From the NCBI GenBank assembly GCA_027449025.1, contig DAIDMK010000001.1, positions 62,001 through 126,000 of the forward strand: a stretch of 64,000 nucleotides of DNA. Direction: 5' to 3'. Below the pieces are notes generated by a model. The model saw nothing but the letters and a program-made list of their open reading frames with translations. It did not search any database and was not told the DNA's origin. Positions 1 through 64,000 of the stretch are shown here, one piece after another; positions within the stretch are counted from its first letter, which is position 1; every line of letters starts with the position of its first letter. The translations under genes were made by a program, and so were the position numbers. This DNA is from Lutibacter sp. GTDB lineage: Bacteria; Bacteroidota; Bacteroidia; Flavobacteriales; Flavobacteriaceae.

Positions 1-150
1 CGTGGATTGCGGTCACTTTGTGAAGCTATTTTAACCGATGCTATGTTTGACTTGCCAGGAACCAATGAAAAACAAATTAAAATCACAAAGGAATATGCCG
101 AAGATAAAATTAATATGTCCACCATAAAAAAGTTAAAAGCGGTTTCATAA
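1..150 (+). CDS. clpX: ATP-dependent Clp protease ATP-binding subunit ClpX, C-terminal end (partial)
   Basis: The frame is open from base 1 and ends at TAA 148-150, giving the last 49 residues of ClpX. The stretch starting RGLRSLCEAILTDAMFDLPG and ending STIKKLKAVS matches the C-terminal small AAA+ domain of ClpX, including the sensor-2 arginine context (RGLRS). ClpX is the hexameric unfoldase that feeds substrates to ClpP. The ATPase core and zinc-binding domain lie outside the window. A hairpin terminator follows directly, so clpX probably ends its own transcript before dnaG. Confidence 0.9.
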   Translation, partial: RGLRSLCEAILTDAMFDLPGTNEKQIKITKEYAEDKINMSTIKKLKAVS

Positions 151-171
151 ACCTAAAATAAATAAAATCGG

Positions 172-216
172 AAGAAACTGTTTTAAAGGTAAAGTTCCTT
201 GAACAGTTTTTTTTTG
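172..216 (+). terminator. Rho-independent terminator after clpX
   Basis: AAACTGTT (175-182) can pair with AACAGTTT (202-209), with a further inner AAGG/CCTT pairing, and a run of nine T follows. It lies 25 bases after the clpX stop and separates clpX from dnaG. Confidence 0.75.
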
Positions 217-266
217 TCAGTTATAATTGTAATTTAGAAAAATTAAATTCAAAAAATATAGACCAG

Positions 267-2246
267 TTGATTTCTAGAAGTACCATAGATAAAGTTTTTG
301 AAACTGCCCGTGTTGAAGAGGTTATCGGTGAGTTTGTTCAGTTAAAAAAATCTGGAAGCAATTACAAAGGATTAAGTCCGTTTTCTGATGAAAGAAGCCC
401 GTCGTTTATGGTTTCTCCTGTGAAACAGATTTGGAAAGATTTTAGTTCTGGAAAAGGCGGAAATGTGGTCACTTTTTTAATGGAGCAGGAACATTATTCC
501 TATCCGGAAGCTATTCGGTTCTTGGCGAGAAAATACAATATTGAAATTGAGGAAACCGAACAAAGCAATGAACAAAAACAGCAGGCAGACGAACGGGAAA
601 GTATGTTTATTGTTTCAGAGTTTGCCCGAGATTATTTTCATGAAACTTTGCTGGAAAGTGATCAGGGAAAAGCAATTGGTCTAAGTTATTTTAAAGAACG
701 CGGCTTTACCGATGAAACGATTCGTAAATTTCAATTGGGCTATTCGCTGAACGAGTGGGAAGCTTTTTCCACAGAGGCTTTAAATAAAGGGTATAACTTA
801 AAATATTTGGAATCTACCGGACTTACAATAGTTAAGGACGATTTGCTCTCCTCAACAGGAACCAAACAATTCGACCGTTTTAAAGGGCGTGTGATGTTTC
901 CAATTCACAGTATGAGCGGACGTGTTTTGGGTTTTGGAGGCAGAATTTTAATTAACGACAAAAAAGCAGCCAAATATTTAAACTCTCCAGAAAGTGAAAT
1001 TTACCATAAAGGCCATGTATTATATGGTATTTATTACGCAAAACAAAGCATTGCCAAAGAAGACAATTGCTTCCTGGTTGAAGGCTATACCGATGTGATT
1101 TCATTTAACCAAGCCGGTATTGAAAATGTGGTTTCCTCTTCTGGAACAGCGCTTTCTGAAAATCAAATCCGATTGATAAATAGGCTTACAAAAAATATCA
1201 CCATACTTTTTGATGGCGATGCCGCCGGTATTCGCGCTTCCATGCGTGGAATTGACCTCATTTTAGAGCAAGGTTTAAATGTAAAAGTAGTGATGTTTCC
1301 TGATGGAGACGATCCAGATAGTTTCTCAAAAAAAGTCACAAACCAAGAGCTCATAGAATATTTAAAACAAAATTCCAAAGATTTCATCAATTTTAAAGTG
1401 GCTTTATTGATGGAAGAAGCACAGCATGACCCTGTTAAAAAGGCAGGCTTAATTAGGGATATTGTAGTCAGCATTTCTAAAATCCCCGATAGAATTCAGC
1501 GTGAAGTATATATTCAGGAATGTTCCAGAATCATGGATATATCAGAGAATGTACTTTTCAGTGAACTGGCTCAAATCGATAAAAAGGAAGAAAGGGAAGC
1601 GGCAAACAGACCGATTCAGGAAAGGCCTACAGAGCCTGTTTTGCAAAAAACACCGCAATTTGAAAAAGTCAACGAACTTCAAAAGTATGAACGGGAAATT
1701 ATAAAAATTTTATTGCTGTACGGCAATAATGAAGTGGAATTTGTTGATTTTGTTGCTGGGGAAGATGCGGTAGATCCGGAACTTCAACCAATAAAAAAGG
1801 TAAAATTCAACAATGTGGTTTCAAAGGAAATCTATTTGAATTTACATGATGATGAGGTAGAATTTACCGATGACACTTTTAAAAATATTTATTTTGAAAT
1901 AATTTATCAATTAAATCAAGATGAAATTATTTCTGTGGATAAGTTGGTCAATCATGACAACGCCGAAGTTGCCAATTTGGTGACCACTATATTAATGGAC
2001 GATGAAAGGTATGTGCTAAGCAATTGGGAACGCAAAGAAATATATATCAGAAGCAAAAAAAGCGATCTTTCAAAAATGGTGCTCGACGCCATATATAATA
2101 TGCGTAGAATTCTTATTGAACAAAAAATAAATTCATTAATTACTGAAATAGGCGTTGAGGAAGAACGTGAGAAAATCCTAGAATCTATCGTAGATTACAA
2201 CAACTTAAAGACCCGCTTATTTGAAAGATTAAACAGGGTGGTTTAA
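267..2246 (+). CDS. dnaG: DNA primase DnaG
   Basis: Makes RNA primers for replication on the lagging strand and at the origin, and docks on DnaB helicase. Order: zinc-binding-type N-terminal domain (residues about 1-100), TOPRIM catalytic core with EGYTD (about 270) and DGDAAG (about 315), then a helicase-binding C-terminal domain; 659 aa is a usual length for the lineage. The start is TTG: the first ATG lies far inside the N-terminal domain, while the reading MISRSTIDKVFETARVEEVIG fits the family N terminus. Oddity: the zinc ligands are absent. Where E. coli has CPFH and CFGC, this protein reads SPFS and DFSS, although the surrounding fold residues (PSF, GGN) are kept. Identity is certain; the missing metal site is read directly from the sequence. 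Confidence 0.95.
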   Translation: MISRSTIDKVFETARVEEVIGEFVQLKKSGSNYKGLSPFSDERSPSFMVSPVKQIWKDFSSGKGGNVVTFLMEQEHYSYPEAIRFLARKYNIEIEETEQSNEQKQQADERESMFIVSEFARDYFHETLLESDQGKAIGLSYFKERGFTDETIRKFQLGYSLNEWEAFSTEALNKGYNLKYLESTGLTIVKDDLLSSTGTKQFDRFKGRVMFPIHSMSGRVLGFGGRILINDKKAAKYLNSPESEIYHKGHVLYGIYYAKQSIAKEDNCFLVEGYTDVISFNQAGIENVVSSSGTALSENQIRLINRLTKNITILFDGDAAGIRASMRGIDLILEQGLNVKVVMFPDGDDPDSFSKKVTNQELIEYLKQNSKDFINFKVALLMEEAQHDPVKKAGLIRDIVVSISKIPDRIQREVYIQECSRIMDISENVLFSELAQIDKKEEREAANRPIQERPTEPVLQKTPQFEKVNELQKYEREIIKILLLYGNNEVEFVDFVAGEDAVDPELQPIKKVKFNNVVSKEIYLNLHDDEVEFTDDTFKNIYFEIIYQLNQDEIISVDKLVNHDNAEVANLVTTILMDDERYVLSNWERKEIYIRSKKSDLSKMVLDAIYNMRRILIEQKINSLITEIGVEEEREKILESIVDYNNLKTRLFERLNRVV

Positions 2247-2325
2247 TAAGTTTAAAGTTAAAAGAATAAAGTTAAGACAGAACGATTTATAAATTTATTT
2301 AACAAAACTGGATAATTAAGTTATA

Positions 2326-2697
2326 TCAAATTTTTTCTTCTAAAACAATAGCTCCCGCATATTTTAATTTAACAATATTAAGCGCCCTATCGGCTTCCAA
2401 TCTTGTTCTAAAGTTGCCTGCATGTGTTTTCCACTCGGGTGTTTTGTAAATGATTTTTGTACGATATTCAGGGAAATCAGCTTCAAAATTGCGTTTTACA
2501 GCATAGGCTTGGGTTTCATTTCCATTATAAATCTGAATTTTAAAGACCAGTATATTTTTATTTGTTTTATTAAATGCCTTCTTTTGCTCAATTAGAGCGC
2601 TGATTTTTTCGTTTTCACTTTGTGAAAACACATTGGTATTATTTAAAAAAATGGCTAGAAACACCAAGATAATTAACCTTATCGATAATTTATTCAT
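2326..2697 (-). CDS. Secreted SPOR-domain protein
   Basis: 123 aa with a signal peptide (hydrophobic stretch to about residue 25, ending NVFSQ) and a C-terminal SPOR-like domain from about residue 48 (FKIQIYNG..., THAGNFRTRLEADRAL). SPOR domains bind denuded glycan strands of peptidoglycan, often at division sites, so a periplasmic cell-wall-binding role is likely. There is no catalytic domain. It is a monocistronic gene convergent with dnaG. The function is inferred only from the domain. Confidence 0.8.
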   Translation of the reverse strand: MNKLSIRLIILVFLAIFLNNTNVFSQSENEKISALIEQKKAFNKTNKNILVFKIQIYNGNETQAYAVKRNFEADFPEYRTKIIYKTPEWKTHAGNFRTRLEADRALNIVKLKYAGAIVLEEKI

Positions 2698-2715
2698 AAT
2701 ATTTTATATATTTTC

Positions 2716-2723
2716 CAAATTTA
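2716..2723 (-). promoter_or_regulatory. -7 box of the SPOR gene promoter
   Basis: On the minus strand TAAATTTG is a perfect match to the Bacteroidetes -7 element TAnnTTTG, 18 bases before the ATG at 2697. I saw no clear -33 TTTG. Confidence 0.55.
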
Positions 2724-2822
2724 TAATTTTCTTTGAGAAGCTTGTGCATTCATTTGCTATTTAGAATGAATATAAATTACAATTAACACAATTTTTAGAT
2801 TTTAAGTTTTGTTTATATATAC

Positions 2823-2830
2823 TACTTTTG
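2823..2830 (+). promoter_or_regulatory. -7 box of the act (alternative complex III) operon promoter
   Basis: TACTTTTG matches TAnnTTTG exactly. Transcription would start near 2836, leaving a leader of about 80 bases to the preferred actA ATG (2915). No well-spaced -33 TTTG is visible. Confidence 0.5.
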
Positions 2831-2914
2831 TTCAATCCTTAAAAAATGATTTAAGTCATATATTAATATATGAAAATATTGTACCAAAATAGAAAGAAAA
2901 TATCTTTTTTAAAT

Positions 2915-4477
2915 ATGAAAAGTGTGAAACAACACAGTCCATTATCAAGATTAGTCATTAGTAGTCTTGTTTTCCTATTCTTTTTCTCGTTTAATTTATC
3001 GGCACAAGGTGATCCAGCTAACGGAGAGAAACTCTTCAAATCTATATGCGCTGCCTGTCATAAATTGGACGCAAAATTGGTTGGTCCAGCATTATTGGGC
3101 GTTACGGAAAGAAGAGATCAAGATTGGTTAATTGCCTGGATTAAAGACAGTCCGGGAATGATTAAGTCAGGAGATAAGTTAGCAATTCAAGTTTTTGAAG
3201 AGAACAATAAGTTGCCAATGATAGCGAATCCGCAATTATCTGATCAAGATATTAAGGATATCCTGGAATATACCAAGGGCAAACCAGTTGAAGCTGTTGC
3301 TGCAGTGGCAACTGAAGCTGACCCTGCCGTTGAACGCGGTAAGGCAATTTTTAAAGCAAATTGTGCTGCTTGTCACAAATTGGATGCGAAATTAATTGGT
3401 CCGCCGCTTTTAAAAATAGGAAACAAGTATGAAGATGCTTGGTTAAAATTATGGATAAAGGACAATGTGGCTTTGACTGCAACAGGTGATGCATTGGCGA
3501 AAACCGCTTCTGAATATTCTCCTATTACAATGACGCCATTTCCACAGCTTACTGATCAGGATTTAGATGATTTATTGAAATACTTGGCTGTAGGCGATGT
3601 TGTTCCTGTTGCTGCGACTGCTTCTGCAGCAGATCAAGAAATTTTCAACAAACCAGGAATTGGCGTTTTGCCAACACTCGCCATAACTATTGCTGCTTTA
3701 TTATTGTTATCACTCATTGTGGTGGTGCTTACTAAAAGAAAAGCTACCGAAACTGAAGAGGTAAAAGAACCGAGTGTATTAAGAACATTAATATTTAATC
3801 CTTTCTTGCGTTTTCTTTTCTTAATATTTTCATTATTACTGATTGCTTGGTTTTCATTTGGATGGTTAATGCAAATTGATGTTAATGTGGGCTATCAGCC
3901 AATTCAACCAATTGTATTCTCGCATGCAGTTCATTCAGGTGACAATAAAATTGATTGTCAGTACTGTCACTCTTCTGCAAAAAACAGTAAAACTTCGGGT
4001 ATTCCAACCGCCAATGTATGTATGAATTGCCATAAAGCAATTTCAGAATATAAAGGTGAATTATTTGGAAACAATACCAAAGAAGATTTAGACAAGGAAA
4101 TTCAAAAATTATACGATGCAGTAGGCTGGGATAAGGCAAATGTTAAATATATTGAAGGCTATGAACAAAAACCAATTGAATGGGTTCGAATTCATAATTT
4201 GGCCGATTTTGCCTACTATAACCACTCACAACACGTAACAGTTGCCGGTATTGCTTGTCAAACTTGTCACGGTCCTGTTCAGGAAATGCACGACATGAAA
4301 CAGTTTTCGCCACTTACAATGGGATGGTGTATTGATTGTCACAGAACAACTGAAGTAGATTTAACTAAAAATGGCTATTATAAAAATATTCATGACCAGT
4401 TGTCTAAAAAATACGGTGTGGAAAAAGTGACGGCTGCCCAAATGGGAGGATTAGAATGTGCTAAATGTCACTATTAA
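2915..4477 (+). CDS. actA: Alternative complex III subunit ActA, multiheme cytochrome c with two extra N-terminal cytochrome domains
   Basis: Heme subunit of the quinol:cytochrome c/oxidase reductase (ACIII) on the periplasmic side of the inner membrane. The ORF opens at 2870, but the in-frame ATG at 2915 puts a normal signal peptide (MKSVKQ... to SLSAQ-type end, NLSAQG) at the N terminus. Seven CxxCH motifs are visible: two CAACH in tandem class-I-like cytochrome c domains (about residues 30-225), then a membrane stretch with two hydrophobic helices, then CQYCH, CMNCH, CQTCH, CIDCH and CAKCH of the canonical pentaheme ActA part. The two N-terminal domains share CAACHKLDAKL and look like an internal duplication. 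First gene of actABCDEF. Confidence 0.9.
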   Translation: MKSVKQHSPLSRLVISSLVFLFFFSFNLSAQGDPANGEKLFKSICAACHKLDAKLVGPALLGVTERRDQDWLIAWIKDSPGMIKSGDKLAIQVFEENNKLPMIANPQLSDQDIKDILEYTKGKPVEAVAAVATEADPAVERGKAIFKANCAACHKLDAKLIGPPLLKIGNKYEDAWLKLWIKDNVALTATGDALAKTASEYSPITMTPFPQLTDQDLDDLLKYLAVGDVVPVAATASAADQEIFNKPGIGVLPTLAITIAALLLLSLIVVVLTKRKATETEEVKEPSVLRTLIFNPFLRFLFLIFSLLLIAWFSFGWLMQIDVNVGYQPIQPIVFSHAVHSGDNKIDCQYCHSSAKNSKTSGIPTANVCMNCHKAISEYKGELFGNNTKEDLDKEIQKLYDAVGWDKANVKYIEGYEQKPIEWVRIHNLADFAYYNHSQHVTVAGIACQTCHGPVQEMHDMKQFSPLTMGWCIDCHRTTEVDLTKNGYYKNIHDQLSKKYGVEKVTAAQMGGLECAKCHY

Positions 4478-4509
4478 TATTAATTACAAAGTAAATAACC
4501 AAATATAAA

Positions 4510-7500
4510 ATGGCATCAAACAAAAAATACTGGAAAAGTGTTGAAGAGCTAAAAGAAAAAAGCTCTATTGTTGATACGTTAAAACAAAACGAGTTTTTTG
4601 AAGAAATTCCAACAGATATTTTTTTAGGTGATAAAGAAACTTTGGAGACTTCATCAACTACACGTAGAGACTTTTTAAAGTACGTTGGATTTACAACTGC
4701 GGCGGTTACTTTAGCCTCTTGTGAAGGTCCGGTTGTAAAATCAATTCCATATATCATTCAACCGAATGATATTATTCCTGGTGTTGCCGAATATTATGCA
4801 ACAACAATGGCTAATGGATTTGATTTTGCAAATGTTTTGGTAAAAGTTAGAGAAGGGCGTCCTATAAAAATTGAACCTAACAAAGATGCTAACGGAATCA
4901 CAAATGCTCGTGTGCAGGCTTCTGTACTTTCATTATACGACAGTCTTCGCTTAAAAGGTCCTAAAGCCAATGGTGCTGAAATTACTTGGAATGAAGCAGA
5001 CCAACAAATCATTGCTAAATTAAATGAAGTTAAAGCTTCAAGTTTGCCAATAGCGGTTTTAACTGGAACTAGTGCAAGCCCTTCAACCATAAAACTGATT
5101 GCTAAATTAAATGAAACTTTTGAAAATGTGGCTCATGTTGAATATGACGCTATTTCAGAATCTGCAGCATTGGATGCTTTTGAAGAGATGTACGGCAAAA
5201 GAGCACTGCCAGATTATGATTTAGAAAAAGCAGAAGTTATTGTTTCTATTGGTGCAGATTTCTTAGGAAGTTGGCAAGGTGGCGGTTTTGAAGCCAGCTA
5301 TTCAAAAGGACGCGTTCCAACCAACGGAAAAATGTCACGCCATATTCAGTTTGAATCAAATATGTCCTTATCAGGCGCCAATGCCGATAAGCGAATTAGG
5401 GTAAAACCATCTGAACAAAACTTAGCGCTTATAAAATTATATAATGCAGTTGTTTCTGGTATCCTTACCACAGAAGAAACTCCTTTGAATAATGCAATTC
5501 AAAAAGCAGCAGCGCAAATAAAAGCAGCGGGAAGCAAAGCTGTTGTTTTAACTGGAATTCAGGATAAAAATGCACAATTACTTGCTTTGGCAATCAATAA
5601 AGCTTTAAATAGTGAAGTTTTAGATGTTAACGTAACCAAAAATATAAGAAAGGGGAATGATGCTCATGTTGCACAATTAATTGCCGATATGAATGAAGGC
5701 AAAATAGGTGCAGTTATTATTCACAATTCAAATCCGGTTTACACTTTGCCAAATTCAGCAGCTTTTGTTGAAGGATTGAAAAAAGTGAAATTATCGGTTG
5801 CATTTTCTATGCAAGACAATGAAACGGCAAAAGCCGTTCAATATTCTTTGGCAACACCACATTACCTAGAGTCTTGGGGCGATGCTGAAATTAGAAAAGG
5901 ACAATACAGTTTGATTCAGCCTACTATTAAAACATTGTTCAATACACGTCAGTTTCAAGATTGTTTATTGGCTTGGACTGGCAGTACGACCACCTATTAT
6001 GATTTCTTAAAAGAAACCTGGAATAGCGAAATATTGGGAGGAGCATCTTGGAATCAAGCCTTACACGACGGAGTTTTTACTGCTGATGCGGTTCAAAGTG
6101 ATACAATTTCACTAGAGGTTGATTTAGAAACTGCGGCTTCTCAATTGGCGGAAGTTAAAGGGAGTGATTTAGAATTACAGCTTTATGTTAAAACTGGTTT
6201 AGGTGATGGGCAAATGGCCAACAATCCATGGTTGCAGGAGCTTCCTGATCCAATCACAAGAACCTCTTGGGACAACTATTTAACCATGTCAAAAGCAGAT
6301 GCCGAAGCATTGGGTGCGACAAATAACCATGTGGCTAACGGTGCATTAAACGGAAGCTTGGTTGAGTTAAGCCTCAACGGTGTCTCTGAAATTTTACCTG
6401 TTTTAATACAACCCGGACAAGCAAAAGGCTCCTTAGGTTTGGCGTTTGGATACGGAAGAAAACAAGGATTAAAAGCAGAAATGCAAACTGGTAAAAATGC
6501 CTATGCTTTTTATAAAGACTTTAATAGTTTTCAGCCAAATGTAAGTTTAAAATTGGTTTCCGGTGAACACGAGTTTGCTTGTGTTCAATTGCAAAATACC
6601 TTAATGGGTAGAGGTGATATTATTAAGGAAACTACTTTAGAAATATTCAATAGTGTTGATTCAAAAGAATGGAATAAAGTTCCTATGGTTTCATTAGATC
6701 ACAATGAAGTTGAAGCAACATCAGTAGATTTGTGGGATTCATTTGATAGATCAATGGGGCATCATTTTAATCTTTCAATAGATTTGAATGCTTGTAGCGG
6801 TTGTGGTGCATGTATTATAGCTTGTCATGCCGAAAACAACGTTCCTGTTGTTGGAAAAGATGAGATAAGACGTTCAAGGGATATGCACTGGTTGCGTATA
6901 GACCGTTATTATTCTCACGAAGAAGATTTCGCTGGTGATAATGAATTAAAAGAGAACGGAAAAGGTGTAATGGGCTTCAAAAATACCATGGATGCTTTGG
7001 AAGATCCTTCTGAAAATCCTTCAGTAGCTTTTCAACCTGTAATGTGTCAACATTGTAACCACGCACCTTGTGAAACAGTTTGTCCGGTAGCGGCAACTTC
7101 TCATGGACGTCAGGGTCAAAATCAAATGGCTTATAATCGTTGTGTAGGTACGCGTTATTGTGCAAATAACTGTCCTTATAAAGTGCGTAGATTTAACTGG
7201 TTTGAATATCCTAATAATAGTAAGTTTGATTACAACATGAATGATGATTTAGGCAAAATGGTGTTAAACCCAGATGTCGTGGTTCGTTCACGTGGTGTTA
7301 TGGAAAAATGCTCTATGTGTATTCAAATGACACAAGCTACCATTTTAAAAGCCAAAAAAGAAGGTAGACCCGTAAATACAAATGAATTTGAAACTGCTTG
7401 TTCCATTGCTTGTACTGCAGGCGCCATGGTATTTGGTGATGTTAACAAACAAGAAGATACGGTTAAAACTTTGGCAGAAGATAAAAGAGCATATCACTTA

Positions 7501-7569
7501 CTTGAACACATTGGCACAAAACCAAATGTTGTATATCACGTTAAAGTGAGAAACACTCAAGAAGCATAA
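4510..7569 (+). CDS. actB: Alternative complex III subunit ActB, iron-sulfur/molybdopterin-oxidoreductase-like protein
   Basis: 1,019 aa. N terminus carries a Tat-type motif (TTRRDFLK, about residue 52) followed by a hydrophobic stretch ending LASC, so export through Tat and possibly lipid attachment. The central 700 residues resemble a molybdopterin oxidoreductase that in this family has no cofactor. The C-terminal ferredoxin-like part (from about residue 755) holds four cysteine clusters: CSGCGACIIACH, CQHCNHAPCETVCP, CVGTRYCANNCP and CSMCIQ with CSIACTAG, fitting three [4Fe-4S] and one [3Fe-4S] centres. It passes electrons from the quinol site in ActC towards the ActA/ActE hemes. It lies 32 bases after actA. 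Confidence 0.94.
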   Translation: MASNKKYWKSVEELKEKSSIVDTLKQNEFFEEIPTDIFLGDKETLETSSTTRRDFLKYVGFTTAAVTLASCEGPVVKSIPYIIQPNDIIPGVAEYYATTMANGFDFANVLVKVREGRPIKIEPNKDANGITNARVQASVLSLYDSLRLKGPKANGAEITWNEADQQIIAKLNEVKASSLPIAVLTGTSASPSTIKLIAKLNETFENVAHVEYDAISESAALDAFEEMYGKRALPDYDLEKAEVIVSIGADFLGSWQGGGFEASYSKGRVPTNGKMSRHIQFESNMSLSGANADKRIRVKPSEQNLALIKLYNAVVSGILTTEETPLNNAIQKAAAQIKAAGSKAVVLTGIQDKNAQLLALAINKALNSEVLDVNVTKNIRKGNDAHVAQLIADMNEGKIGAVIIHNSNPVYTLPNSAAFVEGLKKVKLSVAFSMQDNETAKAVQYSLATPHYLESWGDAEIRKGQYSLIQPTIKTLFNTRQFQDCLLAWTGSTTTYYDFLKETWNSEILGGASWNQALHDGVFTADAVQSDTISLEVDLETAASQLAEVKGSDLELQLYVKTGLGDGQMANNPWLQELPDPITRTSWDNYLTMSKADAEALGATNNHVANGALNGSLVELSLNGVSEILPVLIQPGQAKGSLGLAFGYGRKQGLKAEMQTGKNAYAFYKDFNSFQPNVSLKLVSGEHEFACVQLQNTLMGRGDIIKETTLEIFNSVDSKEWNKVPMVSLDHNEVEATSVDLWDSFDRSMGHHFNLSIDLNACSGCGACIIACHAENNVPVVGKDEIRRSRDMHWLRIDRYYSHEEDFAGDNELKENGKGVMGFKNTMDALEDPSENPSVAFQPVMCQHCNHAPCETVCPVAATSHGRQGQNQMAYNRCVGTRYCANNCPYKVRRFNWFEYPNNSKFDYNMNDDLGKMVLNPDVVVRSRGVMEKCSMCIQMTQATILKAKKEGRPVNTNEFETACSIACTAGAMVFGDVNKQEDTVKTLAEDKRAYHLLEHIGTKPNVVYHVKVRNTQEA

Positions 7570-7604
7570 AAATAATATTAATAGATAATAATTAAATAAG
7601 AATT

Positions 7605-8996
7605 ATGTCGTCTCATTACGAAGCACCTATTAGAAGACCTTTAATTGTTGGAGACAAAAACTACCACGACATTTCTGTTGATGTAGCCGCTCCGGTTGAA
7701 GGTAAAGCAAATAAATTATGGTGGATAGCTTTTTCAATCGCGCTTTTGGCATTCCTATGGGGTATAGGTGCAATTACTTATACCATCGGAACAGGAATTG
7801 GTGTTTGGGGATTAAATAAAACCGTAGGCTGGGCTTGGGATATCACTAACTTTGTTTGGTGGGTAGGTATTGGTCATGCCGGTACACTTATTTCCGCAGT
7901 ACTATTGCTATTTCGTCAAAAATGGAGAATGGGTATTAACCGTTCTGCCGAAGCAATGACTATTTTTTCCGTTATTCAAGCAGGTCTGTTCCCAATTATT
8001 CATATGGGGCGTGTATGGAATGCGCATTTTGTATTGCCATTACCAAATCAATTTGGATCACTTTGGACTAACTTTAACTCGCCATTGTTATGGGATGTAT
8101 TTGCCATTTCAACATATTTTTCTGTTTCACTGGTATTTTGGTGGACAGGTTTATTGCCTGATTTCGCAATGTTGCGGGATAGGGCTGTCAGACCGTTCCA
8201 AAAGAAAATATATGGGCTGTTAAGTTTTGGATGGACAGGAAGGGCTAAAGACTGGCAACGTTTTGAAGAAGTTTCCTTGGTATTGGCCGGTTTGGCAACA
8301 CCTTTGGTGCTTTCAGTACATACCATTGTATCATTTGACTTTGCAACTTCAATAGTTCCTGGCTGGCATACCACAATCTTCCCACCTTATTTTGTTGCTG
8401 GTGCGGTTTTCTCAGGATTTGCAATGGTGAACACCTTGCTTATCATTATGAGAAAAGTGTCAAATCTTGAAGCATATATTACTGAACAACATATTGAACT
8501 AATGAACATTGTAATTATGATTACTGGTTCAATAGTAGGTTGTGCTTACATTACCGAGTTGTTTATAGCCTGGTATTCAGGGGTGGAATATGAACAATAT
8601 GCTTTTTTAAATAGGGCTACGGGACCTTACTGGTGGGCATATTTACTTATGATGAGCTGTAACGTATTTTCACCGCAATTTATGTGGTTTAAAAAATTAA
8701 GAACAAGTATTACCTTCTCTTTCATCATTTCTATTGTGGTAAACATTGGAATGTGGTTTGAAAGATTTGTGATTATTGTAACATCATTGCATAGAGATTA
8801 TTTACCTTCATCTTGGACAATGTTTTCACCAACGTTTGTTGATATAGGAATTTTCATTGGTACCATTGGTTTCTTTTTTGTGTTATTTTTATTATATGCA
8901 AGAACATTCCCAGTGATAGCACAAGCAGAGGTTAAATCTATTTTGAAGGCATCTGGAGAAAAATATAAAAAATTAAGAGACGGAAATCATGAGTAA
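7605..8996 (+). CDS. actC: Alternative complex III subunit ActC, NrfD-like quinol-oxidising membrane protein
   Basis: 463-aa polytopic membrane protein of the NrfD/PsrC family with about ten helices, starting with a soluble N terminus (APIRRPLIVGDKNYHDI). Characteristic segments are WGINRSAEAM-like MGINRSAEAMTIF, HMGRVWNAHF and WHTTIFPPYFVAGAVFSG. In the family this subunit forms the quinol-binding site next to ActB and may conduct protons. Its end overlaps actD by 8 bases, indicating translational coupling within the act operon. Confidence 0.93.
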   Translation: MSSHYEAPIRRPLIVGDKNYHDISVDVAAPVEGKANKLWWIAFSIALLAFLWGIGAITYTIGTGIGVWGLNKTVGWAWDITNFVWWVGIGHAGTLISAVLLLFRQKWRMGINRSAEAMTIFSVIQAGLFPIIHMGRVWNAHFVLPLPNQFGSLWTNFNSPLLWDVFAISTYFSVSLVFWWTGLLPDFAMLRDRAVRPFQKKIYGLLSFGWTGRAKDWQRFEEVSLVLAGLATPLVLSVHTIVSFDFATSIVPGWHTTIFPPYFVAGAVFSGFAMVNTLLIIMRKVSNLEAYITEQHIELMNIVIMITGSIVGCAYITELFIAWYSGVEYEQYAFLNRATGPYWWAYLLMMSCNVFSPQFMWFKKLRTSITFSFIISIVVNIGMWFERFVIIVTSLHRDYLPSSWTMFSPTFVDIGIFIGTIGFFFVLFLLYARTFPVIAQAEVKSILKASGEKYKKLRDGNHE

Positions 8997-9513
8997 TAAA
9001 GTAGTGCAAGCAATGTATAATGATGATGATATCCTTATGGATGCCGTAAAAGAAGTACGTGCGGCAAAGTATCATATCGAAGAAGTTTATACACCGTTCC
9101 CGGTTCATGGGTTGGACAAAGCCATGGGCTTAAAAGGTACTAGAATTGCAATTACAGCCTTTCTTTATGGATGTGTTGGTTTGGTGTTTTCTATATGGAT
9201 GATGGATTATATGATGATCAGAGACTGGCCTCAAGATATTGGAGGTAAACCAAGCTTTGCATTTATTCAAAATATGCCAGCATTTGTACCTATAATGTTT
9301 GAAATGACCGTGTTTTTTGCGGCGCATTTAATGGTAATCACCTTTTATATGCGAAGCAAGTTATGGCCATTTAAGGAAGCTGAAAACCCTGATCCTAGAA
9401 CAACTGATGATATGTTTGTGATGGAAGTGATTGTTGACGGAAATGAAGATGAACTAGTCTCATTTCTGAAAAAAACAGGAACTGTAGAAATTAAAGTAAC
9501 TGAAAAGCATTAA
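8989..9513 (+). CDS. actD: Alternative complex III subunit ActD (DUF3341)
   Basis: 174 aa with a cytoplasmic N-terminal segment (HIEEVYTPFPVHGLDKAMGL, typical of DUF3341) and two transmembrane helices (about residues 53-75 and 95-117). It is a structural membrane subunit of alternative complex III without cofactors. Starts inside the end of actC (8-base overlap) and is followed 5 bases later by actE. Confidence 0.92.
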   Translation: MSNKVVQAMYNDDDILMDAVKEVRAAKYHIEEVYTPFPVHGLDKAMGLKGTRIAITAFLYGCVGLVFSIWMMDYMMIRDWPQDIGGKPSFAFIQNMPAFVPIMFEMTVFFAAHLMVITFYMRSKLWPFKEAENPDPRTTDDMFVMEVIVDGNEDELVSFLKKTGTVEIKVTEKH

Positions 9514-9518
9514 TTAAA

Positions 9519-10073
9519 ATGAAGAACATTTTAAAAATTACGATAGCATTGGCTTTTTTATTCACGCTTTCATCTTGTTGGTTGGATAAAACAAAGCGGA
9601 ATTACCAATATATGCCAGACATGTATAAGCCTGTTGGTTATGAAACCTTTTCTGTAAACCCAAATTATGCAAATGGTATGACCAGCCAACTTCCTGTTGA
9701 AGGCACTATTGCTCGCGGAAAAGTACCTTATGATTATCCAAATACAACAGAAGGTTATAATGACGCACTAGTAAATTTGAAAAATCCATTGGAGGTAAAT
9801 GAAGAGAATTTAGCGAACGGTAAAGCAATGTTCACCATATATTGTATTTCTTGTCACGGTTCTGCTGGGGCAGGTGATGGTGAATTGGTAAAAAGAGATA
9901 AATTTGTAGGAATTCCTAACTATAAAGATAGACCAATAACTGAGGGCAGTATTTACCATGTTATCTTTTACGGAAGAAACCTAATGGGATCTCATTCTGG
10001 TCAATTAACAGAAAAAGAACGTTGGCAAGTGACTATGTACGTGCAACAACTTAGAAACGAACTATTAAAATAA
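9519..10073 (+). CDS. actE: Alternative complex III subunit ActE, monoheme cytochrome c lipoprotein
   Basis: 184 aa with a lipoprotein signal peptide (hydrophobic stretch then LSSC, Cys about residue 20) and one heme motif, CISCHG, at about residue 112. The GAGDG and NLMGSHSGQLTEKERW segments are typical of ActE; the Met after the domain is a likely axial ligand. It is the membrane-anchored periplasmic electron exit of alternative complex III. It sits between actD and actF with short gaps. Confidence 0.92.
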   Translation: MKNILKITIALAFLFTLSSCWLDKTKRNYQYMPDMYKPVGYETFSVNPNYANGMTSQLPVEGTIARGKVPYDYPNTTEGYNDALVNLKNPLEVNEENLANGKAMFTIYCISCHGSAGAGDGELVKRDKFVGIPNYKDRPITEGSIYHVIFYGRNLMGSHSGQLTEKERWQVTMYVQQLRNELLK

Positions 10074-10101
10074 CACTTTTACTAAGATAGAATTTAAAAA
10101 T

Positions 10102-11415
10102 ATGTATACCTTTTCAAGTAAATTAAAAACATTATCATTAGCATTAATGGTTATTGGACTTTTAGGAGTTGGTTATGGATTTTTATCTGCACCTGCATCA
10201 GTAGATGAAGTTAAAGTGCTATTGCAAGAAAGTCATAATGCACATGGTGAAGTTGCTACAACCGACGGTCAAACAGTGGCAGAAAGCAGCAATGCTGTAC
10301 AATCTGAAGAAGCCCATGCAGCGCATGTATATCATTTATTAAAAAACAAACCTTGGTCGTCACTATACGTTGCCTTGTTTTTCTTTTTTATGATATCATT
10401 GGGAACACTCGCATTTTATGCTATTCAACATGCGTCACAAGCTGGATGGTCAATAGTTTTGTTTCGGGTAATGGAAGGAATCACGGCGTATTTACCTGTC
10501 GGCGGAATATTGTTATTTGTATTTTTTGTGCTTTCAGCCGCACATATGAATCATTTGTTTGTTTGGATGGATCCTGAAGTAGTTGCCAATGATGCGTTAA
10601 TTCAGAATAAAGCAGGCTATTTAAATGTACCATTCTTTTTGGTTAGAGCCGCTATTTATATTCTTGGTTGGATATTGTATCGCAATTATGCTAGAAAAAT
10701 GACCCTTAAACAAGATGCTTCATCTGACTTGAGCAACTACAGAAAATTGTTTAAAAGTTCAGCAGCATTTTTAGTGTTTTTCCTAGTAACTGAATCAATG
10801 ATGTCTTGGGACTGGATTATGTCTTTAGATCCGCATTGGTATAGCACATTATTTGGTTGGTATGTATTCTCAGGCCTAATAGTTTCAGCAATTACAACCA
10901 TCGCATTGGTTGCAATTTATTTAAAAGGAAATGGCTATTTGGAATTTGTAAACGATAGCCACTTACACGATTTAGCCAAATATATGTTTGGATTTAGTAT
11001 TTTTTGGGCCTATTTATGGTTCTCGCAGTTTATGTTGATTTGGTATGCAAATATCCCTGAAGAAGTAACTTATTTTGTGTCCAGATTCAACGAATATAAA
11101 GTTCCGTTTTTAGGAATGGTTGTTTTAAACTTTGTTTTTCCGCTATTAATATTAATGAATAGCGATTATAAACGTGTTCCTTGGTTTATTGTAACTGCTG
11201 GTATTGTTGTATTAATTGGACATTATATTGATGTTTTTGTGATGATTATGCCCGCAACAGTTGGAGACCAATGGTTTATTGGCATTTCTGAAATAAGTTC
11301 AGTATTGCTTGTTTTGGGTATTTTCATTTATGTGGTATTTAATGCCTTGACAAAAGCACCATTATTGGCAAAAGGAAATCCTTTCATCAAAGAAAGTGAA
11401 CATTTTCATTATTAA
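10102..11415 (+). CDS. actF: Alternative complex III subunit ActF, quinol-binding-like membrane subunit
   Basis: 437 aa, about ten transmembrane helices with a soluble loop rich in His/Ala near residues 45-75. It is homologous to ActC/NrfD-type subunits and forms the second half of the membrane core. Segments such as MSWDWIMSLDPHWYSTLFGWY and the FPLLILMNSDYKR end-region are typical of the family annotated as quinol:cytochrome c oxidoreductase quinone-binding subunit 2. Last gene of the act operon: a hairpin with T-run follows before coxB. Confidence 0.93.
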   Translation: MYTFSSKLKTLSLALMVIGLLGVGYGFLSAPASVDEVKVLLQESHNAHGEVATTDGQTVAESSNAVQSEEAHAAHVYHLLKNKPWSSLYVALFFFFMISLGTLAFYAIQHASQAGWSIVLFRVMEGITAYLPVGGILLFVFFVLSAAHMNHLFVWMDPEVVANDALIQNKAGYLNVPFFLVRAAIYILGWILYRNYARKMTLKQDASSDLSNYRKLFKSSAAFLVFFLVTESMMSWDWIMSLDPHWYSTLFGWYVFSGLIVSAITTIALVAIYLKGNGYLEFVNDSHLHDLAKYMFGFSIFWAYLWFSQFMLIWYANIPEEVTYFVSRFNEYKVPFLGMVVLNFVFPLLILMNSDYKRVPWFIVTAGIVVLIGHYIDVFVMIMPATVGDQWFIGISEISSVLLVLGIFIYVVFNALTKAPLLAKGNPFIKESEHFHY

Positions 11416-11442
11416 AATCATAAATATAATATAGATAAAGAG

Positions 11443-11474
11443 TCCTGAAGTTTAAATATTCAGGATTTTTTTTA
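11443..11474 (+). terminator. Terminator between actF and coxB
   Basis: TCCTGAA (11443-11449) pairs with TTCAGGA (11459-11465) and a run of eight T follows. The T-run merges into the coxB -7 box. Confidence 0.75.
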
Positions 11475-11480
11475 TATTTG
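11473..11480 (+). promoter_or_regulatory. -7 box of a separate coxBA promoter
   Basis: TATATTTG is a perfect TAnnTTTG element, 29 bases before the coxB ATG at 11510. It directly abuts the T-run of the act operon terminator, so coxBA appears to be its own transcription unit. Confidence 0.6.
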
Positions 11481-11509
11481 ACATTACTATAACTACTATC
11501 TAAAAAAAC

Positions 11510-12517
11510 ATGACTGCATTATTTTATATTTTACTCGTAATTGCAATAGGTATTGCAATGTGGCAAATAATAAGTATTTTTAATTTGAAAGGCGTAATTG
11601 CCACAGAAAAGGATAACAATACCCAAGGAATTTTATTTGCGATTTTTGGAATTTTCTTTTACGGATTAATGATATTTTCATTTTGGAAATACTCTGTGAT
11701 TCTGTTGCCTGAGTCCGCTTCTATTGAAGGTGCTCGCATTGATAATTTGTATGTGGTAACAATGTTACTTATTTTATCTGTACAGGCAATTACCCAATTC
11801 TTATTGTTTTATTTCGCTTTTAAATACCGTGGAATAAAAGGAAGAAAGGCATTGTTTTATGCGGATAGCCATAAATTAGAAATGATTTGGACCATTATTC
11901 CAGCAGTTGTTCTTGCTGGTTTGGTGCTTTACGGACTTTCAGTTTGGAATGATGTTATGGATGCTTCTGATGCAGATAACCCTTTAATTGTTGAATTATA
12001 TGCCAAACAATTTCAATGGGAAGCCCGGTACGCTGGAGCCGACAATGAATTGGGGCGAGCCAATGTGCGCAATATAAAAGGGATCAATACAATGGGAGTT
12101 GATATGACCGATAAAAATTCAATCGATGATATTCCAACCAGAGAATTGCATTTACCAAAAGGGCGACAAGTTATTTTTAAGTTTCGATCTCAAGACGTTT
12201 TGCATTCCGCATATATGCCACATTTTAGAGCGCAAATGAACTGTGTGCCAGGAATGGTGACCCAGTTTTCTTTTACGCCAAATATGACTACACAAGAAAT
12301 GAGAGCTAATAAAAAAACCATCGCAAAAGTTGAAGGGATAAATAAAATAAGAGCAGAAAAAGGTGAAGATATTTATGAATTTGATTATTTACTTCTTTGC
12401 AACAAAATTTGTGGCGCTTCACATTACAATATGCAAATGAAGATTATTGTTGAGGAAGAAACTGCATTTAACAGTTGGTTAAGCGGTCAAAAAACAATTG
12501 CTGAAGTTGTACAATAA
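11510..12517 (+). CDS. coxB: Cytochrome c oxidase subunit II (CuA domain)
   Basis: 335 aa. Three N-terminal hydrophobic helices (one more than the usual two) precede the periplasmic cupredoxin domain. The CuA site is intact: a histidine in DVLHSAYMPHFRAQMNCVPG and the CNKICGASHYNM block, which fits C-x3-C-x3-H-x2-M. There is no fused cytochrome c domain, which fits direct electron delivery by alternative complex III. Forms the aa3-type terminal oxidase with CoxA encoded 33 bases downstream. No coxC follows in the window. Confidence 0.93.
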   Translation: MTALFYILLVIAIGIAMWQIISIFNLKGVIATEKDNNTQGILFAIFGIFFYGLMIFSFWKYSVILLPESASIEGARIDNLYVVTMLLILSVQAITQFLLFYFAFKYRGIKGRKALFYADSHKLEMIWTIIPAVVLAGLVLYGLSVWNDVMDASDADNPLIVELYAKQFQWEARYAGADNELGRANVRNIKGINTMGVDMTDKNSIDDIPTRELHLPKGRQVIFKFRSQDVLHSAYMPHFRAQMNCVPGMVTQFSFTPNMTTQEMRANKKTIAKVEGINKIRAEKGEDIYEFDYLLLCNKICGASHYNMQMKIIVEEETAFNSWLSGQKTIAEVVQ

Positions 12518-12550
12518 AAATTAACTACTACTTACTAAAAAAAATATAAT

Positions 12551-14302
12551 ATGTCAAATCATCACCACAAAGAAACGTTTATTACAAAATACGTTTTTAG
12601 TACTGACCATAAAATGATTTCAAAACAGTATCTAGTTACCGGTATTTTTATGGGAATTATTGGGGTCTTTATGTCAATGTTGTTCAGATTACAAATTGCT
12701 TGGCCAGATACTTCTTTTAGTATTATCGAGGCTTTTTTAGGTCGCCATCAAGATGGAGGCGTTATGTCTCCAGATATTTACTTGGCAATAGTTACTATTC
12801 ACGGTACCATTATGGTTTTCTTCGTTTTAACTGCAGGTTTAAGCGGAACATTTAGTAATTTACTAATACCATTACAAATTGGCGCACGTGATATGGCTTC
12901 AGGATTTTTAAATATGGTGTCTTATTGGTTATTCTTTTTGTCAAGTGTAATTATGCTTTCTTCACTTTTTGTTGAAGCAGGACCTGCTGCAGCCGGTTGG
13001 ACAATTTATCCGCCATTGAGTGCTTTACCTCAGGCCATTCCAGGATCTGGAATGGGAATGACACTTTGGTTGATTTCAATGGCAATATTTATTGCTTCTT
13101 CTTTAATGGGTTCGTTAAATTACATTGTAACAGTAATTAATTTAAGAACTGTTGGGATGACAATGACAAAATTGCCTCTAACAATTTGGGCGTTTTTTGT
13201 GACGGCCATTATTGGGGTGGTTTCATTTCCTGTATTGCTTTCTGCTGCCTTATTGTTAATTTTTGACAGAAGTTTTGGAACTTCATTTTATTTATCAGAT
13301 ATATTTATTCAAGGAGAAGTTTTGCATTACCAAGGTGGTTCTCCTGTTTTGTTTGAGCATTTATTTTGGTTCTTGGGTCATCCTGAAGTGTATATTGTTA
13401 TATTGCCTGCTATGGGTATTGTTTCTGAAATTATTGCTTGTAATTCAAGAAAGCCTATTTTTGGTTACAGAGCCATGATTGGTTCAATTATGGCCATCGC
13501 ATTTTTATCGACAATTGTTTGGGGACATCATATGTTTGTGTCTGGAATGAATCCCTTTTTAGGTTCTGTATTTACATTTACAACCTTATTAATTGCGATT
13601 CCTTCCGCAGTAAAAGCTTTTAACTGGATTACAACATTGTGGAAAGGAAATCTTCAAATGAATCCGGCAATGCTATTTTCCATTGGATTTGTTTCTACGT
13701 TTATTTCTGGAGGTTTAACAGGCTTGGTACTTGGGGACAGTGCATTAGATATTAATGTCCACGATACTTATTTTGTGGTTGCCCACTTTCACTTGGTAAT
13801 GGGTGTATCGGCTATTTACGGAATGTTTGCTGGTGTTTATCATTGGTTTCCTAAAATGTATGGTAGAATGATGAATAAAGCATTGGGCTATTGGCATTTT
13901 TGGTTTACTGTGATAGCGGCTTACGGTGTTTTCTTCCCTATGCACTTTGTTGGATTGGCAGGTTTGCCAAGAAGATATTACGCCAATACCGCATTTCCGT
14001 TATTTGACGATGTTGCCGACGTAAATATAGTAATTACCATGTTTGCCATTTTGGGCGGTGCAGCACAAATCATTTTCTTAACAAATTTCTTTATCAGTAT
14101 TTATAAAGGCAAAAAGGCAACACAAAATCCTTGGAAATCAAACACGTTGGAGTGGACAACTCCTGTTGCACATGTTCATGGAAACTGGCCTGGCGAACTT
14201 CCTGCAGTTCATCGTTGGCCTTATGATTATAGCAAACCTGGGCATGCAGAAGATTATGTTTCTCAAATTACGCCTTTATATGACGGGGAAGAGGAATCTT
14301 AA
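12551..14302 (+). CDS. coxA: Cytochrome c oxidase subunit I (aa3 type)
   Basis: 583-aa heme-copper oxidase catalytic subunit with about twelve helices. The CuB/crosslink motif is FLGHPEVYIVILP, followed by the CuB histidines GHHMF and the heme ligands in HDTYFVVAHFHLVMG. Glu and Tyr in HPEVY indicate an A1-type enzyme. It reduces O2 to water and pumps protons in the inner membrane. Ends the coxBA unit at a strong bidirectional terminator. Assembly factors and subunit III must be encoded elsewhere. Confidence 0.96.
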   Translation: MSNHHHKETFITKYVFSTDHKMISKQYLVTGIFMGIIGVFMSMLFRLQIAWPDTSFSIIEAFLGRHQDGGVMSPDIYLAIVTIHGTIMVFFVLTAGLSGTFSNLLIPLQIGARDMASGFLNMVSYWLFFLSSVIMLSSLFVEAGPAAAGWTIYPPLSALPQAIPGSGMGMTLWLISMAIFIASSLMGSLNYIVTVINLRTVGMTMTKLPLTIWAFFVTAIIGVVSFPVLLSAALLLIFDRSFGTSFYLSDIFIQGEVLHYQGGSPVLFEHLFWFLGHPEVYIVILPAMGIVSEIIACNSRKPIFGYRAMIGSIMAIAFLSTIVWGHHMFVSGMNPFLGSVFTFTTLLIAIPSAVKAFNWITTLWKGNLQMNPAMLFSIGFVSTFISGGLTGLVLGDSALDINVHDTYFVVAHFHLVMGVSAIYGMFAGVYHWFPKMYGRMMNKALGYWHFWFTVIAAYGVFFPMHFVGLAGLPRRYYANTAFPLFDDVADVNIVITMFAILGGAAQIIFLTNFFISIYKGKKATQNPWKSNTLEWTTPVAHVHGNWPGELPAVHRWPYDYSKPGHAEDYVSQITPLYDGEEES

Positions 14303-14314
14303 AAATTAAAACAT

Positions 14315-14359
14315 AAAATACAAAGACTTTTCAATTTTTTTGAAAAGTCTTTGTATTTT
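14315..14359. terminator. Strong bidirectional terminator between coxA and the FemAB-like gene
   Basis: TACAAAGACTTTTCAA (14319-14334) pairs perfectly with TTGAAAAGTCTTTGTA (14340-14355) around a five-T loop, with flanking A-run and T-run, so it can serve both convergent genes. Confidence 0.85.
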
Positions 14360-14362
14360 GGG

Positions 14363-15466
14363 CTAATTGCTTAGTTCATGCATTTTATATAATTCATAAA
14401 TTTTATGATTATATGGATAATCCCAACACCCCATTCTATGAAATAAATTACCACCAAACCCTTTTTTGTAAATATGAATGCCACGGAGTGGATGTTTTTG
14501 ATCTAAATTGGGAGCGGAACCAAACATATCATATTTTGAACAACCCAGATTTTTAGCCATTTTTATAGATTCCCATTGAAGCGCATAACTTGCCATTAAA
14601 TCTTTATTATTGGAAGAAGAAGCACCATATAAATAAATAGCTTTTTTATTGGATAACACTAAAAACATTGATGCTAAAAAAGCGCCATCCCTTTCAGCCA
14701 TAAGCATTTTTACATTGACGCCACTTTTAGTATTATCTTGATTTTTTATTATAGAAGAAAAGTATTCCTTATGTTGCATTGGAAGGCCTTGTCTTATTGC
14801 TGTTTCTTTATATAAGTTATACCAATTATCAATTTGTTCAATACCATATTCCTTTACTTGAATTCCTTTTTTATGTGCGTTTCGAATGTTATACCTAGTA
14901 TTATATCTCATATTGTAGAGTAAATCCCTTTCCTTTAATGATAAATCTAAAAAGAAAGTATTTTTAGGAAGTATATCTCTAGGACTCTTTTTTAAGTTCC
15001 AATTTTCAGTTTTAAAATTAACTCTAAGCTCTTGAATTTCACTCTGTGGAGGTCCAATCCAATTACCAGTTTCGTCAAAATGATCATCTTCAACTGCCCA
15101 TTGGTTTTGCCACATTAGGTCATATCGAATAAAAACACAATTTGAAGGAAGCTGCAATTTTAATATTTCTGATAGTTGTTCCAAAAACACACCGTGATTT
15201 TCAAAATCTGGCTCTAATTCTGGACCATACGGAACATAAGCATAACAAAGGTTTGCATCGATATATTTTATTAAAACTAAGATATCATCATTTACCGTTA
15301 TTGATGAAGATGTGGAATTGTAAATTAAATCTTTTGAAACGGTTAATTCAAATCCGCAAGGTATAAACCCTTGTTTACTTTTTAATCGCCCCCAAAAGGT
15401 TGTTTGTGGTAGAATATTTGTCGGTCTAATTTCTTCAATTTCTTTCTTCTCTAAACTACAAATCAT
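14363..15466 (-). CDS. FemA/FemB-family aminoacyl-/acyltransferase (GNAT fold)
   Basis: 367 aa. The N-terminal part (QTTFWGRLKSKQGFIPCGFE) and the C-terminal half (MLMAERDGAFLASMFLVLSNKKAIYLYGASSS..., LGCSKYDMFGSAPN, HPLRGIHIYKKGFGG) match the FemAB/FmhB family of tandem GNAT domains. In Gram-positives these add amino acids from aminoacyl-tRNA to the lipid II stem peptide. In Bacteroidetes the same fold is widespread and its acceptor is usually unknown, so a cell-envelope acyl or aminoacyl transfer role is the safe reading. Monocistronic; convergent with coxA. Confidence 0.82.
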   Translation of the reverse strand: MICSLEKKEIEEIRPTNILPQTTFWGRLKSKQGFIPCGFELTVSKDLIYNSTSSSITVNDDILVLIKYIDANLCYAYVPYGPELEPDFENHGVFLEQLSEILKLQLPSNCVFIRYDLMWQNQWAVEDDHFDETGNWIGPPQSEIQELRVNFKTENWNLKKSPRDILPKNTFFLDLSLKERDLLYNMRYNTRYNIRNAHKKGIQVKEYGIEQIDNWYNLYKETAIRQGLPMQHKEYFSSIIKNQDNTKSGVNVKMLMAERDGAFLASMFLVLSNKKAIYLYGASSSNNKDLMASYALQWESIKMAKNLGCSKYDMFGSAPNLDQKHPLRGIHIYKKGFGGNLFHRMGCWDYPYNHKIYELYKMHELSN

Positions 15467-15483
15467 TAATATCTAATTTTTTG

Positions 15484-15491
15484 CAAAAATA
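15484..15491 (-). promoter_or_regulatory. -7 box of the FemAB-like gene
   Basis: TATTTTTG on the minus strand, a perfect TAnnTTTG match, 17 bases upstream of the ATG at 15466. The predicted leader is only about a dozen bases. Confidence 0.5.
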
Positions 15492-15642
15492 AAAAAAAAT
15501 CATTTTTATATAAAATTATAGGCGTATTAAATTGAAGTTTAAAACAAATATCATGGTATATTTTAGTTATCATTGTTGGTGTTTTTGATAAAAATTCTAG
15601 CAACCTATTATTTAGTGCGTTTCTCTATTTTTATATGAATGC

Positions 15643-15676
15643 AATTAATAATTATTAATTATTAATTAATAATTAT
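15643..15676 (+). repeat. AT-only repeat tract upstream of ruvB
   Basis: Three interleaved copies of ATTAATTATTA-like units with local inverted symmetry occupy the region just upstream of the ruvB -7 box. It may be an AT-rich UP-like or bent-DNA element; nothing more is shown by the sequence. Confidence 0.4.
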
Positions 15677-15686
15677 CATACTTCAT

Positions 15687-15694
15687 TATCTTTG
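15687..15694 (+). promoter_or_regulatory. -7 box of ruvB, 5 nt from the start codon
   Basis: TATCTTTG is a perfect TAnnTTTG element and is followed by five T and then the ruvB ATG at 15700. With usual spacing the transcript would begin at or next to the ATG, predicting a leaderless mRNA. Confidence 0.55.
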
Positions 15695-15699
15695 TTTTT

Positions 15700-16722
15700 A
15701 TGAACGAAAACTTAAATCCTGAAAAAAAATCTGCTTCACCTGAAGATTTGGACGTTGAAAAAAAGTTGCGTCCTTTATCATTTGATGATTTTACGGGTCA
15801 GGAACAGGTTATAGACAATCTTAAGATTTTTGTAAAAGCGGCCAATTTAAGAAACGAAGCTTTGGACCACACCTTATTTCATGGACCTCCTGGACTTGGT
15901 AAAACTACTTTGGCCCATATATTAGCGAATGAATTAAATGTTGGACTTAAAATTACTTCAGGTCCTGTATTGGATAAACCAGGAGATTTAGCGGGATTGC
16001 TCACCAACTTAAGCGAACGCGATGTATTATTTATTGATGAAATTCATCGATTAAGTCCAATTGTGGAAGAGTATTTATATTCGGCCATGGAAGATTATCG
16101 CATTGATATTATGATTGAATCTGGACCTAACGCCCGCACAGTTCAAATAGATTTAGAACCTTTCACTTTAATTGGGGCAACTACGCGTTCTGGTTTGTTA
16201 ACGGCACCAATGCGAGCACGTTTTGGAATTAGTAGCCGTTTACAATATTATAATACTGAATTACTGACAACCATTGTACAACGCAGCGCAACTATTTTAA
16301 AAGTGCCTATTTCTATGGAATCAGCCATCGAAATAGCAGGAAGAAGCAGGGGTACGCCAAGAATTGCGAATGCCCTGTTAAGAAGAGTCCGTGATTTTGC
16401 CCAAATTAAAGGAAACGGAAAAATTAGTATTGAAATTGCTAGATATGCACTAAACGCATTAAATGTTGATGCGCATGGCTTGGATGAAATGGATAATAAA
16501 ATACTGACCACAATCATTGATAAGTTCAAAGGTGGCCCTGTTGGAATTAGCACCATTGCAACGGCTGTTGGTGAAAATACCGAAACCATTGAAGAAGTTT
16601 ACGAACCATTTTTGATTCAGGAAGGCTTTATCATGCGAACACCACGCGGACGAGAAGTAACAGAACTTGCCTACAAACATTTAGGGAAAATTAAAGGAAA
16701 TATTCAAGGAGATTTATTTTAG
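15700..16722 (+). CDS. ruvB: Holliday junction branch migration DNA helicase RuvB
   Basis: 340-aa AAA+ motor that, with RuvA, drives branch migration of Holliday junctions before RuvC cleavage. Walker A is GPPGLGKTT (residues about 68-76), Walker B LFIDEIH, sensor [18 protein letters not shown], and the C-terminal winged helix ends [17 protein letters not shown]. The start [10 protein letters not shown] is the usual N terminus in flavobacteria and is preceded by no ribosome-binding sequence, consistent with the adjacent -7 box. It is transcribed alone: the next gene has its own promoter. Confidence 0.96.
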
Positions 16723-16728
16723 TTTTTA

Positions 16729-16746
16729 TTGTGATGTTCATCACAA
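16729..16746 (+). promoter_or_regulatory. CRP/FNR-type palindrome upstream of the sulP genes
   Basis: TTGTGAT-GTTC-ATCACAA is a perfect inverted repeat that matches the CRP-family pattern TGTGA-N6-TCACA (and TGAT-N4-ATCA of FNR-like proteins). Its centre (16737.5) lies about 41 bases before the start site predicted from the TACTTTTG box at 16766, the class II activator position. The regulator is not encoded in the window. Confidence 0.65.
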
Positions 16747-16765
16747 AACTAAAAATTGTTCACAC

Positions 16766-16773
16766 TACTTTTG
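16766..16773 (+). promoter_or_regulatory. -7 box of the sulP operon
   Basis: TACTTTTG, an exact TAnnTTTG match, 29 bases before the ATG at 16803. No good -33 TTTG is present, which fits dependence on an activator bound at 16729-16746. Confidence 0.6.
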
Positions 16774-16802
16774 ATTGAGTAAAAATTCGAATCTTATTGG
16801 CT

Positions 16803-18545
16803 ATGGATTTAAAAAAAATATTTCCTTTTTTAATTTGGCTACCCTTAGTAAAAAGCACTTGGAAAGATGATTTAATTGCGGGAATTACAGGAACTGTTAT
16901 TGTAATTCCACAAGCAGTAGCTTTCGCATTAATAGCTGGTATGCCACCAGTTTACGGATTTTATATTGCAATGATAGCTCCAATTATTGCGGCACTTTGG
17001 GGATCTTCATATCATTTAATATCAGGTCCTACAACAACAAGCTCAATAGTTGTTTTTGCTATTATCACAAAGTATTATCACCCAGAAAATGAAATAGATT
17101 TATATATTTCTATGACCATTGTTTTATCATTTATGGCTGGAGTTATTAAGTTATTAATGGGGATTTTTAAAATGGGTAAACTTGTTGATTTTGTTTCAAA
17201 CTCCGTTGTAATTGGTTTTACTGCTGGTGCTGGAATTTTAATTGCATTTAAACAGCTAAAACATGTTTTTGGAATAAATGTACCACAAGGTTCCAAGATA
17301 TATGAAGTTGTAAATTATTTAGTTTTACATATTAAAGAAACCAATTTTTATGCTTTAATTGTCGCCTTAGCAACACTTATAATAGCGATACTAATAAAAA
17401 AATTCGTAAAGAAAATTGCAAGATTTAACTTACTCATTGCAATGGTTTTAGGAACTTTTCTTGCTATTTATTTGGGTGGAGAACATTCAGGTATTCAAAC
17501 AGTTGGTTCTATTCCAGGCCATTTGCCTTCTTTTAAAATTCCGGATTTCAGTTTCGATTGGATGCAAAAATTATTTCCTGGGGCAATTGTTTTAGCACTT
17601 TTGGGGTTGGTTGAAGCGATTTCAATTTCAAGAGCTGTTGCTTTACATTCTCATCAAAAATTAAACAATAACCAGGAATTTATTGGGCAAGGATTGTCAA
17701 ATATAATACCTAGTTTTTTCTCTTGTTATGCAAGTTCAGGCTCTTTTACGCGTTCAGGTGTAAACTATCAAGCAGGAGCTAAAACACCTCTTTCTGCAAT
17801 TATTGCAGGTCTGGGTTTAATTGTTGTTTTATTATTTGGAGCTAAATACGCTTCCTATTTACCTAAACCAGCAATGGGAGGAATTATTTTATTGGTGGGG
17901 TATAATTTAATTGATTTTAAACATATAAAACTAATTTATACAAGTAGTAAAAGAGAATTACTTGTATTTAGTTTAACTTTATTAGGGACTTTATTTTTAC
18001 ATTTAGAACAAGCTGTAATTTTAGGTATTGCGGTGTCATTAGTGTTTTATTTGGAACGAACTTCAAAACCGAATGTAGCTGAGTTAGGTTTAAATGAAGA
18101 AAAAAAATTCGTCAATATTATCAGAGATCCTTCGGTAGAAGAATGCCCACAAATAAAAGTGATACGTATTGATGGGTCACTTTATTTTGGTGCTGTTGAA
18201 GAGGTTTCAAATTTTTTCATGAGCATGTATGAAAAACACACCTATAAACATGTTTTAGTTTTATCAAATGGAATTAATTTTATTGATTTGGCAGGGGCTG
18301 AGTGGTTAACCCATGAAGTTAATAAATGGAAGGAAAGAGGTGGTGGAATTTATTTTGTGGGTTTAAAAATTATTAGTCAAGATGTTCTTAATAATGGAGG
18401 TTTTTCTGAAAATATAGGTTACGAAAATTTCTTTAAAGATAAAAATACCGCTATTTCTACAATTTATAAGAAATTAGATAGAAGTATATGTGATAATTGT
18501 ACTATTAAAATTTTTAAAGAGTGTACAAATGAAATTAAGTCTTAA
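16803..18545 (+). CDS. SulP-family anion transporter with STAS domain (first of a pair)
   Basis: SLC26/SulP transporter. The ORF track opens at a TTG (16797), but ATG 16803 gives the family start MDLKKIFPFLIWLP. Membrane part about residues 20-420 with the SulP signature (PQAVAFALIAGMPPVYGFY); the cytoplasmic STAS domain starts near residue 440. In the STAS loop, the usual D-S/T-x-G phospho-acceptor region reads FIDLAGAEWL, so no serine. The tail has a cysteine cluster, CDNCTIKIFKEC. Substrate could be sulfate, sulfite, thiosulfate or bicarbonate; the persulfide-oxidation genes downstream favour a sulfur oxyanion. Overlaps the second sulP by 17 bases. Confidence 0.88.
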   Translation: MDLKKIFPFLIWLPLVKSTWKDDLIAGITGTVIVIPQAVAFALIAGMPPVYGFYIAMIAPIIAALWGSSYHLISGPTTTSSIVVFAIITKYYHPENEIDLYISMTIVLSFMAGVIKLLMGIFKMGKLVDFVSNSVVIGFTAGAGILIAFKQLKHVFGINVPQGSKIYEVVNYLVLHIKETNFYALIVALATLIIAILIKKFVKKIARFNLLIAMVLGTFLAIYLGGEHSGIQTVGSIPGHLPSFKIPDFSFDWMQKLFPGAIVLALLGLVEAISISRAVALHSHQKLNNNQEFIGQGLSNIIPSFFSCYASSGSFTRSGVNYQAGAKTPLSAIIAGLGLIVVLLFGAKYASYLPKPAMGGIILLVGYNLIDFKHIKLIYTSSKRELLVFSLTLLGTLFLHLEQAVILGIAVSLVFYLERTSKPNVAELGLNEEKKFVNIIRDPSVEECPQIKVIRIDGSLYFGAVEEVSNFFMSMYEKHTYKHVLVLSNGINFIDLAGAEWLTHEVNKWKERGGGIYFVGLKIISQDVLNNGGFSENIGYENFFKDKNTAISTIYKKLDRSICDNCTIKIFKECTNEIKS

Positions 18546-20271
18546 AGATATTTTTCCAATTTTAGAGTGGTTGCCCAATTATAAAAAAGAATTTTTTAAA
18601 AACGACTTGGGAGCAGGGTTGTCTGTTGGAATTATGTTAATACCACAGGGAATTGCTTATGCAATGATTGCAGGATTACCACCAATTTATGGATTGTATA
18701 CCGCGATGATTCCTCAAATTGTTTATGCTATTTTTGGAACTTCTCGCCAGCTTGCAGTTGGACCTGTGGCCATGGACTCTCTTATTGTAGCTTCGGGAGT
18801 TGCTACTTTGGCAGAGATAGGCACGGAGCATTTTATTGAATTTGCAATACTTCTTGCCTTTATGATGGGTGTTTTACAGGTGATATTCGGGATTTTTAAA
18901 TTGGGGTTTTTGGTTAATTTTTTATCAAGACCGGTTATTAGTGGATTCACTTCAGCAGCGGCTTTAATTATCGCTTTAAGTCAATTGAAACATTTGTTGG
19001 GAGTTGATATGCAGCGAAATAATAGAATACACAGCTTGATTTTTGAGGCGCTTCAACATATAAAAGATACCAATCTAGCAACCCTTTCTATCGGCATAAT
19101 TTCTATACTAATTTTGGTTTTTTTTAAACGGTTTTCTAAAAGAATCCCAGCTGCATTGGTGGTAGTTGTACTAGGAATTTTATTCGTTAAATTTTTCAAT
19201 TTGGATCAAATAGGTGTTAAAATTATTGGCGATATTCCAAGCGGATTACCGAATTTTATTGTTCCTTCTTTTGAAAAGCAAACACTTATTGATTTATTTC
19301 CAATTGCATTAACACTTTCCTTTATTGCTTTTTTAGAGGCAATATCCGTTGCCAAAGCGATTGAACTAAAGCACAATGATTATAAAGTGCGGCCGAACCA
19401 AGAGTTAATAGCCTTAGGAATGGGAAATATTGTGGGTTCATTTTTTCAGACTTATCCGGCAACTGGGGGTTTTTCTAGAACCGCGGTGAACAATCAGGCG
19501 GGAGCCAAAACACCAATGGCGGCTATAATTTCGGGATTCGTAGTCGGACTCACCTTATTGTTTTTTACGCCTGTTTTTTACTATTTGCCAGAGGCTGTGC
19601 TTGCCGCAATTATTGTAGTGGCGGTTTTTGGATTGTTAGATTTTAGGGTGCCAAAGCAATTGCTGAAATATTCAAAAAGGGAGCTAGTCATTTTAAACAG
19701 TACGCTTTTAATTACGGCAACTGTTGGCATAAAAGAAGGTATTTTTATTGGTGTCGTGCTGTCGCTCGGCATGTTAATTTATACAACAACCAAACCGCAT
19801 ATTGCAATTTTAGGGAGAATTCCCAACACGCATTTTTATAGGAACATTAAAAGGTTTGAAGGACTTCTTATTACTTCAGAAGCGCTTTTAATTGTACGTT
19901 TTGATGCTCAGTTGTTTTTTGCCAATGTGCAATATTTTAAAGATAAATTAGAATCATCTGTAACAAGAAAGGGAAATAAATTAAAATTAATAATTATAGA
20001 TGGGGAAAGCATCAATAGTATAGACAGCTCTGGAGTGTATATGTTAAACGATGTGATTGCGAAGTATCGAAGCATAAATATTGATATCGCTTTTACCGGA
20101 ATGAAAGGACCAGTGAGAGATGTGTTGGAGAAAAGTGGAATTATAAAAAAAATTGGTTATCAAAATTGCTTTTTGAGCATTCAAGAAGCTGTAGACGCTT
20201 TTGAAGAAAGGAAAAAAAATAAGGAGACAGAAATCAAATATTCTGATTATATAAAACAGACAAATAGGTAA
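18529..20271 (+). CDS. SulP-family anion transporter with STAS domain (second of a pair)
   Basis: 580-residue reading from ATG 18529 (MKLSLKDIFPILEWLPNYK); the track start at 18490 adds residues that only exist because of the overlap with the previous gene. SulP signature PQGIAYAMIAGLPPIYGLY and about twelve membrane helices are followed by a STAS domain with an intact IDSSG loop near residue 520. Same subfamily as its neighbour and presumably from an old duplication, but the two differ strongly and only this copy keeps the STAS serine. Could form a heterodimer with it, since SulP proteins are dimeric (inference). Confidence 0.88.
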   Translation: MKLSLKDIFPILEWLPNYKKEFFKNDLGAGLSVGIMLIPQGIAYAMIAGLPPIYGLYTAMIPQIVYAIFGTSRQLAVGPVAMDSLIVASGVATLAEIGTEHFIEFAILLAFMMGVLQVIFGIFKLGFLVNFLSRPVISGFTSAAALIIALSQLKHLLGVDMQRNNRIHSLIFEALQHIKDTNLATLSIGIISILILVFFKRFSKRIPAALVVVVLGILFVKFFNLDQIGVKIIGDIPSGLPNFIVPSFEKQTLIDLFPIALTLSFIAFLEAISVAKAIELKHNDYKVRPNQELIALGMGNIVGSFFQTYPATGGFSRTAVNNQAGAKTPMAAIISGFVVGLTLLFFTPVFYYLPEAVLAAIIVVAVFGLLDFRVPKQLLKYSKRELVILNSTLLITATVGIKEGIFIGVVLSLGMLIYTTTKPHIAILGRIPNTHFYRNIKRFEGLLITSEALLIVRFDAQLFFANVQYFKDKLESSVTRKGNKLKLIIIDGESINSIDSSGVYMLNDVIAKYRSINIDIAFTGMKGPVRDVLEKSGIIKKIGYQNCFLSIQEAVDAFEERKKNKETEIKYSDYIKQTNR

Positions 20272-20311
20272 TATTTTTAAAATATCTTCTTTTACGTGAT
20301 CAAGATTACAA

Positions 20312-20422
20312 ATGAAAGATTGTTCATCTTGTAAATTTGAGAAACAAGAAATAATTTTAATTAAATATAAACCAATCGATTATGAAGTAAGCATACCTGA
20401 ACTTGATGCAAATACCGATTAA
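20312..20422 (+). CDS. Small hypothetical ORF with CxxC (36 aa)
   Basis: ATG 20312 to TAA gives 36 residues, MKDCSSCKF... ending PELDANTD, below the track cutoff. The N-terminal CSSC recalls the CDNC tail of the first SulP upstream. It lies in the 207-base gap between the second sulP and the persulfide dioxygenase gene. It may be a small redox or metal-binding peptide, a decayed remnant, or not a gene. No family recognised. Confidence 0.3.
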   Translation: MKDCSSCKFEKQEIILIKYKPIDYEVSIPELDANTD

Positions 20423-20436
20423 TAAATGCGAATTAC

Positions 20437-20451
20437 ACCTGCCTGGCAGGT
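20437..20451. repeat. Inverted repeat ACCTGCC-T-GGCAGGT, probable dispersed repeat copy
   Basis: Perfect 7-1-7 palindrome, much more GC-rich than its surroundings. CCTGCC/GGCAGG palindromes occur as intergenic dispersed repeats in flavobacterial genomes. A related palindrome sits at 28313-28325. There is no T-run, so a terminator role is unlikely. Confidence 0.5.
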
Positions 20452-20478
20452 ATAACCGAATTAAAAAATTAGAATAAC

Positions 20479-21894
20479 ATGAAAGTAGAACAATTGTTTA
20501 CAGGATGCTTGGCGGAAATGGCCTACTATATCCATTCCAATGGAGAAGCGGCCATTATTGATCCTTTAAGAGAAACGGAACCATATATTGAAATGGCAAA
20601 AGCTGATGGAGTTAAAATTAAATATGTGTTTTTAACCCACTTTCATGCCGATTTTGTTTCCGGTCAAGTTGATTTGGCTAAAAAAACAGGGGCAACCATT
20701 GTTTTTGGTCCAAATGCAAATCCTAATTATGAGATTCATCAGGGAAAAGACGGAGAAACTTTTAAAATAGGAGATATTACCCTTAAGTTATTACACACGC
20801 CAGGGCATACAATGGAATCATCTTCTTATTTGTTTATAGATAAGGAGGGTAATACCCCTTATGTATTTACAGGAGATTGTTTGTTTATTGGAGATGTGGG
20901 GAGACCAGATTTAGCCGTAAAATCGGAACTAACACAAGAAGATTTAGCGGGTCATTTATTTGATTCGTTGCGAAACAAAATAATGATTTTGCCAGATGAT
21001 ACAATTGTATATCCAAATCATGGAGCTGGCTCCGCTTGCGGAAAGAATATGAGTTCAGAAACTTTTGATACATTGGGAAATCAAAAGAAAACAAACTATG
21101 CTTTAAGAGCAGATATGACAAAAGATGAGTTTATTAAAGAGGTTACTGATGGTTTAAAACCGGCTCCGCAATACTTTGGGAACAATGTACGAATGAATAA
21201 AGGCGTTAATACAAGTATTGATGAAATATTGAAAAGAGGTGCCACCCCTATTGATGCTGATACTTTTAAAGAAATGAGTGAGCAGGAAGATATTTTAGTG
21301 ATAGACACACGTACAAAAGAAATTTATGCTGAGGAAGGTACTGTTCCGGGAGCTTGGTATATTGGTGTTGAAGGTGGTTTTGCACCTTGGGTTGGTACAT
21401 TGGTTAAGGATATCAATCAAAAAATAATTTTTATTGCTGAAGAAGGTAGAGAGCAGGAAGTTGTAATTCGTCTTTCTAGAGTTGGCTACGACAATACCCT
21501 AGGATATTTGCGTGGTGGTATTCATTCTTGGAAAGCTGCAGGTCATAAAGTTGATAAAATTGGTTCAATATCTGCAATTGAATTTGCCAATAAATTAAGG
21601 GAAGGAAGTATTGAAGTGGCGCTTGATGTTAGAAAAGAATCTGAATATCTTTCTGAACATGTTATAGGTGTTGAAGTTTTTCCATTAGATTTTATTCATT
21701 CAAATTTTGCTGAAATAAAACCGCAAAAGGAATATTTTTTACATTGTGCAACAGGCTATCGTTCACTAATCGCGGCATCAATTTTTCAGGCGAATGGTGT
21801 GAAAAAAGTAACAGACGTTAGAGGTGGTTTTAAAGACATTAAAGATACCGGTGTAAAACTAACCGATTATGTTTGTCCAACAACCTTATTGTAA
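20479..21894 (+). CDS. CstB-like persulfide dioxygenase-rhodanese fusion
   Basis: 471 aa. N-terminal metallo-beta-lactamase domain of the ETHE1 type: THFHADFVSG (HxHxD), a TPGHT motif and GDCLFIGDVGRPDL for the mononuclear iron. Two rhodanese-like domains follow: the first (about 260-355) has EEGREQE where a catalytic Cys loop would be, so it is a pseudo-rhodanese; the second has an active loop LHCATGYRS. This MBL/inactive rhodanese/active rhodanese order is that of S. aureus CstB, which oxidises low-molecular-weight persulfide to thiosulfate or sulfite in the cytoplasm. It would consume the persulfide made by the sulfide:quinone oxidoreductase at 23554. Confidence 0.87.
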   Translation: MKVEQLFTGCLAEMAYYIHSNGEAAIIDPLRETEPYIEMAKADGVKIKYVFLTHFHADFVSGQVDLAKKTGATIVFGPNANPNYEIHQGKDGETFKIGDITLKLLHTPGHTMESSSYLFIDKEGNTPYVFTGDCLFIGDVGRPDLAVKSELTQEDLAGHLFDSLRNKIMILPDDTIVYPNHGAGSACGKNMSSETFDTLGNQKKTNYALRADMTKDEFIKEVTDGLKPAPQYFGNNVRMNKGVNTSIDEILKRGATPIDADTFKEMSEQEDILVIDTRTKEIYAEEGTVPGAWYIGVEGGFAPWVGTLVKDINQKIIFIAEEGREQEVVIRLSRVGYDNTLGYLRGGIHSWKAAGHKVDKIGSISAIEFANKLREGSIEVALDVRKESEYLSEHVIGVEVFPLDFIHSNFAEIKPQKEYFLHCATGYRSLIAASIFQANGVKKVTDVRGGFKDIKDTGVKLTDYVCPTTLL

Positions 21895-21975
21895 ATGTCC
21901 TTTTTAGCCCAATAAATATATTGAGTTAAAAATATTAGGTAAAAAGGGTAATCTTCACTTTGAAAAATAAAAAAA

Positions 21976-22398
21976 TTAATCTTTTTTGTTCGGCATAAAA
22001 TCAGCGATGGCTAAAGATCCAGCGCCGAAAACAAAAAATACGCAAAGTAAAAATAGAACGAGGGCTGCCAACTCAATAGATTGCCCGCCCATCATCAATT
22101 TGGTATGACCATACACAAAGAAAATAGCACTAAACAGTATCGGGATTTGAATGAATGCACTTAATCGTGTTAAAAAACCAACTGCCAGAAGAATACCTCC
22201 AAAAAGATGTGCAATTCCCACTAAAGAAACCCATACAAATAATTCCGGTTCTACGCCTAACTCGATTATAGAATCGGGGTTTGATAATATTAGCCAACCT
22301 CTTACGGCTAACGCAACTCCTAAAAAGATTCTTATTAAGCCATAGGCAATTCCTGTTTTGGAGTCTAGTGATGATGTGGAGGAGATAAACATATTCAT
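21976..22398 (-). CDS. DoxX-family membrane protein
   Basis: About 140 aa, four hydrophobic helices, with the DoxX pattern (GLIRIFLGVALAVRGW, GIAHLFGGILLAVGFLTRLSAF, YGHTKLMMGG). The ORF track starts at 22473, but the perfect -7 box at 22425-22432 lies inside that extension, so the ATG at 22398 (MNMFISSTSSLD) is preferred. DoxX/DoxD proteins occur in thiosulfate:quinone oxidoreductase and in diverse quinone-linked membrane proteins; the sulfur neighbours suggest a thiosulfate or redox role but nothing proves it. Confidence 0.82.
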   Translation of the reverse strand: MNMFISSTSSLDSKTGIAYGLIRIFLGVALAVRGWLILSNPDSIIELGVEPELFVWVSLVGIAHLFGGILLAVGFLTRLSAFIQIPILFSAIFFVYGHTKLMMGGQSIELAALVLFLLCVFFVFGAGSLAIADFMPNKKD

Positions 22399-22424
22399 AG
22401 TAATGGAATTAAAAAGGTTATATT

Positions 22425-22432
22425 CAAAGTTA
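22425..22432 (-). promoter_or_regulatory. -7 box of doxX
   Basis: TAACTTTG on the minus strand, exact TAnnTTTG, 26 bases before the ATG at 22398. It decides the doxX start. Confidence 0.6.
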
Positions 22433-22513
22433 TAAAAAATAATTAAACAAATATTAATTTTTAATGAATACAATTAACGAATAGATAATTTACTAAATAC
22501 CTTTTTTATTATG

Positions 22514-22537
22514 TAGCAGTAATTTTGGTTACTGCTA
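22514..22537. promoter_or_regulatory. 9-bp inverted repeat, putative operator between doxX and the rhodanese/SQR operon
   Basis: TAGCAGTAA-TTTTGG-TTACTGCTA is a perfect 9-6-9 palindrome in the divergent intergenic region. The spacer TTTTGG contains the TTTG that serves as -33 element for the rhodanese promoter, so a bound protein would cover the sigma contact. A terminator is unlikely because no gene ends here. Confidence 0.6.
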
Positions 22538-22556
22538 AAATTTAATTGTAACTTTA
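22524..22556 (+). promoter_or_regulatory. Promoter of the rhodanese-SQR operon
   Basis: TTTG (22524-22527), 21-base spacer, then TAACTTTA (22549-22556), one mismatch from TAnnTTTG. Start site expected near 22562, about 19 bases before the ATG at 22581. Confidence 0.55.
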
Positions 22557-22580
22557 CTTTTATAAAAAAATCAAAATCGA

Positions 22581-22979
22581 ATGAAAACTATATTAAAACT
22601 AACACTTTTGGTACTTATGACTGTTTTAGGAATGAGTTGCAATACCAAATCTCAGTCTCAATCTGATGCAATTAAGGTTCTTACACCAACTGAATTTAAA
22701 GAAAAGGCGGCAAATAAAATAATTATTGATATTAGAACACCTCAGGAATTTAGTCAGGGACATATTGAAGGCGCCATAAATATCAATTATTATGACAGTA
22801 ATTTTATAGATCAAATTGCAAAATATGACAAAAACCAACCACTTTTTATTTATTGCAGATCGGGAAACAGAACATCACCTGCTTCAAAAAAAATAGCAGA
22901 TTTTGGATTTACGCAAATATATGATTTGGAAGGAGGAATTTTATATTGGTTAAAAAATAATAATGAAACAGTAAAATAG
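22581..22979 (+). CDS. Rhodanese-domain lipoprotein
   Basis: 132 aa. Lipoprotein signal peptide with GMSC (Cys about 20) and a single rhodanese domain with DIRTPQEFSQGHIEGAINI and the catalytic loop FIYCRSGNRT. It probably carries sulfane sulfur in the periplasm or at the membrane, next to the sulfide:quinone oxidoreductase encoded two genes downstream. First gene of a five-gene unit (rhodanese, heme lipoprotein, SQR, small protein, HMA). Confidence 0.88.
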   Translation: MKTILKLTLLVLMTVLGMSCNTKSQSQSDAIKVLTPTEFKEKAANKIIIDIRTPQEFSQGHIEGAININYYDSNFIDQIAKYDKNQPLFIYCRSGNRTSPASKKIADFGFTQIYDLEGGILYWLKNNNETVK

Positions 22980-22984
22980 CACTT

Positions 22985-23548
22985 ATGAAAAACTTGTTGA
23001 TAATTTTAGTTTTTATGGCAATGCTGTCTTGTGGCAATTCACTTACAGATAAAGAAAAACAAGAATATACCAATAAAGGTAAGGAAATTGCACAAAATTC
23101 ATTTAAAGCCTTAAGTGAAAAATTAACGGAGCAAATGAAATTGGGCGGGCCCGCTCAAGCTGTGACATTTTGTAATGTTGAGGCCATACCGCTTACCCAA
23201 CAATTGTCTGATAAATATGAGGTAACAATAAAAAGAACTTCTGACAAATTGCGAAATTCTGCAAATAAACCTTCAGAAAGAGAATTGGAAATTATCAATA
23301 CATACCATCAATTAATTTCATCAAAACAAGTGGCTAAGCCAATTGTAGAAGTAAATAACAATAATAATAAGCATTTTTATGCTCCAATTATTATGAAAGC
23401 AAATTGTTTGGCTTGCCATGGAAAAGTTGAAGAATTTATGGCTGTGAAAACAGATTCAATCATCAAGTCGCTTTATCCTAATGACATGGCGATAGGGTAT
23501 AATGAAGGTGATTTAAGAGGAATTTGGAGTATAGAATTTAAAAAATAA
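22985..23548 (+). CDS. Heme-binding lipoprotein, DUF3365 (Tll0287-like)
   Basis: 187 aa with a lipobox (MLSC, Cys about 16) and a DUF3365/Tll0287-like domain: early VTFCNVEAIPLTQQLSDKY and late NCLACHGK, a c-type heme CxxCH, then GYNEGDLRGIWSIEF. Family members are single-heme periplasmic proteins, often sensor domains; here there is no signalling module, so an electron-carrier or redox role beside SQR is plausible. It is 5 bases from both neighbours. Confidence 0.82.
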   Translation: MKNLLIILVFMAMLSCGNSLTDKEKQEYTNKGKEIAQNSFKALSEKLTEQMKLGGPAQAVTFCNVEAIPLTQQLSDKYEVTIKRTSDKLRNSANKPSERELEIINTYHQLISSKQVAKPIVEVNNNNNKHFYAPIIMKANCLACHGKVEEFMAVKTDSIIKSLYPNDMAIGYNEGDLRGIWSIEFKK

Positions 23549-23553
23549 TCATT

Positions 23554-25011
23554 ATGGCAAAAGTTATTGTTTTAGGAGCTGGAATTTCTGGACATACAGC
23601 AGTTTCTTATTTAAGCAGAGCCCTTCGAGGCAAACATGAAGTTGTTATGGTTTCGCCTAACAGCAATTTTCAGTGGGTCCCTTCAAATATTTGGGTTGGT
23701 GTTGGGCTAATGACACCAGAACAAGTTAAGTTCGCATTGGCACCAGTTTATAAAAAATTAGGTGTTATCTACAAACAAGCCTTAGCAGTATCAATAAATC
23801 CTGAAGGTGATGCTGAACATGAAAAAGGATTTGTCACCATAAAATACGTATCGGAAAACGAGAAAGGAAATGAAGAAAAAGTCACTTATGACTATCTCAT
23901 AAATGCTACCGGACCCAAACTTAATTTTGAAGCTACCGAAGGTTTGGGGCCACATAAATTTACCGAATCAGTTTGTACATACGACCATGCTTCGCATTCT
24001 TGGGCAAAACTTCAAGAGTCCTTTAAGAAGATGGAAAATGGCGAAAAACAAACTTTTCTGGTTGGTACGGGCCATCCAATGGCCACATGTCAAGGCGCCG
24101 CATTTGAATATATTTTAAACGTTGCTTTTGAAATTAGAAAAAGAAAATTATTGCATTTGGCCGAATTATGGTGGATTACGAACGAATTTGAATTGGGCGA
24201 TTTTGGTATGGGAGGCGCTTATATTAAAAGAAATGGCTACATAACACCAACCAAAATATTTACAGAATCTATTTTAAAAGAATATGGCGTAAATTGGATA
24301 AAAAGAGCCGGAATCACGAAAGTTGAAAAAGGCAAAGTTTTTTATGAAGATTTAGAAGGGGAATATCATACAAAAGAATTTGATTTTGCCATGTTAATTC
24401 CGGGTTTTGCGGGCGCAGGAATGAAAGCTTACAATAAAGAAAATGAAGATATAAGCTCAGAAATGTTTGTTGCAAACGGCATGATGAAAGTTGATGCGGA
24501 TTATACGCCAAAAAAATATGAAGATTGGAGTGCGGACGATTGGCCATTAACCTATCAAAGCGTAAAATATGAAAATATTTACGCTGCTGGCATTGCTTTT
24601 GCACCGCCGCACGGAATGTCCAAACCCATGGAAAGCCCTAACGGAACAAAAATATTTCCAACGCCGCCAAGAACCGGAATGCCTTCGGGAGTGATTGGTA
24701 AAATAGTGGCGCAAAACATAATTTATGCTTTGAAAAATGGAAAAATGGAACATAAACACAAAGCATCTATGGCGAAAATGGGCGCAGCTTGCATTGTGTC
24801 AGCAGGATATGGCATATTTAAAGGTCAAGCCGCTGTTATGACCGTAAATCCAATTGTTCCCGATTGGGAAAAATATCCAAAATGGGGAAGAAATATTAAT
24901 GATACTGTTGGCGTTATTGGCTTAGCAGGACATTGGATGAAATTATTTATGCATTATATGTTTTTATACAAAGCAAAAGCAAAACCATTTTGGTGGCTGA
25001 TACCTGAATAG
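23554..25011 (+). CDS. Sulfide:quinone oxidoreductase-like flavoprotein
   Basis: 485 aa FAD-dependent pyridine-nucleotide-disulfide-type oxidoreductase. N-terminal dinucleotide-binding motif VIVLGAGISGHTA, second GTGHP motif near 171. Three cysteines fit SQR chemistry: C141 (VCTYDH), C179 (MATCQGAAFEY) and C412 (AACIVSAG), at positions resembling the redox cysteines of characterised SQRs. The C terminus (WMKLFMHYMFLYKAKAKPFWWLIPE) is an amphipathic membrane-association segment. It oxidises sulfide and passes electrons to the quinone pool, which alternative complex III can then drain. Confidence 0.85.
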   Translation: MAKVIVLGAGISGHTAVSYLSRALRGKHEVVMVSPNSNFQWVPSNIWVGVGLMTPEQVKFALAPVYKKLGVIYKQALAVSINPEGDAEHEKGFVTIKYVSENEKGNEEKVTYDYLINATGPKLNFEATEGLGPHKFTESVCTYDHASHSWAKLQESFKKMENGEKQTFLVGTGHPMATCQGAAFEYILNVAFEIRKRKLLHLAELWWITNEFELGDFGMGGAYIKRNGYITPTKIFTESILKEYGVNWIKRAGITKVEKGKVFYEDLEGEYHTKEFDFAMLIPGFAGAGMKAYNKENEDISSEMFVANGMMKVDADYTPKKYEDWSADDWPLTYQSVKYENIYAAGIAFAPPHGMSKPMESPNGTKIFPTPPRTGMPSGVIGKIVAQNIIYALKNGKMEHKHKASMAKMGAACIVSAGYGIFKGQAAVMTVNPIVPDWEKYPKWGRNINDTVGVIGLAGHWMKLFMHYMFLYKAKAKPFWWLIPE

Positions 25012-25031
25012 TTAATTAAAAAAATACAACC

Positions 25032-25196
25032 ATGAAAAATAGCGAAGTAAAAACAGTGCCGTACGGCAATATGTCTTTTGCCACAGAACCAACAAAACTA
25101 GTGAAGTTCATGAGGGTTTGTTTTATTATCCAACTTTTTAATTTTTTTAAATTAAATTTAAAAGTGATGAAAATTGTTGTAGGAGGGCATTCTTAA
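25032..25196 (+). CDS. Small membrane-associated protein downstream of SQR (54 aa)
   Basis: Missed by the ORF track. ATG 25032 lies 21 bases after the SQR stop and the frame gives 54 residues, with a polar N terminus (MKNSEVKTVPYGNMSF) and a hydrophobic, basic second half (FMRVCFIIQLFNFFKLNLKV) ending VVGGHS. The spacing and coding-like composition suggest a real gene of the operon. It could be a small subunit that anchors SQR or a neighbouring protein to the membrane; no named family recognised. Confidence 0.6.
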   Translation: MKNSEVKTVPYGNMSFATEPTKLVKFMRVCFIIQLFNFFKLNLKVMKIVVGGHS

Positions 25197-25238
25197 TAAT
25201 ATAATAATGTAATTTTACAAAAAATTAAAAAGATAAAA

Positions 25239-25511
25239 ATGACCGTAATTGAAATTTTAAATTTAAAATGTGGCGGATGTGCCAATACCATAAAAAAAGG
25301 AATTAATACTATTGAAGGAATAAATGAAGTTTCTATCGACTTAAATACTTCTGAAGTAACGATAGATACAACAGATGAATTTGTTATTCAGCTAGTTAAA
25401 GAAAAATTATCCAGCATGGGATATCCTGAAATTGGTGATGCCAACACAGTTTTGCACAAAGCAAAGTCATTTGTAAGTTGTGCAACCGGAAGAATGACTT
25501 CAGAAGCATAA
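25239..25511 (+). CDS. Heavy-metal-associated (HMA) domain protein
   Basis: 90 aa. One HMA ferredoxin-like domain, EILNLKCGGCANTIKKG, with the CxxC site as CGGC, plus a 25-residue tail with a further Cys (FVSCATG). Copper-chaperone-like, but with no cognate ATPase in the window. As the last gene of the sulfur operon it might bind thiol-reactive metals or shuttle persulfide; that is speculation. A strong terminator follows. Confidence 0.85.
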   Translation: MTVIEILNLKCGGCANTIKKGINTIEGINEVSIDLNTSEVTIDTTDEFVIQLVKEKLSSMGYPEIGDANTVLHKAKSFVSCATGRMTSEA

Positions 25512-25524
25512 TTGAAATAAATTA

Positions 25525-25557
25525 AAAACCCGAAAATTTAATTTTCGGGTTTTTTTA
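25525..25557. terminator. Bidirectional terminator between the HMA gene and the TonB receptor
   Basis: AAAACCCGAAAAT (25525-25537) pairs with ATTTTCGGGTTTT (25541-25553) across a three-base loop, then a T-run. It serves both convergent genes. Confidence 0.85.
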
Positions 25558-25565
25558 TAAATAAT

Positions 25566-27950
25566 TTAGAACTTTAATGTAGCCCCAACTAAAAAGTTTC
25601 TTGTGGCTTGCGGATAATAACCAGCACCATCTAAAGTAACCGTTTGTCCGGGAACCGACCAAGTATCATCATAAGTGTAATAATAACCGTTTGAAATATA
25701 TTCGACATTTAGAATATTATTTACCAGAGCATTTAACACAATCGACTTGACCACTTTTTTCGGAATTATTTCATAAGAAATATTAAAATCGTTTACAAAA
25801 TAGCTTTCCAGTTTTGAGTTTGCATTGTCAATATTTCCCATATATTGTTCGCCAACATATTTGGATAATAGGGACATTTGTATTTTAGTATTTGGTTGAA
25901 ATACAAAAGCATTTGCCGCAATTAAATTGGGAGAAAATGCAATATCCGTATTTCCTAAATTAACCAATTCTCCATTCCAAGTGCTTAAAAAATCAACATT
26001 TTTATTGCTGCTAATGGCAATATTTGGCTGTATTGAAAATTTATCGGTCAATTTTATTTGCGCATCTATTTCCAAACCAAGGCGGTAACTTTTTCCACTG
26101 GTGGCTCTTATTGGAGCTCCAGTATCATCAATGGCTCCCGTTAAAACCAGTTGGTCTTTATAATACATATAATAAACATTGCTATTTACTTTTACGGTTT
26201 CATTTTTAAAACGCCATCCCAATTCAAAATCATTTAATTTTTCTGAAGTGTAAATGCCATTTTCAAAATCGTTGCGATTGGGTTCTCTATTGGCTTTTGC
26301 ATAAGATAAATAGTAACTGTTATTAGTGTTTGCTTCAAAAGTCAATCCAGCCTTCGGATTAAAAAACGAATAGTTTTCATCAACATTTATAGGCGTTCTG
26401 TCAGAGGTCAATCCATTTGTGTCAAATTTCACAAATCGACCTTGTAAATCGGTGAACAATGTCCAGGAATCACTCAAATTATAAGTTAATTTTCCAAAAA
26501 TATTGGCATCCTTTTTTTTGGTTTTAGAATCGTAATAATGATCTCCTATTTCAGAATTACTGGCAAATTCAGCCCAAATAATTTCCCCAAAATGATTTCC
26601 AATATAGTTGCTGTAGGAGGTTCCAAAAATGAATTCAATTCCTTCGTTTTTATAGGTGGCATTGGCATTTACCACATAAAAATCGTTGTCCAGCCAGCGT
26701 CTTCTAATCAAATCGGTTTTATCAATTGTTTCGCCGCCAATCGTAATTGGAGTCAATAAATAATCTTCAAAATCTTGATCGGATTTAAATTGTTCAAAAT
26801 AACCGCTGCCTTTGGTGTAGTTTAAACCAATATTTGTGGACCAGTTTTCAGATAATTTTTGATTCCAATGCAACTGATAATGATCTTGTTGGTAATTGTC
26901 GATTTCATTTTCGTAGGAATACGGATTGTAAGTCCTGCCCAAAGTTTCCATTTCTTCTTTGGTAACGCCTTCCCAAGCCTGATACGTTTTTTCATGACCA
27001 CCAAAAGTCAAGGCTTTAATTAAGGTATTATCATCAACATAAGTGGCTTGTAAGAAGTAAGATTTTAAATCGGACCAGGCACGGTCAATATAGCCATCTG
27101 AATCTATTTTTGAAAATCTCCCCGCAAATTCAACATGGTCATTTATTTTCCCTGTGCTAAATTTTACGGTATGTTTTCTGGTGTTATAAGAACCAAATGA
27201 ACTGCTGATTTCTCCATACCCGTTTTCAGATACAGCATCGGTTAGTAAGTTTAAACTCGCTCCAAAAGCGCCTGAGCCATTGGTGGAAGTTCCCACACCG
27301 CGTTGCAATTGCATGCTTTCTGTTGATGAAGTGAAATCGGGCATATTTACCCAAAAAGTGCCCTGACTTTCAGCATCGTTATAAGGAATTCCGTTAACAG
27401 TAACATTAACCCGAGTCGCATCGCTGCCGCGAACTCTTATGCCGGTATAACCAATTCCTGCGCCAGCATCTGATGTGGTAACTACCGAAGGCAAATAATT
27501 TAACAACACAGGAATGTCTTGCCCTAAATTGCGTTTTTCCAAATCTCTTTTGGTGATGTTGCTGTGTGTAACTGGCGATGTCGCTTTTACGCGAACTGCC
27601 GCAACAATCACTTCTTCTAAATTCATAAAACGGTCAGACAGGTCAATCGAAATAAAAGTATCTTCAGTTAAGATAACTTTAACTTCCTTCGGATTGCTGA
27701 GTGCGCTTACCAATAAGGTGTAGGTTCCTTTTTTTAAGGACAATGAAAATGTACCGTCAGCATTGGTGGTTGCGCCTTTGTTGCTTTCTTTTACCACAAT
27801 GTTTACATCGGGAAATGGTTTTAATCCGTCCGTTACTTTGCCCGAAAGCGTAAAAAGTTCTTGTGAATTTACATTAAAAGAAAATGCGATGGTTAAAAAA
27901 GCCAATGCCAATTTCACTTTTTTTAATGTCATTTTTAAATTTTGTTTCAT
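25566..27950 (-). CDS. TonB-dependent outer-membrane receptor for thiamin (TPP-riboswitch controlled)
   Basis: 794 aa. Signal peptide (…SFNVNSQ), a carboxypeptidase-regulatory-like domain (about 33-110, LSGKVTDGLKPFPDVNIVV), plug with IRVRGSDATRVNVTVNGIPYND and QLQRGVGTSTNGSGAFGASLN, then a 22-strand-type barrel ending in an aromatic-rich strand (NFLVGATLKF). Energy-dependent uptake of a large or scarce ligand across the outer membrane. The substrate assignment comes from the TPP riboswitch in its leader: such control fits import of thiamin, its phosphates or a precursor. No SusD-like partner. The leader between riboswitch and start is about 80 bases. Confidence 0.9.
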   Translation of the reverse strand: MKQNLKMTLKKVKLALAFLTIAFSFNVNSQELFTLSGKVTDGLKPFPDVNIVVKESNKGATTNADGTFSLSLKKGTYTLLVSALSNPKEVKVILTEDTFISIDLSDRFMNLEEVIVAAVRVKATSPVTHSNITKRDLEKRNLGQDIPVLLNYLPSVVTTSDAGAGIGYTGIRVRGSDATRVNVTVNGIPYNDAESQGTFWVNMPDFTSSTESMQLQRGVGTSTNGSGAFGASLNLLTDAVSENGYGEISSSFGSYNTRKHTVKFSTGKINDHVEFAGRFSKIDSDGYIDRAWSDLKSYFLQATYVDDNTLIKALTFGGHEKTYQAWEGVTKEEMETLGRTYNPYSYENEIDNYQQDHYQLHWNQKLSENWSTNIGLNYTKGSGYFEQFKSDQDFEDYLLTPITIGGETIDKTDLIRRRWLDNDFYVVNANATYKNEGIEFIFGTSYSNYIGNHFGEIIWAEFASNSEIGDHYYDSKTKKKDANIFGKLTYNLSDSWTLFTDLQGRFVKFDTNGLTSDRTPINVDENYSFFNPKAGLTFEANTNNSYYLSYAKANREPNRNDFENGIYTSEKLNDFELGWRFKNETVKVNSNVYYMYYKDQLVLTGAIDDTGAPIRATSGKSYRLGLEIDAQIKLTDKFSIQPNIAISSNKNVDFLSTWNGELVNLGNTDIAFSPNLIAANAFVFQPNTKIQMSLLSKYVGEQYMGNIDNANSKLESYFVNDFNISYEIIPKKVVKSIVLNALVNNILNVEYISNGYYYTYDDTWSVPGQTVTLDGAGYYPQATRNFLVGATLKF

Positions 27951-28032
27951 TTTTTTTAAAATAAAACGATTTAAAAAGAGGTAATTAATCGATGTTATGA
28001 ATAATTAATTTTTTGTCCATGGCGATTTTTTT

Positions 28033-28110
28033 CGCTTGACGTCCCTTAACAGCATTACCTGTTCAGGTTCAATGGGTTTGATCTCAGCCGTTTTAGGCAC
28101 CCCTTTTGAG
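28033..28110 (-). promoter_or_regulatory. TPP (thiamin pyrophosphate) riboswitch
   Basis: On the minus strand the leader reads GGGGTGCC, ACGGCTGAGATCA, ACCC, TTGAACCTGAACAGGTAATG, CTGTTAAGGGA, the conserved THI-box order including the pyrimidine-sensor CTGAGA and the TGAACCTGA-x-GGTAATG block. It lies between a perfect promoter (28117-28146) and the TonB receptor. Just downstream GCGA-AAAAAA-TCGC could form a small hairpin near the end of the expression platform; whether control is transcriptional or translational cannot be decided. Confidence 0.93.
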
Positions 28111-28116
28111 ATGGGG

Positions 28117-28146
28117 CAAATGTACTTATTAATTGTTGATTACAAA
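28117..28146 (-). promoter_or_regulatory. Promoter of the riboswitch-TonB receptor unit
   Basis: On the minus strand TTTG (28146-28143), an 18-base spacer and TACATTTG (28124-28117): a near-ideal Bacteroidetes housekeeping promoter, with the start site expected at the 5' edge of the riboswitch. Confidence 0.75.
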
Positions 28147-28497
28147 AAAAATTCAGACAATTAGTTTAGCAAATTTCATTAAATTTAGCGTATTTTTATA
28201 AAATAGAATAAGTAAAAAAAACCAAATTCTAATATGAACATTAAAATAAAATAATCGCTATTTTGGCGTTACCACAAGGGTCAGACTTTCCGTTACATTC
28301 TGTTGAATATATTGCCTGTCAGGCACATGCGGGCATCACAAACTCGCAATGACAGAATTTTCACTTCAAACATAGTTCACTGAACTCCAAAACAAGATAA
28401 AATAAGTGAAGTAATCCTTAACCGCAAAAAGTGGCACTAATTAGAATTTAGCTGAAAAAGAAATTATAAGAAATTATAAGAAATTAAATAGAAATCA
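28147..28497. other. Gene-free stretch with a dispersed-repeat copy
   Basis: Between the riboswitch promoter and the aminotransferase. It contains no credible ORF. It holds a GC-rich repeat at 28313-28355 and, just before the aminotransferase start, two and a half direct copies of AAATTATAAG (28460-28485). I could not identify a clear TAnnTTTG box for the aminotransferase. Confidence 0.5.
28313..28355. repeat. Dispersed intergenic repeat (TGCCTG-T-CAGGCA ... CTCGCAATGACAG)
   Basis: A perfect palindrome TGCCTG-T-CAGGCA is followed by CATGCGGGCATCACAAACTCGCAATGACAG. The reverse complement contains CTGTCATTGCGAG, a string I know as part of abundant intergenic repeats in Bacteroidetes. Base composition is distinctly higher in GC than the flanks. 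Only this copy is in the window. Confidence 0.55.
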
Positions 28498-29730
28498 ATG
28501 AGTATTTACCGAAAAATTGAAGAGTCGCAAACATTACTGATCAATAATCAATCAAAAAACCTTGAAGGGCTTCAAAAAAAGGTTTTTAAATTTGGATTTG
28601 GGCAATCCCCATTTTTGCCTCCGGTTCAAGTTCTGGAAGCATTAAAGGCAAATGTTCATCGCAAAGAGTATGGTTCTGTACAAGGTGATCCTGAACTGAG
28701 ACAGCTTATTTCTGATTTTCATCTTAAGGTGAACGGATTGAAAGTGGCTGCCGATAACGTGATGATAGCGCCAGGTTCTAAAATTCTGATTTATACGATA
28801 TTGTTGAGTTTTAAGAAAGCTGATGTTTTTATTCCTGCGCCCGCTTGGGTTTCTTATGCGCCACAGGCTAAATTGGCGGGACATAACATTATTCCTGTTG
28901 GAACTTCTTTTGCCAAACGGTGGAGGGTAAGTCCCGAATCTATGGAAAACGCCTTTGCCAAAAAGAAACATGAAGTTTCTATAATGATCTTAAATTATCC
29001 CGGAAATCCTGACGGACTTACTTATTCAAAATCTGAATTGGAACAAATTGCAAAGAAAGCCCGCGAATTGGATATTTTAGTTATTGCTGATGAAATTTAC
29101 GGCTTACTTACTCATAATCAGACGCATTATTCTTTTGCGAATTTTTATCCCGAAAAAACAATTACCACAACAGGTTTGTCAAAATGGTGTGGAGCAGGCG
29201 GCTGGAGACTAGGAGTTGCATTGCTTTATGAAGGAATTGAGGATGAATTTAAAAAAGCGCTCATCGGAATTGCTTCTGAAACCTATTCCTGTGCAGCAAC
29301 GCCAATTCAAATGGCGGCTAAAGTTGCTTATGGAAATGTTGATAACGCATTGGAATTTTCGAGGCGACAATGTCATATTTTAGCCGAAGTAGGCAATTAT
29401 TGTTATCATGAATTGGTTCTGTCTGGTGTTAAATTGTACGCTCCTGAAGGCGGATTTTATTTATTCCCCGATTTTTCAGATTATATTGAAAAACTAAATA
29501 AAGCTGGAATATACACTTCCAGTGATTTATGCGAGCGGATTTTGTCTGAAACAGGCGTTGCGTTATTGCCGGGTTCTGCCTTTGGAATGGAAGAAAATCA
29601 ATTTACCGCCCGATTGTCTTATGTAGATTTTGAGGATCCTCTTCAAAAAACGGATTTTAAATTGGAGAGAGATTGCCCAAAGATGATTGAAGGTATTCAG
29701 GCATTAAAAAATTGGCTGACGTTATTATAA
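28498..29730 (+). CDS. Class I/II pyridoxal-phosphate aminotransferase
   Basis: 410 aa fold-type I enzyme. Recognisable are the YGSVQGDPELR N-terminal region, APGSK (about 91-95), LNYPGNPDG with the substrate-side Asn, IADEIYG with the PLP-pyridine Asp, and TTGLSKWCGAGGWRLG with PLP lysine K229. The C terminus has the RLSYVDFEDP arginine that binds substrate carboxylate. Likely an aspartate/aromatic/branched amino acid-type transaminase; the amino donor cannot be told. Alone on the plus strand between two minus-strand units. Confidence 0.88.
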   Translation: MSIYRKIEESQTLLINNQSKNLEGLQKKVFKFGFGQSPFLPPVQVLEALKANVHRKEYGSVQGDPELRQLISDFHLKVNGLKVAADNVMIAPGSKILIYTILLSFKKADVFIPAPAWVSYAPQAKLAGHNIIPVGTSFAKRWRVSPESMENAFAKKKHEVSIMILNYPGNPDGLTYSKSELEQIAKKARELDILVIADEIYGLLTHNQTHYSFANFYPEKTITTTGLSKWCGAGGWRLGVALLYEGIEDEFKKALIGIASETYSCAATPIQMAAKVAYGNVDNALEFSRRQCHILAEVGNYCYHELVLSGVKLYAPEGGFYLFPDFSDYIEKLNKAGIYTSSDLCERILSETGVALLPGSAFGMEENQFTARLSYVDFEDPLQKTDFKLERDCPKMIEGIQALKNWLTLL

Positions 29731-29759
29731 TTCTGATAAAATTAAAATAGCTGTCAATA

Positions 29760-30161
29760 TTAAAATTCAGGTTTTTTTCTGAATACTTTTTTGAAGGCTT
29801 GTTTTTTCTTTTTCTCTAACCGTTTATGAACACTCGATTTGCTTGGTTTTGTTGCTTTTCTTGGTTTTTGGACAATTAATCCATCAGAAATTAGTTTTAA
29901 AAATCGGTCAATGACGATTTCTTTATTTTTGTGCTGGCTTCGGCTTTCATCGCATTGTAGCAGCAAAATGTTTTCTTTGGTAAGTTTGTTTTTCAGTTTT
30001 TGAATTAGCAATGTTTTTTCTTCCTCAGTTAAACTTTCTGAATTTTCCAAATCGAAGGTCAGTTCTATTTTTGAAGAAACTTTGTTCACATGCTGTCCGC
30101 CTGCACCGCTGCTTCGCACTGCTTTAAATTTCAATTCCTTTATCATCAATTCGGTATTCAT
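29760..30161 (-). CDS. arfB: Alternative ribosome-rescue factor ArfB (peptidyl-tRNA hydrolase)
   Basis: 134 aa from the preferred start. Contains the GGQ catalytic loop (SSGAGGQHVNKVSSKIEL) and a long basic C-terminal tail (KRLEKKKKQAFKKVF) that in ArfB enters the empty mRNA channel. It releases nascent chains from stalled ribosomes. The track start (30188) is longer; the ATG at 30161 forms an ATGA overlap with the stop codon of the upstream ATPase gene and yields MNTELMIKELKFKAVR, a usual family N terminus. Last gene of a five-gene operon. Confidence 0.92.
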   Translation of the reverse strand: MNTELMIKELKFKAVRSSGAGGQHVNKVSSKIELTFDLENSESLTEEEKTLLIQKLKNKLTKENILLLQCDESRSQHKNKEIVIDRFLKLISDGLIVQKPRKATKPSKSSVHKRLEKKKKQAFKKVFRKKPEF

Positions 30162-30760
30162 TCGCATTGTTTTCCTAAAAATCGACATAAATTCGACTTT
30201 GATTTTAAAATTTTATCAATTTCTATAATGGCAATTTCAAGTCTGTCTTTTTTAGCACCTTTCAACAAAACATAAGGTCGATTATATTTTTTTAATACAT
30301 TTTCAAAAGCGTCGAACATTTCCTCGCGTTGCTCAGGGCGATCTCTTATATCATCTTTTTTCCAAGGTGCATCAATATAGGTTAATAAATATAAATCGTA
30401 TGTATTTAGTGTGGCAGCTTTTTCTAAATCAGGATGCACATGACCACCATAAAATTCTTCAGAATAAACTTTTGTTTCCAACAAATCGGTATCACAAATC
30501 AAAATCCTGTCAGCTTTTAGAGCCAATTCATTTTCTAGTTTCATTTGTCCTTCAGCAATGGGCAATAAATCAGATAGTTCACAAATTTTCCGCTCATTAT
30601 TCCACTTGTTTTGCAAATATTCCCGCGCATATTCTGGTGCCCAAACCGTGTTGTAATGGCGCGCCAGCAGTTTAGAAAGTGTTGTTTTTCCTGAGCTTTC
30701 TGGACCAAAAAGCACCACTTTTACAATATTTATGTTTGTTTGCTTAAGTTTTTCTTCCAT
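30158..30760 (-). CDS. NadR-like P-loop ATPase/kinase (AAA_28 type)
   Basis: 200 aa. P-loop FGPESSGKTTLSKLLA (about 18-33) and the YAREYLQ segment match the kinase domain of NadR, which phosphorylates nicotinamide riboside to NMN. LICDTDLLETKVYSEEFYGG and DIRDRPEQRE are also NadR-like. It lacks the adenylyltransferase and repressor domains of E. coli NadR. It overlaps the PnuC-like transporter gene by 31 bases, so a metabolite-trapping kinase paired with that transporter is likely. Substrate could be nicotinamide riboside or, given the nearby TPP control, thiamin. Confidence 0.8.
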   Translation of the reverse strand: MEEKLKQTNINIVKVVLFGPESSGKTTLSKLLARHYNTVWAPEYAREYLQNKWNNERKICELSDLLPIAEGQMKLENELALKADRILICDTDLLETKVYSEEFYGGHVHPDLEKAATLNTYDLYLLTYIDAPWKKDDIRDRPEQREEMFDAFENVLKKYNRPYVLLKGAKKDRLEIAIIEIDKILKSKSNLCRFLGKQCE

Positions 30761-31431
30761 GCGTTGTATCCTTGAAAAGCCAAAATTAAAAAGATGGCAT
30801 ATTGAATGCCTGTAAAACCGTATCCTTTAACAAAATATAACGGAATTGAAACCAAATCCCCAACAATCCAAAGTGTCCAGTTTTCTAATTTTTTATTGGC
30901 CATTAACCACATTGCGGCAAAAAAGATTCCTGTGGTAAATGTATCTAAAAATGGTGTAATTTTCCTGAAATCTTCTAAATTTCCAGAAGTTAAATTGGTA
31001 TAGGCATAATTAACGCTTTCGGTAAAGTTCAAGTGATTTGGCATCACATCATAATACCTGTAAACGGCAATCACAAAAATGGAGGTGAATAAAAAGATGC
31101 CAAAAGTTTTTAGTTTGTCGCTTGTATTTGTTCTTGAAATTGGTAAATGGTGTTGTTTGTCATCAACAATTCTGCTCCACATATACCAACCATAAATACT
31201 CATTAATGTGTAGTAAATATTGATAATTAAATCACCGTATAAAGCCCATTGAGACAATAAATACACATACAATGCGGTGCTAATGATGCCCGTAGGAAAC
31301 ACCAAGATATTTTCTTTTTTGGCATAAAACACACTCATTACCCCAAAAATGGCGGCAATTAATTCGAGAAAAATATTTAAGCTGCTTGCTAATTGATAGG
31401 GTTCGGTAAAAAAGTTAAGAACATCATTCAT
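30730..31431 (-). CDS. PnuC-family vitamin transporter
   Basis: 233 aa, about seven hydrophobic helices. The family motif WxxW appears in SIYGWYMWSR, and the late WIVGDLVSIPLYFVKGYGFT block carries the conserved Asp and Lys-Gly. PnuC proteins are energy-independent facilitators of a vitamin nucleoside (nicotinamide riboside; thiamin in PnuT; riboflavin in PnuX); a cytosolic kinase traps the substrate. Here that kinase gene overlaps it. It starts 4 bases after the GGGP synthase gene. Ligand unresolved. Confidence 0.85.
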   Translation of the reverse strand: MNDVLNFFTEPYQLASSLNIFLELIAAIFGVMSVFYAKKENILVFPTGIISTALYVYLLSQWALYGDLIINIYYTLMSIYGWYMWSRIVDDKQHHLPISRTNTSDKLKTFGIFLFTSIFVIAVYRYYDVMPNHLNFTESVNYAYTNLTSGNLEDFRKITPFLDTFTTGIFFAAMWLMANKKLENWTLWIVGDLVSIPLYFVKGYGFTGIQYAIFLILAFQGYNAWKKNLSKQT

Positions 31432-31434
31432 AGG

Positions 31435-32151
31435 CTAAAATTTGAACGTATTGTTATTTTCAAAGGCAGTGCCAACAACCACCAAGTCAGCGCCATTTTT
31501 ATATGCCTTGTTTAGCTGTTCTTTTGTTTTAATGCCGCCGCCAACAATAAGTGGAATGGCAATATGTTTTTTTACTGCTGAAATTAATCGGGAATTTACA
31601 GGGACTTTTGCGCCGCTTCCAGCTTCTAAATAAATTAATTGTTTGCCTTTGTACATTCCTGCAATTGCTGTGGCTACTGCTAATTCAACATTTTCTTGTG
31701 AAATCGGTTTTGTGTCACTCACTTTCAAAACGGATGATTTTGTGCCGCCATCAATTAAGATATAACCTGTCGGAATAATTTCTAAGGTTGAATTTTTTAA
31801 AAATGGTACAGATTTTATCTGTTGTTCAATTAAATATTCCGGATTTCTGCCCGATAGCAATGATAAAAACAACAAGGCATCTGCATGATTGGTGAGTTGA
31901 GAAAAATCTCCTGGAAAAAGGATTACAGGTAATTTGGTATGCTTTTTAAGTGTTTCCACAAACAAATCGGTGACGTCATTTTCAACAAAACTTCCTCCAA
32001 CAAAAATGAAATTTGCTTTTAACTTCTCTATTTTTGAAGTGATTTCTGCCAGTTTTTCTATTGATGTCTTATCGGGATCCAATAAAATAGCCAACAATTT
32101 CTCTCCTTTTATGGAAGCTTTTTGAATAAATTCTAGGATGGTTTTATTCAT
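31435..32151 (-). CDS. Geranylgeranylglyceryl/heptaprenylglyceryl phosphate synthase family (PcrB/GGGPS)
   Basis: 238 aa TIM-barrel prenyltransferase. LLAILLDPDKTS at the N terminus, YLEAGSGAKVPVNS and PLIVGGGIKTKEQ (phosphate-binding) are diagnostic. It links a polyprenyl chain to sn-glycerol-1-phosphate by an ether bond, the step known for archaeal lipids; homologues are found in Bacteroidetes, where the final product is poorly understood. The start overlaps the end of the PPTase gene by 8 bases. Confidence 0.9.
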   Translation of the reverse strand: MNKTILEFIQKASIKGEKLLAILLDPDKTSIEKLAEITSKIEKLKANFIFVGGSFVENDVTDLFVETLKKHTKLPVILFPGDFSQLTNHADALLFLSLLSGRNPEYLIEQQIKSVPFLKNSTLEIIPTGYILIDGGTKSSVLKVSDTKPISQENVELAVATAIAGMYKGKQLIYLEAGSGAKVPVNSRLISAVKKHIAIPLIVGGGIKTKEQLNKAYKNGADLVVVGTAFENNNTFKF

Positions 32152-32782
32152 TTTCTGAAGTGTCTAAAGCGTAAACCAAAGTAAATCCGTCAATTTGTTC
32201 AAACCCAATATCATAATTTTTATTCCAGCCTTCCACTTTTATATAACCTGTAGTTTTTTTATCGTCAATTTGAAATGAATTGATATCAATATCATTTTTA
32301 AAGGTCAGTCCTCCAAAGGGATAAATTTTATACAAAGATTCTTTTGCACCCCAAATTACGGTCAATTGCTCAATATAATCATCATCTTTATGAATGAATC
32401 CTTTTTCAAAATTTACAAATCGGTGTTGGATGATTTTAATCTTCTCCCTATTTTTTTCAATATCAATTCCAATGGGGGCGTCGCTGATTGCAATGGCCGA
32501 AAAAGTAAAGGAATGGGTTATGGAAATGTGTTTGCCGTCGGTTAAATGCGGTTTGCCATTACTGTTATAGAATAAATTAGAATCAGAATAACCCGCGTGT
32601 TTTAGCAAATGCCGGACACTTAAAAATCCGCGTTGGTGAAGTTCGGATTTCATTGAGGCTAACCTTTTTTCGCTTTTTTCTGTCAATGGCATAATTTCAG
32701 ACAAGTCACTTAATGACTCCTCAATTTTCCACACATAAATAGTAGTATGTTTGTTTGGTTTTATAGTTTTGAATAAAGGCAT
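32144..32782 (-). CDS. 4'-phosphopantetheinyl transferase (Sfp type)
   Basis: 212 aa, two pseudo-symmetric halves. The signature IGIDIEKNREKI (Mg/CoA site) and WGAKESLYKIYPFGGLTF are clear, as is the H-x-S block ISITHSF. It transfers the phosphopantetheine arm from CoA to carrier proteins. No carrier-protein or synthase gene is in the window; it may serve the housekeeping ACP or a secondary-metabolite system elsewhere. First gene of the operon, divergent from ahcY. Confidence 0.9.
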   Translation of the reverse strand: MPLFKTIKPNKHTTIYVWKIEESLSDLSEIMPLTEKSEKRLASMKSELHQRGFLSVRHLLKHAGYSDSNLFYNSNGKPHLTDGKHISITHSFTFSAIAISDAPIGIDIEKNREKIKIIQHRFVNFEKGFIHKDDDYIEQLTVIWGAKESLYKIYPFGGLTFKNDIDINSFQIDDKKTTGYIKVEGWNKNYDIGFEQIDGFTLVYALDTSENE

Positions 32783-32804
32783 TTATAATTTAAAAGGTAT
32801 TTTG

Positions 32805-32812
32805 TACTTTTG
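32805..32812 (+). promoter_or_regulatory. -7 box of ahcY
   Basis: TACTTTTG, exact TAnnTTTG, giving a leader of about 52 bases before the ATG at 32870. The leader holds a short ACAAC/GTTGT inverted repeat. Confidence 0.55.
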
Positions 32813-32869
32813 CAAATTCCTAGACAACTTGTTTTTGGTTGTTTAAAATAAAAAACAAATTTAATAAAT

Positions 32870-34186
32870 ATGAGTACATCAACATCAACTTACGTTAAAT
32901 ATAAAGTAAAAGACATCAATCTTGCTGAATGGGGACGCAAAGAAATTCAATTGGCAGAAGCAGAAATGCCGGGACTAATGAGTTTAAGAGAGGAATTTAA
33001 AGGCAAAAGTCCTTTAAAAGGTGCTAGAATTGCGGGTTGTTTGCATATGACAATCCAAACAGCAGTTTTAATAGAAACTTTAGTTGATTTGGGTGCTGAG
33101 GTAACTTGGAGCTCTTGCAATATATTTTCAACACAAGATCAGGCTGCCGCTGCAATTGCCGCTGCCGGAGTTTCTGTTTACGCTTGGAAAGGTTTGAGTG
33201 AAGCAGAATTTGACTGGTGTATTGAACAAACATTATTTTTTGGAGAAGACAAAAAACCATTGAACTTAATTTTAGATGATGGTGGCGATTTAACCAATAT
33301 GGTGTTGGATAGATATCCTGAATTGGCTGCAGGAATTAATGGATTGTCAGAAGAAACTACTACAGGCGTTCATCGTTTATATGATAGGGTGAAAGCGGGG
33401 ACATTGCCTATGCCTGCAATTAATGTAAACGATTCTGTAACCAAATCAAAATTTGACAATAAATATGGATGTAGAGAAAGTGCAGTAGATGCCATTCGAA
33501 GAGCGACAGATTTAATGTTGGCAGGAAAAAGAGTGGTGGTTTGCGGTTATGGAGATGTTGGGAAAGGAACAGCGGCTTCTTTTAAAGGTGCAGGTTCTAT
33601 CGTAACAATTACTGAAATTGACCCTATTTGTGCGTTGCAGGCTGCTATGGACGGATTTGAAGTGAAAAAATTAGATACTGTTGTTGGAAATGCAGATATA
33701 GTGATTACCACAACAGGAAATAAAGATATCGTTCAATCTCGTCATTTTGAAAAAATGAAAGATAAAACAGTGGTTTGTAACATTGGACATTTTGATAATG
33801 AATTGGATATGGCCTGGTTGAATAAAAATTATGGACATACCAAAGTTGAAATCAAACCTCAAGTAGATAAATATACAATTGGAGAAAATGAGATTTTGAT
33901 TTTAGCAGAAGGTCGTTTGGTAAATTTAGGTTGTGCAACCGGACACCCAAGTTTTGTAATGAGCAATTCATTTACAAATCAAACCTTGGCACAATTGGAA
34001 TTGTGGAACAATAAAGAAGCTTATAAAAATGAAGTATATATGTTGCCTAAACATTTAGATGAAAAAGTGGCGCGTTTGCATTTGGCTAAAATTGGCGTTG
34101 AATTGGAAACTTTGCGTGAAGACCAAGCAAAATATATTGGTGTAAATGTAGAAGGGCCTTATAAACCTGATTATTATAGATACTAA
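32870..34186 (+). CDS. ahcY: S-adenosyl-L-homocysteine hydrolase
   Basis: 438 aa NAD-dependent enzyme that splits S-adenosylhomocysteine into adenosine and homocysteine, completing the methyl cycle. [36 protein letters not shown] (substrate and NAD) and [17 protein letters not shown] (NAD-binding Rossmann loop) are intact; the C terminus [11 protein letters not shown] is the classical NAD-contacting tail. Monocistronic with its own promoter and a strong terminator. No luxS/pfs in the window. Confidence 0.97.
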
Positions 34187-34190
34187 TTAA

Positions 34191-34221
34191 AAAACCTCTC
34201 AAATTCTGAGAGGTTTTTTTT
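34191..34221 (+). terminator. Terminator of ahcY
   Basis: AAAACCTCTCA pairs with TGAGAGGTTTT around a five-base loop, followed by further T residues. Confidence 0.88.
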
Positions 34222-34384
34222 GCGATTATCAATAATTAACAAAAATGATGTTCTTCTTTTTCCTGTGTCAATATTAAGGCACAAATTAATCATGTGTAAG
34301 GGGAAATAGCACTTTAAAATAGGGGAAATATCCCTTATTTTTATTTTTTGTTGTTTTAAAATATTGTCAGGTGATGTTTAAATT

Positions 34385-35920
34385 TTACCCCAACCAGCCC
34401 TCTCTGTCTAAACTTCTATATTGAATAGCTTCAGAAATGTGCGCTGTAGAAATCTCCGCAACACCTTCTAAATCTGCTATTGTTCTTGAAACTTTTAAAA
34501 TCCGGTCGTAGGCTCTGGCTGATAAACTTAAGCGTTCCATCGCATTTTTAAGTAAGACACTGCATTCTGGAGCTAGTTTGCAATATTTTTTGATTTGTTT
34601 TACATTCATTTGTGCATTGTGATGCACATTTCCATATTCAGCAAAACGATGGGTTTGTATTTCCCTTGCCTTGGTGACACGCTTTCTAATTTCGGTGCTT
34701 GGTTCACTTAATTGTTCTTCTGAGAGTTTTTCAAAAGGAACAGGATTCACTTCAATATGTATATCAATTCTATCCAATAATGGCCCCGAAATTTTACTTA
34801 AATAACGTTGCATTTCAAAAGGCGATGAGGTTTTAGGTGAATCGGGATCATTAAAATAACCGCTCGGAGAAGGATTCATACTTGCTACCAACATAAAACT
34901 GCTTGGATAAGATACAGAAAATTTTGCCCGTGAAATGGTGATTTCCCTATCTTCCAAAGGTTGGCGCATCACTTCTAAAACGGTGCGTTTAAATTCGGGT
35001 AATTCATCCAGAAACAATACACCATTATGCGCCAGGGAAATTTCTCCTGGTTGCGGATATTGCCCGCCGCCGACAAGGGCGATGTCAGAAATCGTATGAT
35101 GCGGCGATCGAAACGGGCGTTGGCACATCAAGCCGCTTTCTTTTGTTTTTCCTACAACAGAATGTATTTTTGTGGTTTCCAAGGCCTCCTGCATGGTCAT
35201 TGGAGGCAATATGGAAGCCAGCCTTTTGCTCAACATCGTTTTTCCGCTTCCCGGAGGTCCGATAAGAATAATATTATGACCGCCGGCCGCCGCAATTTCC
35301 ATAGAACGTTTTACAGATTCCTGTCCTTTTACATCAGCAAAATCAAATTCGGGATTGTCCAAACTTTTGTTAAATTCGAATTGAACATCTATAATGGTTT
35401 GCTCCAACTCAGTTTTTCCATCAAAAAAATCAATGACTTCAGTAATATTTTCAACACCATATACTTTTAAATCACTGACAATCGCAGCTTCTTTTGCATT
35501 TTGTTTTGGTAGAATAAATCCTTTAAAATTTTCTTCCATCGCTTTAATGGCAATAGGTAAAGCGCCTTTAATGGGCTGTAGGCTTCCGTCTAATGAAAGT
35601 TCACCCATAATAATGTAGTCGCAAATTTTTTCTGTATTTATTTGGTTTGACGCCGCGAGGATTCCTATGGCTAAGGTAAGATCGTAAGCAGAGCCTTCCT
35701 TGCGCATATCTGCAGGTGCCATATTGATGGTGATTTTTTTGCCTGGAAAATGATATTTATTGTTTTTTAAGGCTGCGGAAATCCTGAAACTACTTTCTTT
35801 AATGGCATTGTCGGGCAGACCAACCAAATGGTATCCAATTCCTTTGTCAATATTAACCTCAACGGTAATATTGGTGGCCTCAACGCCAAAGACGGCGCTG
35901 CCATAAACTTTTTCTAGCAT
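34385..35920 (-). CDS. comM: YifB/ComM-family Mg-chelatase-like AAA+ ATPase
   Basis: 511 aa. N-terminal ChlI-like domain (SAVFGVEATNITVEVNI), Walker A LIGPPGSGKTMLSKRL (about 216-231), Walker B VLFLDELPEF, and a C-terminal domain LSLSARAYDRILKVSRTIADL. The family includes ComM, a hexameric branch-migration helicase that helps integrate transformed DNA. No other competence genes are near, so the biological role here is taken from the family only. Full length, with no frame problems. Confidence 0.92.
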   Translation of the reverse strand: MLEKVYGSAVFGVEATNITVEVNIDKGIGYHLVGLPDNAIKESSFRISAALKNNKYHFPGKKITINMAPADMRKEGSAYDLTLAIGILAASNQINTEKICDYIIMGELSLDGSLQPIKGALPIAIKAMEENFKGFILPKQNAKEAAIVSDLKVYGVENITEVIDFFDGKTELEQTIIDVQFEFNKSLDNPEFDFADVKGQESVKRSMEIAAAGGHNIILIGPPGSGKTMLSKRLASILPPMTMQEALETTKIHSVVGKTKESGLMCQRPFRSPHHTISDIALVGGGQYPQPGEISLAHNGVLFLDELPEFKRTVLEVMRQPLEDREITISRAKFSVSYPSSFMLVASMNPSPSGYFNDPDSPKTSSPFEMQRYLSKISGPLLDRIDIHIEVNPVPFEKLSEEQLSEPSTEIRKRVTKAREIQTHRFAEYGNVHHNAQMNVKQIKKYCKLAPECSVLLKNAMERLSLSARAYDRILKVSRTIADLEGVAEISTAHISEAIQYRSLDREGWLG

Positions 35921-36075
35921 ATTTTTTTAATTTTTATAAAAATAGAAAAAAAATCAATGCAATAAATTAATGGGGTGTCTTTTGTTTAAAATGGATGTAA
36001 TAGGATTAATATTAATAGATAATGTAAAGATTAAAGACAATTTTAATGAGATTCTAAAAATAAAGTTTAAAAAAA

Positions 36076-36106
36076 TTTGGAAAATTAAAATAAATAATTA
36101 CATTTA
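36076..36106 (+). promoter_or_regulatory. Promoter of the tetR-led operon
   Basis: TTTG (36076-36079), 19-base spacer, TACATTTA (36099-36106), one mismatch from TAnnTTTG. Start site expected near 36112, inside the palindrome at 36108-36125. Confidence 0.6.
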
Positions 36107-36107
36107 C

Positions 36108-36125
36108 TGACTGAGTGATTAGTCA
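36108..36125. promoter_or_regulatory. Putative TetR operator
   Basis: TGACTGA-GTGA-TTAGTCA is an 18-bp imperfect palindrome (6 of 7 arm positions) placed directly downstream of the -7 box and over the expected start site, nine bases before the tetR ATG. That is the position of an autorepressor site. Confidence 0.6.
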
Positions 36126-36133
36126 ATAATAAA

Positions 36134-36700
36134 ATGAATACAGGAAACTTAAAAAAAGACAAGAAAAACGCCAAGCAACAAATTTTAAATGTTGCCTTAG
36201 AAATGTTTGCATCGCAAGGGTATCATAAGACCTCAACTGGAGCAATTTGCAAAGAAGCCGGTATATCTACGGGCTTGTTATTTTATCATTTCTCTTCTAA
36301 AGAGATTTTGTTAAATGCTATTGTAAAAATGATACTTTCAAAAATTGATCGGACTTTGGATTATCCAGAAAATGACGATCCTAAAAAGGTGTTGTCAACC
36401 ATTATTGATGTGTTCTTTAATTCTTTACAAAATGACAGAAAATATTGGGATTTGTACATGTCTTTACTGTACCAACCTGATACAAAAGATCAAATTGGAA
36501 AAGGAGTTTTAGAACATTCAATTAAATACCGAAGAACTATTTTTCATTTGATGGAATCTTTGGGATCTACCAACCCAAAAGGAGATTCATTTGAGTTTGA
36601 AGTATTTCGTGTAGGTGTTTTTGCTTCGTATTTAGCCAATCATAACGAAGAATTGTTAAAGAAAGCTAAAGAAAAAATGAGATTAAAGTATTTAGAATGA
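36134..36700 (+). CDS. TetR/AcrR-family transcriptional regulator
   Basis: 188 aa. N-terminal helix-turn-helix: KQQILNVALEMFASQGYHKT and GAICKEAGISTGLLFYHFSSKE (residues about 15-60), typical of TetR; the C-terminal ligand domain is not recognisable. It is the first gene of a nine-gene run and has a palindrome over its own start site, so it likely represses the operon until an intermediate, perhaps an acyl-CoA as in FadR-like TetR members, releases it. The ligand is inferred. Confidence 0.9.
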   Translation: MNTGNLKKDKKNAKQQILNVALEMFASQGYHKTSTGAICKEAGISTGLLFYHFSSKEILLNAIVKMILSKIDRTLDYPENDDPKKVLSTIIDVFFNSLQNDRKYWDLYMSLLYQPDTKDQIGKGVLEHSIKYRRTIFHLMESLGSTNPKGDSFEFEVFRVGVFASYLANHNEELLKKAKEKMRLKYLE

Positions 36701-36728
36701 ATTATTAATTAACCAAACATTTATTATT

Positions 36729-39179
36729 ATGAATCAAAAAATTTTAACTTTCCTGCTTATTTTTTTTATTTCAGGAGTGATTTTCGCACAAGGCGGAATT
36801 AAAGGAACGGTTGTGGATGAATCTGGAGCAGCTATTTCACAAGCCGAAGTTTTTATTAAAAGTACCAATCAAGGAACCATCACCAATAATAAAGGTGAGT
36901 TTGAACTTAATAATGTAAAAAATGGAACTTTCACTCTTTCTGTTATTTACATCGGTTATGTAACCGTTGAAAAAAATGTCACTATTAACAATAATGTAGT
37001 AAACCTAGGGATAATTACCTTAAATAGCAGCTATCAAGTATTTGAGGAAGTTGTTGTATCCGGGTCTCGAAAAATGGAAAAAATAACCCAAGCGCCAGTT
37101 ACAATAAACGTAATTAGCGCAAGACAATTGGATAATTTTGCGGGTGATCCAAGCGAATTAATTGCTCAGCAAAAAGGAATTGACTTTATTAAAACTGGCG
37201 CATTTGTTAGTGGGTTTAATATTCGCGGATTTAATTCTGCATTTAATCCAAAAATGTTACAATTGGATGACAACCGTTTTTCTACACTTATTGCAACAGG
37301 TTTGCCATTTGGACCGCTTAGTTCAATCATAAAGGAAGATATTGAAAGGGTAGAGATTGTTTTAGGACCATCATCTGCTTTATATGGGCCAAATGCACAC
37401 AACGGATTGGTAAATACCATAACAAAATCTCCTTGGAAATATGAAGGAACGGAAATTGTTTTAGGAGCTGGTTCTTATGATGCTTTGAGCGCTCGTTTTA
37501 GGCACGCCAAAATATTGAGTGAAAAATGGGCTTATAAAGTAACAGGAGGTTATGCCGAAGGAACTGATGTGAATTGGACAGACTCAGTATATGTATATAA
37601 CCCAGCAGTAGCGAAACCTGAATTGGAACTCGACAGGAAATCAGAATTTTTAAAAGCAGAAGCGTCTGTTTACTACAAACCAACAACAGACAGTGAGGTG
37701 AAAGCTATTTACGGAACAAGTAAAAGTAGCTATTTGGCTGTAACAAATGTTGGAAGAAATCAAATTAAAGATTGGGGGATTCAATTTTTGCAAGGGACAT
37801 ATACTTCAAAACGCCTTTTTGCACAACTTTATAAAACTTGGAGTAATACGGATGATACTTATGCTATTACTACACGTACTGAAAATTATTGGAATTTAAT
37901 TAAAGCAGGAAAAACGCATGAGGAAGCCTTAGTTGGCTCGTATGGAGGAATCAATCCGCCAATTTTTGTTGACAAATCAGACCGTCTAAATGCTGAAATT
38001 CAGTATAATAACAGCATTGGAGCTTTAGATTTTATAATTGGAGCACAATATCAAAAGGATAAAGCAGACAGTAGAGATACATATTTGATAGATGCTACTG
38101 GTCCTATAGAAATTGAACAAAAAGGATTATACGGACAATTGGAATATAAAATAGGGGAATCAGGCGTGAAATTAATTGCGGCAGCTCGTGGTGATGATCA
38201 CGATTTATATGGATTCAATTTTATTCCAAAGGCTGGGATTACCTATACTGTAGATAAAGGAACTTGGAGATTTACGTACGGAAAAGGAATCGCCTCGCCT
38301 ACAATTTTAAATTTAAGTGGTGATTTGTTCGGTGGAATTATTTTAGGTAATGGGGTAGGATTTACCCTGTCCGATGGCACTAAAATTAAGCCAGTGGAAG
38401 TAGAGACCATTCAAACTTTAGAATTGGGTTATAAGGGTTATTTATCAGAAGGTAAATTATTTGTGGATGCAAACGCCTACTATAATATGTCTGAAAATTT
38501 CTTAAGCCCACTTACCAATATTGTACCAACAGGATTGTCTGGCGGACCAGTGGTAACACACCGTGGAGACCAACCTATTGAAGAGTTAACGGCTGGTTTG
38601 GCGCCAGGATATTATGATGCTGGAGGCTATATTTTAACCTATTTAAATTTTGGAAAAGTTGATACTTATGGATTTGATCTTGGCTTAACCTATTACTTTA
38701 ATGAGTATTACAACATGACACTTAATTATTCGTTTTTTGATTATAATATGGATAAAAATGATATGGCTAATGATGGTGATAGAAATGGCGTTGTTAACGT
38801 GTTGGATTTACCTATAAATACTCCAAAGAATAAAATTAGTTCTGCTTTTAACTTTTCCCGTAATAAATTTTATGGATCCTTATTATCTCGCTATATTCAA
38901 AAGTATGATTTCTTTTCAGGAAGAAATGTGGCTGCTAAAACCAATACCGATTTAATAATTGGAGGTGATCCTGTTGTTGAAGGACAACGTGTGGGGAAAA
39001 AATTTAATTACGGTCAGTTAGGCGGTTTCTTCTTAAGTGTAAATTTAGGCTATAAAATTAGCGACCATTTTTCTTTAGGTGCTTATATTAATAATATTTT
39101 AGATGCTAATAATTATGAGTTCGTGGCTTCACCACCAAGTGAAAGAACTTATGGTGCCGAATTGAAAATAAAATTATAA
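36729..39179 (+). CDS. TonB-dependent receptor with carboxypeptidase-like regulatory domain
   Basis: 816 aa. Signal peptide ending VIFAQG, CarboxypepD-reg-like domain (about 22-105, IKGTVVDESGAAISQAEVFI), plug (GSRKMEKITQAPVTINVIS, FNIRGFNSAF, VEIVLGPSSALYGPNAHNGLVNT) and barrel to a C-terminal YGAELKIKL. No SusD gene adjoins it, so it is a receptor for a small or oligomeric ligand rather than a SusCD glycan porter. It follows tetR by 28 bases; the downstream enzymes suggest an ester or hydrophobic acid as cargo. Confidence 0.9.
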   Translation: MNQKILTFLLIFFISGVIFAQGGIKGTVVDESGAAISQAEVFIKSTNQGTITNNKGEFELNNVKNGTFTLSVIYIGYVTVEKNVTINNNVVNLGIITLNSSYQVFEEVVVSGSRKMEKITQAPVTINVISARQLDNFAGDPSELIAQQKGIDFIKTGAFVSGFNIRGFNSAFNPKMLQLDDNRFSTLIATGLPFGPLSSIIKEDIERVEIVLGPSSALYGPNAHNGLVNTITKSPWKYEGTEIVLGAGSYDALSARFRHAKILSEKWAYKVTGGYAEGTDVNWTDSVYVYNPAVAKPELELDRKSEFLKAEASVYYKPTTDSEVKAIYGTSKSSYLAVTNVGRNQIKDWGIQFLQGTYTSKRLFAQLYKTWSNTDDTYAITTRTENYWNLIKAGKTHEEALVGSYGGINPPIFVDKSDRLNAEIQYNNSIGALDFIIGAQYQKDKADSRDTYLIDATGPIEIEQKGLYGQLEYKIGESGVKLIAAARGDDHDLYGFNFIPKAGITYTVDKGTWRFTYGKGIASPTILNLSGDLFGGIILGNGVGFTLSDGTKIKPVEVETIQTLELGYKGYLSEGKLFVDANAYYNMSENFLSPLTNIVPTGLSGGPVVTHRGDQPIEELTAGLAPGYYDAGGYILTYLNFGKVDTYGFDLGLTYYFNEYYNMTLNYSFFDYNMDKNDMANDGDRNGVVNVLDLPINTPKNKISSAFNFSRNKFYGSLLSRYIQKYDFFSGRNVAAKTNTDLIIGGDPVVEGQRVGKKFNYGQLGGFFLSVNLGYKISDHFSLGAYINNILDANNYEFVASPPSERTYGAELKIKL

Positions 39180-39202
39180 TATTCCATTTATATTTGTTAA
39201 TT

Positions 39203-39236
39203 AAGAACATCGGTTGTTTTTGCCGATGTTCTTTTC
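39203..39236 (+). terminator. Hairpin with short T-run between the TonB receptor and the hydrolase (attenuator-like)
   Basis: AAGAACATCGG (39203-39213) pairs with CCGATGTTCTT (39223-39233), an 11-bp stem, then TT-C. Because genes of the same pathway continue 25 bases later and no perfect promoter follows, it may give partial termination, setting a high receptor-to-enzyme ratio. Confidence 0.65.
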
Positions 39237-39257
39237 TAAAAACTTCACAATAACTTT

Positions 39258-40097
39258 ATGACGCATCGCTTTGTAAAAGCCAATGGTATTTTACTTCATT
39301 ATCTGGAGAAAAACAACAAACTTAAGCCAACCGTAATTTTGTTGCACGGGTTAAGCGCAAATGCCAATTCATTTGAGAGTTATATGAAGCTATTGAATAA
39401 TTACAGCATAATTTCAGTTGATTTAAGAGGTAGAGGTTTAAGTGAAAAACCTAACAATGGTTATTCTATGCAGGAGCATTCAAAAGATATTATTGAATTA
39501 ATGAATGCTTTAAAAATTGATAAAGCAATATTGGTAGGTCACTCTTTTGGAGGATTACTGAGTGTTTATTTGGCAGTGAATTTTCCTGAGCGTATATCAA
39601 AAATAATTTTGATTGATGTGGCTGCAAAAATGCATCCGGAAGTTAGAGAACTAGTAACACCTTCTGTTATGAGTCGACTAAAAAAAACTTGGAGTACGTA
39701 TGATGAATACATTACAAATATGAAAAAAGCGCCTTTTTTACAAGGGCAATGGTTGCCAGAAATGGAATCCTTTTATAAAGCTGATTGCAAAGAAACTAAT
39801 AATGGTATTGAGTCAAGATCAAATTTCAAGCACATTCAACAAGCAGTTGAGGCTGTTTTAAATCCTGATATTCATTGGGAAGAACTAATCACTCAAATTA
39901 AACAGCCTTCAATTGTTATAAATGGAACAGAACCTTTTGTGAATAATCAGGTGTTGGTTTCAAAACAACATGCAATGGAAACAGTTAATATGATGCAAAA
40001 TTGCAGGTATGTTGCAGTGGTAGGAAACCACGTAACCATGTTATTTGGTGAAGGGGCGAAACAAACTGTTTCGGCAATTACAAAATTTATAAACTAA
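39258..40097 (+). CDS. Alpha/beta-fold hydrolase
   Basis: 279 aa without a signal peptide, so cytoplasmic. LLHGLSANANSFE (oxyanion), VDLRGRGLSEKP, nucleophile elbow VGHSFGGL with S96, and a late NHVTMLFGEG histidine: a complete Ser-His-Asp-type hydrolase. It probably cleaves an ester (or a C-C bond of a diketone) after import. Between the TonB receptor and a symporter gene, 5 bases before the latter. Confidence 0.87.
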   Translation: MTHRFVKANGILLHYLEKNNKLKPTVILLHGLSANANSFESYMKLLNNYSIISVDLRGRGLSEKPNNGYSMQEHSKDIIELMNALKIDKAILVGHSFGGLLSVYLAVNFPERISKIILIDVAAKMHPEVRELVTPSVMSRLKKTWSTYDEYITNMKKAPFLQGQWLPEMESFYKADCKETNNGIESRSNFKHIQQAVEAVLNPDIHWEELITQIKQPSIVINGTEPFVNNQVLVSKQHAMETVNMMQNCRYVAVVGNHVTMLFGEGAKQTVSAITKFIN

Positions 40098-40102
40098 AAA
40101 AA

Positions 40103-41611
40103 ATGACTTTAGCTTGGATACTTTTTACAATATATTTACTGGGAACTTCCTATTTAGGCTGGATTGGTTATAAAAAAACGGATGGATTTAGCAGTTTTGC
40201 CATAGGAAAAGGAGATATGTCTCCAATTGTTGTGGGAATTACCTTAGCCGCAAGCACTGCTTCAGCAGCAACTTTTATTATAAATCCCGGATTTATTTAT
40301 GTTGATGGATTATCGGCATGGATAAATATGTTTTTAGGTACCTACTCTGGATTTATGATTATGCTTATTATTTTATCATTTAAGTTTAGGTCTATTGGTG
40401 AAAAAATGAAAGCACTAACTATTCCAGATTGGATTGGCAAACGCTATCAATCCAAAGGTTTTTCTTTGTATTTCGCCTTTATTAATTTATTGTCTTTTGC
40501 ATTTGTAGTATTGTTGGTAGGCGGAATTTCTATAGTTATGCAAAAACTGCTTGGTGTAAATAACATAACAGCACTATTAATTACGTTAATATTTGTTACA
40601 GGTTATGTTTTTTTGGGCGGAACTTATGCCCACGTTTATACCAATATGTTTCAAGGAATTTTAATGATTATAGCATCGGTAGCAATCTTATGGACTGGAA
40701 TTGAGCTGATAATGGAAACCCATAATCCCGGATTTTGGGAGCTAATTTCACAGGAAGATGCTAACTTACTAAAACTTATAAATCCTGAAGGGAAATTGTT
40801 TAACGATTTTTTCTCAACCTATATTGCAGGATTATTTATCGGAGCGGCCTTGGTGTGTCAGCCTCATATTTTGACAAAAGCTTTGTATGTAAAAACAAAT
40901 AAGGATGTACGAAATTATATTATTGTAGTTGGTATTGTACTTATGATATTTCTATTGTTGGTTTCTGCTGGTTTCTTTGCGCATGTTGTTGTTGACCCAG
41001 CGCAGTTAATAGATGCTTCAACAGGAGAGTTTAGGCAAGATTTGGTAATGACGGTTTATTTAATGAATGTTTTTCCCGATTGGAGTTTTACATTGGTAAG
41101 CATCGTGATGTTAGCTGCTGCTATGTCAACTTTGGATGGTTTGCTAGTGAGTATTTCCACAATTACAGCCAATGATTTAGTTATCAATTTAATTGATAAA
41201 TTCAGTAAAAATAAAATGCCGGAAGAACAAAAAATGAAATTGGCATTTAGGGCAAGTCATGTGGTACTTGTGGTAATAGCAGTTTTGGTTTTTGTGGTTA
41301 ACATAAATCCGCCGAAATTACTAGGTATTTATGGTCAGGTTGGTGTTTACGGATTGGTTTTGGCAACTTTAGCACCTTTATTGGTTGGTGTTTTGCTAAA
41401 AAATTCTCCTATAAAACTGGTGTGGGCAGCCTCAATTCTTGCTGTAACCATTCACTTTGTTTTATACTTTTTTGGAAATGAATTATTTCCAGACTTTGGG
41501 TTTACGTATGCAAATCCTTCTGTAACAGCCACCCTGTCAATTATTATCGTTATTTTCCCTACTTTAGTAATAGCTTGGTTAATTAACAAAAAAATATTAA
41601 AAAATGAATAA
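40103..41611 (+). CDS. Sodium:solute symporter (SSS family)
   Basis: 502 aa with about thirteen helices. Sodium-site region ITLAASTASAATFIINPGFIYVDGLSAW and the helix-8 segment MLAAAMSTLDGLLVSIST (conserved Ser/Thr) are typical. Family members import sugars, proline, pantothenate or monocarboxylates. The acyl-CoA-type enzymes around it favour a carboxylic acid. Overlaps the thiolase gene by 8 bases. Confidence 0.88.
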   Translation: MTLAWILFTIYLLGTSYLGWIGYKKTDGFSSFAIGKGDMSPIVVGITLAASTASAATFIINPGFIYVDGLSAWINMFLGTYSGFMIMLIILSFKFRSIGEKMKALTIPDWIGKRYQSKGFSLYFAFINLLSFAFVVLLVGGISIVMQKLLGVNNITALLITLIFVTGYVFLGGTYAHVYTNMFQGILMIIASVAILWTGIELIMETHNPGFWELISQEDANLLKLINPEGKLFNDFFSTYIAGLFIGAALVCQPHILTKALYVKTNKDVRNYIIVVGIVLMIFLLLVSAGFFAHVVVDPAQLIDASTGEFRQDLVMTVYLMNVFPDWSFTLVSIVMLAAAMSTLDGLLVSISTITANDLVINLIDKFSKNKMPEEQKMKLAFRASHVVLVVIAVLVFVVNINPPKLLGIYGQVGVYGLVLATLAPLLVGVLLKNSPIKLVWAASILAVTIHFVLYFFGNELFPDFGFTYANPSVTATLSIIIVIFPTLVIAWLINKKILKNE

Positions 41612-42785
41612 AAATGTTCACATTATCGGCGCTTATAACACAAAATTCGGCAATCTTAAAGAAGAAACCATTTATAGTTTGTATGAAGAAGCCGCCAAAG
41701 GCGCCATTAAAGATGCAGGTATTGATATTACGGAAATAGATGCGGTTTTTGTTGGTAATTATAGCGGTGGAAGCTTTAACAATCAGGAACATATTGCGCC
41801 TTATGGCGTAAATATTTTGCCTGAACTTCGCTTTAAGCCAATGTACAGAGCTGAAAATGCTTGTGCTTCGGGCACTTCTGCCGTTCATATGGCCGAAATG
41901 GCCATCAAATCGGGAAAAGCAAAAAAAGTGTTGGTGGTTGGTGTAGAAAAGATGAATTCTTTAGATACTAAAAATACGTCACTTGCCCTTGCAAAAGCCT
42001 CTTACTGGGAAAAAGAAGGTGCTTTGGGCTATACATTTCCTGGTTTATTTGCCGAATATGGAAAAGGATGGATGAGCCATTATGGCTATTCGTTGGAACA
42101 ATTACAAGAATATTTAGCAGAAATAGCGTCAAAAGCATATCATTTTGGAAGTCAGAATCCTTTAGCGCATTTGCAAAAAGCACGCAGTAAAGAAGAACTT
42201 TTAAATTTACCAGAAGAAAAAAATCCAATGATTGCTTATCCATTGCGTTTGCACGATTGTTCGTTGATTTCCGATGGAGCAGCAGCCGTAATTTTATCGG
42301 CGGAAAAAACAAATAATTCAGTAGAAATAGTTACGACAAGTGCGGCGAGTGATTATTTAAATATAGTAGATAGCAAAAGAAATAATTATTTTCTTGACGG
42401 CGCTGCTGAAGCAACAAAAAGAGCTTTTCAACAGGCTAAAATGACGATTGATGATATTCAAATTGCTGAGGTTCACGATTGTTTTACCATTACGGAATTG
42501 TTAATTTATAGCGCTATCGGATTGACAAAAAAAGGGAATGAATTTGAAGCCTTGTTAAATAAAGATGTTTATTTAGGTGGAAGATGTGTTGTAAACCCAT
42601 CAGGTGGATTAAAATCAAAAGGGCATCCAGTTGGTGCAACGGGTGTTTCTATGCACGCATTGTTGCACAAACAACTTACAAACAATGCCATTGGCGTGCA
42701 GGTAAATAATGCCAATGCAGCTTTGGTGTTAAATATTGGGGGCTCAGGAGCAACAAATATGGTTTCAATTTTAAAACGCAGTTAA
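41604..42785 (+). CDS. Thiolase-family acetyl-CoA acyltransferase (SCP2-like)
   Basis: 393 aa. Nucleophile C87 in RAENACASGTSAVHMA, EVHDCFTITELL with the second catalytic histidine, and GGLKSKGHPVGATGVSMHA, all intact. The SCP2/thiolase-like subgroup (HDCF motif) acts on branched or unusual acyl-CoAs as well as acetoacetyl-type substrates. Together with the ligase and SDR it fits degradative cleavage of a 3-oxoacyl-CoA. Coupled to the symporter gene; 20 bases before the KAS III-like gene. Confidence 0.87.
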   Translation: MNKNVHIIGAYNTKFGNLKEETIYSLYEEAAKGAIKDAGIDITEIDAVFVGNYSGGSFNNQEHIAPYGVNILPELRFKPMYRAENACASGTSAVHMAEMAIKSGKAKKVLVVGVEKMNSLDTKNTSLALAKASYWEKEGALGYTFPGLFAEYGKGWMSHYGYSLEQLQEYLAEIASKAYHFGSQNPLAHLQKARSKEELLNLPEEKNPMIAYPLRLHDCSLISDGAAAVILSAEKTNNSVEIVTTSAASDYLNIVDSKRNNYFLDGAAEATKRAFQQAKMTIDDIQIAEVHDCFTITELLIYSAIGLTKKGNEFEALLNKDVYLGGRCVVNPSGGLKSKGHPVGATGVSMHALLHKQLTNNAIGVQVNNANAALVLNIGGSGATNMVSILKRS

Positions 42786-42805
42786 TAAAACTACAAAACA
42801 GAAAT

Positions 42806-43792
42806 ATGAGAAATGCGAAAATAATAGGCTCGGGAATGTATGTGCCAAAAAAGGTGATTCCCAACAGTTATTTCAATGAAATTTTGCAGGAAGACGTTGA
42901 CACTTGGTTGCGCGAGAATGTACAAATTTATGAAAGACGTTGGTGTGCTGATGATGAATCTACGGCCGATTTATGTGTAAATGCAGCAAAAGAAATATTA
43001 AAAAATGCCAAGGTAAAAGTTGAAGATTTGGATTTAATAATTATATCGACGGATACGCCTGAATATATTTCACCTTCTACTGCATCCGTGGTGCAAGACC
43101 GATTGGGAGCGGTAAATGCGGGGACTTTTGATTTAAATTCAGCTTGCTCAGGCTTTGTGACTGCATTGGATGTGGCGGCGAAATATATTCAGGCTGATGA
43201 AAATTATAAATATATTTTGGTGTTAGGAGCTTATGCCATGTCGAAACACTTGAATAAAACGGATAAAAAAACGGTTACCTTGTTTGCTGATGGTGCTTCG
43301 GGTGTCATTTTAAAATCAGATAAAAGCGGTGCCGGAATGTTGGCATCACAATTAAAAACGAAAGGAGAATACAGCAGTTGGATGGGGATTTACGGTGGTG
43401 GAACACACAGTCCAACAACGGAAGCAAGTCTTAAAAATGGCGATCATCGATTAAAATTCGTTAAAAAATTCCCGAAGGAACTGAATTCTGTCATTTGGAG
43501 CAACATGATTATAGATTTGTGTAAGCGCATAAATCTAACCCCACACAATATTGATCATTATTTTATTACGCAAATAAATATAAACAGCATCAAAGAAACT
43601 TTGGACATTTTAGGTGTTGGAATGGATAAAACAACCACCATTATGCACAATTACGGCTATACGGGATCGGCTTGCATTCCAATGGCTTACCACGAAGCTA
43701 TTCAAAAAAATAAAATTAAAGAAGGCGATACGGTATTATTTATAGGTTCTGGGGGCGGATTGGCTTTTGCAGGCACAATTTTTAAATTATAA
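42806..43792 (+). CDS. Ketoacyl-ACP synthase III-like protein lacking canonical His and Asn
   Basis: 328 aa FabH fold. The nucleophile region LNSACSGFVTALDVAA keeps C114. At the place of the FabH motif PHQAN this protein reads ITQIN (T255 for His), and at GNTSAAS it reads GYTGSAC (Y285 for Asn); the terminal glycine loop GSGGGLAFAG is kept. With no decarboxylation pair it is unlikely to condense malonyl-ACP and is more likely an acyltransferase, thioester-transfer or non-decarboxylating enzyme. Sits between thiolase and acyl-CoA ligase, so acts on CoA thioesters rather than in fatty-acid synthesis (inference). Confidence 0.85.
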   Translation: MRNAKIIGSGMYVPKKVIPNSYFNEILQEDVDTWLRENVQIYERRWCADDESTADLCVNAAKEILKNAKVKVEDLDLIIISTDTPEYISPSTASVVQDRLGAVNAGTFDLNSACSGFVTALDVAAKYIQADENYKYILVLGAYAMSKHLNKTDKKTVTLFADGASGVILKSDKSGAGMLASQLKTKGEYSSWMGIYGGGTHSPTTEASLKNGDHRLKFVKKFPKELNSVIWSNMIIDLCKRINLTPHNIDHYFITQININSIKETLDILGVGMDKTTTIMHNYGYTGSACIPMAYHEAIQKNKIKEGDTVLFIGSGGGLAFAGTIFKL

Positions 43793-43799
43793 ATTAATA

Positions 43800-45305
43800 A
43801 TGGAAGTTTGGCAACAGGATTGGATGGCAAAGTGGGCGGTTTATTCGCCTCATAAAATTGCTTTAAAGGAATATGAAACTGGAAGTACACTAAGCTATTT
43901 ACAGTTGAATTTGTTAGGCAATAAATTGTCATTTTACCTAACCGAACAACTGAATTTGATAAAAGGTGATCGTATTGCATTTGTTGCCGAAAATTGTTTG
44001 GAATATTTGTTGTTTTTTGTGGCTGCACAAAAAACAGGTATTATTTTAGTTCCTTTAAATTATCGATTAACCACAACCGAATTAAATCATTTAATAGAAC
44101 TTTCAGATCCAAAATTTCTTGTACACGATACTATTTACAAGGAAAAAGTTTCTCAAACGGCATTTTCAAAAAACAAATTGGGCAAAGTTTTTGAAATTAC
44201 CGATTTTTCTAAAATTCTAAATAATCTTGAGAGTAAAAAATACAAGACCGACTTTCCCATTAATATGGTTGATGAAAATCATCCAATTTTTATCTTATTT
44301 ACTTCTGGAACAACGGGAAATCCAAAAGGAGCCTTATACACGCATAAAATGTTGTTTTGGAACAGCATAAACACAGCAATTAGTTTGGTTATCAATACCA
44401 ATACAAAAACCATTAATTGCATGCCGCCTTTTCACACCGGAGGTTGGAATGTATTGGTAACTCCTGTGCTTCACCATGGTGGAAGTTTGGTTATTATCAA
44501 ATCATTTTGTGCTAAAACAATTTTAAATTTAATTGAAGAAGAGCGATTTACTTTGTTTATGGGGGTTCCAACGATGTTAAAAATGATGTCGGAAGAGCCT
44601 TCATTTAAAACAACCGATTTTTCGAGTTTAATGTATTTTATTGTTGGGGGCGAAGCGATGCCAATTCCGTTAATTGAAGCATGGAAAAAGCAAGGTGTTT
44701 TAATTCGTCAAGGTTATGGTTTAACGGAAGTTGGCCCTAATTTAACCTCTTTGCACCAAGATGATGCCATCAGAAAAATAGGATCTATTGGTCGTCCAAA
44801 TTTTTATGTACAAACAAAAATTGTTGATGAAAATGGTATTGAGGTCGGGAAAAATCAGAAGGGAGAATTGTTGTTAAAAGGACCAATGGTTTCACCAGGA
44901 TATTGGAAAAATAAGCAAGCTACCGAAGAATCTTTAAAAGATGGATGGTTTTATACCGGCGATGTGGTTATTAGCGATGAAGACGATTATTTGTTTGTGG
45001 TAGACCGCATAAAAAACATGTATATCTCGGGTGCCGAAAATGTTTATCCGGCAGAAATTGAACGCGTACTTCAAAATCATCCAGGTGTTATAGAGGTTGC
45101 TGTGATTAGCGTGCCTCATGAAAAATGGGGTGAAGTAGGAAAAGCATTTATTGTGACAGCTGAAAAATCGCTTACCGAAAAAGAAATATTGGACTATTGT
45201 CAGTTGAAATTGGCAAAATATAAAATTCCAAAATATATTGAATTTCTTAAAGAGATTCCGAAAAATGATACAGGGAAAATAGATAGAAAATTATTAAAAA
45301 AATAA
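43800..45305 (+). CDS. AMP-dependent acyl-CoA ligase (synthetase)
   Basis: About 501 aa from ATG 43800; the track start (43767) lies inside the previous gene. ANL-family motifs: P-loop-like FTSGTTGNPKGALYTH, RQGYGLTEVGP, YTGDVV (adenine), DRIKNMYISGAENVYPAEIE (hinge and core 8) and the catalytic lysine in NDTGKIDRKLLKK. It activates a carboxylic acid to its acyl-CoA with ATP. Substrate is unknown, possibly a medium-chain or aromatic-like acid by resemblance to fadD/caiC-type sequences. The next gene starts immediately after the stop. Confidence 0.9.
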   Translation: MEVWQQDWMAKWAVYSPHKIALKEYETGSTLSYLQLNLLGNKLSFYLTEQLNLIKGDRIAFVAENCLEYLLFFVAAQKTGIILVPLNYRLTTTELNHLIELSDPKFLVHDTIYKEKVSQTAFSKNKLGKVFEITDFSKILNNLESKKYKTDFPINMVDENHPIFILFTSGTTGNPKGALYTHKMLFWNSINTAISLVINTNTKTINCMPPFHTGGWNVLVTPVLHHGGSLVIIKSFCAKTILNLIEEERFTLFMGVPTMLKMMSEEPSFKTTDFSSLMYFIVGGEAMPIPLIEAWKKQGVLIRQGYGLTEVGPNLTSLHQDDAIRKIGSIGRPNFYVQTKIVDENGIEVGKNQKGELLLKGPMVSPGYWKNKQATEESLKDGWFYTGDVVISDEDDYLFVVDRIKNMYISGAENVYPAEIERVLQNHPGVIEVAVISVPHEKWGEVGKAFIVTAEKSLTEKEILDYCQLKLAKYKIPKYIEFLKEIPKNDTGKIDRKLLKK

Positions 45306-46100
45306 ATGATGAACATAAAAAACAAAGTTGCAGTAATTACAGGAGGCGCCAGTGGAATTGGAGCAGGTGTAGCCATAGAATTGGCTAAATTGGGGGTGAA
45401 AGTTGTTCTTGGAGACATGAATGAAGAAGGCCTTAATGCCAAAGTTGCAGAAATTAGAAAAAATGGAGGAGAGGCCATTGCCGTGAAAACAAACGTTAGT
45501 CAAGAAGCTGATGTCATTAAATTAATGGATACCGCAATAGATACTTATGGTGCCATAAATATTGTAGTGCCTTCCGCAGGAATATTTAGGGATGCATTTA
45601 TGGTAAACCCAGATCGAGAAACGGGAAAAGTATTTAAATCAATGAGTACTTCTCAATTTATGGATGTGATTAATGTAAATTTATTGGGAACATTTTTGAC
45701 TATCCGAGAAGCGTCCATCAGAATGATTGATAACAAGTGCGAAGGGGTGATTTTTACCATTTCTTCCATAAATAAAGAAGGACAATTGGGACAGTTAAAT
45801 TATAGTTCAACAAAAGCTTCAGTAGCTTTATGGCCAAAAATATTGTCCGGTGAGTTTCATGCAAAAAATATTAAGGGAATTCGCGTTGTTGGGATCGCTC
45901 CGGGTTATGTGGAAACACCATTATTATTAGGAATGAGGCCCGAAGTATTGGAGAGTATTGTTAAAGATGTAACCATTGGGAGATTGGTTAAGATTGATGA
46001 AATAGTAAACGCTTTAATTTTTGCGATTCAAAATGATGCGGTTACTGGTACAACGCTTGAAATTACCGGGGGCGTTATTTCACGAGGGCTGGTAAAATAA
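45306..46100 (+). CDS. Short-chain dehydrogenase/reductase
   Basis: 264 aa classical SDR. TGGASGIGAG cofactor loop (12-21), D37 after the second strand (LGDMN), which favours NAD over NADP, NVNLLGT, serines in TISSINKEG and the YSSTK motif (Y166, K170). C terminus EITGGVISRGLVK. It probably oxidises a 3-hydroxyacyl-CoA or other hydroxy intermediate ahead of the thiolase. The start could be 45306 or the next ATG at 45309; it abuts the ligase stop codon. Confidence 0.88.
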   Translation: MMNIKNKVAVITGGASGIGAGVAIELAKLGVKVVLGDMNEEGLNAKVAEIRKNGGEAIAVKTNVSQEADVIKLMDTAIDTYGAINIVVPSAGIFRDAFMVNPDRETGKVFKSMSTSQFMDVINVNLLGTFLTIREASIRMIDNKCEGVIFTISSINKEGQLGQLNYSSTKASVALWPKILSGEFHAKNIKGIRVVGIAPGYVETPLLLGMRPEVLESIVKDVTIGRLVKIDEIVNALIFAIQNDAVTGTTLEITGGVISRGLVK

Positions 46101-46130
46101 ATGATTTCCGTTTTTTAAATTGAAATAAAA

Positions 46131-47096
46131 ATGATTAAAAAAGTTCAAAACATAATTGGGTTATTTTTGTTGTTGACAAGTTTTCAGCTCATTTCCCAAA
46201 ATAATTTGGTCGAAATCACCGACTTTGGGGCCAACAAAGGGAATTTGGAAATGTATGTTTATAAGCCGATAAATAACGATATGGGAGTGCCGTTAGTGGT
46301 AGTTTTGCACGGATGCGTTCAAACAGCAAATGAAATTGCAGAACAAAGTGGGTGGAATAATTTAGCGGATTCTAATAATTTTATGGTTTTGTATCCGCAG
46401 CAAAAAGTGGAGAATAATTTGAATAGATGTTTTAATTGGTATGAAAATGCGGATATTTCAAAGAATAATGGTGAATCTGACACCATAAGAGAAATGATAC
46501 AATATGCTATTGAAAATTTTGATATTGATCCTACAAAAATTTTCGTTTCGGGTATGTCCGCTGGCGGGGCAATGGCCAATGTGCTCTTGGCGAATTATCC
46601 GAATTTATTTGATTCAGGAGCTGTTTTATCAGGAATTCCATTTAAAGCAGCGAATGACATAACAACTGCATATGTGGCGATGCAAGGAAAAATCGAAAAA
46701 ACGAACGAAGAATGGGTGGCTTCAATAGGCAATAATAATCTGAATTATAAAGGGGAATATCCGAAAATCGTTATTTTTCATGGTACTGATGATCCGTTTG
46801 TGAATATAAAAAATGCCGAAATAATTGAAATGCAATGGAAAGGAATCCATAAAATAGCCACCGAACCAACAATAGTTCAAGAATTTAATGGAAATAGTGA
46901 TATTACCCAAACCACCTACTTCAAAAATAATTGTCCGGTTATTGAAAAATACGAAATTAACAATTTAGGCCACGCGATGGCAGTTGATCCTGGTACAGAA
47001 AAACAGCAGGGTGGAAATGTGGCCAAATTTACAGTGGATAAAAACTTTCATACCACTTATTGGGCAGCCAAATTTTTCGGCTTGATAAATGATTAG
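46131..47096 (+). CDS. Secreted PHB-depolymerase-family esterase
   Basis: 321 aa with a signal peptide (to LISQ). Alpha/beta hydrolase with oxyanion-hole HGCVQTANEIA, lipase box SGMSAGGAM (S143), HGTDDPFV (Asp) and NLGHAMAVDPG (His). Matches the esterase_phb/LpqC family, which includes poly(3-hydroxybutyrate) depolymerases, feruloyl and acetylxylan esterases. No type IX sorting domain, so probably periplasmic. As the last gene of the tetR operon it could release acids from a polymeric or oligomeric ester after TonB uptake. Confidence 0.87.
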   Translation: MIKKVQNIIGLFLLLTSFQLISQNNLVEITDFGANKGNLEMYVYKPINNDMGVPLVVVLHGCVQTANEIAEQSGWNNLADSNNFMVLYPQQKVENNLNRCFNWYENADISKNNGESDTIREMIQYAIENFDIDPTKIFVSGMSAGGAMANVLLANYPNLFDSGAVLSGIPFKAANDITTAYVAMQGKIEKTNEEWVASIGNNNLNYKGEYPKIVIFHGTDDPFVNIKNAEIIEMQWKGIHKIATEPTIVQEFNGNSDITQTTYFKNNCPVIEKYEINNLGHAMAVDPGTEKQQGGNVAKFTVDKNFHTTYWAAKFFGLIND

Positions 47097-47153
47097 TTTA
47101 TTTTGAAGTTTTATAAATTGTTAAGTATTGAAAAGGTTGAGAAATACACTATT

Positions 47154-48188
47154 TTAAAACTTTATAAAAAGTTTTTTTGTTGATTCACGTTCAACCAGTT
47201 TCGATTTAACAACTTCGGTTTTAACGTCATCAAACTCAATTTTTCCTTCTAATTTATTTATCAATCTTGTTGCTGCAATTTCACCTGTTGTATGGGCAAA
47301 ACGATTTACGCTGGTTAGTGGCGGTGAGCTGTAACGAGATAAAATACCATTAGTAAGTCCAACAATTGAGACGTCTTCCGGAATTCTGATGACTCTTTTG
47401 TTTAATACTTGTGTGGTTATTGCACTAGAAATCTCATCTGCTGTAAAAAAACCATCTACCTGATGTTTATCTAACATTTTGTGGATTTTCTCTTTAAGAC
47501 CCTCTTCACAATCTTGCCTTATAATTAAACTTTTAACCGGGTTGACATTATGTTTTTCAAGTGCTTTTAAATAGCCTTCAAGGCTAAATTCGCCTAGATT
47601 CTGCCCTTCTGAAGTTGAAACATACGCAATTTTTTCACAAGATGATTTCATTAAAAAACGGGTGGCTTTATAGGCACTTTTCACTAAATCTGTAACTACT
47701 TTATCACAATTTATTTCTTGGGGAACACGGTCATACAAAACAATCGGCGTACCTTCTTCCAAAATATCATGAAAATGGTCAAAATTTCCAATTTTTAAAG
47801 TTTCTTCTGAAATACAGGCAATAAAACCATCAATAGTGCCATTAGAAAGCATTTCCATGGTATCAACTTCTTTTTTATAGGATTCATTTGTGATGCAGGT
47901 AATGATGTTGTAGCCTTTTTCTGCGGCCACTTTTTCAATACCGCGAAGCACTCTGGCAAAATAATAATTTAAAATATTTGGGATAATGATACCTATGGTT
48001 CTTGTTTTTTTATTTTGCAGGCTTAATGCCAATGTGTTGGGCTTGTATTTGTGTAATTTGGCATATTCCTGAATTCTTTTTTTGGTTTCGTCACTAATTT
48101 CATAGCTGTCGTTTAACGCTTTTGATACCGTTGAAATAGAAACCTGCAAAGCCAATGCAATTTGTTTTATGGTGATTCTTTTATTCAT
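47154..48188 (-). CDS. LacI-family transcriptional regulator
   Basis: 344 aa. N-terminal LacI helix-turn-helix ITIKQIALALQVSISTVSKALND and hinge KPNTLALSLQNKKTRTIGIIIPN, then a periplasmic-binding-protein-like effector domain. Its start overlaps the stop of the penicillin-acylase-like gene (ATGA-type, 4 bases), so it is made from the same mRNA as that enzyme. LacI regulators mostly sense sugars; an amidase partner is unusual, so targets may lie elsewhere. Confidence 0.92.
   Translation of the reverse strand: MNKRITIKQIALALQVSISTVSKALNDSYEISDETKKRIQEYAKLHKYKPNTLALSLQNKKTRTIGIIIPNILNYYFARVLRGIEKVAAEKGYNIITCITNESYKKEVDTMEMLSNGTIDGFIACISEETLKIGNFDHFHDILEEGTPIVLYDRVPQEINCDKVVTDLVKSAYKATRFLMKSSCEKIAYVSTSEGQNLGEFSLEGYLKALEKHNVNPVKSLIIRQDCEEGLKEKIHKMLDKHQVDGFFTADEISSAITTQVLNKRVIRIPEDVSIVGLTNGILSRYSSPPLTSVNRFAHTTGEIAATRLINKLEGKIEFDDVKTEVVKSKLVERESTKKLFIKF
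47156..47178 (+). terminator. Possible terminator of the tetR operon, inside the lacI 3' end
   Basis: AAAACTTT (47156-47163) and AAAGTTTT (47168-47175) form a hairpin followed by T residues, 60 bases after the esterase stop and overlapping the last codons of lacI on the other strand. AT-only stem, so weak. Confidence 0.4.
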
Positions 48189-50572
48189 TTTATTGGTGAA
48201 ATTGTTAATTTTGTTGAAACTTTTTTAATTTCTTCTTCATTCATTTTCATTTTTCTAAATTCGCCTTTATTATACATTTCAGCCTGGTCTTTATAATGTT
48301 TACTGAATGGGTTTCCTGATTGTCCCGTCGGTAATATACTAATGCTGTTTTCAATATCGGAGAAATCAATGATTCTTCTGGTTGAAGGCCCTGCGATTAC
48401 CTTATATAATCCAGTGTTATTATAGTCAAAGCTCTGATTGTTAATAACTTCTCTTGCGCCATTTATTGGAAAAGGCCCCACATTAAAGTAGCTTTTTAAG
48501 GCAGCCACATTGCCAAGTGGATGTTTGTGCTCTAAGGTATGAACTTTTTCCCAATTCCATCCTTTTATGTCATTTCGAAGTTGATTTTCTAAAAAAGCAA
48601 CAGCTTCAACCATCGATTTAGATAGGATTTCTTTTCTGGTTTCGATTTTGTTTTTGGTGTTAATATTGTCCCACCAAATTGAACTATCCTTTTTAATTTG
48701 GTCAGCAATCACTCTTTTGGATAAATGGGTGGCTAAAAATTGGTCAAATAATTTTTCTCCTAATTCATCTTCAAAAGTGTTTTTTAAATACAGATAAATC
48801 CATTTGTTATAAATGGTTGGTGCAACTTGGTCAATCGTATTTGAACCATCCCAAAGCTGAAGCACATCAATGGCTTTTTGTTCACTTTTGGAAAAAGAAT
48901 TGTAGTCCATATTTTTGGCAAATTCTTTTATGATGGTTGGAGCTACAGAAGAGGTTACATCATTAATCATAGCCGACATAGATTCCTTGTTCCAGTTATT
49001 TTTTGGCTCTAACAATTGCACAATACGTTTTGCCCGGTCTTCTGATAAATAATAGCCGGGATACAACATTCCTGCAATGGAATCGGGTTGGTTATTAGCG
49101 GAATACACATAATTCCAAGTCGGATTTTCTGCCATTGGATTTTCGCTAAAATCCAAATATTCAATAGGGTCATCATAACCGGAAGCACCATTTAAAATAA
49201 ATTTTGTATTTACATTTGGATTGTGTTTGTATAATTTACCTGATGCCCACCAGGCGACATTTCCTTTAGCATCGCCGTACATAATATTCAATCCGGGCGC
49301 GTGAATCATAGAGGCTCCTTTTTTAACATCTTTCATCTCTGTTGCCCTTGAAATGGTGTAAAGCGCATCTAAAACTTCACCATCAAATTTGGTGTAAATC
49401 CAAGACATCGCAATGGGCTCAGATTGCGTAATTGTTTCAATAGCATCGTTCATAATTGGACCATGACGTGAATTTCTAACGGTGATGGTCACATCCTCAG
49501 CATCTTTTACTTTTATGGTTTTAGTTGTTGTCTTATAAGTTTCAAATCCGTTTGGTGTTTTATATTTTGTTGAATCTGAAGGGTCATTTTCTTCTTTATA
49601 AAAATCAATATCATCATTTTCAAACATGGTTAATCCGTAAGCATAATTTCTGTTATGTCCCAATAAAGGAAAGGGAACACCTGCCAAATGATAGCCATAC
49701 ATTTCATAATCTGGTGTAACAATATGTGCTTCATACCAAACTGCTGGTTGTGAATAGGCAATATGCGGATCGTTTGCAAAAATCACTTTTCCTGTACTGG
49801 TTTTGTTTGGTGAAACTACCCAGCTGTTGCTGCCAATAAATGCAGGAACGGGCGATTTTTCCATAAGCGCATTTACGCTTGAAACCATCGCTGTAAAATT
49901 ATCTAGCGTAGATTTTGAATTTTTTATGATTGTGGTATTCGGACTATAATTGATGTTCAGTTCCTTCAAATAGTCATCACCTAATTTATCTTTGATAACG
50001 CTTAACAACGGATCCGTTTTTTGAGCCATCGCAAAACTGAATGACATGTAGCCCAAAATATTGTAGATGTCCTTAAGTTGATATTGCTCTTTTTCAATGC
50101 CGACCAAAGTAAATTCAATAGGCGTTGGGCCGTTTTCAATAAACTGGTTTACGCCGTTTAAATAAGCAGTTGCCAATTTATAGACTTCACTATTTGTATC
50201 CAATTTTTCAATTGATTTTTTTGAAGTTTCTTCAATGCCCAAACTCGCAAAAAATTGATCGGTTTTAAGCATATCTTTTCCAAAAATTTCCGACAATCTG
50301 CCCGGCGCAATTCTTCGCATTAATTCCATTTGCCAAAGTCGGTCTTGTGCATGAACGTAGCCTAGAGCCGTTGTGGCATCATATTGGTTTTCTGCGTAAA
50401 TATGCGGAATTCCGTAATCATCAAAATACACAGAAGTCTCATTTTCAATTCCAAACAAAGTGATATTGCCCGAATAGTCAGGTTTTAGACTATTAAAATA
50501 CACCCAACCTCCAGCTAAAATTAGGATGATTAGGATTGCAATGATGAGTAATATTTTTTTAAGAAGGCGCAT
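48185..50572 (-). CDS. Penicillin acylase-family N-terminal nucleophile hydrolase
   Basis: 795 aa precursor with one N-terminal membrane segment/signal (residues 5-26). Alpha-subunit-type region with DDYGIPHIYAENQYDATTALGYVHAQDRLWQMEL; autocatalytic cleavage is expected before S248 in IGSNSWVVSPNKT, whose serine becomes the beta-chain nucleophile. Later segments HGPIMND and SANNQPDSI (oxyanion Asn) are typical. Family members cleave amides such as penicillins, acyl-homoserine lactones or cyclic lipopeptides; the natural substrate is unknown. The anchor suggests periplasmic action. Coupled to lacI. Confidence 0.9.
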   Translation of the reverse strand: MRLLKKILLIIAILIILILAGGWVYFNSLKPDYSGNITLFGIENETSVYFDDYGIPHIYAENQYDATTALGYVHAQDRLWQMELMRRIAPGRLSEIFGKDMLKTDQFFASLGIEETSKKSIEKLDTNSEVYKLATAYLNGVNQFIENGPTPIEFTLVGIEKEQYQLKDIYNILGYMSFSFAMAQKTDPLLSVIKDKLGDDYLKELNINYSPNTTIIKNSKSTLDNFTAMVSSVNALMEKSPVPAFIGSNSWVVSPNKTSTGKVIFANDPHIAYSQPAVWYEAHIVTPDYEMYGYHLAGVPFPLLGHNRNYAYGLTMFENDDIDFYKEENDPSDSTKYKTPNGFETYKTTTKTIKVKDAEDVTITVRNSRHGPIMNDAIETITQSEPIAMSWIYTKFDGEVLDALYTISRATEMKDVKKGASMIHAPGLNIMYGDAKGNVAWWASGKLYKHNPNVNTKFILNGASGYDDPIEYLDFSENPMAENPTWNYVYSANNQPDSIAGMLYPGYYLSEDRAKRIVQLLEPKNNWNKESMSAMINDVTSSVAPTIIKEFAKNMDYNSFSKSEQKAIDVLQLWDGSNTIDQVAPTIYNKWIYLYLKNTFEDELGEKLFDQFLATHLSKRVIADQIKKDSSIWWDNINTKNKIETRKEILSKSMVEAVAFLENQLRNDIKGWNWEKVHTLEHKHPLGNVAALKSYFNVGPFPINGAREVINNQSFDYNNTGLYKVIAGPSTRRIIDFSDIENSISILPTGQSGNPFSKHYKDQAEMYNKGEFRKMKMNEEEIKKVSTKLTISPIK

Positions 50573-50596
50573 TGTTAAAAATAGTTTACATTACTT

Positions 50597-50604
50597 CAAA
50601 TATA
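50597..50604 (-). promoter_or_regulatory. -7 box of the acylase-lacI operon
   Basis: TATATTTG on the minus strand, exact TAnnTTTG, 24 bases before the ATG at 50572. Confidence 0.55.
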
Positions 50605-50919
50605 ATATTTTAATTTGTATTGAATGTACAAAAATAATAGTTCAGTCTGGGTCTTGCCTTATTGTGCTAAATATTTGTTACTTCTGCATTTATTATTGGT
50701 ATTTATATGTTAGGTTGACACAAAATATAAATACAATTGGTATTCTCTAAAATGAAGCTTTCTAAAAAGTTAGTTTAGCCGAAATACGCATAAAGAAGAT
50801 GCTATGTTTGTGAAGTGTTAAGCGCGTAAAATCAGCGCTTTGTATTTCTTTCAAAAAAACATAGGACCCCTTGCGGACAATAAATTTATTGGTGACAAGT
50901 TATTTTTTATTAAAACAGG
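50605..50919. other. Gene-free stretch between acylase promoter and dinB
   Basis: I see no credible ORF. Two structures: an inverted repeat AAGCGC-GTAAAATCA-GCGCTT (about 50820-50840) without a T-run, and the 14-base palindrome CAATAAATTTATTG at 50878-50891 near the dinB end. No promoter box faces a gene here apart from that of the acylase. Confidence 0.45.
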
Positions 50920-51435
50920 TTAAAGATATCGTTCTTTAATGATTTTTAAATGATGCATTTGATGTCCGGCAATAATAAATCCCAAAGCCCTTACGGTTAT
51001 GTCACTCCCGTTTGCGGTGCCAGTCATTAAGAACATTTCCTCTGTAAAACTTTTAAATAAAGAGATGCTTGCTCTGCGTGTACAAATAAATTCTTCCAGT
51101 AAATCAGTAGAATTTCTTTTATTTCCATTTGAATTTTCAACATACCAATTCTCGTCGAAACCTTGTAATTCCGTAGCGTCGTTTCTGGAGAAACGCAAAG
51201 CTCTGTAACTCATAATTCGCTCTGTGTCAATTATATGTTGTAGAAGCTCTTTAATGCTCCATTTTCCTTCATCGTACCTAAAAACCATTTTTTCTTCTGA
51301 TAAATCTTTGATGGTTTTCAATAATTCTTCAGAAGAAGCAGTTAAAATTTCAAATAAATCCACTTCTCCCAAAGCCAGAATATAGCGTTTGTAATGCGGA
51401 TTGTATTCATCTTCATTTAGTTGCAAAGTGTTCAT
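50920..51435 (-). CDS. DinB-family (DUF664-like) four-helix protein
   Basis: 171 aa. The metal-triad histidines of the DinB/YfiT fold are visible: one in KELLQHIIDTERI and two in GHQMHHLKIIKERYL. Members bind a divalent metal and include thiol transferases (bacillithiol- or mycothiol-dependent) and DNA-damage-induced proteins; in Bacteroidetes most are uncharacterised. It lies 2 bases after ppc and is co-transcribed with it. Confidence 0.85.
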   Translation of the reverse strand: MNTLQLNEDEYNPHYKRYILALGEVDLFEILTASSEELLKTIKDLSEEKMVFRYDEGKWSIKELLQHIIDTERIMSYRALRFSRNDATELQGFDENWYVENSNGNKRNSTDLLEEFICTRRASISLFKSFTEEMFLMTGTANGSDITVRALGFIIAGHQMHHLKIIKERYL

Positions 51436-51437
51436 GT

Positions 51438-54026
51438 TTATGCTGAATTTCTGCTTGCGTTAATATTTCCGAATAGAGAGCGAGTTACCATTTTTTCGTA
51501 AGTTTTAATCAATTCAACGTCGGGATTTTTCTCCTTTTGCAATTCCTGAATTTTGCGAAGCGCAAATTGTTGAATGGTTAACAAAGGTAAAACAATATTT
51601 TCACGAATGATAATTGAAGCCTTGCCAACTTGATTGCTTTGCATCAATTCCGTATAATCGGAAAGCTTTAAAATGAGTCGTTTTGAAGTTAAATATTCAG
51701 TGTGAATAATTTCCCAAAACTCACCAAATTCTTTATCTCTTGCCATATATTCTGTCAACTCAAAAAATGATTTTGTAAGTGACATCATACTGTTTCCAAT
51801 CAAGGTTTTAAAGAAATCCGAATTTTTATAGAACTGTTTCAGTTTCTCAAATTCACCGCGATCCTCATATTTTTTCAAAGCGGTTCCAACGCCATAAAAA
51901 CCAGGAACATTCTGTTTTAATTGGCTCCATGAACCCACAAAAGGAATGGCGCGCAAATCGGCAAAATTTAATTCTTTTGATCCGGAACGTTTGGTAGGGC
52001 GACTTCCGATGTTGGTTTTGGCGTAATATTTTAAAGTGCTCATGCGCTCCAAATAAGGCATAAATTTCGGATGATTTTTAAAATCGACATAAGCCTGGTA
52101 GCTTGTCAATGCCAAATCATCCATAATTTCAACATCATTTTTTGTCATAATATTGTTGGCATTGCTAAACAATTCGTTTGAAATTCCGGCACTCAACAAT
52201 TGTTCAATATTGAATTGTGCGGCATCTAAGGTCCCAAAATTTGAACTGATGGTTTGCCCTTGCACGGTTAATTGTATTTCTTCATCTTCAATAGTTGGAC
52301 CTAACGATGCGTAAAATTGATGTGTTTTTCCGCCGCCACGTGCTGGAGGCCCGCCACGACCATCAAAAAATATGACTTTTATACCATGTTTTCTGGAAAT
52401 TTCTGTCAGCTTTTCCTTGGCTTGAAAAATAGCCCAATTTGCCATTAAATAGCCACCATCTTTGGTTCCGTCAGAAAAACCTAGCATAATGGTTTGTTTG
52501 TTGCTTCTGTTTTTAAGATGATTTTTATAAGTGCTGTTGGTGTATAATTTTTCCATAACGCCTGTTGCGTTGGTTAAATCGTCAATGGTTTCAAAAAGCG
52601 GAATAATGTCAACGCTTAATTTATGGTTAAAGCCGCACAAATTAAACATGGCAAAGGTTTCCATCATATTTAAAGCCGACTGATTGTTGCTGATAATGTA
52701 ACGGTTTGCGCCGCGTTCGCCGTTATTTTGTTGAATGGTTTTTATGGCTTGAATAGATCCCAATGTTTTTACAACCATTTCATCGTCAAAAATCGAAGGA
52801 TTTACATTGTCAGCTACTTTTGATAAAATTTCAATTTGCTCATTTTCAGTAAGTTCCAAATAATTTTCAGGAAAGATATTTTTCCCTTTTTCTGATAGAG
52901 TATTGACAATTTGAACAAAAACATCATGATGAATGCGACTGTCTTGTCTGATGTCCAATGTGGCAAAATGATAACCAAACAAATGTACTTTATTGATTAA
53001 ATCGTCTATTTCATCTAAATATAAAGATTGATGTCTGGAAATGAGTACTTCTCTGATTCCCATCAATTTATCCAAAAACTCGTTTAATGGAAGCATTGTG
53101 TTGGCTTCAGTGTTCACACTATTTTCAAATAAAACAGCTTCCAATGCTGAAATAGAATCTTCAACCCCGGCGAATGTCAATTTTCTTTTTAATGACCTTA
53201 CGTCCCTATAATAATTTTTTAAGATAGATTGTTTTAAACGTTTTGTAACATCCAAAGTGATTTCCGTAGTCACAAACGGATTCCCATCTCGATCGCCTCC
53301 CGGCCAAAATCCTAAGTTAATAATATCATTTTCAATAGGTTGGTTGTTGAAAATATTGCTTTGAATATAATTGTAAACGCTTGAAACTGACTGGTAAAAG
53401 ACGTTTTCCAAATACCAGATTAAGCTAACGGCTTCGTCAAAAGGTGTTGGTTTTACGTGTTTGAAAAAAGGTGTTTTACCCAATTGAGCCAAAAGCTGAT
53501 TTATTTTCAGCAAATCATTTTCCTTAATGGCTTCGGTTAAATCAGTGATAATTCCCAAAACGGCTCCCGGATAAAACTGTGTTGGATGTGCGGTTAAAAC
53601 AACCCGAACCTTAAAACTTACCAAATGTTTTTTTAAGGCTTCATTTTTCTTTTCCAATGTGGCTGTTTCTTTGATGTTTCGCAAAGTTCCCACACCATCC
53701 ATATTGTTTACAACAGGAAATGCGGCATCTTCAATGGCATCAAATAATACCACTTGTCGCTCTATATATTGTATAAAACGAAACAATAAATTTATTTTTT
53801 CTTCTTCGGATGGGTTTGTATGATAGGCTTCAAAAAAAGAATCTACAATTTCGGTCGGATTTTTTTTGTTCAAGAAACCATTTTCACAAACTTCGTGAAA
53901 AAGTGGAAGCATGACGCCAGTTCTTGTAATGGTATCAAACGGCAATGTCATAAAAATACTGTTGTAAATACGGTATTTTGCCAATACATTTTCGTTGAAT
54001 CTGGTAAGTTTCGGTAGTTTGTGCAT
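51438..54026 (-). CDS. ppc: Phosphoenolpyruvate carboxylase
   Basis: 862 aa anaplerotic enzyme adding bicarbonate to PEP to give oxaloacetate. The catalytic histidine block is VVLTAHPTQFYPGAVLG; GFWPGGDRDGNPFVT, the mobile-loop arginine region FFDGRGGPPARGGGKTH and LGFSDGTKDGGYLMANW are all present. These differ from the E. coli versions (GRGGSIGRGG, SDSAKDAG), marking a divergent Bacteroidetes-type PEPC, and the C terminus is RNSA instead of RNTG. Heads a ppc-dinB unit. Confidence 0.93.
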   Translation of the reverse strand: MHKLPKLTRFNENVLAKYRIYNSIFMTLPFDTITRTGVMLPLFHEVCENGFLNKKNPTEIVDSFFEAYHTNPSEEEKINLLFRFIQYIERQVVLFDAIEDAAFPVVNNMDGVGTLRNIKETATLEKKNEALKKHLVSFKVRVVLTAHPTQFYPGAVLGIITDLTEAIKENDLLKINQLLAQLGKTPFFKHVKPTPFDEAVSLIWYLENVFYQSVSSVYNYIQSNIFNNQPIENDIINLGFWPGGDRDGNPFVTTEITLDVTKRLKQSILKNYYRDVRSLKRKLTFAGVEDSISALEAVLFENSVNTEANTMLPLNEFLDKLMGIREVLISRHQSLYLDEIDDLINKVHLFGYHFATLDIRQDSRIHHDVFVQIVNTLSEKGKNIFPENYLELTENEQIEILSKVADNVNPSIFDDEMVVKTLGSIQAIKTIQQNNGERGANRYIISNNQSALNMMETFAMFNLCGFNHKLSVDIIPLFETIDDLTNATGVMEKLYTNSTYKNHLKNRSNKQTIMLGFSDGTKDGGYLMANWAIFQAKEKLTEISRKHGIKVIFFDGRGGPPARGGGKTHQFYASLGPTIEDEEIQLTVQGQTISSNFGTLDAAQFNIEQLLSAGISNELFSNANNIMTKNDVEIMDDLALTSYQAYVDFKNHPKFMPYLERMSTLKYYAKTNIGSRPTKRSGSKELNFADLRAIPFVGSWSQLKQNVPGFYGVGTALKKYEDRGEFEKLKQFYKNSDFFKTLIGNSMMSLTKSFFELTEYMARDKEFGEFWEIIHTEYLTSKRLILKLSDYTELMQSNQVGKASIIIRENIVLPLLTIQQFALRKIQELQKEKNPDVELIKTYEKMVTRSLFGNINASRNSA

Positions 54027-54223
54027 AATTTAAAATTCAAAAAGTGAAAAATACAAAAGCTCTGCTAGATAGCTGTTTTTAAAATGTTAATTTAACGAAA
54101 TCGTTATTTTTGTGTGGGAATTTATTTCCTTAAAGGCGCACGTAAATTTTAGATGTGCAGAAAAAATTATTTGCAATTCATTTTTCCGTTTTTAAACGCC
54201 TGAATCCTACTTCTGTCTTCAGA

Positions 54224-55570
54224 CTAATGACTTATTTTTAATATTTTTGAAGTGGATTTTGTAACTTTAAATCGGTCATCCATACGTTTACCTACCACCC
54301 AAATTATTTCGTTTTTGGAGCATAGCAGCCAAGCATTTTCTTTCGCTATTAATGATAATTTTTCATCTTTAAAAAACTTGCCTACTTTCTTTTTGCCATT
54401 CAAACCAATAGGAAAAAAGTAATCTCCTTTTTGCCATTTTCTTAGGATTAAGGGGAATTCGATTTTATTGAAATCTATAGAAATGGTCGTGTTGTCATCA
54501 AAAACAAGTTCGTCAAATATTTTATTTTGATGATTTTTAGTATCGAAAGGAATATCGGTAGATTCAAATTTCAGATTGATCGGTGTTTTAATTTCAGCTG
54601 TATTTTCAGGAAATTCAAAGCGTTCAATTTCTTCTTTCTGAAGAATTTTCGATAAAATCAATACGTCTCTGTCTTTGAGTAAGCGATGGGTTTTGCTAAA
54701 AACTTGTTTTCCGCTTTGGCAGTCGAGCAAATCGGCAATATCATTCCATTGTGTAAAGCTGTATTCTTTTAAAATTTCAAACAAATAGATTTTAGGATTG
54801 CCTAGTTTTTTTAATTCGGGAATGCTGAAATGCAATTCGTTTTTATGCGTTTTGGTCGCTTTTTCTTTCACATTCTGAATGCAGTCTTTCACAATTTGCT
54901 GACTTCCTTTTAAATTATCCAAAGTGTTGTAAAAAGTATCCAACAAATTCGGATTTAATTCTTTTAAAACAGGAACCACCTTATGCCGAATTTTATTTCT
55001 TACATACCTGATGGAAGAATTGGTTCGGTCTTCGCGCCAAAGTATCTTTTTTTTTGTGGCATATACCAAAATTTCATTGCGGGTAAAAATCATAAACGGG
55101 CGCACAATATTCCCCTGAATTTCCGGAATTCCAGTCAATCCGTCTAAGCCTGTGCCGCGGGTAAAATTGATTAAAAATGTTTCTAAAACATCATCTTTTT
55201 GATGCCCTGTTATAATGTAATCGATATTGTTTTCTTTGGCAATTTTTTGAAACCAGTTGTAACGCAATTCGCGAGCAGCCATTTGGGTTGAAATCCCTTT
55301 TTCTGTGGCGTATGCTTCGGTTTCAAACTTATTAGAGTAAGTGGTAATCTGTAGCTTTTCGCCTAAACTTTTCACAAATTCTTCATCTTCATTACTTTCT
55401 TTTCCGCGCAATGAAAAATTGCAATGTGCTAATGATATCGTAAATTTTAACTTGTGAAATAAATGTGTTAAAACAACGCTGTCAATACCGCCAGAAATGG
55501 CAATAAGCAGGTTTTTATCATGCAGAAATGAAAATTTAGTATTGATATGTTCTATTAATTCAGTTTTCAT
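54224..55570 (-). CDS. tilS: tRNA(Ile)-lysidine synthase
   Basis: 448 aa. PP-loop LIAISGGIDSVVLTHLF at residues 20-36, the FTRGTGLDGLTGIP block and RPFMIFTRNEI are typical; the C-terminal TilS domain holds FPIGLNGKKKVGKFFKDEKL. It converts cytidine 34 of tRNA-Ile(CAU) to lysidine, an essential decoding change. The gene lies 16 bases downstream of pabB and probably shares its transcript. Confidence 0.95.
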   Translation of the reverse strand: MKTELIEHINTKFSFLHDKNLLIAISGGIDSVVLTHLFHKLKFTISLAHCNFSLRGKESNEDEEFVKSLGEKLQITTYSNKFETEAYATEKGISTQMAARELRYNWFQKIAKENNIDYIITGHQKDDVLETFLINFTRGTGLDGLTGIPEIQGNIVRPFMIFTRNEILVYATKKKILWREDRTNSSIRYVRNKIRHKVVPVLKELNPNLLDTFYNTLDNLKGSQQIVKDCIQNVKEKATKTHKNELHFSIPELKKLGNPKIYLFEILKEYSFTQWNDIADLLDCQSGKQVFSKTHRLLKDRDVLILSKILQKEEIERFEFPENTAEIKTPINLKFESTDIPFDTKNHQNKIFDELVFDDNTTISIDFNKIEFPLILRKWQKGDYFFPIGLNGKKKVGKFFKDEKLSLIAKENAWLLCSKNEIIWVVGKRMDDRFKVTKSTSKILKISH

Positions 55571-55585
55571 CGTGTGTAAATATAA

Positions 55586-56890
55586 TTATTTAACGGTTAA
55601 TAAAACCTGTTTCATCGCTTTTGCTTTCAACAAACATTCTTCATATTCTTTTTCTGGAATTGATTGCGACGTAATGGCGCCACCAACCGAATAGGAAACA
55701 TATTTTTTTGTTGCATTGTACAAAACACTTCGGATAATCACATTGAAATCAAAATCGCCATTTGGCGTAAAATAACCAACAGTGCCCGAATACAATCCGC
55801 GCTTTGTTTCTTCTAACTCCTCTATGATTTTCATGGCTGAAATTTTTGGTGCGCCGGTCATACTTCCCATAGGAAAAGTATTTTTTAAAATATCAACTGG
55901 GTGAATGTCGTTTTTAACAGAGCAGGAAACGGTAGAGATAAGCTGATGCACTTGTTCAAAAGTATAAACTTTGCAGAGTTCATCGACTTTTACAGAGCCT
56001 TTATTGGCAAATCGTGAAAAATCGTTGCGCACCAAATCAACAATCATAATATTTTCTGCGCGTTCTTTCGAATTTTGCTCCAATGCGGCAATTAATTTTG
56101 CATCTTCCTTTTTGGTGGCCGCTCTTTTTTCAGTTCCTTTTATTGGTTGAGAAATGAGGTTTTCACCATCTTTTTTTAAATAACGTTCAGGGGAAGCAGA
56201 AAGCAAGTAATTGTCATTTAGTTTAAAATATGTGGCAAAAGGCGCTTTGGAAATTTCATTTAAATTTTGATAAATTTCTACTGGATTTATTGTTGAATTA
56301 TCGCTGTAAAACTCCTGGCAAAAATTGGCTTCATAAATGTCTCCTCTGCGGATATGATTTAGAACTGTATTTAATTTTTTGTAGTAATCATCTTTATGAA
56401 TACGAAGTTTAATCTTTAATTTGTTTTTAATTTTTGGCTTTTGACTTTTGGCTTTTGGCTGATTTATTTTTTCTAAATCAGTTTCAATTTCATGTTCAAA
56501 TGTTGAAATATATTTTATTTCTACTGAATTTCCTTTGATTAAAAATAATTTTTTAGGCTGAAATAAGAACAAATCAGGAAAATGCAATCCGTCGAAATTA
56601 GAAGAAGTTAAATTTTCAACATCATTTTTTAAATCGTAACCGAGATACCCAAAAATAAAGTCTTTTACTTCAGATTGGTATTTTTTTAATTGTGAGAAAG
56701 CATTTTTGTATGAAGATTCAATTTTTGAAACAGGATCAATGGCCAGTACCGCATCAAAATTTGAATATTTTTGGTCGTAGTTATTGCTGTCTAGCCAAAC
56801 CACAATTTCAAACTTTTGCGCCCAAATTAAAAGTTGCTTTTTAAATTTGGAAACATCTTTTACTTGAAATTTATAACTTGTTCGTTGCAT
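55586..56890 (-). CDS. pabB: Aminodeoxychorismate synthase component I (PabB-like)
   Basis: 434 aa chorismate-utilising enzyme. The C-terminal catalytic domain shows GDIYEANFCQEF, SPERYLKKDGENLISQPIKGT, MIVDLVRNDFSRFANKGSV and FPMGSMTGAPKISAMKIIEELE. With a glutaminase partner it makes aminodeoxychorismate for folate. Anthranilate synthase is the alternative, but the PIKGT active-site motif (PIKGT with Lys) marks the PabB type, and no trp genes adjoin. The ATG is only 5 bases from the -7 box. Confidence 0.9.
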   Translation of the reverse strand: MQRTSYKFQVKDVSKFKKQLLIWAQKFEIVVWLDSNNYDQKYSNFDAVLAIDPVSKIESSYKNAFSQLKKYQSEVKDFIFGYLGYDLKNDVENLTSSNFDGLHFPDLFLFQPKKLFLIKGNSVEIKYISTFEHEIETDLEKINQPKAKSQKPKIKNKLKIKLRIHKDDYYKKLNTVLNHIRRGDIYEANFCQEFYSDNSTINPVEIYQNLNEISKAPFATYFKLNDNYLLSASPERYLKKDGENLISQPIKGTEKRAATKKEDAKLIAALEQNSKERAENIMIVDLVRNDFSRFANKGSVKVDELCKVYTFEQVHQLISTVSCSVKNDIHPVDILKNTFPMGSMTGAPKISAMKIIEELEETKRGLYSGTVGYFTPNGDFDFNVIIRSVLYNATKKYVSYSVGGAITSQSIPEKEYEECLLKAKAMKQVLLTVK

Positions 56891-56895
56891 CGGCG

Positions 56896-56903
56896 CAAAA
56901 ATA
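56896..56903 (-). promoter_or_regulatory. -7 box of pabB, 5 nt from the start codon
   Basis: TATTTTTG on the minus strand, exact TAnnTTTG, then CGCCG and the ATG. As for ruvB, this predicts a leaderless transcript. Confidence 0.5.
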
Positions 56904-56990
56904 TAAAAGTCCCATCAAATTGAAAGGACTTTTGAATTTATTTCGGGAATCTGATATATGGAACAGATGTTGAATCAAGTTGTTTGATGT

Positions 56991-58391
56991 TTATGAATGT
57001 ATTGCGCGATCATTTACTGCCAAACAAGCTTCTTTGAATGCTTCGGTATAAGTTGGGTGTGCATGAGATGAGCGTGCAATATCTTCTGATGAAGCCCTAA
57101 ATTCCATCGCAATAACTGCTTCTGCAATCATATCGGCTGCTCTGGCTCCAATCATATGAACGCCTAAAATTTCATCTGTTTCTGCATCTGCCAATACTTT
57201 TATCATCCCGTCGGTATCCATACTAGCTCTTGCTCTTCCCAGAGCGCGCATAGCAAAAGTGCCCGATTTGTAATTTACTCCAGCTTCTTTTAATTGCTCT
57301 TCCGTTTTGCCTACTGCCGCAACTTCTGGCCAAGTGTAAACAACGCCCGGAATTAAGTTATAATCGATATGCGGTTTTTGTCCGGCAATCAATTCGGCAA
57401 CCATGGTACCTTCTTCTTCGGCTTTGTGGGCCAACATTGCACCTTTTACCACATCGCCAATGGCGTAAATGTTAGCAACATTGGTTTGCAATTGTTCGTT
57501 GGTTTCAATTTGTCCTTTTTCGTTTACTTTGATGCCAACAGTTTCCAGGCCCAATCCATCGGTATATGGTTTTCTTCCTACTGAAATCAATGAGTAATCG
57601 CCTTTAAATTCAACCGGATTTCCTTTTTTGTCTTCAGCAATTACCACAACTTCTTTTCCTTTATTTTCTACAGAAGTTACTTTGTGGCTTGTATAAAATT
57701 TAAGTCCTTGTTTTTTCAGTGATTTTTGCAATTCTTTGGAAAGCATCAAATCCATTCCGGGAACAATATTTGGCATATATTCAATCACAGAAACTTCGGC
57801 TCCCAATCTGCTATAAACTGAACCCAACTCCAAACCGATAACGCCGCCTCCAATAACAATTAAATGTTTTGGAATTTCAGTTAGGCTGAGGGCTTCTGTT
57901 GAAGTGATGATTCGTTTTTTATCAAGTTTAATAAATGGCAACATTGCTGGTTTTGAACCCGTTGCAATAATGATGTTTGAAGCTTCTATTTTCTCTAAAG
58001 TTTCGTCAGTTTTTGTAATTGCAATATGATTGGCATCGGCAAAACTGCCAACACCTTGTAAAACGGTTACTTTATTTTTATCCATTAAAAAATTGATGCC
58101 GCCGGAAGTTAATGACACCACTTCTGTTTTACGGGCAATCATTTGTTCAAAATTTATTTTCAAACCAGATACTTCAATTCCGTGTTTTACAAAATGTTTG
58201 GTGGCATCATAATAATGGTGCGAAGAATCAAGCAATGCTTTTGACGGAATGCAGCCCACATTTAAGCAAGTTCCGCCCAACATATTGTATTTTTCAATAA
58301 TGACAGTTTTTAACCCCAACTGTGTGCAACGTATTGCAGCTACATAGCCACCGGGTCCCGAGCCAATAATGGCAACATCATATTTATCCAT
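56991..58391 (-). CDS. lpdA: Dihydrolipoyl dehydrogenase (E3)
   Basis: 466 aa flavoprotein disulfide reductase. FAD motif VAIIGSGPGGYVAA, redox disulfide GGTCLNVGCIPSKALL, NAD motif VIGGGVIGLELG, second FAD motif IYAIGDVVKGAMLAHKAEEEG, and the active-site base in HAHPTYTEAF. It reoxidises lipoyl groups of pyruvate/2-oxoglutarate dehydrogenase and glycine cleavage. Monocistronic, away from other dehydrogenase-complex genes. Confidence 0.95.
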   Translation of the reverse strand: MDKYDVAIIGSGPGGYVAAIRCTQLGLKTVIIEKYNMLGGTCLNVGCIPSKALLDSSHHYYDATKHFVKHGIEVSGLKINFEQMIARKTEVVSLTSGGINFLMDKNKVTVLQGVGSFADANHIAITKTDETLEKIEASNIIIATGSKPAMLPFIKLDKKRIITSTEALSLTEIPKHLIVIGGGVIGLELGSVYSRLGAEVSVIEYMPNIVPGMDLMLSKELQKSLKKQGLKFYTSHKVTSVENKGKEVVVIAEDKKGNPVEFKGDYSLISVGRKPYTDGLGLETVGIKVNEKGQIETNEQLQTNVANIYAIGDVVKGAMLAHKAEEEGTMVAELIAGQKPHIDYNLIPGVVYTWPEVAAVGKTEEQLKEAGVNYKSGTFAMRALGRARASMDTDGMIKVLADAETDEILGVHMIGARAADMIAEAVIAMEFRASSEDIARSSHAHPTYTEAFKEACLAVNDRAIHS

Positions 58392-58414
58392 AAATTTTAA
58401 ATCTTGTTCAGGTA

Positions 58415-58422
58415 CAAAAATA
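58415..58422 (-). promoter_or_regulatory. -7 box of lpdA
   Basis: TATTTTTG on the minus strand, exact TAnnTTTG, 23 bases before the ATG at 58391. Confidence 0.5.
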
Positions 58423-58660
58423 GAATTTTTATTTGTCTATTTATATAGAACTTGTTATTTTGTAAATATGAGTGCATTGTTCGCTGTTTTATTTATTAAA
58501 ATTTTGAAAATAAGCAAATTAGAGGCTGGAAGTGACGAAATAAAGTAAATATAAAACTAATGGTACGTTTACGTAATCGCAATTTGAGGACTTTTTGTTA
58601 CCATTTGTTGTTAAAAACTAACCATTTGCTAAGTTGCTAAAAAATAACGGTTTACAAGTA
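58423..58660. other. Gene-free stretch upstream of the 58.68-kb promoter
   Basis: No ORF or recognised site. It contains two ACCATTTG direct copies (about 58600 and 58621) and otherwise low-complexity AT-rich sequence. Confidence 0.4.
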
Positions 58661-58690
58661 TTGCAATCATAAATATCCGTGCTATCTTTG
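58661..58690 (+). promoter_or_regulatory. Promoter of the 58.9-64 kb surface-protein unit
   Basis: TTG (58661-58663), 19-base spacer, TATCTTTG (58683-58690), exact -7 box. The start site would be near 58696, about 200 bases before the first convincing gene (58897). Confidence 0.65.
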
Positions 58691-58896
58691 GTATGAAATT
58701 GAAAGTTGTGCCCCACAGATTTCATAAATTTTTTGCCCCACATATAGTAATGTAATGCTAAAATGCATTGTCTATAAAATATTAACCGAAATAATGATTT
58801 AATTACTTTACGGTATTCGATTTTGTGACCCTGTTATTTTGGGGTTTTAATAGAATAAATTAAATAATTTAATAGAATAAATTAAATAAAAAGATA
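58691..58896 (+). other. Long 5' leader with direct repeats
   Basis: About 200 transcribed bases without a long ORF. Contents: two copies of TGCCCCACA (58709-58717, 58734-58742), an AATGC/GCATT inverted repeat near 58755, an ACCC/GGGT hairpin near 58828-58845, and a 22-bp tandem duplication next to the start codon. A 20-codon ORF (58693-58755, MKLKVVPHRF...) starts 3 bases after the -7 box and could be a leader peptide or chance. Confidence 0.4.
58846..58889 (+). repeat. Exact 22-bp tandem duplication before the 58.9-kb gene
   Basis: TTTAATAGAATAAATTAAAT followed by AA occurs twice without mismatch (58846-58867 and 58868-58889), ending 7 bases before the ATG at 58897. The identity of the copies implies a recent duplication or a slippage-prone site. 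Confidence 0.85.
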
Positions 58897-59442
58897 ATGA
58901 AAAAAATTACTCTTATTAGCTTAGCGACTTTTTTAATATTCTCTATACTTACGGTAGAAGGGCAAACAACCAATTTTATTAAGGTTACAGAAACTGACTT
59001 TGAAGCTGTTCAATTAAATGGGAAGAACCAAAACAATAATGAGATCGCATCAAGATCAAATATTAAAGAAAAGAATGACAATCAACGCTTTTTTGAAATA
59101 GCTAATAAAAATGTTTCTGTTATTTATATTGATAATGATGGTGTTAGTAAAGTTTTTGGAGAGGGTAATCCCATAAAATTAAAATTGGATGATTTGCAAC
59201 TACAATCATTATTGAAGTCCACTAATAATTTGTTTGAATCGATTGAATTAATTATTGTAGACTTGAAACGGCAAACTGATTTGAATAAATCAATAAATGT
59301 TTCAGGTCTTACGGAATTTAAAAATCTTAAATACATTTTTGTAAAATGTTATTTTGAATGTTCTGGTGACCAAATCAGAGAGTTAATTTTGAATTCTAAC
59401 CCAAATATTACAGTCTATTACATTATGACTAGTCAGTCATAA
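58897..59442 (+). CDS. Secreted protein of unknown function
   Basis: 181 aa with a signal peptide (MKKITLISLATFLIFSIL, cut near VEGQ). The mature part is acidic/Asn-rich at first, then alternates short hydrophobic strands and helices (VSVIYIDNDGV, LQLQSLLKSTNNLFESIELIIVDL, EFKNLKYIFVKCYFECSGDQIRELI), a little like a single alpha/beta sensor-type domain. Two cysteines near residues 152 and 156 (CYFEC) could pair. No family recognised. 28 bases ahead of the giant adhesin gene and likely co-transcribed, so possibly an accessory to it. Confidence 0.7.
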   Translation: MKKITLISLATFLIFSILTVEGQTTNFIKVTETDFEAVQLNGKNQNNNEIASRSNIKEKNDNQRFFEIANKNVSVIYIDNDGVSKVFGEGNPIKLKLDDLQLQSLLKSTNNLFESIELIIVDLKRQTDLNKSINVSGLTEFKNLKYIFVKCYFECSGDQIRELILNSNPNITVYYIMTSQS

Positions 59443-59470
59443 TTTAAAATAACTTTAAAAGCGAAAGAAA

Positions 59471-62400
59471 ATGAAAAAACTCTACTCTAAAAAGTTTTCT
59501 GCTCATAAAAACATAGTCCAACTGACCTTAGTTATTTTTGCTATTTTAACAGTTAGTTTTAATGGTTATAGTCAAGTAAGAGTGCCTTTTAATCCTAGAA
59601 CTTCGGTTAATTCACCGCTTAAAACCATTTATAACGTTAAAGGTGATTTTACCATGATTGGCAATACCAACCTTACGTTGGTGAAGTATAAAGATGATGA
59701 AAATAACAGCAATAATGATATGAAATTTGTTGATGAGGATGGAAACTCGAGCACCAAAAATTCTTCGTCTGCAACATTAACTTTCTCATCAGAAAATGGA
59801 GCAGATAAAAATTGTTCAAATATTATATATGCTGGTTTGTACTGGTCCGGAAGAGGTAGCTCAAGTTTAACCGAGCTTCAAAAAAGAACCATAAAGTTTA
59901 AAAAATCTGGTGGCAGTTATCAGTCATTAGTAGCAACATCTACTAATATTCGATATCCATCAAGTGATGCAGGAATGTATGCAGCCTATATTGAAGTAAC
60001 AGATATTGTGCAAACTGGAGGTATGGGTGAGTACTGGGTTGCAGATATGGCAACTACTGAAGGCGATGGAGGAACAACCGGATATTATGGCGGCTGGGGT
60101 ATGGTTGTAGTTTATGAAAATGCCAAAATGACTTGGAGAGACATTACTGTATTTGATGGTTATGCATACGTTTGTGGAAATTGTACTGAAAATTATGAAA
60201 TTCCAGTATCTGGTTTTAATGCTACAAGTGCAGGTAATGTAAACGTGAAAGTTGGCATGATGGCAGGTGAAGGAGATAGAGGAATATCAGGAGATTATTT
60301 TCAAATTAGAAATGCTACCAATACAAATTGGGTAACTCTTAATCACGGTGGGAATACTTCAAATAACTTTTTCAATTCTTCAATATACCCAGTTCCGGCT
60401 CCAGGTACCAGCAAGCCAATTTTACCAAACAATACGGGTATTGATATTGCAATGTTTGATCTTGACAACAGTACTAAAAATCTAATTACTAATGGTCAGA
60501 CATCTACCAGATTTAGATATGGAACAACCCAAGATACCTATATTATTTACAATGTTACATTTGCAGTTGATGCTTATGTTCCGGAAGCGCAAGCACTTAT
60601 TCAAGTTGATAGCCCTCCAGGTCCAGTTAATGCTGGAGCCGATATTGAATACACAGTAAATATATACAATAAAGGAAATGAAGCTATTAATTCATTTAAT
60701 GCTATAATTCCAATACCATTTACGACATTTTCACCAACTATTATTTCTTCAGTAAATAATATTCCATCAAACACAAGCTCTCCAGCAATAGTTGGAAATA
60801 ATTTTGTTTGGAATATTGGAACACTCCCGGTTCCTGCTAGCCCAAATGATATTTTAGCATCTTTCACTTTTAAATTAACCGCGACTGAAAATTGTGCGCT
60901 TTTAGCAAATAGTTGTGGAGGTAAAATTTATTTAGATGGTTCAATTAGCGGTGTAGGAGCTAATTCCGGCACTAATTTAAGCCTAAATCTAATTCAAGAA
61001 GTAGTTTCGGGAAGTTGTGAAGGAGAAGTGATTTCTACACCATTAATTACTGAGATTATACATGATTGTGAAGTTAATGAAGATAGAATTGTTCTTAACT
61101 TTTGTAATCTTACAACAGTGCCAATATCAAATGTGATTGGTTACTTTCCTCCAAATTCAAGATTTTATAATGAATATCCTTTAGGTAATAATTCTATTGA
61201 ATATACAACCTCATTTCCTAGTGCAGGTACTTATTATGCGTACCCTCCAGGAAGTAGTGCTTGCTATTTTGAGTTTGATATAACCTTAGGAATGTCACCA
61301 ACGGCCAATGCTGGTGAAGATGTAACAATCAACTGTACGAATACAACAGCCCAGTTAACAGCTACTGGAGGAGTTTCTTATTCTTGGAGTCCTGCGGCAG
61401 GATTAAGTGCAACGAATATTGCCAACCCAATAGCCAATCCAACAGCTACAACAACTTATACAGTTACAGTAACAGGGGCAAACGGATGTACCGCAACTGA
61501 CGATGTGAAGGTGACTGTTGACAAAACATCACCAACAGTTGTAATTACCAATCCAGCAGCAGTTTGTTCACCATCTACGGTTGATATTACAGCCGCATCA
61601 GTGACAGCCGGAAGTACTTTAGAAGGAGGAGCACTATCTTATTATGCAACACAGGCACATGCAATTGCAGGAACACCAACAATAAATGGTTCAGCCATTG
61701 CAACATCAGGAATTTACTACATAAAAGCAACTACAATTGGAGGATGTTATGATATTGAGCCGGTTGTTGTAACGGTAAATCCAACACCGGATGCACCAAC
61801 AGTAAGCACAACAGCACCGACATGTTCAGCCTCAGGATTTACGAGCATTACAAATTATAGTGCATCAAATACTTATACATTTAGCCCAACAGGACCAAGT
61901 GTTGATGGAACAGGATTGGTAACAGGAGCAGCTACAGGAACAGCTTACACAGTAACAGCAACAAATGCTTCAACTTGTGTATCTTCACCTTCAGCGAGTT
62001 TCACGAATTTAGTGATGTTGCCAACACCGGATGCTAATGCCGGGGTAAATGCTGAATTGAATTGTACATATACAACTAGAACTTTAGGCAGTGCAAACTC
62101 AGAAAATCAAGAAGGAACTTTCAGTTATTCTTGGAGTGGTCCAGGAGGTTTTAGTTCTGATATTCAAAATCCTATAATTAGTGCCCCCGGAACATATACA
62201 TTAACGGTAACAGATACTAATAATGGGTGTACCGCAAGTGATTCAGTAGTAATTACCCAAGACATCACTAAGCCTACTGTAACACTTGTTTCTTCAGCAA
62301 CAGAATTAAGCTGCACAAGAACAAGTATCACATTAAGCGCAACAGGTACAGTACAAGGTACTGCAAGTTATTTGTGGAGCAAAGATAACAACCTTATAGC

Positions 62401-64000
62401 TGGCGCAACAACAGCGACACTTACGGTGACTGAACCTGGAGAGTATCTAGTGGTTATTAAGGATAGTGATAACGGTTGTAATGGAGTACAAAAAATTGTG
62501 ATTACACAAAATATTTTACAGCCTGAAGTGACCATCAGTTCAGATACCACAATATTAACCTGTACAACAGAAAGCATTGCGTTAACCGCAACTGCAACAG
62601 TTCAAGGGACAGCAATTTACTTGTGGAATACTGGCGCAACCACTGCAACAATAAATGTGAGTGTTGCTGGAGATTATTCCGTAACGGTAACGGATAGTGG
62701 AAACGGATGTTCAGTTTCGGAAACCGTAGCGGTAACTCAAGATATAACTAAACCTGAATTAACGATTGGTTCAGATACAACATCATTGAATTGCTTAACA
62801 GAAAGCATTACGCTAACTGCTTTAGCAACGGTTCAAGGAACGGCAAATTACTTATGGAACACTGGAGCCACCACTTCAACAATAGAGGTAACAGCGTCGG
62901 GTGAATATTCAGTAACCGTAACAGACAGTAATAGTGGTTGTTCAACAACAGAAACAGTTACAGTCACAGGAGATTCCACACCGCCAGCGGCAACCATCAA
63001 TGGAAATGCAACATTGACCTGTTCAACAGAAAGCATTACATTGACTGCTACAGCAACGGTTCAAGGAGCAGCAAGTTACTTATGGAACACAGGAGCCACC
63101 ACAGCAGCAATTGAGGTGACAACTTCAGGAGAGTATTCAGTAGTTGTATTGGATAGTGAGAATGGATGTACCGCAACTGCAACAGCGACAGTGGCACAAA
63201 ACATAACGTCGCCGACAATAAGTATCAGTGGAGCTACAGAATTGACTTGTAATGTAACAAGTACTATTTTAAATGCAAGTGGTTCTACCGTTCAGGGTAC
63301 GGCAACCTATTTATGGAATACAGGAGCAACAACTGCTTCAATAACAGTTGATGTGGCAGGAGACTATACAGTTACGGTAACAGACAGTAGCAATGGATGT
63401 TCAAATTCAAATAATATTACGGTAACTGAGAATTATGTATCAGCAGAAATTATTGGAGGTTCAATTTCCCTTTGTATAGAAGATGTCAGCTTAGATTTAA
63501 TAACCCTATTGCCAACCGACTATGTTACTGGAGGCACATGGACTGACAAGATGAGTAGTGACGGCTTGACAGGAAGCAGTTTTAATCCATCTGTAGTGAA
63601 TCTAGGTGATTATGAGTTTACCTATACGGAACCAGGAGATTGTGGACGTATTATTACCTTAGAAGTAAATGTTAATGATGACTGTGTAGTATTGGCTTGT
63701 TCAACAGGAGATATAGAAATTTCGAAAGTTGTTACACCAAATGGAGATGGTTACAATGACAATTTTGAAATCACTGGATTGGAAGACTGTGATTTTACCT
63801 TTGGAGTGAAAATATTTAACCGTTGGGGTAAAATAGTTTATGAATCAAATAATTATTTGAATAACTGGAATGGAAGACATGACGGTTCCGGAATGCAAAT
63901 AGGGTCAAATTCTGAATTACCGACAGGAACCTACTATTATATAGTGACAGTTTCTGGAGGCACAGGATTTAAACCTATAACAGGTTACATTTATTTAGGC
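59471..64000 (+). CDS. Giant type IX-secreted surface protein with repeat domains and gliding-motility C-terminal domain (3' end cut)
   Basis: Not in the ORF track because no stop lies in the window: 1,510 codons are open from ATG 59471 to base 64000. Signal peptide to about residue 36 (FNGYSQ); an N-terminal region (about 40-360) with YAGLYWSGRG and GGWGMVVVYEN as in large flavobacterial surface proteins; a DUF11-like domain (about 375-480, GADIEYTVNIYNKGNEAI); PKD/Ig-like domains, five of them near-identical tandem units with LWNTGATT; and a CHU_C-type sorting domain (VVTPNGDGYNDNFEI, VKIFNRWGKIVYES, LPTGTYYYIV, PITGYIYLG). The gene should end within a few codons. Probably a cell-surface adhesin or matrix protein exported by the type IX system. 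Confidence 0.93.
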   Translation, partial: MKKLYSKKFSAHKNIVQLTLVIFAILTVSFNGYSQVRVPFNPRTSVNSPLKTIYNVKGDFTMIGNTNLTLVKYKDDENNSNNDMKFVDEDGNSSTKNSSSATLTFSSENGADKNCSNIIYAGLYWSGRGSSSLTELQKRTIKFKKSGGSYQSLVATSTNIRYPSSDAGMYAAYIEVTDIVQTGGMGEYWVADMATTEGDGGTTGYYGGWGMVVVYENAKMTWRDITVFDGYAYVCGNCTENYEIPVSGFNATSAGNVNVKVGMMAGEGDRGISGDYFQIRNATNTNWVTLNHGGNTSNNFFNSSIYPVPAPGTSKPILPNNTGIDIAMFDLDNSTKNLITNGQTSTRFRYGTTQDTYIIYNVTFAVDAYVPEAQALIQVDSPPGPVNAGADIEYTVNIYNKGNEAINSFNAIIPIPFTTFSPTIISSVNNIPSNTSSPAIVGNNFVWNIGTLPVPASPNDILASFTFKLTATENCALLANSCGGKIYLDGSISGVGANSGTNLSLNLIQEVVSGSCEGEVISTPLITEIIHDCEVNEDRIVLNFCNLTTVPISNVIGYFPPNSRFYNEYPLGNNSIEYTTSFPSAGTYYAYPPGSSACYFEFDITLGMSPTANAGEDVTINCTNTTAQLTATGGVSYSWSPAAGLSATNIANPIANPTATTTYTVTVTGANGCTATDDVKVTVDKTSPTVVITNPAAVCSPSTVDITAASVTAGSTLEGGALSYYATQAHAIAGTPTINGSAIATSGIYYIKATTIGGCYDIEPVVVTVNPTPDAPTVSTTAPTCSASGFTSITNYSASNTYTFSPTGPSVDGTGLVTGAATGTAYTVTATNASTCVSSPSASFTNLVMLPTPDANAGVNAELNCTYTTRTLGSANSENQEGTFSYSWSGPGGFSSDIQNPIISAPGTYTLTVTDTNNGCTASDSVVITQDITKPTVTLVSSATELSCTRTSITLSATGTVQGTASYLWSKDNNLIAGATTATLTVTEPGEYLVVIKDSDNGCNGVQKIVITQNILQPEVTISSDTTILTCTTESIALTATATVQGTAIYLWNTGATTATINVSVAGDYSVTVTDSGNGCSVSETVAVTQDITKPELTIGSDTTSLNCLTESITLTALATVQGTANYLWNTGATTSTIEVTASGEYSVTVTDSNSGCSTTETVTVTGDSTPPAATINGNATLTCSTESITLTATATVQGAASYLWNTGATTAAIEVTTSGEYSVVVLDSENGCTATATATVAQNITSPTISISGATELTCNVTSTILNASGSTVQGTATYLWNTGATTASITVDVAGDYTVTVTDSSNGCSNSNNITVTENYVSAEIIGGSISLCIEDVSLDLITLLPTDYVTGGTWTDKMSSDGLTGSSFNPSVVNLGDYEFTYTEPGDCGRIITLEVNVNDDCVVLACSTGDIEISKVVTPNGDGYNDNFEITGLEDCDFTFGVKIFNRWGKIVYESNNYLNNWNGRHDGSGMQIGSNSELPTGTYYYIVTVSGGTGFKPITGYIYLG
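62300..63430 (+). repeat. Tandem Ig/PKD-like repeats in the adhesin gene
   Basis: Five units, each with L-x-C-T-x-E-S-I-x-L-T-A, TVQGTAxYLWNTGATT and a closing SVTVTDSxNGC. The TTRTGG core recurs at 62372, 62621, 62852, 63080 and 63311, so the spacing is 249, 231, 228 and 231 bases (76-83 residues). Copies are similar at DNA level, suggesting recent expansion; more diverged units precede them. Each has a Cys pair likely to form a disulfide outside the cell. Confidence 0.85.

Follow-up and report, generated by a model that had tools for sequence, protein, structure and literature searches.

What does a cluster of nine genes coding for a regulator, transport proteins, hydrolases and CoA-dependent enzymes (Table 1) do for Lutibacter sp., and on which substrate would it act? 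We have examined this cluster in the window, meaning here the whole stretch of 64,000 nucleotides that was analyzed. Our best reading is that the locus serves to take up an ester-derived acid and to catabolize it in a CoA-dependent way.

Gene content and regulatory elements

The original prediction had described nine co-directed, mostly touching or overlapping genes, including a TonB receptor without SusD, and knew of no pathway with exactly this set. These points were borne out. The ORF check of the window revealed all nine ORFs on the + strand (36134-47096), with intergenic gaps of -26 to +78 bp. The Pfam/NCBIfam assignments agreed with the prediction, in the order TetR, TonB receptor, alpha/beta hydrolase, SSF, SCP2-type thiolase, KAS III, AMP-ligase, SDR and Esterase_PHB, and identified no SusD among the nine genes. 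Full-text literature searches yielded no description of the nine-gene set or of the KAS III residue change presented below. The gene order was retained in three other Lutibacter-like genomes (L021, L023 and L024); in L020, L022 and L025 contig ends interrupted the locus, the remaining part being consistent with the same order. For the ligase, ATG 43800, 8 bp past the KAS stop, is the most likely start, with TTG 43767 as a possible alternative.

Table 1. Coordinates of the locus features in the window
Feature	Position	Strand	Evidence
TetR-type operator block TTTACTGACTGAGTGATTAGTCAATAATA	36103..36131	.	directly 5' of tetR; identical in 4 loci
TetR-family regulator	36134..36700	+	PF00440 60.9 bits; kept in L021, L023, L024
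TonB-dependent outer-membrane receptor, 816 aa	36729..39179	+	PF07715, PF13715 over cut-off (Plug and CarbopepD_reg_2 domains, Pfam)
RNA hairpin between receptor and hydrolase genes	39203..39234	+	conserved; -17.2 kcal/mol in window
Cytoplasmic alpha/beta hydrolase, GHSFG nucleophile motif	39258..40097	+	PF00561 86.4 bits
Sodium:solute symporter (SSF)	40103..41611	+	PF00474 146 bits
SCP2-type thiolase	41604..42785	+	PF22691 and PF00108
Atypical KAS III	42806..43792	+	PF08545 and PF08541 over cut-off; Cys114 kept, Thr255/Tyr285
AMP-forming acyl-CoA ligase	43800..45305	+	PF00501 268 bits
Classical SDR, Asp after beta-2	45306..46100	+	PF00106 138 bits
Secreted PHB-depolymerase-type esterase, catalytic domain only	46131..47096	+	NF050058 275 bits, cut-off 150

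The 29-base operator block was identical in the four loci that extend to tetR (window, L021, L023 and L024), and its flanks have diverged. Inside the block, the palindrome TGACTGA-GTGA-TTAGTCA (36107-36124) had its single occurrence in the 3.34 Mb genome. This is a predicted, conserved palindromic operator at the promoter, as in a TetR-regulated operon, to which the regulator, presumably a repressor of the operon, would bind. Promoter and terminator scans gave results at chance level, and only the layout and the operator point to a single promoter for the nine genes. The hairpin, AAGAACATCGG...CCGATGTTCTT followed by TTTTC/TTTAC, was kept in five Lutibacter-like loci (window, L020, L021, L023 and L024) and is a candidate attenuator, terminator or mRNA-processing element. 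Because it is conserved between them, the receptor and enzyme genes may differ in transcript level. Hence, the predicted TetR-type operator stood, being conserved and genome-unique, whereas one uniform transcript across the nine genes has become doubtful.

An atypical KAS III and its gene neighborhood across phyla

The KAS III shares the fold and domains of canonical FabH. Its structural model showed a FabH fold with a pLDDT of 92.9 and foldseek TM values of about 0.9 to FabH. Structure prediction was run without the Chloroflexota sequence. We have compared 132 homologues with at least 40% identity. The nucleophilic Cys (C114 of the window KAS III) was present in 132/132, and 131 of them carried Cys-Thr-Tyr, with Thr and Tyr replacing the FabH His and Asn; the FabH encoded in the same genome showed Cys-His-Asn at these columns. 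The malonyl enolate of the FabH reaction is held by His244 and Asn274, the other oxyanion hole being made up of Cys112 and Gly306 (PMC10054515). Because His and Asn are lost, the beta-ketoacyl-ACP synthase function called by general family models seems unlikely. Retention of Cys and of the glycine-rich loop, together with loss of the enolate-stabilizing pair, is rather suggestive of a thiolase-superfamily enzyme acting in C-C cleavage or acyl transfer. Since a very long FabH branch served as the root of the KAS III tree, use of this tree is limited to its inner groups.

The KAS III subfamily occurred in 57/393 sampled Bacteroidota genomes (about one in seven) and also in Ignavibacteriota, Chlorobiota, Calditrichota and one Chloroflexota plasmid. 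A lack of synteny had been named in the original prediction as a refuting outcome, and the core passed this check: 36 of the 49 non-Lutibacter loci with enough flank contained, with the KAS III, the complete set of outer-membrane importer, inner-membrane transporter, alpha/beta hydrolase, acyl-CoA ligase and SDR, and the ligase was present in 48 of the 49. The nine-gene set is the local version of this wider conserved locus. At the outer membrane the loci had either a TonB receptor or an AlgE/OprD-like barrel, and their inner transporter was of the SSF or the MFS type; since the importers are interchangeable and the enzymes constant, a role in uptake and catabolism is suggested. On the Chloroflexota plasmid, a KAS III of the same type was surrounded by an ABC importer, a CoA-transferase, an SCP2 thiolase, DUF35 and a hydrolase. 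KAS III and FabG-like SDR were often neighbors, an arrangement that, against a catabolic reading, would equally resemble a biosynthetic cluster. The second KAS III of L141, L142 and L145 (PRK06840) was discarded as a guide to the substrate, its haloarchaeal relatives adjoining branched-chain-type ABC importers in unrelated surroundings.

Individual components differed in how closely they followed the wider locus. Receptor homologues with 42-49% identity occupied the same locus in many Bacteroidota, the window ligase was 50-60% identical to those near the KAS III in most relatives, and the symporter was 61-68% identical to that of Lewinella/Saprospiraceae-type loci. By contrast, identity was only 23-37% between the window alpha/beta hydrolase and SDR and their counterparts in relatives, where the hydrolase is secreted; the two window genes may thus have been substituted, with a shift in specificity. 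The window hydrolase, in which no signal peptide was seen, had just one other match in 297 genomes, with uninformative neighbors. In most relatives the locus encoded a single secreted hydrolase and lacked a thiolase; thiolases co-occurred with the KAS III in Lutibacter, L131 and L100, and several Ignavibacteria loci had thiolases from another family. The pairing of KAS III with a thiolase and the placing of one esterase in each of two compartments, both part of the original prediction, are features of the Lutibacter version, and in most relatives any essential thiolase step would fall to the KAS III or to an unlinked thiolase.

The thiolase displayed the SCP2-type motifs C87 (CASG), H291 (HDCF) and GHPVG from 340, a Thiolase_C_1 match of 114 bits and, as best PDB match, the acetoacetyl-CoA thiolase 6esq (E 1.4e-56). 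The top PDB match of the SDR was 2et6, a (3R)-hydroxyacyl-CoA dehydrogenase. An Asp after beta-2 is the usual mark of NAD preference, and since most SDRs of the locus set, that of the window included, carry it, they are predicted to be NAD-dependent.

Substrate class and alternative readings

We infer the direction of the pathway, the order of its steps and the substrate class as follows. The locus is probably TetR-regulated and devoted to the catabolism of an extracellular ester in which the acid moiety is a hydroxy acid or is turned into one. Import of the ester or its oligomer would be the task of the TonB receptor, and cutting that of the cytoplasmic hydrolase and the secreted esterase, whose place in relatives is taken by a secreted alpha/beta hydrolase. 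The SSF symporter would take in the free acid with sodium, and the ligase would convert it into a CoA thioester. The NAD-dependent SDR would then oxidize hydroxyacyl-CoA to ketoacyl-CoA, and the thiolase, the Cys-Thr-Tyr KAS III working in its cleaving or acyl-transfer direction, or both would convert the carbon chain into acetyl-CoA. One regulated system for import and CoA-dependent catabolism, as originally predicted, is thus retained, without polyhydroxyalkanoate as its general substrate.

Polyhydroxyalkanoate or a 3-hydroxybutyrate oligomer would be a special case of the ester-acid reading, with import, hydrolysis, activation, oxidation to acetoacetyl-CoA and thiolase cleavage. The esterase (321 aa, signal peptide read from the N-terminus, GMSAG motif) exceeded the e_dPHAscl_type1 cut-off, and the thiolase was nearest to an acetoacetyl-CoA thiolase. 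In genome G653, the KAS III locus was flanked by a homologue of the window cytoplasmic hydrolase (45%) together with a genuine 3-hydroxybutyrate dehydrogenase (364 bits, cut-off 307), a hint in the same direction. However, that dehydrogenase was the single one among 80 genomes, the other 79 having no match above the cut-off, and the best score in the Lutibacter genome was 195 bits. The esterase consists of the catalytic domain alone, no substrate-binding domain being found with Pfam, and lies outside the conserved core (1/49 loci, on the opposite strand). A common substrate class would be expected among relatives that have this KAS III. Esterases above the cut-off occurred in 5/40 module-bearing genomes, of which three belong to a single genus, versus 1/40 without the module. 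We consider polyhydroxyalkanoate a weak candidate and unlikely to be the substrate.

About equally unlikely is an acyl-salvage or biosynthetic locus, in which the ligase and a Cys-only KAS III would pass an imported acyl group to a carrier or product, with the SDR as a FabG-type reductase. The frequent KAS III/SDR adjacency agrees with it, and the acylation half-reaction needs only the Cys and its oxyanion hole, both retained. On the other hand, neither an acyl carrier protein nor any additional gene for biosynthesis recurred among the neighbor clusters (ORFs of at least 90 aa, which a short carrier could escape), most SDRs carry the NAD-type Asp, and the conserved parts are importers and hydrolases instead, with recurring thiolases. 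A locus for aromatic, hydroxycinnamate-type esters, with a feruloyl-type esterase, a feruloyl-CoA synthetase-like ligase, the SDR and the thiolase shortening the side chain, is more improbable still. The PDB matches of the esterase do include feruloyl and acetylxylan esterases, and feruloyl-CoA synthetase 8wev is the closest solved relative of the ligase (330 bits), but the fatty acyl ligase FadD13 scored nearly as high (314 bits) and no enoyl-CoA hydratase was found among the nine genes with Pfam/NCBIfam. SSF importers are also not known to be typical for aromatic acids, which counts against this alternative. The co-occurrence of KAS III, alpha/beta hydrolase, AMP-ligase and SDR folds recalls the OleABCD beta-lactone/olefin pathway, which we have rejected as highly improbable on the KAS III catalytic residues and the SDR type: the Cys-His-Asn of OleA lacks its His and Asn here, the KAS III scored 66 bits against 3fk5 (which we take to be Xanthomonas OleA) but 175 against FabH, and the SDR, at 264 aa, belongs to the classical FabG type rather than to the long type of OleD.

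The catabolic reading of an ester-derived acid leads to a further proposal, which we regard as possible but short of probable. The Cys-Thr-Tyr KAS III may represent a new thiolase-superfamily catalytic type that breaks C-C (or ester) bonds in acyl-CoA catabolism, at the core of an undescribed nutrient-acquisition locus common to Bacteroidota, Ignavibacteriota, Chlorobiota, Calditrichota and Chloroflexota. Its frequency in sampled Bacteroidota and the widely kept importer-hydrolase-ligase-SDR setting, undescribed in our literature searches, lend the subfamily its importance. If it cleaves bonds, a reaction type would be added to a textbook family, and a widespread carbon source of marine, sludge and hot-spring bacteria would be opened up. 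The locus offers testable parts in the operator, the ligase and the SDR, as well as in the KAS III, for which the effect of mutations is clearly predicted.

Comparison with known systems

The window esterase resembles extracellular short-chain polyhydroxyalkanoate depolymerases of type 1 in its secreted catalytic domain over the curated cut-off, and differs in having no substrate-binding domain and in not being conserved with the locus beyond Lutibacter. SusCD-type polysaccharide utilization loci likewise combine a CarbopepD_reg_2 TonB receptor, a secreted hydrolase and a regulator; in the window SusD is absent, CoA-dependent enzymes replace the glycosidases, and the receptor scored 81.8 bits against SusC/RagA (cut-off 368).

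A 6esq-family thiolase beside a KAS III-type protein recalls the archaeal thiolase/HMGCS/DUF35 and PhlACB complexes, and DUF35 was present in the L100 locus and, by reading frame, in that of L131. Elsewhere in Bacteroidota, a 6esq-type thiolase follows a 348-aa protein that we read as an archaeal-type HMG-CoA synthase; some of these loci also contain a DUF35-like gene. Membership of the window in such complexes was rejected on the absence of DUF35 (no PF01796 match in its genome), and they are kept as an analogy; in addition, the KAS III scored far too low for an HMG-CoA synthase (47.8 bits with TIGR00748, cut-off 353) and is not one, and most relatives lack the thiolase. The Sal/Ltp2 steroid aldolases are thiolase-fold enzymes with replaced catalytic residues and Tyr in key roles that cleave C-C bonds in acyl-CoA catabolism (PMC12329534), and thus provide a precedent. 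They are of the SCP2 type with YDHF/YDCY motifs, not KAS III, whereas the window thiolase has the true-thiolase HDCF and the window KAS III retains its Cys. With FabH, the KAS III shares the Cys114 nucleophile, the glycine-rich loop and about 30% identity in addition to the fold; it is set apart by its Thr/Tyr and by its linkage to importers and a CoA ligase instead of fatty-acid synthesis genes.

Organization of the Lutibacter operon

Nine head-to-tail ORFs were found, and domain and family profile searches recovered for all of them the families named in the original prediction (TetR, TonB receptor, alpha/beta hydrolase, SSF symporter, SCP2-type thiolase, KAS III, ligase, SDR and PHB-type esterase), which confirmed the nine-gene system. 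The motifs of the thiolase, the ligase and both hydrolases are intact. The closest genome records, with a KAS III 88-97% identical to that of the window, belong to Lutibacter and one Flavobacteriaceae, and the window is Lutibacter-like at this level of sequence identity. The expectation that the genes stay together was borne out, as three further loci (L021, L023 and L024) carry all nine in the same order and contig-truncated Lutibacter-like loci are consistent with it.

Upstream of tetR, a 29-base block is identical in all four loci reaching that far, with diverged flanks, and contains the palindrome TGACTGA-GTGA-TTAGTCA, present once in the whole genome. The receptor gene is followed, ahead of the hydrolase gene, by a strong hairpin that is kept in five Lutibacter-like loci. 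With this hairpin in place the enzyme genes may be transcribed less than the receptor gene, so we have not taken a single uniform transcript as established. The window also holds a regulator-acylase pair convergent with the operon, present in L021 and L023 too, and a single run of genes that looks like an alternative complex III and terminal oxidase cluster.

Coordinates of the operon and of other features observed
Feature	Sequence	Position	Strand
Nine-gene operon	Window	36134-47096	+
LacI-type regulator and penicillin-amidase family acylase (PF01804, 718 bits)	Window	47154-50572	-
Cytochrome c, NrfD and COX1 genes	Window	2870-14302	+
Second KAS III-like protein (PRK06840, 443 bits)	L141	13400-14428	
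TPR-like protein, 460 aa	L015	16547-17941	
TPR-like protein, 460 aa	L095	398-1804	

The wider locus and its exchangeable parts

Beyond Lutibacter, loci were searched with KAS III as bait. The protein is rare in Flavobacteriaceae (6 of 301 genomes, the window's own included) and is carried by 57 of the 393 Bacteroidota genomes sampled; scanning genome-wide yielded 80 KAS III loci, from Saprospiraceae, Lewinellaceae, other Bacteroidota, Ignavibacteriota, Chlorobiota, Calditrichota and Kapaibacteria. Among the 49 non-Lutibacter loci with enough flank, which are related and were picked by similarity, so that the counts are not independent trials, the ligase was found in 48, the SDR in 41, the SSF symporter in 38 and the TonB receptor in 31. 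The complete set, comprising an outer-membrane importer, an inner transporter, a hydrolase, the ligase and the SDR, was present in 36/49, and several rearrangements of gene order left the content unchanged. A TPR-like protein was seen near the locus in 29 of these 49 cases, often adjoining the SDR.

Judged by sequence identity, the parts common to the window and its relatives are KAS III (60-68%), the SSF symporter (61-68% to the Lewinella-type protein), the ligase (about 50-60%) and the TonB receptor (mostly 42-49%). The window's cytoplasmic hydrolase and SDR are only 23-37% identical to the genes of relatives, whose hydrolase, judging from N-termini, is in most cases a secreted protein or a lipoprotein. 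The Lutibacter version adds the thiolase, TetR and the PHB-type esterase. An SCP2-type thiolase appears again in two distant versions, L131 and the Chloroflexota locus L100, both with a DUF35 gene, and an AtoB-type thiolase in several Ignavibacteria loci. The outer-membrane component can be exchanged: loci that lack the TonB receptor often have a lipoprotein and a 520-aa barrel, whose predicted structure (pLDDT 69.9) is nearest to AlgE and OprD-type channels. The inner transporter may be SSF, MFS or, in Chloroflexota, an ABC importer. L100 belongs to a cold-seep plasmid record of 180 kb (CP069395.1), and thus the module may be mobile.

Direction of the pathway and probable substrate

Catabolism is the favoured direction: the enzymes have kept importers and hydrolases with them, thiolases recur, and neither an acyl carrier protein nor any other biosynthetic gene turns up repeatedly in neighbour ORFs of at least 90 aa. 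It is also favoured by the Asp after beta-2 in most SDRs of the set, the usual sign of NAD use. The original interpretation was partly supported: breakdown by a gene set kept together is favoured, but its simplest candidate substrate, polyhydroxyalkanoate, was not supported as the general substrate.

The best reading of the substrate is an ester of an acid that is probably a hydroxy acid. Polyhydroxyalkanoate is a weak candidate: the esterase exceeds its family cut-off, and in one compared genome (G653) the neighbours of the KAS III locus include a true 3-hydroxybutyrate dehydrogenase and a homologue (45%) of the cytoplasmic hydrolase in the window, but the esterase lies outside the conserved core and exceeds the cut-off in 5/40 carriers of the KAS III module versus 1/40 non-carriers, and a single genus accounts for three of those five carriers. 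Moreover, such a dehydrogenase was found in only 1 of 80 genomes, the match in the window's genome being below cut-off. An aromatic ester is possible, since feruloyl-CoA synthetase is the ligase's closest solved relative, although the nine genes include no hydratase.

The Cys-Thr-Tyr KAS III

The main interest lies in the wider locus and its KAS III more than in the Lutibacter operon. We have found no description of either in the open-access papers searched, although an earlier one may exist, for instance in subscription journals. In the alignment with FabH, for which the E. coli protein was the reference, Thr255 and Tyr285 occupy the catalytic His and Asn positions; the genome's own FabH, an independent control, has Cys-His-Asn at the same columns. 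Among 132 homologues (at least 40% identity), 131 have Cys-Thr-Tyr and one Cys-Ser-Tyr. The predicted structure is confidently a FabH fold.

Related proteins were also observed. L141, L142 and L145 encode, between the ligase and lipoprotein of the KAS III locus, a further KAS III-like protein, whose catalytic columns read Cys-Leu-His. Four Bacteroidota loci (L172, L174, L175 and L176) have a 348-aa protein similar to archaeal-type HMG-CoA synthase, a likeness judged by eye, Pfam returning only the KAS III C-terminal domain; an SCP2-type thiolase follows and, in some, there is a DUF35-like gene.

In FabH, Cys112 and Gly306 form the oxyanion hole of the acyl-enzyme, whereas Asn274 and His244 stabilise the enolate from malonyl decarboxylation (PMC10054515). 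The KAS III subfamily retains the former set but not the latter; hence, going by these residues, acylation of its Cys should still be possible, and standard decarboxylating condensation is not expected. In the same superfamily, the thiolase-fold enzymes Sal and Ltp2, with replaced catalytic residues that include Tyr, break C-C bonds during the degradation of steroid side chains (PMC12329534), a parallel that serves as an analogy rather than a test.
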